Assembly: GCA_032622095.1 (NCBI GenBank)
Contig: CP136066.1
Location: 226,862,961-226,926,960, forward strand
Reading direction: 5' to 3'
DNA: 64,000 nt
DNA from: Siphonodentalium dalli
Lineage: Eukaryota; Mollusca; Scaphopoda; Gadilida; Siphonodentaliidae
Shown: one piece after another, positions 1 to 64,000 of the stretch
Layout of the letters: each line of letters starts with the position of its first letter
Numbering within the stretch: position 1 is the first letter of the stretch
Notes under the pieces: generated by a model
Told to the model about the DNA's origin: nothing
Databases searched by the model: none
Seen by the model: only the letters and a program-made list of their open reading frames with translations
Made by a program: the position numbers and the translations under genes

Positions 1-277
1 GTTATGTCCTTCCTTATCTCACTGTCATGTTTACAACAGGACCTAGTTATTTCTCAAAACGATATACATCATATCTAGATAAGAAACAAATTCTAACTCT
101 TCCAATGGATTCTTATGAGAGAATTTATATCTATCATGTTGGTGGTGGAAGCTGGCATTATCTGGATGCCAAGATAGTGTGGTGGTGCTTTGAGAATGTG
201 CCTCCATTGTTTGTTGGTTTTCTTTGTTTTGTGTTATTATGCCTTGTTCTGAGATGTATTTTTAAATGGACATAATC
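1..277. other. Unassigned AT-rich sequence
   Basis: No repeat family or gene is recognised. A reading frame at 27-275 (+) would give 82 residues ending in a hydrophobic stretch rich in Leu, Val, Phe and Cys. No domain is recognisable, and nothing around it (splice context, neighbouring exons, codon bias) favours coding, so it is not called as a gene. Confidence 0.5.
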
Positions 278-546
278 TCAAGTCTTGAAATACATGTAGG
301 ATGTCTGTCATTTGCAGAATGAGGTCCCCAGAGGGTGAATTTAGTGATGCTATCCCGCATAGCAGGCTAGCATCACCAAATTCACCCTCTGGGAACCTCA
401 TTCTGCTGAGGTGTAAGCAGAATGAGGTTCCCAGAGGGTGAATTTAGTGATGCTAGCAGCTAGCCCGCTATACGGGATAGCATCACTAAATTCACCCTCT
501 GGGGACCTCATTTTGCAAATGACAGACACCCTATTTCAAGGCTTGA
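278..546. mobile_element. Double-foldback MITE, GAATGAGGTCCCC family, copy 1
   Basis: The ends are inverted: TCAAGTCTTGAAATA at the left matches TATTTCAAGGCTTGA at the right. Inside these, GTCTGTCATTTGCAGAATGA pairs with its complement near the right end. The interior holds a second inverted pair, so each half is itself a hairpin built on GGTGAATTTAGTGATGCTA. There is no coding capacity, as expected of a non-autonomous DNA element. Flanks CATAATC and CATAGTC could be a degenerate 7-bp target duplication. Other copies lie at 4961-5216, 18741-19304 and 24303-24648, with a fragment at 6783-6880. The superfamily is not clear from the ends. Confidence 0.8.
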
Positions 547-1630
547 CATAGTCTGATATGGCCAAGATATCGACAACGAGCGATGTCTACAGACCACAGG
601 GGCTTTTAACACATTCTGCTACCCCTCTGCTTCGCTGTTCTTACATGCTGTCCGTATATACGGTACACCTCTGCTATAGTCATAGTACAAAAGAAGACTT
701 CTATTTTGTAATACTATGAATCTGATATTAGCAGGGGTGTACATAGGCTTGTGGGGACAGTGTAGTGGAGTGGCAGCACAGGGCGTTACAAGCCCCTGTG
801 CTATAGAAAAATTTTGACTGGAGCATTCGATGCAGAAATTTGGGGACTAGATTTCAATTTCAAATGAGACAATGTGGAGGTTTAGATTTGATAATATATC
901 TGTATTAATAGACGATAATGTGATGGGGAATATGAACATCGCACTTCAAGCATCAACAGATTACAACATTCCATATCTGTTCCAGCAGTTACTGAACTAT
1001 AATCTGTCAATTGTTTGCATGAGTAGCAGTCACTTATAATACAGACTGTAAAATGCAACTATAGAAACACAGGTGAGAACTGTTTCAGTTTGGAGATAAA
1101 CTAGTACTCTCTTGTGTTGGATATTTGGGGAATCGAGCATGAAAAGAGTTTGTGAACGAGTCGGCTTGATGGCGAATTCATAACTGATTTTATTTCATGA
1201 TCAAATCCCTGAATCTCCAACGAAACAGGGTGGTACATTTATCTCCATTGTAATTCATTGTAAGAAACTGCACATAAAGCACTTATTGTCCACATTACAT
1301 GCTTTGAAGCAAATGGCTCACAATTTTCTTTTTCACCCTGAAGATATTACATAAGTGTTTTTGCTTGAAGTATGTTCACCTTTTAATGACCTTGAAAGTT
1401 ATTCACAAAAATAACTGAATATGAATGAAATATAATATATATTTTGGAACTTCTGTCTGTGTGTATCTTTGTATGTACATGTATGTATTTGTGTGTGTGT
1501 TATAGACTTGAAAACTGCTCAACCGATCCGACTCAAATTTGGTATGTAGGCCTACTTTGATCCCGTGAACAATATGGGCAGGTCCAATTTCATGTGCGAC
1601 CGTGTCCTTGACCTTGACTTCGTGTCTTTC
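547..1630. other. Intergenic sequence, no gene seen
   Basis: Apart from the imperfect hairpin at 595-800, this stretch shows only AT-rich sequence with a GT-rich run near 1455-1500. The segment at about 1500-1630 (TTGAAAACTGCTCAACCGAT and onward) has the feel of the tail of an old dispersed repeat, but I cannot place it in a family. A 78-residue minus-strand frame at 1403-1639 shows no recognisable domain. Confidence 0.5.
595..800. repeat. Imperfect 206-bp inverted repeat
   Basis: CACAGGGGCTTTTAAC at the left end is matched, with one mismatch, by the complement of GTTACAAGCCCCTGTG at the right end. Similarity continues inward with gaps to a small central hairpin (AGTACAAAAG against CTATTTTGTAATACT). 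This fits a decayed foldback element. No second copy is visible in the window. Confidence 0.55.
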
Positions 1631-1988
1631 AAGGCCCATTTAATTTTCGAGTCACCGATTTAAATTTTTTTTGCCTTGATGCGGTTTTAATAACAATCGA
1701 TGTTCCCCCTTTATGGCTTCCAGAATGCAACATAATTCAAACAAAAAATGTATTTTCAACGGAAGGCGAATAACTATTTCTGAAGGTATAGAGGTATTTC
1801 ATTATTTTCCATTGAAAATAATGAAACTTGAGCATAGAACACGAGTTGTTTCATCAACTTATTCAGTGTAATAAACTGAACAACATTACACCGAATAAGT
1901 TGATAATACAATGTTTTGGAGCTTCCTCTTTCAAATGGTATATATTTTATATAAAATTATCTGGGGGTTCGAAAATTAACTGGGCCTT
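1631..1988 (+). mobile_element. MITE with AAGGCCCA termini, copy 1
   Basis: A 20-bp terminal inverted repeat, AAGGCCCATTTAATTTTCGA, is matched at the right end with two differences. A second copy at 20702-21212 is in the opposite orientation: the segment TGTTCCCCC...GCATTCTGG..., with ATGTATTTTCAA, reappears there as its complement. The interior holds a hairpin (about 1855-1905) with 19-bp arms around TCAACTTATTCAGTGTAAT. It has no coding capacity and its superfamily is unresolved. Confidence 0.7.
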
Positions 1989-2295
1989 TAAAAAGCGAAT
2001 GATAATTTTATCAGATTAACATCTCTGGAATTCCTATTCAGATTCCATTTCTCTTTTAATGGGAGTCCCACATAACCATTGGTCATGTCGGCTACCACAC
2101 ACTGTATCATTGCATGGGTTAGTGATGTAACAGCTTATTGCAAGACAGAATCCAGTATTTTTAAAAAGCCAATGATAATTTTATCAGATTAACATCTCTG
2201 GAATTCCTATTCAGATTCCATTTCTCTATTAATGGGAGTCCCACATAACCATTGGTCATGTGGGCTACCACACACTGTATCATTGCATGGGTTAA

Positions 2296-2687
2296 CCCTT
2301 TACCCAACAGAACGGCCCTGTGCCAATGCATTCTCTTATATATGCGAGTCGACCATAGGTCGCCTCGCATATATAAGAGAATGCATTGGCTTAACACATT
2401 AAAAATTATAAAATTGTTAAAGAATGTAAGAAAAAATGGTAAAAAGTGTTAAAAAAAGATTTTTTTTAGGCCAATGCATTCTCTTATATATGCGAGGCGA
2501 CCTATGGTCGACTTGCATATATAAGAGAATGCATTGGCACAGGGCATAACTGTAACTATCACAATGTGGTCAATGAGCCGGTTCCAATGATATCCATATT
2601 TGTATGGTTCTATTGAGACAGACCGAAGATATTTTAGGCTGTTGAAGCTTTATTTGGCCGGTTTTGGCCGTTTTGTTGGGTAAAGGG
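2296..2687 (+). mobile_element. piggyBac-like MITE (TTAA sites), copy 1
   Basis: The element runs from CCCTTTACCCAACA to TGTTGGGTAAAGGG and is flanked on both sides by TTAA (2292-2295 and 2688-2691). A TTAA target with termini beginning CCC is the signature of the piggyBac superfamily. At 392 bp with no reading frame it would depend on a transposase encoded elsewhere. It contains two near-perfect 69-bp hairpins at 2322-2390 and 2470-2538, joined by an AT-rich linker of TTAAAGAATGTAAGAAAAAA type. The right arm contains GGCCGGTTTTGGCCGTTTTG. Confidence 0.8.
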
Positions 2688-2871
2688 TTAACCGTTAGTG
2701 ATGTAACAGCTCATTACAAGACAGAATCCAGTATTTTTAAAAAGCCAATGATAATTTTATCAGATTAACATCTCTGGAATTCCTATTCAGATTTCATTTC
2801 TCTATTAATGGGAGTCCCACATAACCATTGGTCATGTGGGCTACCACACACTGTATCATTGCATGGGTTAA

Positions 2872-3263
2872 CCCTTTACCCAACAGAACGGCCCTGTGCC
2901 AATGCATTCTCTTATATATGCGAGTCGACCATAGGTCGCCTCGCATATATAAGAGAATGCATTGGCTTAACACATTAAAAATTATAAAATTGTTAAAGAA
3001 TGTAAGAAAAAATGGTAAAAAGTGTTAAAAAAAGATTTTTTTTAGGCCAATGCATTCTCTTATATATGCGAGGCGACCTATGGTCGACTTGCATATATAA
3101 GAGAATGCATTGGCACAGGGCATAACTGTGACTATCACAATGTGGTCAAGGAGCCGGTTCCAATGATATCCATATTTGTATGGTTCTATTGAGACAGACC
3201 GAAGATATTTTAGGCTGTTGAAGCTTTATTTGGCCGGTTTTGGCCGTTTTGTTGGGTAAAGGG
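2872..3263 (+). mobile_element. piggyBac-like MITE (TTAA sites), copy 2
   Basis: This 392-bp copy lies exactly 576 bp downstream of copy 1 and differs from it at only a few positions, for example CAAGGAGCC against CAATGAGCC. TTAA flanks it at 2868-2871 and 3264-3267. Its hairpins are at 2898-2966 and 3046-3114. It arose by tandem duplication of the host unit and not by an independent insertion. Confidence 0.8.
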
Positions 3264-3884
3264 TTAACCGTTAGTGATGTAACAGCTCATTACAAGACAG
3301 AATCCAGTATCTTTAAAAAGCCAATGATAATTACAGACACAGCATTGTGATTGGTTAATAATGGTTATACTAGTATTTAAATAGTGAGGTTGTATGTCAA
3401 TGATGTGTTGACAATTTTCCCACACATGGCGAAAAACAAAAGATTTTATAATACAGAATTATGGGAGGCCAAATTCACTTTTAATAATTATTTGCGCTTA
3501 AGCACAATTGTTAACACTTAAGTGTAAAAACATTGCACTTAAGCACAAATATTTGCACTTAAGCACAATTATTTGAGCTTAAACTCAAATATGTACATTT
3601 CATTCCCCATCAATATAGATCTTCCAGGATCTTCCCTCAAAAATAAAATAGGCTTTCCCGTGTTTGAATTTCCATGTCTCATGATACTTTGTGGTGGACT
3701 CTGCCAAAATCAACAGGGTGTGTTAGGTAATGGTTTTCAATTTTCTTATTTGCGCTTAGGTGCAAATAATTGTGCTTAAGCATAAATAGCTTATTTGCGC
3801 TTAAGCGTAATTATATTATTTGCGCTTAAATGCAATTATTTGTGCTTAAGTGCAAAAAATTGAGCTTAAGACAAATAATTGCGC

Positions 3885-4463
3885 TTAGGCCAATATAAAT
3901 AAATTGCTAGATTTACATCCAACTTTTTTTGAAAAAATGGGCGGGAGGACGAAATTTATTTTTTATATTTTATTCTTCCTAACGTAAATGGCCATGGACA
4001 GTTCTAGATATTGAAGTAGTATCCTATCTTATATATTTACAAGGTGATTTAGATTGACCAATTTGATTAAAATAGATGGATCATTGAACTGTAATTTGAT
4101 GATTAACCCTTCCATGACTGGAGCTTCCTGAATTTTTGCGAAAACCTTGTGCCAGTGTATTCTCCCATAGGACGCCTCGCATATATATGAGAATACATTG
4201 GCCTAACAATATTTACCTTGATCTTGTAAGCCAGTGCATTCTCTGATATATGCGAGGCTCCCTATGGCAGACTCGCATATATAAGAGAATGTACAGGCAC
4301 AGGATCTTTAATGCTGCACCAGTGCAGCCCCCTTTATGAAAGAGTTGAGGCATGAGAAAAAAATATTCATAAAAGATATGCAAATAAAAATAATTGAGGA
4401 GGGGACTAAAAATAGGGTCGGGAGGGGATGTAAATCTATCAATTGTTTTTATACTTGCCTTAA
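3885..4463 (+). mobile_element. Nested MITE with TTAGGCCAATA termini, copy 1
   Basis: The left end TTAGGCCAATATAAATAAAT and following GATTTACATCC are matched at the right end by GGATGTAAATC and ACTTGCCTTAA. A second copy with the same internal order (GGGCGGGAGG, TTATTCTTCCTAAC, GAGGAGGGGACTAAAAA) is at 15081-15682. Both copies carry a further small element at the same internal position, so that insertion happened before this family spread. Confidence 0.7.
4107..4344 (+). mobile_element. Nested TTAA-flanked MITE with CCCTTCCATGAC end, copy 1
   Basis: TTAA precedes CCCTTCCATGAC at 4103-4106 and a mutated TTGA follows TTATGAAAGAG at 4345-4348. The inside carries two degraded versions of the 69-bp hairpin module (4151-4202, left arm truncated, and 4230-4298). 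A TTAA target with a CCCTT start again suggests piggyBac affinity, but the subterminal sequence differs from the CCCTTTACCC family. Confidence 0.6.
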
Positions 4464-4493
4464 GTGCAAATAATTATTAAAAGTGAATTTGGC

Positions 4494-4960
4494 TTTGTAG
4501 CATACATGTACATGTATAGTGAGTAAATTGACCAGGTGTTTGATGATTTTATCGGTTTCATCAAGTATTTAAACCATGCAGCATATCCCCATTAAAGGTA
4601 CTCAATCTGATTCAATGGTTTCCATATCCTCAGATTCCAACAACAACAACATATCTTGAAATGCCGCTTCAGTTATCAGAATTTAATAATTGCCAAAAAT
4701 ATTGCTAACGGTAAACCACTGTCAACTATAGTATAATATTGCCCAAAAAGTGTTATACAATGTATATCAACATTTTGTTCAACGCAATTTGGTTTCGAGC
4801 GTATGTCAGTGAGTCATTCGTCGAATATTTGCCAGGCTGCCAAATATTCAAGGTGGCAAAAAATAACAGATTCGATGTTCCACATATCAGATTCCAACAA
4901 CAATATATCTTGAAATGCCGCTTCAGTTATCAGAATTTAATAATTGCCCAAAAATAATAC
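4494..4960. other. Old repeat sequence with internal direct repeat
   Basis: CAGATTCCAACAACAA followed by CTTGAAATGCCGCTTCAGTT occurs at about 4633-4693 and again at about 4887-4950. The block with TCAACATTTTGTTCAACGCA (about 4738-4850) recurs in diverged form at 5226-5335. This is an old locally duplicated repeat, partly related to the ends of the 479-bp element (AAAGGTACTCAAT at 4597). There is no gene. Confidence 0.5.
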
Positions 4961-5216
4961 TCAAGCCTTGAAATAGTGTGTCTGTCATTTGCAAAATGAG
5001 GTTTTCCTGGAGGGTGAATTTAGTGATGCTATCATGTATAGCGGGCTAGCATCACCAAATTCACCCTCTGGTAACCTCATTCTGCTGAGGTGTAAGCAGA
5101 ATGAGGTTCCCAGAGGGTGAATTTGGTGATGCTAGGCCGCTATGCGGGGTAGCATCACTAAATTCACCCTCTGGGGACCTCATTCTGCAAATGACACACA
5201 CTATTTCAAGGCTTGA
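4961..5216. mobile_element. Double-foldback MITE, GAATGAGGTCCCC family, copy 2
   Basis: This is a compact full copy of 256 bp. The termini TCAAGCCTTGAAATAGTGTG and CTATTTCAAGGCTTGA are inverted, and both internal hairpin arms are preserved. TAATAC is found directly on both sides (4955-4960 and 5217-5222), a plausible target duplication. Overlapping 64- and 70-residue frames on opposite strands are by-products of the palindrome. Confidence 0.8.
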
Positions 5217-5357
5217 TAATACTAATATAGTATACAATTTCCCAAAACGTGTCATATATCAACATTTTGTTCAATGCAATTTGGTATGGAGAGAATGTCA
5301 GTCGGCTTGTTGAATATTTGCTAGGCCGCCAAATATTCCAGGTCTTGACAAATAACA

Positions 5358-5836
5358 TTTAAAGGTACTCAATCCGTAAAGAGGGTCCCCATCTCAACAG
5401 ATTCCAACAACAACAATCCGATCAGAGGGTCCTATATTACTATTTCTTTGGCTTTGGGGGTAAAAAATATTTGATTCGAGTCGAGGAACCCATCAAACAA
5501 AGCTCAGAGTTATTAGATATTGATTTTTCAAATTTGTTATGTTCTCGAGATGAGTACTAATAACTGCCGTAATCTGCTCTGGATGTGTACTCCAAATCTA
5601 TTCAAACAGACAAGGATGAATAACTCTAAAATCAAGTGGTAATTTTAACGCAATTTTGACTGAGTTCTGGGCCAGATAGTATTCCCGATAATGAAAAATA
5701 ATAGATTTCTAAAATCGATATCTAACAAATCTGAGCTTTGATGGGTGACTTCCTCGACTCGAATCAAATATTTTTGACCCCCGAAGCCATTGAAATAGTA
5801 ATTGAGAGGAGTTTTATCGGGTTGAGTACCTTTAAA
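5358..5836 (-). mobile_element. 479-bp MITE with AAAGGTACTCAACCC termini, copy 1
   Basis: The ends TTTAAAGGTACTCAATCCG and CGGGTTGAGTACCTTTAAA are inverted and flanked by TTTAAA/TTAA. The whole element is almost identical to the complement of 31916-32394, which has the same length, so the family has moved fairly recently. Landmarks such as TTGATTCGAGTCGAGGAACC and GATGAGTACTAATAACTGCC are shared. An 80-residue minus-strand frame covers part of it without resembling a transposase. Confidence 0.8.
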
Positions 5837-5996
5837 AGATTTATATCTGATAACTCTGAGCTTTGACGGGTGGGTTCTTCGACTCAAATAAATTATTTTT
5901 TTACCGCGAAACCAAAGAAATAGTATTTTAGGAGCGTTAATTCAGATTGTGCATCTTTAAACTATTGCAATTTTATTCTTTAATCTTAATCTTTAA
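5837..5996. repeat. Degraded fragment related to the 479-bp MITE
   Basis: AACTCTGAGCTTTGACGGGT, GGTTCTTCGACTCAAATAAA and CCAAAGAAATAGTA resemble one arm of the neighbouring element but are clearly more diverged. The sequence ends in CATCTTTAAAC. It is probably an older insertion of the same family beside the younger one. Confidence 0.55.
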
Positions 5997-6780
5997 TAAC
6001 CCATAGAGAGCCCCACATAGACTGGATCAGATGACACTCTGTAGTGCATGCTTCCATCTGTGTGAGGCTCCCTGTGGGTTAAACATTAAACTTTATCAGT
6101 GAGGTTTGAGATGGATGTCTTACATCACTGACCAAGTCTTGAGTTTAGTGTGTATAACCCGTAGAGAGCCCCACATATACTGGATCAGATGACACTCTGT
6201 AGTGCATCCTTCCATCTGTGTGAGGCTCGCTGTGGGTTAAACATTAAACTTTATCAGTGAGGTTTGAGATGGATGTCTTACATCACTGACCAAGTCTTGA
6301 GTTTAGTGTGTATAACCCGTAGAGAGCCCCACATATACTGGATCAGATGACACTCTGTAGTGCATCCTTCCATCTGTGTGAGGCTCCCTGTGGGTTAAAC
6401 ATTAAACTTTATCAGTGAGGTTTGAGATGGATGTCTTAGATTACTGACCAAGTCTGAGTTTAGTGTGTATAACCCGTAGAGAGTCCCACACATACTGGAT
6501 CAGATGACACTCTGTAGTGCATGCTTCCATCTGTGTGAGGCTCCCTGTGGGTTAAACATTAAACTTTATCAGTGAGGTTTGAGATGGATGTCTTACATCA
6601 CTGACCAAGTCTGAGTTTAGTGTGTATAACCCGTAGAGAGCCCCACATATACTGGAGCAGACAACACTCTGTAGTGCATGCTTCCATCTGTGTGAGGCTC
6701 CCTGTGGGTTAAACATTAAACTTTATCAGTGAGGTTTGAAATGGATGTCTTACACATTTCTAACCAAGTCTGAGTTCAGT
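5997..6780 (+). repeat. Tandem array, five units of 157-158 bp
   Basis: TAACCCGTAGAGAGCCCCAC (first unit TAACCCATAG) starts at 5997, 6155, 6313, 6470 and 6627. Each unit has an 85-bp imperfect hairpin, TAACCC...GAGCCCCACA against TGTGAGGCTCCCTGTGGGTTA, followed by a spacer containing AACTTTATCAGTGAGGTTTG. The hairpin matches small solo elements at 6957-7044 and 36192-36277, so this looks like a miniature element plus flank amplified in tandem. Confidence 0.85.
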
Positions 6781-6782
6781 GC

Positions 6783-6880
6783 CTGTCATTTGCAGAATGA
6801 GGTCCCCAGAGGGTGAATTTACTGACGCTATTCTGCATGGCAGGCTAGCATCACTGGGAACATCATTCTGCTTTGGCCTC
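6783..6880. mobile_element. Partial copy of the GAATGAGGTCCCC MITE
   Basis: CTGTCATTTGCAGAATGAGG followed by CCCCAGAGGGTGAATTTACT and GGCTAGCATCACTGGGAAC shows the left hairpin only, with a collapsed right arm (CATCATTCTGC). The rest of the element is missing. Confidence 0.7.
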
Positions 6881-6956
6881 AACTTGTCGGTCAGTGGGTA
6901 AGTAGTGGTCAGTCCGATGCTTATTGTGGCCATTTCAAATGACAGTGGTTATTTTA

Positions 6957-7044
6957 ACCCGCAGGGAGCCTCACACAGTTGGAAGCATGCACTGCGGAGT
7001 GTCGTCTACTCCTGTCTGTGTGGGGCTCTATAAAGGGTGGCCAT
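6957..7044. mobile_element. Solo copy of the ~85-bp AACCCGCAGGGAGCC hairpin element
   Basis: The inverted arms run from AACCCGCAGGGAGCCTCACA to TGTGTGGGGCTCTATAAAGG. It lies between two direct copies of GGTTATTTTA (6947-6956 and 7045-7054), which would fit a 10-bp target duplication or chance. It is the solo counterpart of the hairpin in the array just upstream. Confidence 0.6.
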
Positions 7045-7097
7045 GGTTATTTTAGTTTCTTGTGTCCTTATTATACCAATAGTAAGTTATGGTGAGG

Positions 7098-7315
7098 TAC
7101 AGTAATGACTGTAATGCTCTAAGTAATCGACTCCTTAACCACAGCAGAAATATGGGTAAATTTTCAGGATTTAGTCGGAAATATTGCTTGTTGCCATTCA
7201 TCGGGGAGAGCTTTCCGTTGAATGGCAACAAGCCATATTTCCGACTAAATCCTGAAAAAAAGTTACCCATAATTCTGCTGTAGTTAAGGAGTCGATTAAT
7301 TAGAGCATTACTGTA
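7098..7315. mobile_element. TA-flanked CAGTAAT foldback MITE (pogo-like), copy 1
   Basis: Two long arms around AATCGACTCCTTAACCACAG and AGGATTTAGTCGGAAATAT pair with each other, leaving only a short central loop. The left end carries a short duplication (CAGTAATGAC, TGTAATGCTC), and the right end is GAGCATTACTGTA. TA flanks with a CAGT terminus are typical of Tc1/mariner-pogo type elements. Small frames on both strands are palindrome by-products. Confidence 0.7.
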
Positions 7316-7403
7316 CGTAGGATACTAGGAATCATCTTGTCTGTCTGTTGGGGCGTCTGTCCATAGATGCAACTTTGTCTGAGCTGTTATTCCTACATAC
7401 ATA

Positions 7404-7616
7404 CAGTAATACCCTAAATAATCGACTCCTTAACCATAGCAGAATTATGGGTAATTTTTCAGGATTTAGTTGGAAATATGGCTTGTTACCATTCATCGGA
7501 AAGCTCTCACTGAGATCTTTCCGATGAATGGCAACAAGCTATATTCCGACTAAGTCCTGAAAAATTACCCATAATTCTGCTGTGGTTAAGGAGTCTATTA
7601 TTTAGGGCATTACTGT
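7404..7616. mobile_element. TA-flanked CAGTAAT foldback MITE (pogo-like), copy 2
   Basis: This intact 213-bp copy runs from CAGTAATACCCTAAATAATC to TTATTTAGGGCATTACTG, with TA directly on either side (7402-7403 and 7617-7618). The arms pair along nearly the whole length around a centre near GCTCTCACTGAGATC. It interrupts an older dispersed repeat whose halves are at 7316-7401 and 7619-7783. Confidence 0.75.
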
Positions 7617-7618
7617 AT

Positions 7619-7783
7619 TTCGGTTAAAAATTTTAAAACTTGGCACAGCTATTTAGTATTTAGTACCATGGGAACCTGTGATTATGAGGTTCCTTTTTGG
7701 ACTTAAATTTGTTTGCAATTTGCACAATTTTGTCTAAGATTTTTATTCCTACATTTTCCAGTCAATGTTTTAAAAACATGGCA
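7619..7783 (+). repeat. Older dispersed repeat bordering the satellite
   Basis: With 7316-7401 this forms an older repeat split by the CAGTAAT element: GTCTGTCTGTTGGGGCGTCT lies before the insertion, and TTTTAAAACTTGGCACAGCT with TAGTACCATGGGAACC after it. Its last part, AAAAACATGGCACAGAGGCT, runs directly into the first satellite unit. The internal words GGCACAG and TACCATGGG resemble the satellite monomer, which may therefore derive from it. Confidence 0.55.
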
Positions 7784-10700
7784 CAGAGGCTGACACTAGC
7801 TACCATGGGTGGTATCCTTAGTCCCATTGAGAGAGGCTGACACTAGCTACCATGGGTGGTATCCTTAGTCCCATTGGGAGAGACTGACACTAGCTACCAT
7901 GGGTGGTATCCTTAGTCCCATTGGGAGAGGCTGACATTAGCTATCATGGGTGGTATCCTTAGTCCCATTGAGAGAGGCTGACACTAGCTATCATGGGTGG
8001 TATCCTTAGTCCCATTGAGAGAGGCTGACACTAGCTACCATGGGTGGTATCCTTAGTCCCATTGAGAGAGGCTGACACTAGCTACCATGGGTGGTATCCT
8101 TAGTCCCATTGAGAGAGGCTGACACTAGCTATCATGTGTGGTATCCTTAGTCCCATTGGGAGAGGCTGACACTAGCTACCATGGGTGGTATCCTTAGTCC
8201 CATTGATAGAGGCTGACACTAGCTACCATGGGTGGTATCCTTAGTCCCATTGAGAGAGGCTGACACTAGCTATCATGGGTGGTATCCTTAGTCCCATTGA
8301 GAGAGGCTGACACTAGCTACCATGGGTGGTATCCTTAGTCCCATTGAGAGAGGCTGACACTAGCTACCATGGGTGGTATCCTTAGTCCCAGTGAGAGAGG
8401 CTGACACTAGCTATCATGGGTGGTATCCTTAGTCCCATTGAGAGAGGCTGACACTAGCTACCATGGGTGGTATCCTTAGTCCCATTGAGAGAGGCTGACA
8501 CTAGCTATCATGGGTGGTATCCTTAGTCCCATTGTGAGAGGCTGACACTAGCTATCATGGGTGGTATCCTTAGTCCCATTGAGAGAGGCTGACACTAGCT
8601 ACCATGGGTGGTATCCTTAGTCCCATTGAGAGAGGCTGACACTAGCTACCATGGGTGGTATCCTTAGTCCCATTGTGAGAGGCTGACACTAGCTACCATG
8701 GGTGGTATCCTTAGTCCCATTGAGAGAGGCTGACACTAGCTACCATGGGTGGTATCCTTAGTCCCATTGTGAGAGGCTGACACTAGCTACCATGGGTGGT
8801 ATCCTTAGTCCCATTGAGAGAGGCTGACACTAGCTACCATGGGTGGTATCCTTAGTCCCATTGAGAGAGGCTGACACTAGCTACCATGGGTGGTATCCTT
8901 AGTCCCATTGAGAGAGGCTGACACTAGCTATCATGGGTGGTATCCTTAGTCCCATTGTGAGAGGCTGACACTAGCTATCATGGGTGGTATCCTTAGTCCC
9001 ATTGGGAGAGGCTGACACTAGCTACCATGGGTGGTATCCTTAGTCCCATTGATAGAGGCTGACACTAGCTACCATGGGTGGTATCCTTAGTCCCATTGAG
9101 AGAGGCTGACACTAGCTATCATGGGTGGTATCCTTAGTCCCATTGAGAGAGGCTGACACTAGCTACCATGGGTGGTATCCTTAGTCCCATTGAGAGAGGC
9201 TGACACTAGCTACCATGGGTGGTATCCTTAGTCCCAGTGAGAGAGGCTGACACTAGCTATCATGGGTGGTATCCTTAGTCCCATTGAGAGAGGCTGACAC
9301 TAGCTACCATGGGTGGTATCCTTAGTCCCATTGAGAGAGGCTGACACTAGCTATCATGGGTGGTATCCTTAGTCCCATTGTGAGAGGCTGACACTAGCTA
9401 TCATGGGTGGTATCCTTAGTCCCATTGAGAGAGGCTGACACTAGCTACCATGGGTGGTATCCTTAGTCCCATTGAGAGAGGCTGACACTAGCTACCATGG
9501 GTGGTATCCTTAGTCCCATTGTGAGAGGCTGACACTAGCTACCATGGGTGGTATCCTTAGTCCCATTGAGAGAGGCTGACACTAGCTACCATGGGTGGTA
9601 TCCTTAGTCCCATTGTGAGAGGCTGACACTAGCTACCATGGGTGGTATCCTTAGTCCCATTGAGAGAGGCTGACACTAGCTACCATGGGTGGTATCCTTA
9701 GTCCCATTGAGAGAGGCTGACACTAGCTACCATGGGTGGTATCCTTAGTCCCATTGAGAGAGGCTGACACTAGCTATCATGGGTGGTATCCTTAGTCCCA
9801 TTGTGAGAGGCTGACACTAGCTATCATGGGTGGTATCCTTAGTCCCATTGAGAGAGGCTGACACTAGCTACCATGGGTGGTATCCTTAGTCCCATTGAGA
9901 GAGGCTGACACTAGCTATCATGGGTGGTATCCTTAGTCCCATTGAGAGAGGCTGACACTAGCTACCATGGGTGGTATCCTTAGTCCCATTGAGAGAGAGA
10001 GGCTGACACTAGCTATCATGGGTGGTATCCTTAGTCCCATTGAGAGAGACTGACACTAGCTACCATGGGTGGTATCCTTAGTCCCATTGAGAGAGGCTGA
10101 CACTAGCTATCATGGGTGGTATCCTTAGTCCCATTGAGAGAGGCTGACACTAGCTACCATGGGTGGTATCCTTAGTCCCATTGAGAGAGAGGCTGACACT
10201 AGCTATCATGGGTGGTATCCTTAGTCCCATTGAGAGAGGCTGACACTAGCTACCATGGGTGGTATCCTTAGTCCCATTGAGAGAGGCTGACACTAGCTAT
10301 CATGGGCGGTATCCTTAGTCCCATTGAGAGAGGCTGACACTAGCTACCATGGGTGGTATCCTTAGTCCCATTGAGAGAGGCTGACACTAGCTACCATGGG
10401 TGGTATCCTTAGTCCCATTGGGAGAGGCTGACACTAGCTATCATGGGTGGTATCCTTAGTCCCATTGAGAGAGGCTGACACTAGCTACCATGGGTGGTAT
10501 CCTTAGTCCCATTGGGAGAGGCTGACACTAGCTATCATGGGTGGTATCCTTAGTCCCATTGAGAGAGGCTGACACTAGCTACCATGGGTGGTATCCTTAG
10601 TCCCATTGAGAGAGGCTGACACTAGCTACCATGGGTGGTATCCTTAGTCCCATTGAGAGAGGCTGACACTAGCTATCATGGGTGGTATCCTTAGTCCCAT

Positions 10701-13700
10701 TGAGAGAGGCTGACACTAGCTACCATGGGTGGTATCCTTAGTCCCATTGAGAGAGGCTGACACTAGCTACCAAGGGTGGTATCCTTAGTCCCACTGAGAG
10801 AGGCTGACACTAGCTACCAAGGTTGGTATCCTTAGTCCCATTGAGAGAGGCTGACACTAGCTACCATGTGTGGTATCCTTAGTCCCATTGAGAGAGGCTG
10901 ACACTAGTATCATGGGTGGTATCCTTAGTCCCATTGAGAGAGGCTGACACTAGTATCATGGGTGGTATCCTTAGTCCCATTGATTGAGGCTGACACTAGC
11001 TATCATGGGTGGTATCCTTAGTCCCATTGAGAGAGGCTGACACTAGCTACCATGGGTGGTATCCTTAGTCCCATTGAGAGAGAGGCTGACACTAGCTACC
11101 ATGGGTGGTATCCTTAGTCCCATTGAGAGAAGCTGACACTAGCTATCATGGGTGGTATCCTTAGTCCCATTGAGAGAGGCTGACACTAGCTATCATGGGT
11201 GGTATCCTTAGTCCCATTGAGAGAGGCTGACACTAGCTATCATGGGTGGTATCCTTAGTCCCATTGAGAGAGGCTGACACTAGCTACCATGGGTGGTATC
11301 CTTAGTCCCATTGAGAGAGGCTGACACTAGCTACCATGGGTGGTATCCTTAGTCCCATTGAGAGAGGCTGACACTAGCTATCATGGGTGGTATCCTTAGT
11401 CCCATTGAGAGAGGCTGACACTAGCTACCATGGGTGGTATCCTTAGTCCCATTGAGAGAGGCTAACACTAGCTACCATGGGTGGTATCCTTAGTCCCATT
11501 GAGAGAGGCTGACACTAGCTACCATGGGTGGTATCATTAGTCCCATTGAGAGAGGCTGACACTAGCTACCATGGGTAGTATCCTTAGTCCCATTGAGAGA
11601 GGCTGACACTAGCTATCATGGGTGGTATCCTTAGTCCCATTGAGAGAGGCTGACACTAGCTACCATGGGTGGTATCCTTAGTCCCATTAAGAGAGACTGA
11701 CACTAGCTATCATGGGTGGTATCCTTAGTCCCATTGAGAGAGGCTGACACTAGCTATCATGGGTGGTATCCTTAGTCCCATTGAGAGAGGCTGACACTAG
11801 CTATCATGGGTGGTATCCTTAGTCCCATTAAGAGAGGCTGACACTAGCTACCATGGGTGGTATCCTTAGTCCCATTGAGAGAGGCTGACACTAGCTATCA
11901 TGGGTGGTATCCTTAGTCCCATTGAGGGAGGCTGACACTAGCTACCATGGGTGGTATCCTTAGTCCCATTGAGAGAGGCTGACACTAGCTATCATGGGCG
12001 GTATCCTTAGTCCCATTGAGAGAGGCTGACACTAGCTACCATGGGTGGCATCCTTAGTCCCATTGAGAGAGGCTGACACTAGCTATCATGGGTGGTATCC
12101 TTAGTCCCATTGAGAGAGGCTGACACTAGCTATCATGTGTGGTATCCTTAGTCCCATTGAGAGAGGCTGACACTAGCTATCATGGGTGGTATCCTTAGTC
12201 CCATTGAGAGAGCCTGACACTAGCTATCATGTGTGGTATCCTTAGTCCCATTGAGAGAGGCTGACACTAGCTACCATGGGTGGTATCCTTAGTCCCATTG
12301 AGAGAGGCTGACACTAGCTACCATGGGTGGTATCCTTAGTCCCATTGAGAGAGGCTGACACTAGCTACCATGGGTGGTATCCTTAGTCCCATTGAGAGAG
12401 GCTGACACTAGCTACCATGGGTGGTATCCTTAGTCCCATTGAGAGAGGCTGACACTAGCTACCATGGGTGGTATCCTTAGTCCCATTGAGAGAGGCTGAC
12501 ACTAGCTACCATGGGTGGTATCCTTAGTCCCATTGAGAGAGGCTGACACTAGCTACCATGGGTGGTATCCTTAGTCCCATTGAGAGAGGCTGACACTAGC
12601 TACCATGGGTGGTATCCTTAGTCCCATTGAGAGAGGCTGACACTAGCTACCATGGGTGGTATCCTTAGTCCCATTGAGAGAGGCTGACACTAGCTACCAT
12701 GGGTGGTATCCTTAGTCCCATTGAGAGAGGCTGACACTAGCTATCATGGGTGGTATCCTTAGTCCCATTGAGAGAGGCTGACACTAGCTACCATGGGTGG
12801 TATCCTTAGTCCCATTGAGAGAGGCTGACACTAGCTATCATGGGTGGTATCCTTAGTCCCATTGAGAGAGGCTGACACTAGCTACCATGGGTGGTATCCT
12901 TAGTCCCATTGAGAGAGGCTGACACTAGCTACCACGGGTGGTATCCTTAGTCCCATTAAGAGAGGCTGACACTAGCTATCATGCGTGGTATCCTTAGTCC
13001 CATTGTGAGAGGCTGACACTAGCTACCATGGGTGGTATCCTTAGTCCCATTGAGAGAGGCTGACACTAGCTACCACGGGTGGTATCCTTAGTCCCATTGA
13101 GAGAGGCTGACACTAGCTACCACGGGTGGTATCCTTAGTCCCATTGAGAGAGGCTGACACTAGCTATCATGCGTGGTATCCTTAGTCCCATTGTGAGAGG
13201 CTGACACTAGCTACCACGGGTGGTATCCTTAGTCCCATTGAGAGAGGCTGACACTAGCTATCATGGGTGGTATCCTTAGTCCCATTGAGAGAGGCTGACA
13301 CTAGCTATCATGGGTGGTATCCTTAGTCCCATTGAGAGAGGCTGACACTAGCTACCACGGGTGGTATCCTTAGTCCCATTGAGAGAGGCTGACACTAGCT
13401 ATCATGCGTGGTATCCTTAGTCCCATTGAGAGAGGCTGACACTAGCTATCATGGGTGGTATCCTTAGTCCCATTGAGAGAGGCTGACACTAGCTATCATG
13501 GGTGGTATCCTTAGTCCCATTGAGAGAGGCTGACACTAGCTATCATGGGTGGTATCCTTAGTCCCATTGAGAGAGGCTGACACTAGCTATCATGGGTGGT
13601 ATCCTTAGTCCCATTGGGAGAGGCTGACACTAGCTACCATGGGTGGTATCCTTAGTCCCATTGTGAGTGGCTGACACTAGCTACCATGGGTGGTATCCTT

Positions 13701-14609
13701 AGTCCCATTGAGAGAGGCTGACACTAGCTACCATGGGTGGTATCCTTAGTCCCATTGGGAGAGGCTGACACTAGCTACCATGGGTGGTATCCTTAGTCCC
13801 ATTGGGAGAGGCTGACACTAGCTACCATGGGTGGTATCCTTAGTCCCATTGAGAGAGGCTGACACTAGCTACCATGGGTGGTATCCTTAGTCCCATTGAG
13901 AGAGGCTGACACTAGCTACCATGGGTGGTATCCTTAGTCCCATTGAGAGAGGCTGACACTAGCTACCATGGGTGGTATCCTTAGTCCCATTGAGAGAGGC
14001 TGACACTAGCTACCATGGGTGGTATCCTTAGTCCCATTGAGAGAGGCTGACACTAGCTACCATGTGTGGTATCCTTAGTCCCATTGAGAGAGGCTGACAC
14101 TAGCTACCATGGGTGGTATCCTTAGTCCCATTGAGAGAGGCTGACACTAGCTACCATGGGTGGTATCCTTAGTCCCATTGAGAGAGGCTGACACTAGCTA
14201 CCATGGGTGGTATCCTTAGTCCCATCGAGAGAGGCTGACACTAGCTACCATGGGTGGTATCCTTAGTCCCATTGAGAGAGGCTGACACTAGCTACCATGG
14301 GTGGTATCCTTAGTCCCATTGAGAGAGGCTGACACTAGCTACCATGGGTGGTATCCTTAGTCCCATTGAGAGAGGCTGACACTAGCTACCATGGGTGGTA
14401 TCCTTAGTCCCATTGAGTGAGGCTGACACTAGCTACCATGGGTGGTATCCTTAGTCCCATTGAGAGAGGCTGACACTAGCTACCATGGGTGGTATCCTTA
14501 GTCCCATTGAGAGAGGCTGACACTAGCTACCATGGGTGGTATCCTTAGTCCCATTGAGAGAGGCTGACACTAGCTATCATGGGTGGTATCCTTAGTCCCA
14601 TTGAGAGAG
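7784..14609 (+). repeat. 47-bp satellite array, about 145 copies
   Basis: The monomer contains GAGAGGCTGACACTAGCTAC, CATGGGTGGTATCCTTAGTC and CCATT, repeating every 47 bp (first two units start at 7788 and 7835 by the GGCTGA marker). Most variation is at a few sites: ACCATGG against ATCATGG, GAGAGAGG against GTGAGAGG or GGGAGAGG, and occasional 2-bp GA insertions (near 10000, 10185 and 11080). Variants cluster, for example CCACGGG and TCATGCGTGG at 12930-13420, as expected from local unequal exchange. There are stop codons in all frames and no reading frame worth calling. Confidence 0.95.
8150..9841 (+). repeat. 846-bp (18-unit) block duplicated within the 47-bp satellite
   Basis: Rare variants recur exactly 846 bp apart: GATAGAGG at 8205 and 9051, CAGTGAG at 8389 and 9235, GTGAGAGG at 8533/9379, 8675/9521, 8769/9615 and 8957/9803. 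846 is 18 x 47. The match breaks down after about 9836 (GAGAGAGG in place of GGGAGAGG). This is a recent segmental duplication or a two-copy higher-order unit. Confidence 0.8.
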
Positions 14610-14650
14610 CTCACCTCTAGTTCAATCTACATGTATGCTCATTGCATTAA

Positions 14651-15030
14651 CCCTTTACCCAACAGAACGGCCCTAGGTCGCCTCGCATATATAAGAGAAT
14701 GCATTGGCTTAACATATTAAAAATGATAAAATTGTCAAAGAATGTAGAAAAATATTAGAAAAATTGTTAAAAAATGTAAGAAAAAATTATAAAATTGTTA
14801 AAGAATGTAAGAAAAAATGCATTCTCTTATATATGCGAGGCGACCTATGGTCGACTCGCATATATAAGAGAATGCATTGGCACAGGGCATAACTGTAACC
14901 ATCACAATGTGGTCAATGAACCGGTTCCAATGATATCCATATTTGTGTGGTGTTATTGAGACAGACCGAAGATATTTTAGGCTGTTGAAGCTTTATTTGG
15001 GCGTTTTTGGCCGTTTTGTTGGGTAAAGGG
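14651..15030 (+). mobile_element. piggyBac-like MITE, copy 3 (left hairpin truncated)
   Basis: CCCTTTACCCAACAGAACGG starts the element after TTAA (14647-14650), and TGTTGGGTAAAGGG ends it before TTAA (15031-15034). The left arm of the first hairpin is deleted: GGCCC jumps to TAGGTCGCCTCG. The AT-rich linker is expanded by repetition of AAAATTGTTAAAGAATGTAA-type units. The second hairpin is at 14817-14881. The element lies just beyond the end of the 47-bp satellite. Confidence 0.8.
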
Positions 15031-15080
15031 TTAAGAAAAAACATTCAGCATAAGACAAAGATTATAGTGAGTTATTCCCA

Positions 15081-15682
15081 TTAGGCCAATAAAAATATAT
15101 TGCTAGATTTACATCCAATTTTTTCAGAAAACTGGGGCGGGAGGGCAAATTTTATTTCTTATATTTTATTCTTCCTAACATAAATGGACAGTTCTAGTAT
15201 TGAAGCAGTATGCTATCTTATATAATATAAGGTGATTAAGATTGTCCAATTTGATCAAAATAGACTGATAAATGGATCATTGAAATGTAATTTGATGATT
15301 AACCCTTCCATGACAGCAGCTTCCTGAATTTTTCGAAAACCCTGTGCCAATGCATTCTCTTATATATATATGCAAGTTGCCCATAGCTATAGGGTGCCTC
15401 GCATATATAAGAGAATGCATTGGCCTAACAATATTTACCTTGATCTTGTAAGCCAGTGCATTCTCTTATATATGCGAGGCTACCTTTGGGAGACTCGCAT
15501 ATATAAGAGAATGCACTGGCACAGGGTCGTTAATGCTGCACCAGCACAGCTCCCATCATGAAAGAGTTAAGGCATGAGAACAAAATTTGCATAAAAGATA
15601 TGCAAATAATAAAAATTGAGGAGGGGACTAAAAAAGGGTCGGGAGGGGATGTAAATCAAGCAATATTTTTATATTGGCCTTA
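15081..15682 (+). mobile_element. MITE with TTAGGCCAATA termini, copy 2
   Basis: TTAGGCCAATAAAAATATAT and GATTTACATCC at the left match GGATGTAAATCAAGCAAT and ATATTGGCCTTAA at the right. The internal order is the same as in 3885-4463, including the nested TTAA element. Its right TTAA is also the left target site of the next piggyBac-like copy, so the two elements abut with no spacer. Confidence 0.7.
15303..15566 (+). mobile_element. Nested TTAA-flanked MITE with CCCTTCCATGAC end, copy 2
   Basis: TTAA (15299-15302) precedes CCCTTCCATGACAGCAGC, and CATCATGAAAGAG is followed by TTAA (15567-15570). Both flanking TTAAs are intact here, unlike copy 1. Two hairpin modules are present at 15346-15424 (with an expanded loop, CCCATAGCTATAGGG) and 15452-15520. 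A 63-residue frame runs through the hairpins and is not a gene. Confidence 0.65.
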
Positions 15683-15683
15683 A

Positions 15684-16083
15684 CCCTTTACCCAACAAAC
15701 CGGCCAAAACCGGCCAAATAAAGCTTCAACAGCCTAAAATATCTTGGGTCTGTCTCAATAAAACCATACAAATATGGATATCATTGGAATTTGGAACCGG
15801 CTCATTGACCACATTGTGACGGTTACAGATATACCCTGTGCCAATGCATTCTCTTATATATGCGAGTCGACCATAGGTCGCCTCGCATATATAAGAGAAT
15901 GCATTGGCCTAAAAAAAATCTTTTTTAAAAATCTTTTTACTATTTTTTCTTATATTCTTTAACAATTTTATAATTTTTAATGAGTTAAGCCAATGCATTC
16001 TCTTATATATGCGAGGCGACCTATGGTCGACTCGCATATATAAGAGAATGCATTGGCACAGGGCCGTTCTGTTGGGTAAAGGG
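15684..16083 (-). mobile_element. piggyBac-like MITE, copy 4 (reverse orientation)
   Basis: TTAA lies at 15680-15683 and 16084-16087. The asymmetric right arm with GGCCAAAACCGGCCAAATAA comes first, so the copy is inverted relative to copies 1-3. Hairpins lie at 15840-15908 and 15989-16057. With copy 3 it brackets the element at 15081-15682 in inverted orientation, forming a composite-looking block from 14651 to 16083. Confidence 0.8.
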
Positions 16084-16152
16084 TTAAGGGCCATCATGCT
16101 ATTTTTTTCCAAAGAAAGGCACAGCTTCTACCCCAAGCAGTTCATGCCCTCT

Positions 16153-16172
16153 GGGGGGGGGGGGGGGGGGGG
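16153..16172 (+). repeat. Uninterrupted run of 20 G
   Basis: A homopolymer of 20 G follows CTTCTACCCC...GCCCTCT and precedes a TATATATTATATATT run. Its length is likely to be uncertain in the assembly. Such a run could form a quadruplex, but no regulatory context is visible. Confidence 0.8.
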
Positions 16173-16746
16173 TATATATTATATATTGCTGTTAGGGAAT
16201 AATCAACTAATGAGCTTTACTTAATTTTAATGTAACATTCAACCAACTAATTATAGGACAATTACATAATTTTAATGTAACATTCAACACATTCCATATT
16301 GTGTCTTATATATTTTTTAGTAATGTATTGAATTTGTTTATTAGCTCATAATAATAATCATTATATTTAGCTATATATATAGTTGATTATATGAGAATGA
16401 GAAACAGACACAAGTGACAGTGAAGAATTGGTATAGATGGGTGAAAGATTTTTATGAAAGGTTGGAATGGATAAGTATTGGTAGCCTACCAATAGAGTAT
16501 TATTTGCACCAATAATGTATATACATGTATAGTCAGAAGAAGTTATCAAATATTTGTCAATATGAAGTAAATGGCTAAAATCAACTTAAATAATTAAATA
16601 GCAAAAACAGGTGCATAGAAATGCATTAATGAATGAATATTATTTTTGCACTAGATTTCAGTTCAATAGTCATTAAAAGGAAAGTGAGAGGGGAAATGGT
16701 CTTATCTCAAAATGATGATGCTAATGAAGTTGGTGTATGATCTGGT
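16173..16746. other. AT-rich sequence with an old dispersed-repeat fragment
   Basis: TTTTAATGTAACATTCAACACATTCCATAT (read in parts) at about 16265-16330 has relatives at about 18262-18362 and 19350-19470, which share CATATTTTAATGCACC, CACATTCC and a later TCTTTGGTTGTG. This is an unclassified dispersed repeat. The rest shows nothing recognisable. Confidence 0.45.
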
Positions 16747-16750
16747 TTAA

Positions 16751-17206
16751 CCCTTTACCCAACAGAACGGCCCTGTGCCAATGCATTCTCTTATATATGC
16801 GAGTTGACCATAGGTCGCCTCGCATATATAAGAGAATGCATTGGCTTAACACATATTAAAAATGATAAAATTGTCAAAGAATGTAGAAAAATATTATAAA
16901 AATTGTTAAAAAATGTAAGAAAAAATTATAAAATTGTTAAAGAATGTAAGAAAAAATGGTAAAAGTGTTAAAAAAGATTTTGTTTAGGCCAATGCATTCT
17001 CTTATATATGCGAGGCGACCTATGGTCGACTCGCATATATAAGAGGATGCATTGGCACATGGAATAACTGTAACCATCACAATGTGGTCAATGAACCGGT
17101 TCCAATGATATCCATATTTGTATGGTGTTATTGAGACAGACCGAAGATATTTTAGGCTGTTGGAAGCTTTATTTGGGCGTTTTTGGCCGTTTTGTTGGGT
17201 AAAGGG
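16751..17206 (+). mobile_element. piggyBac-like MITE, copy 5 (long linker)
   Basis: CCCTTTACCCAACAGAACGG follows TTAA (16747-16750), and TGTTGGGTAAAGGG ends at 17206. The right flank is TAGT, so one target copy is mutated or lost. Hairpins are at 16777-16845 and 16988-17056, and the expanded AT-rich linker between them is of the copy 3 type. At 456 bp it is the longest member. Confidence 0.8.
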
Positions 17207-17465
17207 TAGTGATGGGTCAAATGGAACGATGAAATTTGATGAATCATGTCATCAGCACCTGGAAAAATATAATTATGTGGGAATGATAATGAACAATGCA
17301 CAACTGAGAACAACATAATCTGTAAAATACAATAATGTATTGTATTATCTATCTTTGGTTGTGTTAATTGAAAAGAATATGATTTCTGGACTACGACAGG
17401 ATTATTTCAAGTCTCGCTGGGGGGATGGGTATTTGGGCAGCAGTGTGTACATGTATGCAAGAGAA

Positions 17466-18238
17466 ATACTACCTTACTCGTATTTAAATTCGCGCCGTAC
17501 TATTTTTCGCTCAGTTTTGAATTCGCGCACTTTGAATTCGCGCACCCGGTTGCGCGAATTCAAAACTGACGAAAATATATTTTGGTAAAAGTCTTGTTTC
17601 AGTTTTTAATTATCCCTGAAGATAAACGTGTATATCATAGATCGTCTCGTAGAAAATTTTCATCGAATAGAACACAACAGTTACATGTATGCTGTGTAAT
17701 AATTGTGTTGTGAAGACGGTGCTTATGTATGGTCCAAATAAGCATTCTGGTATTTAATAAATATTTATGGACATCATGGAATTGAACTCGAAAGAAGTAA
17801 AAATACAACCACTTATCTATATAGGTTGCGTACTTTAGAAAACAAACGAACTCTTGCATGGGTTCGTGTATTTTACATATAAAATTAAATGTATAACATA
17901 ACTAACAGACTGTTTGACAACAGTGCTAAACCAGGGTTGTGAATACGGAGACGTGATTTCTTGCAACTTCAGTCTGGAATATGTGCATTTCTTAGAAGCT
18001 TTTCAACATCAAATATCTAACCACATAATATTTAAATATGATTAATGGCGTTGATATTGATTGGTTGCCCATATCTAAATATAAGTGTTTGTTATTTATA
18101 TAAAATGCCCCTCTTATTTTTCCTATTGTTTGGTATAAACTTATGAGTCGTACTATTTTTCGCTCAGTTTTAAATTCGCGCACCAATGGGTGCGCGAAAA
18201 ATAGTACTGCTCGAATTTAAATACGAGTAAGGTAGTAT
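17466..18238. mobile_element. 773-bp element with ATACTACCTTACTCG termini
   Basis: ATACTACCTTACTCGTATTT and AAATTCG, then GTACTATTTTTCGC, are mirrored at the right by GCGAAAAATAGTAC, CGAATTTAAATACGAGTAAG and GTAGTAT. If the element proper starts at CTACC, it is flanked by TA on both sides. Subterminal copies of CTCAGTTTTGAATTCGCGCA occur at both ends, twice at the left (GAATTCGCGCAC). The interior from 17590 to 18140 is AT-rich and shows no gene; small minus-strand frames there are unremarkable. Confidence 0.65.
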
Positions 18239-18367
18239 ATATTATAACTGTTATTAATTAATTGATTGATTTCATGAACTTTTCATATTTTAATGCACCT
18301 TACAACACATTCCCCATAGTTTCATATATTTTTAGGAATGATCTATCTTTGGTTGTGATAATATATA

Positions 18368-18527
18368 GAGGATATCCACACTTTTTCAGTGGATATGGGT
18401 TATATCTCATGAGTGATGACAAAACATTGAATTTCCACGAGTGGCTTTAGCCACGAGTGGAAATTCAAATGTTTTGTCATCACGAATGAGATTTAACCCA
18501 TATCCACTGAAAAAGTGTGGATATTCT
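18368..18527. repeat. Long near-perfect foldback (about 78-bp arms)
   Basis: GATATCCACACTTTTTCAGT and onward through GTGATGACAAAACATTGAAT to CCACGAGTGGCT pairs with AGCCACGAGTGGAAATTCAA back to ACTGAAAAAGTGTGGATAT, leaving almost no loop. Only a few mismatches are seen. The sequence is probably a foldback MITE, but no second copy is visible in the window. Confidence 0.75.
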
Positions 18528-18591
18528 GTTTATTATATACTTTAGTTACTTGCCTATGACCCCCAATGAATGTCAATACATCATAAATTCA

Positions 18592-18650
18592 ACAGTGGGA
18601 TATCACTTATATCTCACTAGTGGGATATCACTTATATCTCACTGCTAAAA
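18592..18650 (+). repeat. Short direct repeat, two 26-bp units
   Basis: AGTGGGATATCACTTATATC with TCACT is present twice in succession. This is a minor local tandem duplication. Confidence 0.65.
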
Positions 18651-18740
18651 CCTTATAATTCATGGGCAAGTATATAATAAAATGTGATATCTGGAAAGTT
18701 TCACCCGTCAATTACTATGACAGGACAACAACTTCCATGC

Positions 18741-19304
18741 CAAGCCTGAAAATAGTGTGTCTTGTCATTTGCAGAATGAGGTCCCCAGAGGGTGAATTTA
18801 GTTATGCTATCCCACACAGCGGGCTAGCATCACCAAATTCACCCTCTGGGGACCTCATTCTGCTTAGTCCTCATCTTCTGGGAAGTATCTATAGTCTCAA
18901 ATTAACATTGTTTTTAGTTATTTTTTCTCATCTGGGAAGTTTATGTATCCCCTAATTTGCAGATAAAATGCATACAGTAATGCCCTAAATAATCGACTAC
19001 TTAACCACAGCAGAATTATGGGTAATTTTTCAGGATTTAGTCGGAAATATGGCTTGTTGCCATTCATCGGAAAGCTCTCAGTGAATTACTGTATTGAGGT
19101 GACTGATGTGTGAACATAACAAATTTAACTTCAACTGGGGAACTTCAATCTGATCCTAGGTTTCCCATAGCAGTTGAGGCCTAAGCAGAATGAGTTTCCA
19201 GAAGGTGAATTTGGTGACACTTTCCCACTGCGGGATAGCGTTAGTAAATTCAACCTCTGGGGACCTCATTCTGCAAATGACAGACACACTATTTGCAGGT
19301 TTGT
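18741..19304. mobile_element. Long form of the GAATGAGGTCCCC MITE, copy 4
   Basis: The left hairpin (GTCATTTGCAGAATGAGGTC to CACCCTCTGGGGACCTCATT) lies at about 18765-18864 and the right hairpin (AGCAGAATGAGTTTCC to GACCTCATTCTGCAAATGAC) at about 19175-19285. They are separated by a unique middle containing CCCTAATTTGCAGA and AACTTCAACTGGGGAACTTC, which is also found in copy 5. A CAGTAAT element is inserted in this middle. Confidence 0.75.
18975..19091. mobile_element. Internally deleted CAGTAAT MITE (copy 3)
   Basis: CAGTAATGCCCTAAATAATC starts the element, and the end TTACTG follows GCTCTCAGTGAA directly, so most of the right arm is missing. TA flanks it on both sides (18973-18974 and 19092-19093). 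The related long-form MITE at 24303-24648 has a single TA at the matching place, which shows this is an insertion. Confidence 0.8.
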
Positions 19305-19676
19305 TCAATGTCTGTTGGGTGGGGTGATTTATATAATAATCATATAGAAAATAATGAACTAATTACATGAGGTTTTCATATTTAATGCACCAATCAGCAC
19401 ATTCCATATCATTTATTTCTTATTTATATTTAGGAATGTATTTTGTGACTTATATATCAATCCTTGGTTGTGCCGATAAAATAAATAAATCTCAAAATCA
19501 TCACTTCCTTTCATCTTAATGCCTGGAGTGCGGTTAGCGCTACAAAATAATATTTGCTTTTGAATTTCCCCCGGTATTGATATAGGTTGTCAAATGCCTC
19601 AACTACCTTTCTATGAGCATTATATGTCCCAGAAAGACACATTGAAGTCAGAAAAAATACAAGTTCCGTACACAAA
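19305..19676. other. Old dispersed-repeat fragment, no gene
   Basis: CATATTTAATGCACCAATCA, CACATTCCATATC and CAATCCTTGGTTGTGCC are shared in diverged form with 18262-18362 and parts of 16250-16330. The remainder up to the minisatellite shows nothing recognisable. Confidence 0.45.
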
Positions 19677-19853
19677 TGTACGGGCCCTGTGCGCAAACAC
19701 AATGTACGGGCCCTGTACACAAACACAATGTACGGGCCCTGTACACAAACACAATGTACGGGCCCTGTACACAAACACAATGTACGGGCCATATACACAA
19801 ACACAATGTACGGGCCATAAACACAATGTACGGGCCCTGTAAACAAACACAAG
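19677..19853 (+). repeat. 26-bp minisatellite, seven units
   Basis: TGTACGGGCCCTGTACACAA plus ACACAA starts at 19677, 19703, 19729, 19755, 19781, 19807 and 19827, the sixth unit being 6 bp short. Each unit contains an imperfect palindrome centred on GGGCCC. Reading frames of 82-113 residues on both strands here simply translate the repeat (Cys-Thr-Gly-Pro-Val-His type) and are not genes. Confidence 0.9.
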
Positions 19854-20140
19854 ATAATAGGTGACTAAATACAGTTCCGCGACGATATGTAAAAATAGAT
19901 TTATCGTCTGCAAAGCACCATCATTGTGGCAGTGCTATATCGCAGCGATAGCGTAGAGGGCGCTTTGTGGAGTTTGCAGCCATACAAGTGGTTTCTGCAA
20001 AACAGAGTTCAGTCCCCTCGCAACGCGATGTCATGCGTTGGGGGCTGAACTCTGAATGGAGCTTGTCTGCACACTTTTAAGACGTTGTCAAGGATGCTCA
20101 ACTATTGTTATAACGTCGTCACTGGAGTCTATATAAATAT
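19854..20140. other. Unassigned sequence with a 52-bp hairpin
   Basis: CAGAGTTCAGTCCCC at 20003 pairs with GGGGGCTGAACTCTG ending at 20054, with GCAACGC/GCGTTG also pairing next to the loop. It does not resemble a tRNA: it lacks the conserved loop sequences and arm lengths. Otherwise I see nothing here. Confidence 0.5.
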
Positions 20141-20701
20141 ATCATGCCATGAATCTCTACTCTGGCTAACGTCCGTAGAGATCATATCCCACCGGTACAA
20201 ACCAGGGAACTTTTTGAAGTTCTGACAAGGAACCTTATAAAATCGAAAAAAATAGCACAGGGAATATATTTCTTTGTTATTATCTGTTTCTTAATAATTA
20301 ATAATGCACTTCACTGCAGGTGAATGTCCCAATTCAAAATTGTATGCTTTTCCGTGGTATTTGTGAGGGGTAGGGTTCGCTATTCCGAAGGTTCATTATT
20401 CCGAAGGTTTTCTATTCTGGGCGTATTTAACCAGAAATGAATAAAAATTTGCACCCCACCACAAAAACCACACGAGGAATGAAAAATACGATTACGCTAG
20501 TATTCATATATAGTACATTCATACATCCACTTCTAATTCCCAAGTTGTCCTAGATATTGGTTATTAATAGCAAGAAAAGAGTATCAGTTTATCGTTCATT
20601 ATGGAAAGTTAAAAACACGATGACTGAAATAAACTACATGTAAGAGATATAGTTTTTCCGAACTGGCAATCTGTATTTGAAAATAAAAAACATCAACATT
20701 C

Positions 20702-21212
20702 AAGGCCCAATTAATTTTCGAACCCCCAGGTCACATATATAAAATATATATGCCACTAATCCCACTATATATATACCATTTGAAATATGAATTAGCTCTC
20801 TAACACTATTATCAGCTTATCCGGTGTAATAAACTGTGAACATGTTGTTTGTGTTGAGTTAACGACTTGTTTTTGTGCTTAAGGTTCATCTGGTTTTGTT
20901 GCGCAAAGTAAAGTGTATTATTTTCAATGGAGGGGGTAACTCTATATTTTAAAGATAATGTTATTCCCCTTCAATTGAAAATACATTAGGTTGAATTCTG
21001 CTGCATTCTGAGAGCCATAACATATAACAGGGGAATCTTTTTATGATTTAAGATGTTTTCTATTTCTCTAGGGGCATCTTCTGATAGACGTTTGGAATGG
21101 TGATGAACTATATATAGTGTTTTAATCATATTTTATGGCACAGATTGTGTTTAAAACCTGATATCAAGGCACTATAAAAAATAGCCGATGACTCGAAAAT
21201 TATGTGGGCCTT
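20702..21212 (-). mobile_element. MITE with AAGGCCCA termini, copy 2 (nested)
   Basis: AAGGCCCAATTAATTTTCGA at the left and TCGAAAATTATGTGGGCCTT at the right are inverted. Internal segments are the complement of 1631-1988 (for example TTGAAAATACATT and CTGCATTCTGAGAGCCATAA). At 511 bp it is longer than copy 1 (358 bp), with extra AT-rich sequence near both ends. Confidence 0.7.
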
Positions 21213-21595
21213 ACAATTCAATACAAATTCACAATTGCAGTTAGGTTCAACTCATACCCGTCTATTCAACGACATTCTGCTTCGTAGTATTCATTAAGAG
21301 TTATAGTCCCGCTGTTTTAATCCCGCCTTTAGCTGGCGTATTGTTGCCAGTAAGATTATTGAGATATAACGACATACGCGATGACATTAAATCGCATGGA
21401 AAGAGCAATTGTGTGGGCTGCCTGACGTGAATATGTATTGGAAAATAACGTCATACGTAATGACATTAAATCTCAAGGAAACCCGCGAAAAAAAATAAAA
21501 AATAACATTTATTGTTTCAATGTTTTAAGTTATTTCCTTCATAAAAAAGAGTCTTCGTGATAAAGATATAGAATTAACATTTAAAAAAAAAAAAT

Positions 21596-21689
21596 CTTCG
21601 GAATAGAGAACCTTCGGAATAGCGAACCTTCGGAGTAGTGAACCTTCGGAATAGTGAACATTCGGAATAGCGAACCTTCGGAATAGAGA
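21596..21689 (-). repeat. 16-bp tandem repeat, about six units
   Basis: CCTTCGGAATAGCGAA repeats with variants (AGAGAA, GTAGTGAA, ATTCGG). Three inverted units occur at 20376-20420, so the array is part of the arms of the surrounding foldback. A 66-residue minus-strand frame translates the repeat and is not a gene. Confidence 0.8.
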
Positions 21690-22069
21690 TATGTTCCCTT
21701 TGTGAGCCGATATCGCAATAAACAATTAATTAATTTTATTTAAGCGACGCAACAGGACGCAAAGCAAAATCGATCACAGATTTATTTAAATCGTGAAAGT
21801 TTGAGTTGGGACCTAAGGCTTCACCAACAGTGAAGTACATTGTTAAGGAACACATACTAACTAAGAAATATATTCCCCGCGTTATTTTTTCGACTTTATA
21901 AGGGTCCCTGTCAAAACTTCAAAAACTTCCAAGGTGTTGCACTGATGGTAATCTCTACAGGTTTTAGCCAGAGTAGAGATTCATGGTATGATCTAACTGG
22001 AAACTGGTCAATTACGTCAGCAGGACATCCCCTATATAATCTGTTCCTCATCCCAAGCTGACCCACTAT

Positions 22070-22190
22070 GGGAGGCCATATTCACATTTAATAATTGCGC
22101 TTAAGCGGAAATACCACATATTGTGCTTAAGCACAAATAGGGCATTTACGCTTAAGCGTAATGAATTGTGCTTAAGCGTAATTGTGACTA
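22070..22190 (+). mobile_element. Fragment of the CTTAAG-rich element
   Basis: GGGAGGCCATATTCACATTT and AATAATTGCGCTTAAGC match the left end of 3468-4493. Several TTGTGCTTAAGC units follow, and the sequence then ends without a matching right terminus. Confidence 0.6.
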
Positions 22191-22267
22191 CTATCTAACC
22201 TACCCATAAACTATTGGCATGACCTGGTGTATCACCTAGCAACACAAGAGGAGCATATTGGGCTAAT

Positions 22268-23137
22268 TATACCCCCCTTTAAAAAAAAAAGGGGGGTATA
22301 CTGTTTTGCACCTGTCCGTCCGTGCGTGCGTCCGTGAGTCCGTACGTCCGTCCGATGTCTGTTCGTGTCATAACTTGAACAGTAGTGCTCGGATCTCAAT
22401 GAAATTAGGTATGGATGTTCACTATTATGAGGACATTAAATAGAGGGTTCCATCGTTTTGTTTGGATTTTCCATTCTAGAGTTATTCATCTTTGTTTATC
22501 TGGAAATAGTGGCTTTTTGGTCCGTCTGGTGTCTGTTCATGTCGTAACTTCAACAGTTGTGCTGGGATCTCAACCAAATTTGGTGTGGATGTTCACAACT
22601 ATGAGGACATTAAATAGAGGGTTCCATTGTTCTGTTCTGCTTTTCCATTCTAGAGTAATTCATCTTTGTTTATCTTGAAATGTTGGATTTTTGGTCCATC
22701 TGGTGTCTGTTCATGTCATAACCTGAACAGTAGTGCTCGGATCTCAATGAAATTTGGTATAGATGTTCACTGCTATGAGGACATTCAATAGGGGGTTCCA
22801 TTGTTCTGTTCTGCTTTTCCATTCTAGAGTAATTCATCTTTGTTTATCTGGAAATGTTGGCTGTTTGATCCATCCGATGTCTGTTCAGCTCATAACTTGA
22901 ACAGTAATGCTCGGATCTCAATGAAATTTTGTATGGATGTTCACCACTATGAGGACATTTAATGGCACATTCAAATGTTTGTTTTGGTTTTTTGTTCTAT
23001 AGTTATTCATCTTTGTTTATATGAAAATGCTGATTTCTGGGTCCATATGTCTGAGTATAGCCATCATAAGTTATAGATGTGCCCACACTTGGCGGTATGC
23101 CATGAGGGGGTATGCACCGGACGACAGTCCATCTCTT
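22268..23137 (+). repeat. Dispersed repeat: hairpin, CCGT run, four 174-bp units
   Basis: The element opens with TATACCCCCCTTT pairing with AAAGGGGGGTATA, then CTGTTTTGCACCTGTCCGTC and a CCGT-type microsatellite. Four diverged units follow, with GTCTGTT markers at 22357, 22531, 22704 and 22879; each holds TAACTTGAACAGTAGTGCTC and GGATCTCAATGAAAT. The tail is GGGGGTATGCACCGGACGAC with CATCTCTTGTTTT. This architecture reminds me of bivalve dispersed repeats, but that is from memory only. An 87-residue frame inside has no recognisable domain. Confidence 0.65.
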
Positions 23138-23488
23138 GTTTTAACCTGTTTGAATTACCCTGAGTACTCAACAGACAACTGAGAGTATGTGTTCAACAAT
23201 GATAATCCCTAATTACATATTATCAGCATCCCTGTATCCAAAGAATTGATGTCTCCTTCCCGGAATTTTTTTATATGATGTTTTTTAATGTATTTTTGCA
23301 CATATTTGGGCCATTACTATGGTCATATACTATAGCATGCATGTGATGTCACTGTTGCAGGGCTTGCTTAGCTCATATGGTTTACTTATTGACTTAAATC
23401 AGGGAAAAAACCATATTTTTATATTATCAAAAAATTGGTGTCTCATTCATGGAGCTTTGGTGTCTCAGTCCTCGAGCTCTAGTTTTTT
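23138..23488. other. Sequence between dispersed repeats
   Basis: CTATGGTCATATACTATAGC and GGGCTTGCTTAGCTCATATG (about 23319-23380) recur in diverged form at about 25903-25965, bracketing the AGCTCACC repeat. They look like parts of the same older composite. There is no gene. Confidence 0.4.
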
Positions 23489-25862
23489 AGCTCACCTGAG
23501 ACGAAGTCTCCGGTGGAGCTATAGTCATCACTCCTCGTCCGTCGTCCGTCCGTCCATCCGTCCGTCCATCCGTCCGTCCGTCAACAATTCTTTGAACATC
23601 TTCTCCTCTGGAACCGTAAGACCAAATGGGTTCATATTTGGTGTGGATGTTCCCTAGGTGACTCTCATTCCGATTTGTTCAAATGAGGTCACTGGGTCAA
23701 ATAGTTGCGAAGCCAGGGCCATAACTCTGTAATTCTTACAACAACTTCTTCTCAAATTTCATTGGTCCGAATGGGTTCATATTTGGTACAAAGGGTCTTT
23801 GGGGGACTGTTATTCAGATTTGTTCAAATGAGGTCACTGGGTCGAATGTGGGCAGAGCCAGTGACATAACTAAAACAAAAAAAGCATGTTATAAAATTTG
23901 AAAAAGTGACACCATTATAACATCTGCAGATTTATGAAACTTTAATCTTTAATCTTCTGAAATTACAGAAATATTCCATTACCCATCCCCCTCCCACATG
24001 GCCCAGATGCACCCCCACCCTGCAGTGGCCTACACCCAACCAACATCCCTTCCAATGGATATCATTTCCAGCTTCCAACATTAATACCTGTTCTATTAAA
24101 GTTGCAGATATCTCTTTGTGGATAGACAGAGAGAAACACAGGTCATTAATCAAGGAATACAATGTCACTGACAGCTTGTATAAACATACTGCTAGCAATT
24201 TAAACAAACTGCCTGAATTTAGTGTGTCTGACATTTGCAGGTCAGAGAATCATTAATAAGAGGTACAATCTATCATGTATTGTTCAACATGGCAAATAGG
24301 AGGTCTGTCATTTGCAGAATGAGGTCCCCAGAGGGTGAATTTAGTGATGCTATCCCACACAGTTGTTAGTTACATTTCCCTTCTAGGAAGTTTCTATATC
24401 CCCTAATTTGCAGAATATAAAATTCATAATTGAGGTGCTGTCCAATGGGTGAACATCAACTTCAACTGGGGAACTTCAATCTTATCCTAGGTCTGCCATA
24501 GCAGTTGAGGGCCTTAGCAGAATGAGGTTCCCAGAGGGTGAATTTAGTGATGCTAGCCCACTGTGCAGGATAGCGTCACTAAAGTCACCCTCTGGGGGAC
24601 CCCATTCCGCAAATGACAGACACACTATCAAACTATTTCAAGGCTTGATTGTATAATACATTGTGTTGCTTGAGGCCAGGCACATACAATGTAGGAATAG
24701 GTGCACTATTTGCAGGCTTGCTCCTTTGGTGATTGTGGTTCAGATTTGTTCTATCAGGGTCACCAGGTCAAGTAGGTGCAAGGCCAGCTACATTACTCTT
24801 TCTCTACATAGTAATTCATGATGTGTCTTCTATGCAATAATCAAATGGCCTATTTTGCTTATATTTGGTATGAAATTACCTTTGTGAAAATGGGATCACA
24901 AAGTCAAATAAGGGCAGAGCCAGAGACTATTTCACTACATAGTAATTCTTAAAATATGTTTGCAAGAACTGGTTGGCTTATTTAGCATGGAATGTTCTTC
25001 CTTGACTGCAATTCAGATTTTTTTTTTAATGGGGTCACTTGGTCAAATATGGGCCAAACGAAGAACAGTTTCCCTCTTAATATGCTTCCTTCACAAGGAC
25101 TATCAGGTCTATTTTACTGATATTTATCATATGTATGAAGGGTTCTTTGGTGTCTGGGATTTAAATTTATTCAGATGGGGTCACCAGGTTAAATAGGGTG
25201 GGACCAGGGACATAACTATATGTCTCTATAGTAATTCTTAAAATGTCTTCTCAAGAGAGGTTGGACTATTTAGCTTACATATAGTATGGAGCAATCAGGA
25301 GGATCCTTAAGTGACTGAGATTCAGATTTGTTAAAATGAGGTCAATTTGTCAAGAAATGGTGGGGCTATGGGGAGTTAACACTTTTGTGTCTAATAAAAT
25401 CATTGAAATGCCAAATTCATTAAAACATCTACCTTGGAACCACCTGACTGATTAATCTGACTTACATGTATTGTGTTTTGGATCCATGGATAATTGGGCT
25501 TCAAACATGTCTAAATGGTTTTGGAAAAAGGCGCTTGTGAGATTGGAAATTTCCAACAATTGAGAAAGTTTGAGGTGTCAGTTGTGAAATTCCAACCTAA
25601 GACTTGGGAGTCTGTATACCGGTCGGGAGGGGACTTGTTGAGCTGGGGGAGGAGGGGGTGATCAGTAGTATACAGTTGGTAATTTCAAGGTGGATATTCA
25701 CCAATCTACATATGTGAAATCTCTCTAGCCACATATCCTGTTTAGAGCTATTTCTTTTAAAGTAATTATGAAAAGTTCTGACTGTTGTAGTCTCCAGAGT
25801 CCCAGTCTTATCAGTCTTTGTAGTCTGGTGAGCGACCCCACAGTCATTGACTGTCTTGTTTT
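23489..25862 (+). repeat. AGCTCACCTGAGAC dispersed repeat, interrupted
   Basis: AGCTCACCTGAGACGAAGTC, then GGTGGAGCTATAGT and a CCGTCCGTCCATCC run start the repeat. The body is diverged units of about 170 bp with CAGATTTGTTCAAATGAGGT, CACTGGGTCAAATA, GGGCAGAGCCAG and CATAACT, continuing to about 25370. The end is CTGGTGAGCGACC and CTGTCTTGTTTT. It is interrupted by a MITE around 24303-24648. I associate this layout with bivalve genomes, unverified. Frames of 65-112 residues within it are incidental. Confidence 0.6.
24303..24648. mobile_element. Long form of the GAATGAGGTCCCC MITE, copy 5
   Basis: GTCTGTCATTTGCAGAATGA starts it and CTATTTCAAGGCTTGA ends it at 24648. The left hairpin has lost its right arm (CCCACACAGTTGTTAG). 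The middle (CCCTAATTTGCAGAATATAA, AACTTCAACTGGGGAACTTC) matches copy 4 but has no inserted CAGTAAT element. An extra terminal-like scrap (GTGTGTCTGACATTTGCAGG) lies at 24220-24241. Confidence 0.7.
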
Positions 25863-25994
25863 AATTAAATCAGCATCTCGTGCACAAATCTATAGTATTT
25901 CTATGGTCATATAGTGTGAATGTGGTGTCACCGAGGGCTTGCTTCCCTCATATGGTGTGCCTGTATACTCGAAAATTGAAGAAAATCAAAGTCG

Positions 25995-26130
25995 CCTCGA
26001 CTATAAATACAGAAAGTAATGCTATTGCGAGTAGCCCCAACTAATATATATAGTACCGAATATAATATAATGCTATCACGAGTCGCTCCAACTAAAACAG
26101 AAGGTGATACTATTGCGAGTCAGCCATTTT
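25995..26130 (+). repeat. Short degenerate tandem repeat
   Basis: Units with AATGCTATTGCGAGTAGCCC, AATGCTATCACGAGTCGCTC and GATACTATTGCGAGTCAGCC follow one another, each preceded by CCAACTA or similar. About three diverged copies can be made out. Confidence 0.55.
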
Positions 26131-27888
26131 GATAAAGAAGTTGGGCTAGCTCCCTACCCATCCAAATCAATGAAAACAAGAGGTGACATGTCAATAGGAG
26201 TTAAGGTTAAGTTATGGATAAACCTATTTATTCACCAGGGGTGTTTAGTTACATATAACCATGAATTGCGCTTAACGAGGAAGAATGATTGCAGAGTATA
26301 AGGAGAGCTTTTAATAATAGGTGTGAGAATCCTCTCTGATGTATCTCGCGAGAGAGAAAACGAAAGCCAGTTCTCATACAACGATTAAATATGGACTTTT
26401 TGTCGCCAAGAAACAGAGGAATAACGCAGTTTTCTACTATCGTGTAATATATGTGTAATTGAACAGTTAAGTGTGATCTAACAGGGATGTGTTGATTATG
26501 TGACCGTTTCTAGAAGCAGAAATGTATGCAATGAAAACAGTCTCATGAATGTGACTGGTAATCATTTATTTGTATATCTACAACACCAAATCTGTCAAAA
26601 ACAGTATCAGAGCTCTTCATATGGTACTAGGTAAAATGTTTAGTTCCTATTTTCCGTGTCTTTAAATAGTAGTCTTAGTTGCCTCCGGTCAAGTGATTAA
26701 ACACGAATATTTCTCTTTTATCACACAAATGCATGGTGGTATACCATGAACGCAATTTATCAAAATACAAAGTATTACAATAGACTATCTTCAATAAATT
26801 TTCAACATAACAAAATTTGTCTACATACTCTGTGGCAGAGACTGTCTTTATACCTGGAAATTATATGTGCTTAAATGCACTAAGGCCACATATACGCGAA
26901 ACGTACTATACCTTTTCTGCAACCGCATCGCCGCGTTTACCCATTCTCCCTAATGTTACACATATCTGCTGCATACAAAACCATAAATAGCAACATTGAG
27001 TGAATGGTAATCGCAGAACTGATATCTTCAAACGCCGATGACCTGATATTAAGCGCACATATGTGGGTGGCAATGGTAATATAATTTCAAACAACAAGAT
27101 ACTGAAAACTATAATAGTGTGCTTTGCGTGGTACATTATTCCCGTTGTAAAGCGCCGTTTGAAGTAATTTGAACAAAATTGTCTACTAAGAAACCGGTTT
27201 GGAAGCAGCATGAAAAATAGTATTAAATAAAATGAACGATGTACAGTCTCTTCAATCTAGTGGGATATAGGCTACTATTCTGTTGAAGAGATGAGTGTTT
27301 CTTTACAGTATAATCAGCATTTCGACATACCCCGGAAATGTAACTAGTATTTACACATGCAGCAAGGGTGTGCACTTCAGTTTCTGCGTTATACATTCAA
27401 TAATTAATCATTATTCCAAGTAAAACTACCACGCACTGTGTGACGAAATATTACTTCGTGTGTTGCATACCCGAAATAAATGTTTTTGGCCCGACTGTTG
27501 GATGCATTCTAAGCAGAAAACCCGAACGTAAATCATTGGGTTAACGTGCGTTGCAGTGATCGATAAATCATTCAGATAGATCTGTTTTAATTTTATGTGT
27601 ACATTTAAATTGTATATTACCGATGTGTATTTTCGCTTATAGATGGTTATCCAATATGTTGCTTTCGTCGTAGCATGGATTGGAGTTGCGGCAATTTTGA
27701 CAGCCATTTCATCGCCGCGATTGCATTTTTTGGTGTCGCCGATGAGGGATATTGTATAAAAACCTACTTCACAAGGTCGAAAAATGGGCATTTTAAAAAT
27801 ATCTGTAAAAAAGTTTGCTCAAAGCGGATTTTAGCGGATTTTGAATATGTTGTAGAGGATATATTCCTCTTCATAATGGAATAAAACT
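26131..27888. other. Single-copy-looking sequence, no gene supported
   Basis: No repeat family from the rest of the window is seen here. Minus-strand frames of 101 residues (26906-27211) and 121 residues (27426-27791) lack recognisable domains. On the plus strand a 38-residue frame at 27643-27759 begins just after the acceptor-like TTTTCGCTTATAG; it starts MVIQYVAFVVAWIGVAAILT, continues TAISSPR, and is strongly hydrophobic. It could be a membrane-anchor exon or chance. I assign no function. Confidence 0.4.
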
Positions 27889-27935
27889 AACTTAGTCAGG
27901 GGGGGGGTCGGAAAAAATGTCCAGGCACGTATGAT
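27889..27935 (+). repeat. Left member of a distant inverted pair (with 33679-33725)
   Basis: CTTAGTCAGGGGGGGGGTCG, then GAAAAAATGTCCAGGC and CGTATGAT, is the complement of 33679-33724 with a few differences. Weaker similarity continues inward (TTTTTTCC, GCCAATTTT). The pair, about 5.8 kb apart, may mark the ends of a large element or be two independent copies of one repeat. Confidence 0.6.
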
Positions 27936-28535
27936 GGGGTGTGTGGGTGTCTCTCGGGTCCGAAAAGCAGTTTTTTCCATGTGCCAATTTTTTTTCCATT
28001 TCTGCTATTGAGTCTTATTTTGATGTGTTTTGAACAGAAACAGGTCATATATAGTTAATATCAATGCTATACTATATATAGAGGTTATCAGAAGTTGGAT
28101 CAGTTGCACAATGACCAACAATAACCCAAATTCAACTTGATAGAACAAGAAACTGCGCTATTGGAAAAATAAAATTTAATCAGGATTCCATCTACTGATA
28201 CAACAAAAATAAGAATAACTATGCAGAACTCAGCTGAAAATAAGCAATAAAATGAAAGCACACTTGACCATATGTGACATGGAAATAAAGATATAATAAA
28301 TAATGGAATAAAATAGACTTTTGACAACGTAAACATAAAATCTTAACATCTAAATTGAAGGCCAGCCGGGCCAGCTTGAACAATTTCAAATTGTTTTCCA
28401 AGTTAATGTGGATCAGCTTGTAATGTTAATCACAGTAACAAAGATTTAATCGTCACTGATATCGTGAACAAAAAAGAAGTGAGATTGGGCTATCCATCCA
28501 TATGTTATTGCCAATTATTACGAAGCCTATTACTT

Positions 28536-28574
28536 CACGTCGGCTGAGTGCTATTTTGTTCTATGTCCATTTTT
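28536..28574 (+). repeat. Left member of a second inverted pair (with 33099-33137)
   Basis: CACGTCGGCTGAGTGCTATT, then TTGTTCTATGTCCAT, is the complement of the 33099-33137 segment with one or two mismatches. It lies inside the pair 27889/33725 in the same mirrored order. Confidence 0.65.
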
Positions 28575-28881
28575 TGCTTTTTGTGGGAAATTCGATTTGA
28601 AAATTTCACCACCTGGTTTTCTAATATAAATTCGTAATGCGGTTTATATATAGCTTCCGTTCGATTGGTGGTATCGAAAAACTAATCATTATGTAATTTC
28701 TGGCTCAAACAGTAAGCAGTTCGCTAGATATTTACTAAAACGTGTTTGGAGATAGAACAGTATTCACAAGACTTTGCATTCTATCGTCAATGCTATAATG
28801 GACATGGACATAGAACACTATATAAGTGAACACAGTGTCTGATTGTTGTGCACTAGTTATTCTATGAACGTGTGTCATTAA

Positions 28882-29262
28882 CCCTTTACCCAACAGAAGG
28901 GCCCTGTGCCAATGCATTCTCTTATATATGCGAGTCGACCATAGGTCGCCTCGCATATATAAGAGAATGCATTGGCTTAACACATTAAAAATTATAAAAT
29001 TGTTAAAGAATGTAAGAAAAAATGGTAAAAAGTGTTAAAAAAAGATTTTTTTAGGCCAATGCATTCTCTTATATATGCGAGGCGACCTATGGTCGACTCG
29101 CATATATAAGAGAATGCATTGGCACAGGGCATAACTGTAACTATCACAATGTGGTCAAGGAGCCGGTTCCAATGATACCCATATTTGTATGGTTCTATTG
29201 AGACAGACCGAAGATATTTTAGGCTGTTGAAGCTTTATTTGGCCGGTTTGTTGGGTAAAGGG
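28882..29262 (+). mobile_element. piggyBac-like MITE, copy 6
   Basis: TTAA (28878-28881) precedes CCCTTTACCCAACAGAAGGG, and GGTTTGTTGGGTAAAGG is followed by GTTAAC, with TTAA at 29263-29266. Length is 381 bp. Hairpins are at 28908-28976 and 29055-29123. The right arm lacks the GGTTTTGGCCGTTTT segment of copies 1-2, having GGCCGGTTTGTTGGG. Confidence 0.8.
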
Positions 29263-29456
29263 TTAACACGATTGTGGCCGCATTTGGACCACTATAACCA
29301 CTAGTTCGTTTCTTCATGGAGTCAATGAAAGGTTTTGTACCGTCACAGAAACATTTGGACACGAAACAACATTTTCGGACGGTACATGTTTGGTTTAAAT
29401 AAAGAGTAATGGGACTTTGATAACATGGAAATGGCTTTAACACGGCTAGTAAGAAA

Positions 29457-29985
29457 TACACTCTTAGAACAAATGTGTATAAATACTACACAATATGTGT
29501 TACATTTGATCTTAAACAAAATTGTGTAGAAATGCAACATGACATAAATGTGTCGGTGGAATTTTCTCAACATTGAATATGAGTGAATATGTGAGTATAT
29601 TATATTTAATAGATGAAATATTTTCTATTTGAGACATAAACCTCGTAAAAGCTGCCATAATAAAAAAAATTGGCAGCTGCTTTAAAACTTTGTGCTACAC
29701 AATTATGTGTTGTTCAGTTTTTACACAAACATAGTGTATAACAAAGTTTAAAGCTGCTGCCAATTGTTTGTTCTGTGGTAGCCTTTACGAGTTTTGTGTC
29801 TCCAATATAACACATTTCATCTAATAACTATGATACACTCACATATTCAATCATATTCAACGTTGATGATATTCCACCGACATATTTAATAATTATATGT
29901 CATGTGTCATTTCTACACAATTTTGTTTAAGAATAAATGTAACACATTTTGTGTAGTATTTATACACATTTGTTCTAAGAGTGTA
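29457..29985. mobile_element. 529-bp foldback MITE with CACTCTTAGAACAAATG termini
   Basis: CACTCTTAGAACAAATGTGT and ATAAATACTACACAA at the left pair with the right end, and pairing continues through TTACATTTGATCTTAAACAA, CGACATATTT-like and GTAAAAGCTGCC/GGCAGC segments for about 240 bp per arm. TA stands at both extremities (TACACTC...GAGTGTA). The loop near 29710-29735 contains ACACAATTATGTGT. A 76-residue minus-strand frame is incidental. Confidence 0.75.
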
Positions 29986-30392
29986 ACACAACCGATATTC
30001 AAAATAAATTTATTGAAACATATGAAATAAAATGTAATACCTCACTTTAACAAGGCAGCAAACTTTATTCTGGGACAATTGCTTCGGCGACACTGGACGC
30101 GACTAAACAACATTCAAGTCAGCGTCAAATTAAGGTAAATGCAATTATGTTTGGATCTATTTAGAATGTTACAAGATGTGGTGCCTATAATAGATCCCGA
30201 TCCAAAGATTTTGAGTTTCTATCTAAACCTGACATGGTTGTTATGGTTCACCATGATTGTGATATTGAGGAATTCGTTGTTCAACAAAATATCTACAAAG
30301 ATATCGTGTAGCTCCACACATGCCAAATGAAATTGAAACAGTACCCCCTACCCCAGAAGATCACAGGCTGAATATCGATTTTTTTTTATCGC
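29986..30392. other. Unassigned sequence
   Basis: No repeat or gene is recognised. A 63-residue plus-strand frame at 30139-30330 has no identifiable domain. Confidence 0.45.
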
Positions 30393-32650
30393 TTTAGTTT
30401 CAAATATGGCTTAATGGCATTCATTGGAAAGCTCTCTCCAGAGCTTTCCGATGAGTGGCATCAAGCCATATTTGATACTAAAACTAAAAAGTTATAAATC
30501 CAAATACAATTGTTGAATCGCTTAAAGGACATCTTATTCGGATTCCAACTGCCTTGGTGTGAATATTGTTTGCGCACCGAGTAAACAGAAGGAACAGTCA
30601 ACTTTAACTGTATAAACATCGCGAAGAGAGAAAGAAAACTAAAGGGGCCAAACCCATACCTAGTAGTACGCCACATGCGCGCACACTGCGGTCATAATCA
30701 TAATCAACGTAAGAACTAAATGGAAGTGAACACCAACACACGCCCAATATAATTCGGAGGTGGGTTGTACATAACATCTTTAACAGTCATATTCACGGAC
30801 CTGTGCCATTAAAGATACGGACGGCGTTGGCGGTGGGTATGCTTTTAAAATATTCACCTCCGTCAAAAACCGCCATAAACATAAATAATAGTAAAATATA
30901 GACAGACCTTGTTCTTATACCAATCAGAAATATGGCATAAACAGCATGTTAATGTCAAATGTTTTTCCTTTGTTATGTAAACAAAGGCAAAAAACGTTAC
31001 AGAACCTGGATTTTGTTTAGATCCGGATATGCATGGTAAACATAAAGAGCGTTATTTGTTACTGTATTCCTGATATGTAAACAATAAAGAGCGTTTGTAT
31101 CATTTGTGTATGATTAACCAATAGAATTGCGCTGTGTTATGTAAACAGAAGCAAAACTTCTGTAACACGAGCATGCAGGCTCTTGTTTATGTGCACCATC
31201 GTACGTCTTGATGACAATATACTATTTTCGCGCTGATTATGTTTGGCATATGAAAAAAACTATATATATTTTAATATTCCTTCTGATGATGGCCATTTGA
31301 ACAAATATGAATATTTCTGCAACGAATGCCGCCCGTGCCAATAAACTGTGTTGTCAATGAAGACAAGATTAATGGCAAGGAAATTGGAAAATTTCTATAT
31401 AAATTTTAGACCACCCCGCTAAACCGATTTGAGGACATACTGTTGTAGTCATAATAAGGGACCCATTCAGCGATGGAATGTTGATTATTTGTATGGTTTT
31501 AGTAGTCTCAAATATGGCTTAATGTCATTCATTTGAAAGCTCTCTGCAGAGCTTTCCGATGAGTGGCATCAAGTCATAGTTGATACTAAAACGATAAAAT
31601 TATAAACCCAAATACAATTGTTGAATCGCTTAAAGGACATCTTATTCGGATTTCAACTGCCTTGGTGTCAATATTGTTTGCGAACTGAGTAAACAGAAGG
31701 AACAGTCAACTTTAACTGAAAAACATCGCGAAGAGAGAAAGAAAACTAAAGGGGCGAAACCCATACCTAGTAGTACGCCACATGCGCGCACACTGCGGTC
31801 ATAATCATAAACAACGTAAGAACTAAATGGAAGTGAACACCAACACACGCCCAACATAATTCGGAGGTGGGTTGTACATAACATCTTTAACAGTCATATG
31901 CACGGACCTGTGCCATTAAAGGTACTCAACCCGATAAAACTCCTCTCAATTACTATTTCAATGGCTTCGGGGGTCAAAAATATTTGATTAGGGGTCGAGG
32001 AAGTCACCCATCAAAGCTCAGATTTGTTAGATATCGATTTTAGAAATCTATTATTTTTCATTATCGGGAATACTATCTGGCCCAGAACTCAGTCAAAATT
32101 GCGTTAAAATTACCACTTGATTTTAGAGTTATTCATCCTTGTCTGTTTGAATAGATTTGGAGTACACATCCAGAGCAGATTACGGCAGTTATTAGTACTC
32201 ATCTCGAGAACATAACAAATTTGATAAATCAATATCTAATAACTCTGAGCTTTGTTTGATGGGTTCCTCGACTCGAATCAAATATTTTTTACCCCCAAAG
32301 CCAAAGAAATAGTAATATAGGACCCTCTGATCGGATTGTTGTTGTTGGAATCTGTTGAGATGGGGACCCTCTTTACGGGTTGAGTACCTTTAAACTGTGT
32401 TGTCAATGAAGACAAGATTAATGGCAAAGAAATTGGAAAAGTTCTATATAAATTTAGACCATCCCGCTAAACTGATTTGAGGACATACAGTACTGTTGTA
32501 GTCATAATAAGGGACACATTAAGCGATGGAATGTTGATTATTTGTATGGTTTTAGTAGTCTCAAATATGGCTAGATGCCATTCATTGGAAAGCTTCCAGG
32601 GAGGTTTTCTATGAATGGCATCAACCACATTTGGGACTTAAACCATAAAA
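30393..32650 (+). repeat. Tandem duplication of about 1.1 kb headed by a hairpin
   Basis: The marker CAAATATGGC(TT) starts at 30401, 31509 and 32562 (period about 1.05-1.1 kb). Each copy begins with a hairpin: TCAAATATGGCTTAATGGCA and TTGGAAAGCTCTC pair with GAGCTTTCCGATGAGTGGCA and CAAGCCATATTTGA. Copies 1 and 2 then share GTTGAATCGCTTAAAGGACA, CCTAGTAGTACGCCACATGC and, further on, AAACTGTGTTGTCAATGAAG. Copy 1 has about 525 unique bases at 30815-31340; copy 2 has a 479-bp MITE at the same place. Only the hairpin of a third copy is present. Confidence 0.75.
31916..32394 (+). mobile_element. 479-bp MITE with AAAGGTACTCAACCC termini, copy 2
   Basis: TTAAAGGTACTCAACCCG at the left and CGGGTTGAGTACCTTTAAA at the right are inverted. 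Length and content match the complement of 5358-5836 almost exactly, with small differences such as GATTAGGGGTCGAGG for GATTCGAGTCGAGG. It sits at the junction inside the second copy of the 1.1-kb duplication. Confidence 0.8.
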
Positions 32651-33098
32651 ATGAACCCGAAATCCGCGAAATCGTCAGTGCTAAAGTGTTCTATCTCCTT
32701 GAGGGTTGAATAATGGCCTAAATTGCGACATAAACTCAATCAATACAATCAATTGTACTATCGCGCGATAGTTAATTATATTCGGGGAATAATCAATCAC
32801 AAAATGAACGAAAATGAACGGGTATCGAAGACGAATGAACACTTTTATCACCTGTACCGTTTTTTTGGTTTCAGGACGCACGCCATTTGCTGATACTTTG
32901 TCACGTGACATTTTTTCGGGGTCGCCATTGGATTAGAAGATAGAACAATATAGCATTGCCAGAAAACGAAATTTTGGACATAGAATAGATTTGCATGGCC
33001 TCTCATTCACATTTAGTGCATACCGTGCACGATATCGAGAATTTGTCGAATAGAGAATTACGAGACGAATCTAACGATACCAAAAAATCATTTCCCGC
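32651..33098. other. Single-copy-looking sequence
   Basis: No repeat family is recognised. A 16-bp perfect palindrome, ACTATCGCGCGATAGT, lies near 32758. A 76-residue minus-strand frame at 32681-32911 shows no domain. Confidence 0.4.
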
Positions 33099-33137
33099 CA
33101 ATATGGACATATAACAAAATAGCACTCAGCCGACGTG
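33099..33137 (-). repeat. Right member of the inverted pair with 28536-28574
   Basis: AATATGGACATATAACAAAA followed by TAGCACTCAGCCGACGTG mirrors the left member. The matched stretch is about 38 bp. Confidence 0.65.
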
Positions 33138-33529
33138 ACGGGCAGTGGCTACCAGCCTCCAATTACACGCTATAACATGTTTCCTCAGTTCTGGTTTCTG
33201 AGATGCCCCAAGAAGAGTCATGCCGGTATATCATGGTTATGTTTGGTATTAGCATTATTCTTTAAACTGGGATGAACTGGGATGAACAGTTGTATTTCCA
33301 CATGTTTTGATAAACGATTTGGTTCAAGCAATATATCACATAGCAAATATCAAAATATCAAATAATCTGAAATGAGTTGTACCATGTAGTCTGTAGAATA
33401 CCCAAATGTGATTATGTGACTAGATCATGTGACTATATATTATGAAAATGAATGTTAATAAAAACTTTGGCACTCTGCCTATCCCTATAGAAATGTGATT
33501 ATGTTGACACATTTCTTGATTAATGACAC

Positions 33530-33725
33530 TTATTTAGGGGGTGGGTGTCCAAAAGTGACCGGAAAAAAAATCCTGAAACGGAAAAAAAAGGGTGGGTGTC
33601 CAAAATTGCCTGGAAAAAAAGGGCGGAAACGGAAGAAATTGGGTGGGTGGTCCCCCGAGGCCGGAAAAAATTAAAATGATCATACGCGCCTGGAAATATT
33701 TTCCGACCCCCCCCCCTGACTTAGT
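33530..33725 (-). repeat. GGGTGGGTGTCC repeat ending in the inverted-pair sequence
   Basis: GGGTGGGTGTCCAAAAGTGA and CCGGAAAAAAAATCC, then GGGTGGGTGTCCAAAATTGC, are tandem-like units of a purine-rich repeat. It ends CCTGGAAATATTTTCCGACC, CCCCCCC and TGACTTAG, which is the complement of 27889-27935. A 65-residue minus-strand frame here is low-complexity. Confidence 0.6.
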
Positions 33726-34634
33726 ACACATTTATTCTAGGTCAAACCTTTTATCGATCAGACTATGAGGGAACAATCCGCTTCACTAAAATCTGTTTTA
33801 AATAGTGGACATCATTACGCGCGCCGCTTTACAAATTCCTGTTTCGCCTGGGCGCTGGGGGTTTTATTTATAGAAATGGGAATTTTTGGGACGGATTTAA
33901 AAGTCGAACTGTGCGACCCGGAGGCCGAGTCCGGTAAAAGGTGTAGTTGGGAATTTCAATTTCGTTTATTGTCCTTTACATAATTATGTCAATAATGTTG
34001 ATTTTTGGTTTGTGACAAGCTATGTCAATTACAAATAAAAGAAATGAAAAAGATAATTTGTAAGTCTTATATTTCAACTTGTATAGACATTTTTCGTTCT
34101 GCAGCCCACTGAGGGTTGTGGTCGGAGACGACCGAGTCGGCCGCCGGTTCGTTAATTAGGTGCTGGTTGTTATTGTTATTTTAACGGAATTTTGAGTTGG
34201 TCATTCGCGAAACCAATATATTTTATATTCTATACTTACAAACATGGGTATATAATATATGATCTCGAGCGCGTTACCATTTCTGACATTGGTTTTCTTG
34301 TCATTCAATTGGGCGATAAATACATTGATGATAGGGAGGATATCATGCATTATTTAAAACAATTGTTCGTGATACTTTAATTGCTGCATGCATGGTTGGT
34401 CAAACCAGGTTCGCGGATTACCACTGATGTACGGACTCTCTTGTGAATAATGAATAATGAAGTCCCAGTATTGATAACATAAAAATTAATTGTCATGGAA
34501 TTGATTGATTTGCATCCATTGTGCACGTTTTCCTTCTGTCTCAAGTTCTCAACAGTTGAACTGTACATGGATCATATTATTGGGCGTACTTTAGCTGGTT
34601 GTCAGTTGTGGATTGTACATGGATCATATATTAT
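33726..34634. other. Single-copy-looking sequence, no gene supported
   Basis: The stretch is less AT-rich at 33800-34150 (GCGCGCCGC, GACCCGGAGGCCGAGTCCGG). Frames of 62-72 residues show no domain. A short duplication of TGTACATGGATCATAT occurs at about 34562 and 34614. Confidence 0.4.
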
Positions 34635-34926
34635 TGGTAAGCATTCTTACATTCTTTATACATTTTTATAAAAAAATTTACATTCTTTAACAATTATCAT
34701 TTTTATCATTATTTCTTACATTCTTTAACAATTTTTTTTATGATTTTGTTTATTTTTTCTTTCATTTTTTAACAACTATACAAACATAATATAAAATTTG
34801 TTAGGCCAATGCTTTCTCTTTTTTATGCGAGGCGACCTATATATGGTCGACTCGCATATATAAGAGAAGGCATTGGCACAGGGTAAAAAAATCCCGACTT
34901 ACGACTGGAATTGATATGGTGGGTCA
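34635..34926 (-). mobile_element. Partial element with the 69-bp hairpin and TGACCCACC end
   Basis: A linker of TTACATTCTTTAACAATT repeats leads into the hairpin at 34805-34877, followed by GCACAGGGTAAAAAAATCCC, GACTTACGACTGGAATTG and ATATGGTGGGTCA. This is one half of the element seen complete at 36031-36454, so only one terminus is present here. Confidence 0.65.
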
Positions 34927-35498
34927 CATATTTTCCCAGCGTGCCATCCAATCGATTAAAAGCTGTGAATGATGAATACAATTGGCTGTTCTGTCATATA
35001 TACATTGAATACTAACATTTATGATGCATCTTGGATAAGTGTTACTATTAAATTTCCAAAATTATTGGAATTGTCTCTAAATATCGGCAAAAAATAACTT
35101 TTCATGTTTGCACCATTTTTTCAAGTAAAATGGAACTATCTTTGGTGTTTATTGTTTTGATCCGTCTTAATGTGTTTTTAGAAAAATATACTCAAGCTGG
35201 CTTGCAACATGTCCACAAAATTTGGTAGAAAAGTTTATATTTTCAAATGTATCCCGGACATTATTCTCTCCTCTTCTGTAAAGGTAACACACTGTGATTC
35301 ACTTGGTTATTAAACATGGTACTTATCAACTGACAACTCTACGTTCAATTATGGTTGTCCCAGTACCTTTCATTTCATTTTAAACCATGCAGTACGTAAT
35401 TTCGCCGAACAATTCTTATGGGATTCTTGGCATGATTTTGAACGGAAATGAGCATAACTCTGAAACTGAACTGAGAGGAGCATAATTATATGCATACT
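34927..35498. other. Unassigned sequence
   Basis: No repeat family, RNA gene or coding region is recognised in this AT-rich stretch. Confidence 0.4.
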
Positions 35499-35871
35499 CT
35501 GGCAAAAAGACACCCAGGATCTCTTAAACTATCAAAAAGACAGCCAGGATCTCGTAAACTGTCAAAAAGACACCCAGGATATCAAAGTCTCGCCAAACAA
35601 CGGGAATTTTGTTTAGTCGTCTGCTATTAATATTATGATAATTATTTGTTTGTGATCGGAGTGAAATATCAACAAAATTTAATTCGACTTTGAGTCTGAC
35701 TGACAGCGCAATTCCGCATCCTTGATAGTTGGACCAATATTAATAGCAGACGACTAAACAAAATTCCAGTTGTTTGGTGAGACTTTGAGATCCTGTGTGT
35801 CTTTTTGACAGTTTAAGAGATCCTGGGTGTCTTTTTGACAGTTTAAGAGATCCTGGGTGTCTTTTTGCCAG
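35499..35871. mobile_element. Foldback element with tandem repeats inside its arms
   Basis: The 136-bp arms (35499-35634 and 35736-35871) pair over their length, from CTGGCAAAAAGACACCCAGG to GTCGTCTGCTATTAATATT. Each arm starts with three tandem units of about 30 bp of the type AAAAAGACACCCAGGATCTC plus TTAAACTGTC. The loop is about 100 bp. Arms made of short tandem repeats recall Foldback/Galileo-type elements, though no family link is shown. Confidence 0.75.
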
Positions 35872-36030
35872 AAACCATACGACAATGACCTATATATTCA
35901 GCATTAGGAACTGCTTAATAACATCAAATTCTGGGCGATTGGCATCAAGATTGATTGACTGATGTCAGGAAAACCGTTTCCTCCATTGTGCAGAACTCTC
36001 TGACATTACCTCCCAAACGATTAACATAAG

Positions 36031-36451
36031 TGACCCGCCATATCAAATCCAGTCGTAAGTCGGGATTTTTTTTACCCTGTGCCAATGCGTTCTCTTATAT
36101 ATAAGAGAATGCATTGGCCTAACAATTTTTTATCATTTTTTTTAAATAAATGTTTCTTACAATTTTTAGGACATAAAATAAAAAACATCCATTACCCTGC
36201 AGGGAGCCCCACACATATATAGAAGCATATAGAAGAGTGTCGTCTGCTCATGTTTGTCTGGGGCTCTGTATGGGTGAAATTATAAAATTGTTAAAGAATA
36301 CAAGAACAAATTATTAAAATTGTAAAATATTGTTAGGCCAATGCATTCTCTTATATATGCGAGGCGACCTATGGTCGACTCGCATATATAAGAGAATGCA
36401 TTGGCACAGGGTAAAAAAATCCCGACTTACGACTGGATTTGATATGGCGGG

Positions 36452-36454
<3 letters not shown>
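36031..36454. mobile_element. MITE with TGACCCGCCATATC termini and the 69-bp hairpin module
   Basis: TGACCCGCCATATCAAATCC and AGTCGTAAGTCGGGAT at the left are mirrored at the right end, GATATGGCGGGTCA. Next inside come a shortened hairpin (36081-36118) and a full hairpin (36337-36405), so the internal module is the one found in the TTAA families. A small GGGAGCC hairpin element is nested at 36192-36277. The right end abuts a TA microsatellite. Confidence 0.75.
36192..36277. mobile_element. Solo ~85-bp CCCTGCAGGGAGCC hairpin element (nested)
   Basis: TTACCCTGCAGGGAGCCCCA pairs imperfectly with GTCTGGGGCTCTGTATGGGT. The centre AGAGTGTCGTCTGCTC matches the solo copy at 6957-7044 in orientation and content. 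Confidence 0.65.

Positions 36455-36496
<42 letters not shown>
36454..36496 (+). repeat. TA microsatellite
   Basis: About 21 uninterrupted TA units directly follow the terminus of the TGACCCGCC element. Confidence 0.9.
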
Positions 36497-36497
<1 letters not shown>

Positions 36498-37410
36498 TAG
36501 AAGGTGACCCGACTTCGTCCGGGCTATTAAAAAACCAAATTTCAAGTCGATTGCTCCACCCGTTTCCTAGATCTGGTCTGCGCATGCGCGAAGCTGGTGT
36601 CGCACGTGCTCGGCGACCCGATAAAATTCGTATCCGGGGCAAGATACATTCACATACCAAATTTAAAGTCAATATCTCAACCCGTTTGCGAGATCTCGTC
36701 TGCGCATGCGCGAAGCTGGCGTCGCACGTGCTCGGCGACCCGATAAAATTCGTATCCGGGGCAAGATACATTCACATACCAAATTTCAAGTCGATAGCTA
36801 CACCCGTTTGCGAGATATATAGCCCAATGTCATTTGCGGATACCTCGGCCGGTGATGAGTTAACGCGACACAGTCAAATGCATCGGCAGGGTGAGAGTTA
36901 ACGTAATCTAACTTTATGACCTCTGACGACGTCATAGAAATTACGCATTGATTTTATCCCGATAAAAGCATCGTACCACTTGTACCTAATAATTGAGGCA
37001 GATAACTAAAACGGATACATACATATTATATATCGTTGGAAAGATGAAGCCACACAGATTCTAACCATGCAAATTATATGACTGGCAATTTATTATTCGC
37101 GCTATATCGAATCGATTTGTGAGCACCGAACTGAAATATATTAGCGCAAAAACGGCGTAAAAATAGATTTGACCTCCGCACGTGAAAAGTTGACCTCGCA
37201 CGGACAAATAAATATGCCTATGTTCGTCTCCGGCCGAAAACACATCCAAATACCAAATTTCATCGAAATTGGCTTAGTCGTTTTCGAGTCCATCGATTTC
37301 AAACACACACACACACACACACACAAACAAACAAACACATACACACACAGATCTTTCAAAATATATAATAGATATATATACGTTATTATAAGGTATACCC
37401 CAACATCATA
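36497..37410 (+). repeat. Dispersed repeat with 122-bp duplication and CA-rich tail
   Basis: CTAGAAGGTGACCCGACTTC opens the block. A unit with CTGCGCATGCGCGAAGCTGG, CGGCGACCCGATAAAATTCG and ACCAAATTTCAAGTCGATAG-type sequence is duplicated at a 122-bp spacing (TCTG markers at 36577 and 36699). The end has ACCAAATTTCATCGAAATTG, CGTTTTCGAGTCCATCG and a CA run (37303-37350). Such ACCAAATTTCA/TTTTCGAGT tails are common on invertebrate retroposons and other elements. No reverse-transcriptase frame is visible, so the class is undetermined. Confidence 0.55.
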
Positions 37411-38649
37411 TTCCGAACTAATTTACATGTAATACAGCAAATGGAATTGTTTAACATTTGGAAATTCAAATGGAATCCAGTGGTGTGGCGCACAGTTGGA
37501 AATTCGGCGATGCAATTAAAACCCAATCGAGGCGACATTACTACGTCGCTGTTGTAACATGAATGACATTTTGTGGATTTTAAGAGCAGGTGAATATTTC
37601 ATGGGTGTCTAGTGGGAGATTTATGTTTCTCAGAACTCTTCTCACTCATTGTGCACATTTACGACCGACATTGTCCTGCGAACAATTGAGCAGGTAGAAA
37701 CCAACCCCATCATAGAGATGGTAAACATAAGTGCCGATACGAAACTACGTTTAATGAAACATTAATTGCAAAATTAGCACAATAGACTTGGGTAAAGGTA
37801 TGTTACGCATATAATTTTACAGTGATACAGGTGATTACAAAGCAAGTGAACTAATTATTGGCACACAAGAAAACCATAGTCAGAAATGGTATATAGGTAA
37901 CGCCTATGTAGTTGAGTATATGTGATATTGTTTTCTAATTCCATTTGAAAGAGTGGTCTGAATAGCTCATGAAATACATGTAGCATGCAGAATAATAATC
38001 AGGAAAAAAATTGCGATCTTCGTAACATGTTCAACTATGCAAATCACATTTAGTATCCAATTACGCAAATACCGAGTATGTTTTAATCACGTTTAGTCTA
38101 CCACATGATCCACATCCTGCGACATGTTCAGATATACTTGCCAATATACACACTAGGAGGGCATAATGCTGATTCATAGCTCCGATATATTAGGCATACA
38201 AAGAAATGAAAAGTCAATATATCACGAAGGAGTAACGTGGGAATTGGTTAATAATTACTATCCCAATTCATTTAGAATATAACATGCCGATATTTGTCGC
38301 GTATAACTAAATGAAAAAGTTCATTAAACGATACATCTATTAAATAACATGTTAAACACCGATATAAACAAACACCTCGTAGGATTCATGTTCGAATTAA
38401 ATTTCTTGTACAATCGTCAAATCCCCGTGTAGTATAATAGCAGATACCATTCCGATTTATGTCACGTGAAAATAAACGAAAGATGTTCAAATTACAATGC
38501 AACAAAGCAGGTTAAAGAACAATAGAAACACATAACACGCAGCGCGTTAATGATTAACGCGTGAATTCCCGTTAGAATAAATTAGCTCGCACATCTTGGC
38601 ATACGAATAAAAAAACCATTGGCCAATCAAGCATGTCTCAAGGGTACCG
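37411..38649. other. Single-copy-looking flank of the 65-bp satellite
   Basis: About 1.2 kb of AT-rich sequence with no repeat shared with the rest of the window and no reading frame of note. A 19-bp palindrome, CGCGTTAATGATTAACGCG, lies near 38544. The boundary with the satellite is abrupt at AAGGGTACCGATCGG. Confidence 0.5.
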
Positions 38650-41554
38650 ATCGGATGACACCCGCATCATGTGGTGCCCTGAGTCAAGAAAACTATGGTC
38701 CCATACATTCGGCGATCGGATGATACCATCATCATGTGGTGCCCAGACTCAATAAAACTATGGTCCCATACATTCGGCGATCGGATGATACCATCATCAT
38801 GTGGTTCCCAGACTCAAGGAAACTATGGTCCCATACATTCGGCGATCGGATGATACCATCATCATGTGGTGCTCAGACTCAAGAAAACTATGGTCCCATA
38901 CATTCGGCGATCGGATGACACCCGCATCATATGGTGCCCAGACTCAAGAAAACTATGGTCCCATACATTCGGCGTTCGGATGACACCCGCATAATGTGGT
39001 GCCCAGACTCAATAAAACTATGGTCCCATACATTCGGCGATCGGACAACACCCGCATCATATGGTGCCCAGACTCAATAAAACTATGGTCCCATACATTC
39101 GGCGATCGGATGACACCCGCATGATGTGGTGCCCAGACTCAATAAAACTATGGTCCCATACATTCGGCGATCGGACAACACCCGCATCATATGGTGCCCA
39201 GACTCAATAAAACTATGGTCCCATACATTCGGCGATCGGATGACACCCGCATGATGTGGTGCCCAGACTCAATAAAACTATGGTCCCATACATTCGGCGA
39301 TCGGATTACACCCTCATCATGTGGTGCCCAGACTCAATAAAACTATGGCCCCATACATTCGGCGATCGGATGAAACCCGCATCATGTGGTGCCAAGACTC
39401 AAGGAAACTATGGTCCCATTCATTCGGCGATCTGATGATACCATCATCATGTGGTGCCCAGACTCAAGAAAACTATGGTCCCATACATTCGGCGATCGGA
39501 TGATACCATCATCATGTGGTGCCCAGACTCAAGAAAACTATGGTCCCATACATTCGGCGATCGGATGACACCCGCGTCATGTGGTGCCCAGACTCAAGAA
39601 AACTATGGTCCCATACATTCGGCGATCGGATGACACCCGCATAATGTGGTGCCCAGACTCAATAAAACTATGGTCCCATACATTCGGCGATCGGATGACA
39701 CCCGCATCACGTGGTGACCAGACTCAATAAAACTATGGTCCCATACATTCGGCGATCGGATGACACCCACATAATGTGGTGCTCAGACTCAATAAAACTA
39801 TGGTCCCATACATTCGGCGATCGGATGACACCCGCACCATTTGGTGCCCTGAGTCAATAAAACTATGGTCCCATACATTCGGCGATCGGATGACACCCGC
39901 ATCATGTGGTGCCCAGACTAAAGAAAACTATGGTCCCATACATTCGGCGATCGGATGACACCCGCATCATGTGGTGCCCAGACTCAATAAAACTATGGTC
40001 CCATACATTCGGCGATCCGATGACACCCGCATCATGTGGTGCCCAGACTCAATAAAACTATGGTTCCATACATTCGGCGATCGGATGACACCCGCATCAT
40101 GTGGTGCCCAGACTCAAGAAAACTATGGTTCCATACATTCGGCGATCGGATGACACCCGCATCATGTGGTGCTCAGACTCAATAAAACTATGTTCCCATA
40201 CATTCGGCGATCGGATGACACCCGCATCATGTGGTGCCCTGAGTCAATAAAACTATGGTCCCATACATTCGGCGATCGGATGACACCCGCATCATGTGGT
40301 GCCCAGACTCAAGAAAACTATGGTCCCATACATTCGGCGATCGGATGAAACCCGCATCATGTGGTGCCCTGACTCAATAAAACTATGGTCCCATACATTC
40401 GGCGATCGGATGATATCATCATCATGTGGTGCCCAGACTCAATAAAACTATGGTCCCATACATTCGGCGGTCGGATGAAACCCGCATCATTTGGTGCCCA
40501 GACTCAATAAAACTATGGTCCCATACATTCGGCGATCTGATGAAACCCGCATTATGTGGTGCCCTGCGTCAAGAAAACTATGGTCCCATACATTCGGCGA
40601 TCGGATGACACCCGCATCATGTGGTGCTCAGACTCAATAAAACTATGGTTCCATACATTCGGCGATCGGATGACACCCGCATCATGTGGTGCCCAGACTC
40701 AAGAAAACTATGGTCCCATACATTCGGCGATCTGATGAAACCCGCATCATGTGGTGCCCTGCGTCAAGAAAACTATGGTCCCATACATTCGGCGATCGGA
40801 TGACACCCGCATCATTTGGTGCCCTGAGTCAATAAAACTATGGTCCCATACATTCGGCGATCGGATGACACCCACATCGTGTGGTGCCCAGACTCAAGAA
40901 AACTATGGTCCCATACATTCGGCGATCGGATGACACCCGCATCATGTGGTGCCCAGACTCAATAAAACTATGGTCCCATACATTCGGCGATCGGATGACA
41001 CCCGCATCATGTGGTGCCCAGACTCAAGGAAACTATGGTCCCATACATTCGGCGATCGGATGACACCCGCATCATATGGTGCCCAGACTCAATAAAACTA
41101 TGGTCCCATACCTTCGGCGATAGGATGGCACCCACATCATGTGGTACCCAGACTCAACAAAACTATGGTCCCATACATTCGGCGATCGGATGACACCCGC
41201 ATAATGTGGTACCCAGACTCAAGAAAACTATGGTCCCATACATTCGGCGATCGGATGACGCCCGCATCATGTGGTGCCCAGACTCAAGAACACTATGGTC
41301 CCATACATTCGGCGATCGGATGACACTCGCATCATGTGGTGCCCAGACTCAATAAAACTATGGTCCCATACATTCGGCGATCGGATGATACCACCATCAT
41401 GTGGTGCCCTGCGTCAAAAAAACTATGGTCCCATACATTCGGCAATCTGATGACACCCGCATCATGTGGTGCCCAGACTCAATAAAACTATGGTCCCATA
41501 CATTCGGCGATCGGATGATATCATCATCATGTGGTGCCCTGACTCAAGAAAACT

Positions 41555-44500
41555 ATGGTACCATACATTCGGCGATCGATGACACCCGCATCATGTGGTG
41601 CCCAGACTCAACAAAACTATGGTCCCATACATTCGGCGATCGATGACACTCGCATCATATGGTGCCCAGACTCAATAAAACTATGGTCCCATACATTCGG
41701 CGATCGGATGATACCATCATCATGTGGTGCCCTGCGTCAAGAAAACTATGGTCCCATACATTCGGCGATCTGATGACACCCGCATCACGTGGTGCCCAGA
41801 CTCAATAAAACTATGGTCCCATATATTCGGCGATCGGATGATGGTTCCCAGACTCAAGGAAACTATGGTCCCATACATTCGGCGATCGGATGAAACCCGC
41901 ATCATGTGGTGCCCTGCGTCAAGAAAACTATGGTCCCATACATTCGGCGATCGGATGACACCCGCATCATGTGGTGCCCAGACTCAATAAAACTATGGTC
42001 CCATACATTCGGCGATCGGATGACACCCGCATCTTGTGGTGCCCAGACTCAATAAAACTATGGTCCCATACATTCGGCGATCGGATGACACCCGCATCAT
42101 GTGGTACCCAGACTCAAGGAAACTATGGTCCCATACATTCGGCGATCGGATGACACTCGCATCATGTGGTGCCCAGACTCAATAAAACTATGGTCCCATA
42201 CATTCGGCGATCGGATGACACCCACATAATGTGGTGCTCAGACTCAATAAAACTATGGTCCCATACATTCGGCGATCGGATGACACCCGCACCATTTGGT
42301 GCCCTGAGTCAATAAAACTATGGTCCCATACATTCGGCGATCGGATGACACCCGCATCATGTGGTGCCCAGACTAAAGAAAACTATGGTCCCATACATTC
42401 GGCGATCGGATGAAACCCGCATCATGTGGTACCCAGACTCAATAAAACTATGGTCCCATACATTCGGCGATCCGATGACACCCGCATCATGTGGTGCCCA
42501 GACTCAATAAAACTATGGTTCCATACATTCGGCGATCGGATGACACCCGCATCATGTGGTGCCCAGACTCAAGAAAACTATGGTTCCATACATTCGGCGA
42601 TCGGATGACACCCGCATCATGTGGTGCTCAGACTCAATAAAACTATGTTCCCATACATTCGGCGATCGGATGACACCCGCATCATGTGGTGCCCTGAGTC
42701 AATAAAACTATGGTCCCATACATTCGGCGATCGGATGACACCCGCATCATATGGTGCCCAGACTCAAGAAAACTATGGTCCCATACATTCGGCGATCGGA
42801 TGAAACCCGCATCATGTGGTGCCCTGACTCAATAAAACTATGGTCCCATACATTCGGCGATCGGATGACACCCGCATCATGTGGTGCCCAGACTCAAGAA
42901 CACTATGGTCCCATACATTCGGCGATCGGATGACACTCGCATCATGTGGTGCCCAGACTCAATAAAACTATGGTCCCATACATTCGGCGATCGGATGATA
43001 CCATCATCATGTGGTGCCCTGCGTCAAAAAAACTATGGTCCCATACATTCGGCAATCTGATGACACCCGCATCATGTGGTGCCCAGACTCAATAAAACTA
43101 TGGTCCCATACATTCGGCGATCGGATGATATCATCATCATGTGGTGCCCTGACTCAAGAAAACTATGGTACCATACATTCGGCGATCGATGACACCCGCA
43201 TCATGTGGTGCCCAGACTCAACAAAACTATGGTCCCATACATTCGGCGATCGATGACACTCGCATCATATGGTGCCCAGACTCAATAAAACTATGGTCCC
43301 ATACATTCGGCGATCGGATGATACCATCATCATGTGGTGCCCTGCGTCAAGAAAACTATGGTCCCATACATTCGGCGATCTGATGACACCCGCATCACGT
43401 GGTGCCCAGACTCAATAAAACTATGGTCCCATATATTCGGCGATCGGATGATGGTTCCCAGACTCAAGGAAACTATGGTCCCATACATTCGGCGATCGGA
43501 TGAAACCCGCATCATGTGGTGCCCTGCGTCAAGAAAACTATGGTCCCATACATTCGGCGATCGGATGACACCCGCATCATGTGGTGCCCAGACTCAATAA
43601 AACTATGGTCCCATACATTCGGCGATCGGATGACACCCGCATCTTGTGGTGCCCAGACTCAATAAAACTATGGACCCATACATTCGGCGATCGGATGACA
43701 CCCGCATCATGTGGTACCCAGACTCAAGGAAACTATGGTCCCATACATTCGGCGATCGGATGACACTCGCATCATGTGGTGCCCAGACTCAATAAAACTA
43801 TGGTCCCATACATTCGGCGATCGGATGACACCCACATAATGTGGTGCTCAGACTCAATAAAACTATGGTCCCATACATTCGGCGATCGGATGACACCCGC
43901 ACCATTTGGTGCCCTGGGTCAATAAAACTATGGTCCCATACATTCGGCGATCGGATGACACCCGCATCATGTGGTGCCCAGACTAAAGAAAACTATGGTC
44001 CCATACATTCGGCGATCGGATGACACCCGCATCATGTGGTGCCCAGACTCAATAAAACTATGGTCCCATACATTCGGCGATCCGATGACACCCGCATCAT
44101 GTGGTGCCCAGACTCAATAAAACTATGGTTCCATACATTCGGCGATCGGATGACACCCGCATCATGTGGTGCCCAGACTCAAGAAAACTATGGTTCCATA
44201 CATTCGGCGATCGGATGACACCCGCATCATGTGGTGCTCAGACTCAATAAAACTATGTTCCCATACATTCGGCGATCGGATGACACCCGCATCATGTGGT
44301 GCCCTGAGTCAATAAAACTATGGTCCCATACATTCGGCGATCGGATGACACCCGCATCATGTGGTGCCCAGACTCAAGAAAACTATGGTCCCATACATTC
44401 GGCGATCGGATGAAACCCGCATCATGTGGTGCCCTGACTCAATAAAACTATGGTCCCATACATTCGGCGATCGGATGATATCATCATCATGTGGTGCCCA

Positions 44501-47500
44501 GACTCAATAAAACTATGGTCCCATACATTCGGCGGTCGGATGAAACCCGCATCATTTGGTGCCCAGACTCAATAAAACTATGGTCCCATACATTCGGCGA
44601 TCTGATGAAACCCGCATTATGTGGTGCCCTGCGTCAAGAAAACTATGGTCCCATACATTCGGCGATCGGATGACACCCGCATCATGTGGTGCTCAGACTC
44701 AATAAAACTATGGTCCCATACATTCGGCGATCGGATGACACCCGCATCATGTGGTGCCCAGACTCAAGAAAACTATGGTCCCATACATTCGGCGATCTGA
44801 TGAAACCCGCATCATGTGGTGCCCTGCGTCAAGAAAACTATGGTCCCATACATTCGGCGATCGGATGACACCCGCATCATTTGGTGCCCTGAGTCAATAA
44901 AACTATGGTCCCATACATTCGGCGATCGGATGACACCCACATCGTGTGGTGCCCAGACTCAAGAAAACTATGGTCCCATACATTCGGCGATCGGATGACA
45001 CCCGCATCATGTGGTGCCCAGACTCAATAAAACTATGGTCCCATACATTCGGCGATCGGATGACACCCGCATCATGTGGTGCCCAGACTCAAGGAAACTA
45101 TGGTCCCATACATTCGGCGATCGGATGACACCCGCATCATATGGTGCCCAGACTCAATAAAACTATGGTCCCATACCTTCGGCGATAGGATGGCACCCAC
45201 ATCATGTGGTACCCAGACTCAACAAAACTATGGTCCCATACATTCGGCGATCGGATGACACCCGCATAATGTGGTACCCAGACTCAAGAAAACTATGGTC
45301 CCATACATTCGGCGATCGGATGACACCCGCATCATGTGGTGCCCAGACTCAAGAACACTATGGTCCCATACATTCGGCGATCGGATGACACTCGCATCAT
45401 GTGGTGCCCAGACTCAATAAAACTATGGTCCCATACATTCGGCGATCGGATGATACCATCATCATGTGGTGCCCTGCGTCAAAAAAACTATGGTCCCATA
45501 CATTCGGCAATCTGATGACACCCGCATCATGTGGTGCCCAGACTCAATAAAACTATGGTCCTATACATTCGGCGATCGGATGATATCATCATCATGTGGT
45601 GCCCTGACTCAAGAAAACTATGGTACCATACATTCGGCGATCGATGACACCCGCATCATGTGGTGCCCAGACTCAACAAAACTATGGTCCCATACATTCG
45701 GCGATCGATGACACTCGCATCATATGGTGCCCAGACTCAATAAAACTATGGTCCCATACATTCGGCGATCGGATGATACCATCATCATGTGGTGCCCTGC
45801 GTCAAGAAAGCTATGGTCCCATACATTCGGCGATCTGATGACACCCGCATCACGTGGTGCCCAGACTCAATAAAACTATGGTCCCATATATTCGGCGATC
45901 GGATGATGGTTCCCAGACTCAAGGAAACTATGGTCCCATACATTCGGCGATCGGATGAAACCCGCATCATGTGGTGCCCTGCGTCAAGAAAACTATGTTC
46001 CCATACATTCGGCGATCGGATGACACCCGCATCATGTGGTGCCCAGACTCAATAAAACTATGGTCCCATACATTCGGCGATCGGATGACACCCGCATCTT
46101 GTGGTGCCCAGACTCAATAAAACTATGGTCCCATACATTCGGCGATCGGATGACACCCGCATCATGTGGTACCCAGACTCAAGGAAACTATGGTCCCATA
46201 CATTCGGCGATCGGATGACACTCGCATCATGTGGTGCCCAGACTCAATAAAACTATGGTCCCATACATTCGGCGATCGGATGACACCCACATAATGTGGT
46301 GCTCAGACTCAATAAAACTATGGTCCCATACATTCGGCGATCGGATGACACCCGCACCATTTGGTGCCCTGAGTCAATAAAACTATGGTCCCATACATTC
46401 GGCGATCGGATGACACCCGCATCATGTGGTGCCCAGACTAAAGAAAACTATGGTCCCATACATTCGGCGATCGGATGACACCCGCATCATGTGGTGCCCA
46501 GACTCAATAAAACTATGGTCCCATACATTCGGCGATCCGATGACACCCGCATCATGTGGTGCCCAGACTCAATAAAACTATGGTTCCATACATTCGGCGA
46601 TCGGATGACACCCGCATCATGTGGTGCCCAGACTCAAGAAAACTATGGTTCCATACATTCGGCGATCGGATGACACCCGCATCATGTGGTGCTCAGACTC
46701 AATAAAACTATGTTCCCATACATTCGGCGATCGGATGACACCCGCATCATGTGGTGCCCTGAGTCAATAAAACTATGTTCCCATACATTCGGCGATCGGA
46801 TGACACCCGCATCATGTGGTGCCCAGACTCAAGAAAACTATGGTCCAATACATTCGGCGATCGGATGAAACCCGCATCATGTGGTGCCCTGACTCAATAA
46901 AACTATGGTCCCATACATTCGGCGATCGGATGATATCATCATCATGTGGTGCCCAGACTCAATAAAACTATGGTCCCATACATTCGGCGGTCGGATGAAA
47001 CCCGCATCATTTGGTGCCCAGACTCAATAAAACTATGGTCCCATACATTCGGCGATCTGATGAAACCCGCATTATGTGGTGCCCTGCGTCAAGAAAACTA
47101 TGGTCCCATACATTCGGCGATCGGATGACACCCGCATCATGTGGTGCTCAGACTCAATAAAACTATGGTCCCATACATTCGGCGATCGGATGACACCCGC
47201 ATCATGTGGTGCCCAGACTCAAGAAAACTATGGTCCCATACATTCGGCGATCTGATGAAACCCGCATCATGTGGTGCCCTGCGTCAAGAAAACTATGGTC
47301 CCATACATTCGGCGATCGGATGACATCCGCATCATATGGTGCCCAGACTCAATAAAACTATGGTCCCATACCTTCGGCGATAGGATGGCACCCACATCAT
47401 GTGGTACCCAGACTCAACAAAACTATGGTCCCATACATTCGGCGATCGGATGACACCCGCATAATGTGGTACCCAGACTCAAGAAAACTATGGTCCCATA

Positions 47501-50500
47501 CATTCGGCGATCGGATGACACCCGCATCATGTGGTGCCCAGACTCAAGAACACTATGGTCCCATACATTCGGCGATCGGATGACACTCGCATCATGTGGT
47601 GCCCAGACTCAATAAAACTATGGTCCCATACATTCGGCGATCGGATGATACCATCATCATGTGGTGCCCTGCGTCAAAAAAACTATGGTCCCATACATTC
47701 GGCAATCTGATGACACCCGCATCATGTGGTGCCCAGACTCAATAAAACTATGGTCCTATACATTCGGCGATCGGATGATATCATCATCATGTGGTGCCCT
47801 GACTCAAGAAAACTATGGTACCATACATTCGGCGATCGATGACACCCGCATCATGTGGTGCCCAGACTCAACAAAACTATGGTCCCATACATTCGGCGAT
47901 CGATGACACTCGCATCATATGGTGCCCAGACTCAATAAAACTATGGTCCCATACATTCGGCGATCGGATGATACCATCATCATGTGGTGCCCTGCGTCAA
48001 GAAAACTATGGTCCCATACATTCGGCGATCTGATGACACCCGCATCACGTGGTGCCCAGACTCAATAAAACTATGGTCCCATATATTCGGCGATCGGATG
48101 ATGGTTCCCAGACTCAAGGAAACTATGGTCCCATACATTCGGCGATCGGATGAAACCCGCATCATGTGGTGCCCTGCGTCAAGAAAACTATGGTCCCATA
48201 CATTCGGCGATCGGATGACACCCGCATCATGTGGTGCCCAGACTCAATAAAACTATGGTCCCATACATTCGGCGATCGGATGACACCCGCATCTTGTGGT
48301 GCCCAGACTCAATAAAACTATGGTCCCATACATTCGGCGATCGGATGACACCCGCATCATGTGGTACCCAGACTCAAGGAAACTATGGTCCCATACATTC
48401 GGCGATCGGATGACACTCGCATCATGTGGTGCCCAGACTCAATAAAACTATGGTCCCATACATTCGGCGATCGGATGACACCCACATAATGTGGTGCTCA
48501 GACTCAATAAAACTATGGTCCCATACATTCGGCGATCGGATGACACCCGCACCATTTGGTGCCCTGAATCAATAAAACTATGGTCCCATACATTCGGCGA
48601 TCGGATGACACCCGCATCATGTGGTGCCCAGACTAAAGAAAACTATGGTCCCATACATTCGGCGATCGGATGACACCCGCATCATGTGGTGCCCAGACTC
48701 AATAAAACTATGGTCCCATACATTCGGCGATCCGATGACACCCGCATCATGTGGTGCCCAGACTCAATAAAACTATGGTTCCATACATTCGGCCATCGGA
48801 TGACACCCGCATCATGTGGTGCCCAGACTCAAGAAAACTATGGTTCCATACATTCGGCGATCGGATGACACCCGCATCATGTGGTGCTCAGACTCAATAA
48901 AACTATGTTCCCATACATTCGGCGATCGGATGACACCCGCATCATGTGGTGCCCTGAGTCAATAAAACTATGGTCCCATACATTCGGCGATCGGATGACA
49001 CCCGCATCATGTGGTGCCCAGACTCAAGAAAACTATGGTCCCATACATTCGGCGATCGGATGAAACCCGCATCATGTGGTGCCCTGACTCAATAAAACTA
49101 TGGTCCCATACATTCGGCGATCGGATGATATCATCATCATGTGGTGCCCAGACTCAATAAAACTATGGTCCCATACATTCGGCGGTCGGATGAAACCCGC
49201 ATCATTTGGTACCCAGACTCAATAAAACTATGGTCCCATACATTCGCCGATCTGATGAAACCCGCATTATGTGGTGCCCTGCGTCAAGAAAACTATGGTC
49301 CCATACATTCGGCGATCGGATGACACCCGCATCATGTGGTGCTCAGACTCAATAAAACTATGGTCCCATACATTCGGCGATCGGATGACACCCGCATCAT
49401 GTGGTGCCCAGACTCAAGAAAACTATGGTCCCATACATTCGGCGATCTGATGAAACCCGCATCATGTGGTGCCCTGCGTCAAGAAAACTATGGTCCCATA
49501 CATTCGGCGATCGGATGACACCCGCATCATTTGGTGCCCTGAGTCAATAAAACTATGGTCCCATACATTCGGCGATCTGATGAAACCCGCATTATGTGGT
49601 GCCCTGCGTCAAGAAAACTATGGTCCCATACATTCGGCGATCGGACGACACCCGCATCATGTGGTGCCCAGACTCAATAAAACTATGGTCCCATACATTC
49701 GGCGATCGGATGATATCATCATCATGTGGTGCCCTGACTCAAGAAAACTATGGTACCATACATTCGGCGATCGATGACACCCGCATCATGTGGTGCCCAG
49801 ACTCAACAAAACTATGGTCCCATACATTCGGCGATCGATGACACTCGCATCATATGGTGCCCAGACTCAATAAAACTATGGTCCCATACATTCGGCGATC
49901 GGATGATACCATCATCATGTGGTGCCCTGCGTCAAGAAAACTATGGTCCCATACATTCGGCGATCTGATGACACCCGCATCACGTGGTGCCCAGACTCAA
50001 TAAAACTATGGTCCCATATATTCGGCGATCGGATGATGGTTCCCAGACTCAAGGAAACTATGGTCCCATGCATTCGGCGATCGGATGAAACCCGCATCAT
50101 GTGGTGCCCTGCGTCAAGAAAACTATGGTCCCATACATTCGGCGATCGGATGACACCCGCATCATGTGGTGCCCAGACTCAATAAAACTATGGTCCCATA
50201 CATTCGGCGATCGGATGACACCCGCATCTTGTGGTGCCCAGACTCAATAAAACTATGGTCCCATACATTCGGCGATCGGATGACACCCGCATCATGTGGT
50301 ACCCAGACTCAAGGAAACTATGGTCCCATACATTCGGCGATCGGATCACACTCGCATCATGTGGTGCCCAGACTCAATAAAACTATGGTCCCATACATTC
50401 GGCGATCGGATGACACCCACATAATGTGGTGCTCAGACTCAATAAAACTATGGTCCCATACATTCGGCGATCGGATGACACCCGCACCATTTGGTGCCCT

Positions 50501-53500
50501 GAGTCAATAAAACTATGGTCCCATACATTCGGCGATCGGATGACACCCGCATCATGTGGTGCCCAGACTAAAGAAAACTATGGTCCCATACATTCGGCGA
50601 TCGGATGACACCCGCATCATGTGGTGCCCAGACTCAATAAAACTATGGTCCCATACATTCGGCGATCCGATGACACCCGCATCATGTGGTGCCCAGACTC
50701 AATAAAACTATGGTCCTATACATTCGGCGATCGGATGATATCATCATCATGTGGTGCCCTGACTCAAGAAAACTATGGTACCATACATTCGGCGATCGAT
50801 GACACCCGCATCATGTGGTGCCCAGACTCAACAAAACTATGGTCCCATACATTCGGCGATCGATGACACTCGCATCATATGGTGCCCAGACTCAATAAAA
50901 CTATGGTCCCATACATTCGGCGATCGGATGATACCATCATCATGTGGTGCCCTGCGTCAAGAAAACTATGGTCCCATACATTCGGCGATCTGATGACACC
51001 CGCATCACGTGGTGCCCAGACTCAATAAAACTATGGTCCCATATATTCGGCGATCGGATGATGGTTCCCAGACTCAAGGAAACTATGGTCCCATACATTC
51101 GGCGATCGGATGAAACCCGCATCATGTGGTGCCCTGCGTCAAGAAAACTATGGTCCCATACATTCGGCGATCGGATGACACCCGCATCATGTGGTGCCCA
51201 GACTCAATAAAACTATGGTCCCATACATTCGGCGATCGGATGACACCCGCATCTTGTGGTGCCCAGACTCAATAAAACTATGGTCCCATACATTCGGCGA
51301 TCGGATGACACCCGCATCATGTGGTACCCAGACTCAAGGAAACTATGGTCCCATACATTCGGCGATCGGATGACACTCGCATCATGTGGTGCCCAGACTC
51401 AATAAAACTATGGTCCCATACATTCGGCGATCGGATGACACCCACATAATGTGGTGCTCAGACTCAATAAAACTATGGTCCCATACATTCGGCGATCGGA
51501 TGACACCCGCACCATTTGGTGCCCTGAATCAATAAAACTATGGTCCCATACATTCGGCGATCGGATGACACCCGCATCATGTGGTGCCCAGACTAAAGAA
51601 AACTATGGTCCCATACATTCGGCGATCGGATGACACCCGCATCATGTGGTGCCCAGACTCAATAAAACTATGGTCCCATACATTCGGCGATCCGATGACA
51701 CCCGCATCATGTGGTGCCCAGACTCAATAAAACTATGGTTCCATACATTCGGCCATCGGATGACACCCGCATCATGTGGTGCCCAGACTCAAGAAAACTA
51801 TGGTTCCATACATTCGGCGATCGGATGACACCCGCATCATGTGGTGCTCAGACTCAATAAAACTATGTTCCCATACATTCGGCGATCGGATGACACCCGC
51901 ATCATGTGGTGCCCTGAGTCAATAAAACTATGGTCCCATACATTCGGCGATCGGATGACACCCGCATCATGTGGTGCCCAGACTCAAGAAAACTATGGTC
52001 CCATACATTCGGCGATCGGATGAAACCCGCATCATGTGGTGCCCTGACTCAATAAAACTATGGTCCCATACATTCGGCGATCGGATGATATCATCATCAT
52101 GTGGTGCCCAGACTCAATAAAACTATGGTCCCATACATTCGGCGGTCGGATGAAACCCGCATCATTTGGTACCCAGACTCAATAAAACTATGGTCCCATA
52201 CATTCGCCGATCTGATGAAACCCGCATTATGTGGTGCTCTGCGTCAAGAAAACTATGGTCCCATACATTCGGCGATCGGATGACACCCGCATCATGTGGT
52301 GCTCAGACTCAATAAAACTATGGTCCCATACATTCGGCGATCGGATGACACCCGCATCATGTGGTGCCCAGACTCAAGAAAACTATGGTCCCATACATTC
52401 GGCGATCTGATGAAACCCGCATCATGTGGTGCCCTGCGTCAAGAAAACTATGGTCCCATACATTCGGCGATCGGATGACACCCGCATCATTTGGTGCCCT
52501 GAGTCAATAAAACTATGGTCCCATACATTCGGCGATCTGATGAAACCCGCATTATGTGGTGCCCTGCGTCAAGAAAACTATGGTCCCATACATTCGGCGA
52601 TCGGACGACACCCGCATCATGTGGTGCCCAGACTCAATAAAACTATGGTCCCATACATTCGGCGATCGGATGATATCATCATCATGTGGTGCCCTGACTC
52701 AAGAAAACTATGGTACCATACATTCGGCGATCGATGACACCCGCATCATGTGGTGCCCAGACTCAACAAAACTATGGTCCCATACATTCGGCGATCGATG
52801 ACACTCGCATCATATGGTGCCCAGACTCAATAAAACTATGGTCCCATACATTCGGCGATCGGATGATACCATCATCATGTGGTGCCCTGCGTCAAGAAAA
52901 CTATGGTCCCATACATTCGGCGATCTGATGACACCCGCATCACGTGGTGCCCAGACTCAATAAAACTATGGTCCCATATATTCGGCGATCGGATGATGGT
53001 TCCCAGACTCAAGGAAACTATGGTCCCATGCATTCGGCGATCGGATGAAACCCGCATCATGTGGTGCCCTGCGTCAAGAAAACTATGGTCCCATACATTC
53101 GGCGATCGGATGACACCCGCATCATGTGGTGCCCAGACTCAATAAAACTATGGTCCCATACATTCGGCGATCGGATGACACCCGCATCTTGTGGTGCCCA
53201 GACTCAATAAAACTATGGTCCCATACATTCGGCGATCGGATGACACCCGCATCATGTGGTACCCAGACTCAAGGAAACTATGGTCCCATACATTCGGCGA
53301 TCGGATCACACTCGCATCATGTGGTGCCCAGACTCAATAAAACTATGGTCCCATACATTCGGCGATCGGATGACACCCACATAATGTGGTGCTCAGACTC
53401 AATAAAACTATGGTCCCATACATTCGGCGATCGGATGACACCCGCACCATTTGGTGCCCTGAGTCAATAAAACTATGGTCCCATACATTCGGCGATCGGA

Positions 53501-56500
53501 TGACACCCGCATCATGTGGTGCCCAGACTAAAGAAAACTATGGTCCCATACATTCGGCGATCGGATGACACCCGCATCATGTGGTGCCCAGACTCAATAA
53601 AACTATGGTCCCATACATTCGGCGATCCGATGACACCCGCATCATGTGGTGCCCAGACTCAATAAAACTATGGTCCTATACATTCGGCGATCGGATGATA
53701 TCATCATCATGTGGTGCCCTGACTCAAGAAAACTATGGTACCATACATTCGGCGATCGATGACACCCGCATCATGTGGTGCCCAGACTCAACAAAACTAT
53801 GGTCCCATACATTCGGCGATCGATGACACTCGCATCATATGGTGCCCAGACTCAATAAAACTATGGTCCCATACATTCGGCGATCGGATGATACCATCAT
53901 CATGTGGTGCCCTGCGTCAAGAAAACTATGGTCCCATACATTCGGCGATCTGATGACACCCGCATCACGTGGTGCCCAGACTCAATAAAACTATGGTCCC
54001 ATATATTCGGCGATCGGATGATGGTTCCCAGACTCAAGGAAACTATGGTCCCATACATTCGGCGATCGGATGAAACCCGCATCATGTGGTGCCCTGCGTC
54101 AAGAAAACTATGGTCCCATACATTCGGCGATCGGATGACACCCGCATCATGTGGTGCCCAGACTCAATAAAACTATGGTCCCATACATTCGGCGATCGGA
54201 TGACACCCGCATCTTGTGGTGCCCAGACTCAATAAAACTATGGTCCCATACATTCGGCGATCGGATGACACCCGCATCATGTGGTACCCAGACTCAAGGA
54301 AACTATGGTCCCATACATTCGGCGATCGGATGACACTCGCATCATGTGGTGCCCAGACTCAATAAAACTATGGTCCCATACATTCGGCGATCGGATGACA
54401 CCCACATAATGTGGTGCTCAGACTCAATAAAACTATGGTCCCATACATTCGGCGATCGGATGACACCCGCACCATTTGGTGCCCTGAGTCAATAAAACTA
54501 TGGTCCCATACATTCGGCGATCGGATGACACCCGCATCATGTGGTGCCCAGACTAAAGAAAACTATGGTCCCATACATTCGGCGATCGGATGACACCCGC
54601 ATCATGTGGTGCCCAGACTCAATAAAACTATGGTCCCATACATTCGGCGATCCGATGACACCCGCATCATGTGGTGCCCAGACTCAATAAAACTATGGTT
54701 CCATACATTCGGCGATCGGATGACACCCGCATCATGTGGTGCCCAGACTCAAGAAAACTATGGTTCCATACATTCGGCGATCGGATGACACCCGCATCAT
54801 GTGGTGCTCAGACTCAATAAAACTATGTTCCCATACATTCGGCGATCGGATGACACCCGCATCATGTGGTGCCCTCAGTCAATAAAACTATGGTCCCATA
54901 CATTCGGCGATCGGATGACACCCGCATCATGTGGTGCCCAGACTCAAGAAAACTATGGTCCCATACATTCGGCGATCGGATGAAACCCGCATCATGTGGT
55001 GCCCTGACTCAATAAAACTATGGTCCCATACATTCGGCGATCGGATGATATCATCATCATGTGGTGCCCAGACTCAATAAAACTATGGTCCCATACATTC
55101 GGCGGTCGGATGAAACCCGCATCATTTGGTGCCCAGACTCAATAAAACTATGGTCCCATACATTCGGCGATCTGATGAAACCCGCATTATGTGGTGCCCT
55201 GCGTCAAGAAAACTATGGTCCCATACATTCGGCGATCGGATGACACCCGCATCATGTGGTGCTCAGACTCAATAGAACTATGGTCCCATACATTCGGCGA
55301 TCGGATGACACCCGCATCATGTGGTGCCCAGACTCAAGAAAACTATGGTCCCATACATTCGGCGATCTGATGAAACCCGCATCATGTGGTGCCCTGCGTC
55401 AAGAAAACTATGGTCCCATACATTCGGCGATCGGATGACACCCGCATCATTTGGTGCCCTGAGTCAATAAAACTATGGTCCCATACATTCGGCGATCTGA
55501 TGAAACCCGCATTATGTGGTGCCCTGCGTCAAGAAAACTATGGTCCCATACATTCGGCGATCGGATGACACCCGCATCATGTGGTGCCCAGACTCAATAA
55601 AACTATGGTCCCATACATTCGGCGATCGGATGATATCATCATCATGTGGTGCCCTGACTCAAGAAAACTATGGTACCATACATTCGGCGATCGATGACAC
55701 CCGCATCATGTGGTGCCCAGACTCAACAAAACTATGGTCCCATACATTCGGCGATCGATGACACTCGCATCATATGGTGCCCAGACTCAATAAAACTATG
55801 GTCCCATACATTCGGCGATCGGATGATACCATCATCATGTGGTGCCCTGCGTCAAGAAAACTATGGTCCCATACATTCGGCGATCTGATGACACCCGCAT
55901 CACGTGGTGCCCAGACTCAATAAAACTATGGTCCCATATATTCGGCGATCGGATGATGGTTCCCAGACTCAAGGAAACTATGGTCCCATACATTCGGCGA
56001 TCGGATGAAACCCGCATCATGTGGTGCCCTGCGTCAAGAAAACTATGGTCCCATACATTCGGCGATCGGATGACACCCGCATCATGTGGTGCCCAGACTC
56101 AATAAAACTATGGTCCCATACATTCGGCGATCGGATGACACCCGCATCTTGTGGTGCCCAGACTCAATAAAACTATGGTCCCATACATTCGGCGATCGGA
56201 TGACACCCGCATCATGTGGTACCCAGACTCAAGGAAACTATGGTCCCATACATTCGGCGATCGGATGACACTCGCATCATGTGGTGCCCAGACTCAATAA
56301 AACTATGGTCCCATACATTCGGCGATCGGATGACACCCACATAATGTGGTGCTCAGACTCAATAAAACTATGGTCCCATACATTCGGCGATCGGATGACA
56401 CCCGCACCATTTGGTGCCCTGAGTCAATAAAACTATGGTCCCATACATTCGGCGATCGGATGACACCCGCATCATGTGGTGCCCAGACTAAAGAAAACTA

Positions 56501-59500
56501 TGGTCCCATACATTCGGCGATCGGATGACACCCGCATCATGTGGTGCCCAGACTCAATAAAACTATGGTCCCATACATTCGGCGATCCGATGACACCCGC
56601 ATCATGTGGTGCCCAGACTCAATAAAACTATGGTTCCATACATTCGGCGATCGGATGACACCCGCATCATGTGGTGCCCAGACTCAAGAAAACTATGGTT
56701 CCATACATTCGGCGATCGGATGACACCCGCATCATGTGGTGCTCAGACTCAATAAAACTATGTTCCCATACATTCGGCGATCGGATGACACCCGCATCAT
56801 GTGGTGCCCTGAGTCAATAAAACTATGGTCCCATACATTCGGCGATCGGATGACACCCGCATCATGTGGTGCCCAGACTCAAGAAAACTATGGTCCCATA
56901 CATTCGGCGATCGGATGAAACCCGCATCATGTGGTGCCCTGACTCAATAAAACTATGGTCCCATACATTCGGCGATCGGATGATATCATCATCATGTGGT
57001 GCCCAGACTCAATAAAACTATGGTCCCATACATTCGGCGGTCGGATGAAACCCGCATCATTTGGTGCCCAGACTCAATAAAACTATGGTCCCATACATTC
57101 GGCGATCTGATGAAACCCGCATTATGTGGTGCCCTGCGTCAAGAAAACTATGGTCCCATACATTCGGCGATCGGATGACACCCGCATCATGTGGTGCTCA
57201 GACTCAATAAAACTATGGTCCCATACATTCGGCGATCGGATGACACCCGCATCATGTGGTGCCCAGACTCAAGAAAACTATGGTCCCATACATTCGGCGA
57301 TCTGATGAAACCCGCATCATGTGGTGCCCTGCGTCAAGAAAACTATGGTCCCATACATTCGGCGATCGGATGACACCCGCATCATTTGGTGCCCTGAGTC
57401 AATAAAACTATGGTCCCATACATTCGGCGATCTGATGAAACCCGCATTATGTGGTGCCCTGCGTCAAGAAAACTATGGTCCCATACATTCGGCGATCGGA
57501 TGACACCCGCATCATGTGGTGCCCAGACTCAATAAAACTATGGTCCCATACATTCGGCGATCGGATGACACCCGCATCATGTGGTGCCCAGACTCAAGGA
57601 AACTATGGTCCCATACATTCGGCGATCGGATGACACCCGCATCATATGGTGCCCAGACTCAATAAAACTATGGTCCCATACCTTCGGCGATAGGATGGCA
57701 CCCACATCATGTGGTACCCAGACTCAACAAAACTATGGTCCCATACATTCGGCGATCGGATGACACCCGCATCATGTGGTACCCAGACTCAAGAAAACTA
57801 TGGTCCCATACATTCGGCGATCGGATGACACCCGCATCATGTGGTGCCCAGACTCAAGAACACTATGGTCCCATACATTCGGCGATCGGATGACACTCGC
57901 ATCATGTGGTGCCCAGACTCAATAAAACTATGGTCCCATACATTCGGCGATCGGATGATACCATCATCATGTGGTGCCCTGCGTCAAAAAAACTATGGTC
58001 CCATACATTCGGCAATCTGATGACACCCGCATCATGTGGTGCCCAGACTCAATAAAACTATGGTCCCATACATTCGGCGATCGGATGATATCATCATCAT
58101 GTGGTGCCCTGACTCAAGAAAACTATGGTACCATACATTCGGCGATCGATGACACCCGCATCATGTGGTGCCCAGACTCAACAAAACTATGGTCCCATAC
58201 ATTCGGCGATCGATGACACTCGCATCATATGGTGCCCAGACTCAATAAAACTATGGTCCCATACATTCGGCGATCGGATGATACCATCATCATGTGGTGC
58301 CCAGCGTCAAGAAAACTATGGTCCCATACATTCGGCGATCTGATGACACCCGCATCACGTGGTGCCCAGACTCAATAAAACTATGGTCCCATATATTCGG
58401 CGATCGGATGATGGTTCCCAGACTCAAGGAAACTATGGTCCCATACATTCGGCGATCGGATGAAACCCGCATCATGTGGTGCCCTGCGTCAAAAAAACTA
58501 TGGTCCCATACATTCGGCGATCGGATGACACCCGCATCATGTGGTGCCCAGACTCAATAAAACTATGGTCCCATACATTCGGCGATCGGATGATATCATC
58601 ATCATGTGGTGCCCTGACTCAAGAAAACTATGGTACCATACATTCGGCGATCGATGACACCCGCATCATGTGGTGCCCAGACTCAACAAAACTATGGTCC
58701 CATACATTCGGCGATCGATGACACTCGCATCATATGGTGCCCAGACTCAATAAAACTATGGTCCCATACATTCGGCGATCGGATGATACCATCATCATGT
58801 GGTGCCCTGCGTCAAGAAAACTATGGTCCCATACATTCGGCGATCTGATGACACCCGCATCACGTGGTGCCCAGACTCAATAAAACTATGGTCCCATATA
58901 TTCGGCGATCGGATGATGGTTCCCAGACTCAAGGAAACTATGGTCCCATACATTCGGCGATCGGATGAAACCCGCATCATGTGGTGCCCTGCGTCAAGAA
59001 AACTATGGTCCCATACATTCGGCGATCGGATGACACCCGCATCATGTGGTGCCCAGACTCAATAAAACTATGGTCCCATACATTCGGCGATCGGATGACA
59101 CCCGCATCTTGTGGTGCCCAGACTCAATAAAACTATGGTCCCATACATTCGGCGATCGGATGACACCCGCATCATGTGGTACCCAGACTCAAGGAAACTA
59201 TGGTCCCATACATTCGGCGATCGGATGACACTCGCATCATGTGGTGCCCAGACTCAATAAAACTATGGTCCCATACATTCGGCGATCGGATGACACCCAC
59301 ATAATGTGGTGCTCAGACTCAATAAAACTATGGTCCCATACATTCGGCGATCGGATGACACCCGCACCATTTGGTGCCCTGAGTCAATAAAACTATGGTC
59401 CCATACATTCGGCGATCGGATGACACCCGCATCATGTGGTGCCCAGACTAAAGAAAACTATGGTCCCATACATTCGGCGATCGGATGACACCCGCATCAT

Positions 59501-62500
59501 GTGGTGCCCAGACTCAATAAAACTATGGTCCCATACATTCGGCGATCCGATGACACCCGCATCATGTGGTGCCCAGACTCAATACAACTATGGTTCCATA
59601 CATTCGGCGATCGGATGACACCCGCATCATGTGGTGCCCAGACTCAAGAAAACTATGGTTCCATACATTCGGCGATCGGATGACACCCGCATCATGTGGT
59701 GCGCAGACTCAATAAAACTATGTTCCCATACATTCTGCGATCGGATGACACCCGCATCATGTGGTGCCCTGAGTCAATAAAACTATGGTCCCATACATTC
59801 GGCGATCGGATGACACCCGCATCATGTGGTGCCCAGACTCAAGAAAACTATGGTCCCATACATTCGGCGATCGGATGAAACCCGCATCATGTGGTGCCCT
59901 GACTCAATAAAACTATGGTCCCATACATTCGGCGATCGGATGATATCATCATCATGTGGTGCCCAGACTCAATAAAACTATGGTCCCATACATTCGGCGG
60001 TCGGATGAAACCCGCATCATTTGGTGCCCAGACTCAATAAAACTATGGTCCCATACATTCGGCGATCTGATGAAACCCGCATTATGTGGTGCCCTGCGTC
60101 AAGAAAACTATGGTCCCATACATTCGGCGATCGGATGACACCCGCATCATGTGGTGCTCAGACTCAATAAAACTATGGTCCCATACATTCGGCGATCGGA
60201 TGACACCCGCATCATGTGGTGCCCAGACTCAAGAAAACTATGGTCCCATACATTCGGCGATCTGATGAAACCCGCATCATGTGGTGCCCTGCGTCAAGAA
60301 AACTATGGTCCCATACATTCGGCGATCGGATGACACCCGCATCATTTGGTGCCCTGAGTCAATAAAACTATGGTCCCATACATTCGGCGATCTGATGAAA
60401 CCCGCATTATGTGGTGCCCTGCGTCAAGAAAACTATGGTCCCATACATTCGGCGATCGGATGACACCCGCATCATGTGGTGCCCAGACTCAAGAAAACTA
60501 TGGTCCCATACATTCGGCGATCGGATGACACCCGCATCATGTGGTGCCCAGACTCAATAAAACTATGGTCCCATACATTCGGCGATCGGATGACACCCGC
60601 ATCATGTGGTGCCCAGACTCAAGGAAACTATGGTCCCATACATTCGGCGATCGGATGACACCCGCATCATATGGTGCCCAGACTCAATAAAACTATGGTC
60701 CCATACCTTCGGCGATAGGATGGCACCCACATCATGTGGTACCCAGACTCAACAAAACTATGGTCCCATACATTCGGCGATCGGATGACACCCGCATCAT
60801 GTGGTACCCAGACTCAAGAAAACTATGGTCCCATACATTCGGCGATCGGATGACACCCGCATCATGTGGTGCCCAGACTCAAGAACACTATGGTCCCATA
60901 CATTCGGCGATCGGATGACACTCGCATCATGTGGTGCCCAGACTCAATAAAACTATGGTCCCATACATTCGGCGATCGGATGATACCATCATTATGTGGT
61001 GCCCTGCGTCAAAAAAACTATGGTCCCAAACATTCGGCAATCTGATGACACCCGCATCATGTGGTGCCCAGACTCAATAAAACTATGGTCCCATACATTC
61101 GGCGATCGGATGATATCATCATCATGTGGTGCCCTGACTCAAGAAAACTATGGTACCATACATTCGGCGATCGATGACACCCGCATCATGTGGTGCCCAG
61201 ACTCAACAAAACTATGGTCCCATACATTCGGCGATCGATGACACTCGCATCATATGGTGCCCAGACTCAATAAAACTATGGTCCCATACATTCGGCGATC
61301 GGATGATACCATCATCATGTGGTGCCCTGCGTCAAGAAAACTATGGTCCCATACATTCGGCGATCTGATGACACCCGCATCACGTGGTGCCCAGACTCAA
61401 TAAAACTATGGTCCCATATATTCGGCGATCGGATGATGGTTCCCAGACTCAAGGAAACTATGGTCCCATACATTCGGCGATCGGATGACACCCGCATCAT
61501 GTGGTGCCCAGACTCAATAAAACTATGGTCCCATACATTCGGCGATCGGATGACACCCGCATCTTGTGGTGCCCAGACTCAATAAAACTATGGTCCCATA
61601 CATTCGGCGATCGGATGACACCCGCATCATGTGGTACCCAGACTCAAGGAAACTATGGTCCCATACATTCGGCGATCGGATGACACTCGCATCATGTGGT
61701 GCCCAGACTCAATAAAACTATGGTCCCATACATTCGGCGATCGGATGACACCCGCATCATGTGGTGCCCTGAGTCAAGAAAACTATGGTCCCATACATTC
61801 GGCGATCGGATGATACCATCATCATTTGGTGCCCAGACTCAACAAAACTATGGTCCCATACATTCGGCGACCGGATGAAACCCGCATCATGTGGTGCCCA
61901 GACTCAATAACACTATGGTCCCATACATTCGGCGATCGGATGACACCCGCATCATGAGGTGCACTGAGTCAAGAAAACTATGGTCCCATACATTCGGCAA
62001 TCGTATGATATCATCATCATGTGGTGCCCAGACTCAAGAAAACTATGGTCCCATACACTCGGCGATCGGATGAAACCCGCATCATGTGGTGCCCAGAGTC
62101 AAGAAAACTATGGTCCCATACATTCGGCGATCGGATGATACCATCATCATGTGCCCACATTCAAGGACACTATGGTCCCATACATTCGGGGATCGGATGA
62201 CAACCGCATAATGTGGTGCCCAGAATCAAGAAAACTATGGTCCCATACATTCGGCGATCGGATGACACCCGCATCATGTGGTGCCCAGACTCAAGAAAAC
62301 TATGGTTCCATACATTCGGCGATCGGATGACACCCGCATCATGTGGTGCTCAGACTCAATAAAACTATGTTCCCATACATTCTGCGATCGGATGACACCC
62401 GCATCATGTGGTGCCCTGAGTCAATAAAACTATGGTCCCATACATTCGGCGATCGGATGACACCCGCATCATGTGGTGCCCAGACTCAAGAAAACTATGG

Positions 62501-63960
62501 TCCCATACATTCGGCGATCGGATGAAACCCGCATCATGTGGTGCCCTGACTCAATAAAACTATGGTCCCATACATTCGGCGATCGGATGATATCATCATC
62601 ATGTGGTGCCCAGACTCAATAAAACTATGGTCCCATACATTCGGCGGTCGGATGAAACCCGCATCATTTGGTGCCCAGACTCAATAAAACTATGGTCCCA
62701 TACATTCGGCGATCTGATGAAACCCGCATTATGTGGTGCCCTGCGTCAAGAAAACTATGGTCCCATACATTCGGCGATCGGATGACACCCGCATCATGTG
62801 GTGCTCAGACTCAATAAAACTATGGTCCCATACATTCGGCGATCGGATGACACCCGCATCATGTGGTGCCCAGACTCAAGAAAACTATGGTCCCATACAT
62901 TCGGCGATCTGATGAAACCCGCATCATGTGGTGCCCTGCGTCAAGAAAACTATGGTCCCATACATTCGGCGATCGGATGACACCCGCATCATTTGGTGCC
63001 CTGAGTCAATAAAACTATGGTCCCATACATTCGGCGATCTGATGAAACCCGCATTATGTGGTGCCCTGCGTCAAGAAAACTATGGTCCCATACATTCGGC
63101 GATCGGATGACACCCGCATCATGTGGTGCCCAGACTCAAGAAAACTATGGTCCCATACATTCGGCGATCGGATGACACCCGCATCATGTGGTGCCCAGAC
63201 TCAATACAACTATGGTCCCATACATTCGGCGATCGGATGACACCCGCATCATGTGGTGCCCAGACTCAAGGAAACTATGGTCCCATACATTCGGCGATCG
63301 GATGACACCCGCATCATATGGTGCCCAGACTCAATAAAACTATGGTCCCATACCTTCGGCGATAGGATGGCACCCACATCATGTGGTACCCAGACTCAAC
63401 AAAACTATGGTCCCATACATTCGGCGATCGGATGACACCCGCATCATGTGGTACCCAGACTCAAGAAAACTATGGTCCCATACATTCGGCGATCGGATGA
63501 CACCCGCATCATGTGGTGCCCAGACTCAAGAACACTATGGTCCCATACATTCGGCGATCGGATGACACTCGCATCATGTGGTGCCCAGACTCAATAAAAC
63601 TATGGTCCCATACATTCGGCGATCGGATGATACCATCATTATGTGGTGCCCTGCGTCAAAAAAACTATGGTCCCAAACATTCGGCAATCTGATGACACCC
63701 GCATCATGTGGTGCCCAGACTCAATAAAACTATGGTCCCATACATTCGGCGATCGGATGATATCATCATCATGTGGTGCCCTGACTCAAGAAAACTATGG
63801 TACCATACATTCGGCGATCGATGACACCCGCATCATGTGGTGCCCAGACTCAACAAAACTATGGTCCCATACATTCGGCGATCGATGACACTCGCATCAT
63901 ATGGTGCCCAGACTCAATAAAACTATGGTCCCATACATTCGGCGATCGGATGATACCATC
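41555..63960 (+). repeat. Higher-order blocks within the 65-bp satellite
   Basis: A cluster of two 64-bp units (GGCGATCGATGACAC, one G-G step lost) and, a few units on, one 52-bp unit (CGGATGATGGTTCCCAGACT) marks each block. Its marker falls at 41555, 43165, 45620, 47815, 49750, 50775, 52710, 53735, 55670, 58125, 58630, 61150 and 63797. The spacings correspond to 25, 38, 34, 30, 16, 30, 16, 30, 38, 8, 39 and 41 monomers, each minus 15 bp (the last minus 18). Blocks share long runs of identical variants, so they arose by unequal exchange of multi-kilobase segments. Confidence 0.85.
47815..53734 (+). repeat. Two adjacent, nearly identical 2,960-bp superblocks
   Basis: 47815-50774 and 50775-53734 share private variants exactly 2,960 bp apart: GGCCATCGGATG (near 48793 and 51753), CATTCGCCGATCTGATG (near 49244 and 52204), GGTCCCATGCATTCGG (near 50063 and 53023) and CGGATCACACTCG (near 50342 and 53302). 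At least one difference exists (GGTGCCCTGCG against GGTGCTCTGCG near 49277 and 52237), so it is not a pure assembly copy. Each superblock comprises a 30-unit and a 16-unit block. Confidence 0.8.
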
Positions 63961-64000
63961 ATCATGTGGTGCCCTGCGTCAAGAAAACTATGGTCCCATA

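Follow-up and report, generated by a model that had tools for sequence, protein, structure and literature searches.

The window, meaning the whole stretch of 64,000 nucleotides analysed here (G000:C6:226862961-226926960), belongs to a genome assembly of 2.23 Gb in nine contigs. Its right part is occupied by a satellite array with a 65-bp unit, whose monomers we delimited by wrap-around alignment to a 65-bp consensus. Since the array continues past the window, coordinates above 64000 are called extended and refer to the window plus the adjoining stretches.

38648-64000, + strand: in-window part of the 65-bp satellite array (wrap-around alignment), which runs on to extended 152204

By the same alignment, the whole array measures 113,557 bp (113.6 kb) and contains about 1751 monomers, 493 of them distinct, all in a single orientation. 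A 31-base core of the unit has 959 exact matches genome-wide, 958 of which fall inside the array, a pattern that diverged arrays would escape. No telomere tract was detected in the first or last 1500 bases of contig C6. The array shows few large changes that break register; one of them is a 94-bp spacing at extended 121818-121883, where 36 bases are missing in the alignment.

The remainder of the window (1-38600) encodes two open reading frames of at least 130 amino acids (stop to stop) and harbors further repeats. A second satellite at 7785-14609 consists of 145 copies of a 47-bp unit with offsets of 846 bp (18 units), 94 and 423 bp, and may also possess higher-order structure. Shorter tandem arrays lie at 5996-6781 (158-bp unit, 5 copies) and 22346-23029 (174-bp unit, 3.9 copies). 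Both large arrays stop shortly, 38 and 22 bp, before the motif TTAACCCTT (14647-15034; extended 152226 onward). This motif opens a very abundant hairpin-bearing repeat, for which a first look at the genome gave 3325 candidates (40 scored) and of which many hairpin copies occur in the window. It may represent a miniature element with a TTAA target, and its adjacency to the arrays may be due to chance.

The sequence-only reading had divided part of the 65-bp array into blocks by a recurring cassette of two 1-bp deletions and one 13-bp deletion. Monomer cutting and typing recovered this cassette as two consecutive 64-bp monomers, two monomers of normal length and then a 52-bp monomer, at the following positions:

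41573-41882, + strand: cassette 1
43183-43492, + strand: cassette 2
45638-45947, + strand: cassette 3
47833-48142, + strand: cassette 4
49768-50077, + strand: cassette 5
50793-51102, + strand: cassette 6
52728-53037, + strand: cassette 7
53753-54062, + strand: cassette 8
55688-55997, + strand: cassette 9
58143-58452, + strand: cassette 10
58648-58957, + strand: cassette 11
61168-61477, + strand: cassette 12
63815-64000, + strand: cassette 13, cut by the window end, with its 52-bp monomer at extended 64073

The block lengths given before, 1610, 2455, 2195, 1935, 1025, 1935, 1025, 1935, 2455, 505, 2520 and 2647 bp, were reproduced exactly and correspond to 25, 38, 34, 30, 16, 30, 16, 30, 38, 8, 39 and 41 monomers. 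Eleven of the 12 intercassette intervals follow 65n-15 and the last one 65n-18. All 40 length-variant monomers among the 350 of this tagged stretch are accounted for by the 13 cassettes with three each plus one 62-bp unit, compared with none among 45 monomers to the left and 67 among 1355 to the right. This exact length pattern is not due to chance. It is also local and ceases past 64.1 kb. The earlier proposal that the arithmetic constitutes a rule does not hold, as the same outcome is expected from any in-register change when the tag contains the only length variants. As a mechanism we rejected it, because it follows from one indel cassette combined with exact 65-bp units. The observation of one tag per block is true and carries no information, because the blocks were defined by cutting at the tag. 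Evidence free of this circularity came from the block strings, in which the monomer types keep one common order shared among the blocks.

This order identifies the tagged stretch, which lies close to one array end, as a young domain of higher-order repeats (HOR) with a full unit of 38 monomers (2455 bp). As in other satellite HORs, divergent monomers stand in a fixed order that is itself repeated at much higher identity. The 35 indel-free canonical monomers differ from each other at a mean of 4.85 of 65 positions (~7.5%), whereas copies of the HOR differ by 0-0.77% (mean 0.38% over 66 pairs), a lower bound because monomers left unpaired by the block alignment were not counted. The main segments are:

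38648-39752, + strand: left rim, 17 monomers, most of which have no very close copy, the best copies lying mainly in the older interior
39753-41830, + strand: partial first copy of the 38-monomer order, beginning at canonical position 7 (monomer string)
43441-45895, + strand: 38-monomer block of canonical length, 2455 bp (monomer string)
48091-51050, + strand: 30-mer plus 16-mer, copy 1 of a 2960-bp two-block duplication (2960 is the commonest offset; private variants are shared)
51051-54010, + strand: 30-mer plus 16-mer, copy 2 of this duplication
55946-58400, + strand: 38-monomer block of canonical length, 2455 bp (monomer string)
61738-62254, + strand: eight older-type monomers in the last block (types 56 to 159), including the 62-bp unit

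Most of the shorter blocks are the 38-mer minus whole monomers, in register. Relative to the 38-monomer order, the 25-mer lacks 13 successive monomers, the 34-mer 4, the 30-mer 8 and the 16-mer 22; the 8-mer lacks 30, or 22 if it was derived from the 30-mer via two identical monomers. The 30-mer was found three times, and the four private variants common to two of these copies fit a single deletion that was then inherited. The blocks of 39 and 41 monomers are not plain deletions. Block 11 has one monomer more than the 38-mer, and the last block is a mosaic that is without one canonical monomer and in which the eight older-type monomers replace five others. The 62-bp unit that had been invoked to explain the odd length of the last block is indeed present (62128-62189), but instead of being a separate addition it arrived within this run of eight. 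Three of these older types plus a 62-bp unit recur at extended 85.65-85.87 kb.

How monomer runs were lost can be judged best at the junctions, all of which hold the 65-bp register. The most telling one belongs to the 16-mer:

50663-50727, + strand: junction monomer type 154 of the 16-mer, a chimera of types 59 and 147, with a second copy at 53623-53687

Type 154 equals the start of type 59 joined to the end of type 147 with zero mismatches, the break lying between bases 6 and 52. This junction is perfect only with allele 147 as the right parent, which was chosen after inspection and whose two occurrences are in blocks 2 and 3. The 218 types with two or more occurrences give 47,524 ordered pairs, of which five fit type 154, and four of these use type 59 or 147. 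In the test of six junctions with the initial parents, those of the 34-mer, one 30-mer and the 16-mer each kept one mismatch. The 25-mer, the other 30-mer and the 8-mer showed no mismatch, but their junction monomer equals the unchanged left parent and is therefore little informative. The partners at five junctions were closer to each other than random pairs (mean of 2.6 versus 4.85 differences, permutation p 0.016; 3.0 and p 0.042 if the 8-mer is taken from the 38-mer rather than the 30-mer). A phase test on exact matches (908 of 908) was discarded, since identical sequence has identical phase by construction.

With a probability of roughly 85%, we consider that the higher-order domain arose by homologous exchange between misaligned repeats, which deleted and duplicated runs of monomers, that the cassette was passive in this process, and that the unit itself originated from a dispersed repeat. 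Unequal sister-chromatid crossing-over, or conversion or replication repair on a misaligned template, would have deleted and duplicated the monomer runs, and whole blocks, once two blocks together, would have been duplicated in tandem. The proposal of repeated unequal in-register exchange or replication-based amplification, made from the sequence beforehand, is thus supported by the in-register losses, the common order and the chimeric junction. On one haplotype, crossing-over, conversion and template switching cannot be distinguished.

Alternatively, saltatory or replication-based amplification, by re-inserted rolling circles, break-induced replication or template switching, might have made the blocks, with only a minor role for crossing-over. 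We regard this as possible but doubtful. The 2960-bp two-block unit was copied with a single difference in total, as this alternative would predict, and divergence among the 12 tagged blocks showed no significant rise with distance (Mantel r 0.16, p 0.11). Furthermore, simple unequal crossover alone has been judged insufficient for the spread of new HORs in human arrays, according to PMC11062924. However, adjacent blocks are of mixed length, and near-identical stretches cluster strongly at short range when the whole array is considered: the fraction of near-identical pairs of 8-monomer windows drops from 0.0048 at lags of 8-49 to 0.0000045 at lags of at least 800, albeit unevenly (outside the tagged domain 0.0007 at lags 50-99 and 0.0019 at 100-199). 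The chimeric junction likewise requires homology-guided exchange at some step, although template switching during replication could also yield it. The same absence of a significant distance effect bears on the idea that the tag allows the duplication history to be read. A few events can be read well, but for want of such an effect among the 12 blocks a full block tree is not claimed.

It is unlikely that the block structure is in part an artefact of assembly, with highly similar blocks miscounted or misordered. The array is known from the assembly alone, and blocks 5 and 7 are identical across all 16 monomers while blocks 4 and 6 differ at one base. Against this, most blocks carry private variants, the tagged domain grades smoothly into the older array via the mosaic block, and neither the window nor the four counted stretches (L001-L004) contain a single N.

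The cassette was inherited by descent, in agreement with its earlier description as heritable. It was not one ancestral unit, as had been assumed. Across the array we counted 17 pairs of 64-bp monomers and 13 copies of the 13-bp deletion, each of the latter accompanied by the pair, and no more 13-bp deletions of this type were found in the remaining 88 kb of the array after cassette 13. The four further pairs without the deletion are located at extended 65552, 68675, 75306 and 86753, and their distances from the preceding pair are 65n-18, 65n+3, 65n+1 and 65n+7, respectively. At 65552, the position of the 52-bp monomer is occupied by type 69, which minus 13 bases is identical to the 52-bp monomer, and at 86753 by a relative of type 69 with one substitution. 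Another type occupies this position at 68675 and 75306, which fall within the two copies of a 102-monomer tandem duplication. Because the pair occurs four times without the 13-bp deletion, twice before the undeleted parent type, the cassette was built stepwise, with the pair first. The three small deletions would have accumulated before the expansion, in two steps or more, and would since have been passive passengers. That the cassette instead is functional, e.g., as a protein-binding or break site that selection would maintain at one per block, is highly improbable: four of its six monomers (offsets -5, -4, -3 and -1) are of one type in 13 of 13 copies and the others in 11 of 13, yet the remaining HOR monomers, where present, are almost as uniform, the spacing ranges from 505 to 2647 bp, the pair also stands four times without the 13-bp deletion, and "once per block" stems from how the blocks were cut.

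Looking along the whole array, the main young layer lies off-centre, to the left, and the right end is oldest, but the rise in age toward the right is not smooth. Comparing each 8-monomer window with its best copy gave median divergences of 0-0.4% for the five bins covering the tagged part, 0 to 1.35% deeper in the array, and 3.7% and 6.7% for the two bins at its right end. Of the 17 four-monomer windows of the left rim, 12 differ from their best copy at 4-12 of 260 positions and the other five at one. Recent duplications were also found in the interior, at lag 102 around 68-75 kb (99.93% over 70 monomers) and at lag 45 around 124.7 kb (99.97% over 45 monomers). One-sided growth of the array from one flank may have occurred. 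This is weakened by the older left rim, the young interior duplications and a truncation at the left, where ~990 bp of paralog sequence are absent from the array locus; the array may also have been symmetric and have lost its left part.

An old dispersed repeat probably gave rise to the 65-bp unit through its terminal 65-70 bp, an origin that the sequence comparisons partly show. Outside the array we examined 12 single, degenerate copies of the unit located at the ends of dispersed repeats (L011, L016-L026). These were all the extra-array places listed in the similarity search and hence were picked by similarity. Sequence upstream of the unit that is shared with a paralogous locus (see below) is clear in nine of the 12 copies, marginal in L024 and absent in L011 and L020. 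Among the nine aligned copies, only about the last 140 bp are well conserved, and no clear terminal inverted repeat was found in the parent repeat. Two pairs of these copies, L018/L021 on C9 and L022/L025 on C8, are embedded in more extensive recent duplications (99.2% over 739 bp and 97.7% over 740 bp).

The paralogous locus lies 1.15 Mb away at C6:228.08 Mb and possesses both array flanks with only about 2.1 units between them. This segmental duplication spans G000:C6:228079964-228088544 (L012, L010, L013). The left flank matches at 95.0% over 1292 columns and pieces of the right flank at 92.2, 94.1 and 94.0%; two further short flank pieces match at ~99% at unequal spacing. The flanks differ by 149 substitutions in 4363 positions (3.4%), unevenly distributed (1.6% left, 3.3-4.6% right), so conversion between the paralogs is possible. 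Of the ~990 bp that the array locus is without, ~554 bp are a multi-copy repeat, possibly a later arrival in the paralog; an insert of ~585 bp with inverted-repeat ends is absent at the array locus as well.

The paralog may represent either the founder state before expansion or a contracted array. The former would be in line with its 105-bp unit stretch, which is one base off the majority consensus (two off the other consensus used), while only 9.0% of array windows have at most two differences, and with the upstream part of the dispersed repeat that is still joined to its first unit. The latter might apply because monomers diverge by 5.8% from the consensus and 9.1% pairwise, which exceeds the 3.4% flank substitutions, so that the array may predate the duplication. 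The sequence CTCAAG is found at both unit ends in the paralog. A locus at C2:6.3 Mb has the right-hand CTCAAG and matches the right flank only as far as the unit, which itself was not detected there. This suggests that the first duplication may go back to a short direct repeat: a tandem duplication of the terminal piece, perhaps between two CTCAAG matches, would have started the array. A complete series from birth to HOR, with single degenerate units, a paralog frozen at about two units and an array of 1751 units perhaps grown from one flank, is a tentative reading that we consider rather unlikely. If true, the monomer divergence of 5.8% versus 3.4% in the flanks would point to faster mutation inside the array.

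Compared with known systems, this array shows an ordinary mode of satellite evolution that can be read unusually well here; the particulars are new, the kind is not. The closest known relatives of the tagged HOR would, by analogy, be alpha-satellite deletion variants such as D17Z1 of human chromosome 17, for which PMC3966626 describes a 16-mer HOR plus 15-, 14-, 13- and 12-mer variants. Both systems have a main HOR with shorter variants, which in D17Z1 most likely are unequal-exchange deletions (PMC3966626). As in D17Z1, the shorter variants here miss whole monomers in register (25, 34, 30, 16 and 8 versus 38). A chimeric junction monomer is decisive only for the 16-mer, with three junctions uninformative and two retaining one mismatch. 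Human D5Z2 has four- and six-monomer variants that, according to PMC11062924, arose via repeated monomer deletion from an ancestral ten-monomer HOR. Complete human centromeres also show age layers, whose identity falls toward the pericentromere (PMC11062924), whereas the main young layer here starts 1.1 kb from the array end. In contrast to D17Z1, the monomer has 65 bp and thus not the ~171 bp of alpha satellite, block sizes range from 8 to 41, the tag is a set of indels, and the array is a single one of 113.6 kb, for which a role at the centromere would be hypothetical.

Mutation in the minisatellite MS32 is concentrated at one end. In the present array, the main young domain lies at the left and the oldest part at the right end, but younger pieces are found in the interior and a narrow rim of older monomers on the left. 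MS32, CEB1, MSY1 and other hypervariable minisatellites are described with units of 9-100 bp, a range that includes the 65-bp unit, and with internal variant structure as found here; strand-annealing gene conversion has been proposed for them (PMC2599865). They differ from the present array in its ~1751 units with HOR structure, known from one haplotype.

As in the accounts of satellites derived from transposable elements (PMC7004042, PMC12628747), the monomer has homologs in a dispersed repeat elsewhere without an array (the 12 copies and the two-unit paralog) and expanded at one locus. Here, the parent repeat is only a candidate transposable element, and a paralog of about two units survives 1.15 Mb away. 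If this paralog is the pre-expansion state, the pair of loci would allow measurement of how a satellite starts and of the mutation rate of the array versus its flanks. The array provides a clean natural record of a satellite building and trimming a HOR outside alpha satellite, in which indel tags allow several events to be ordered.
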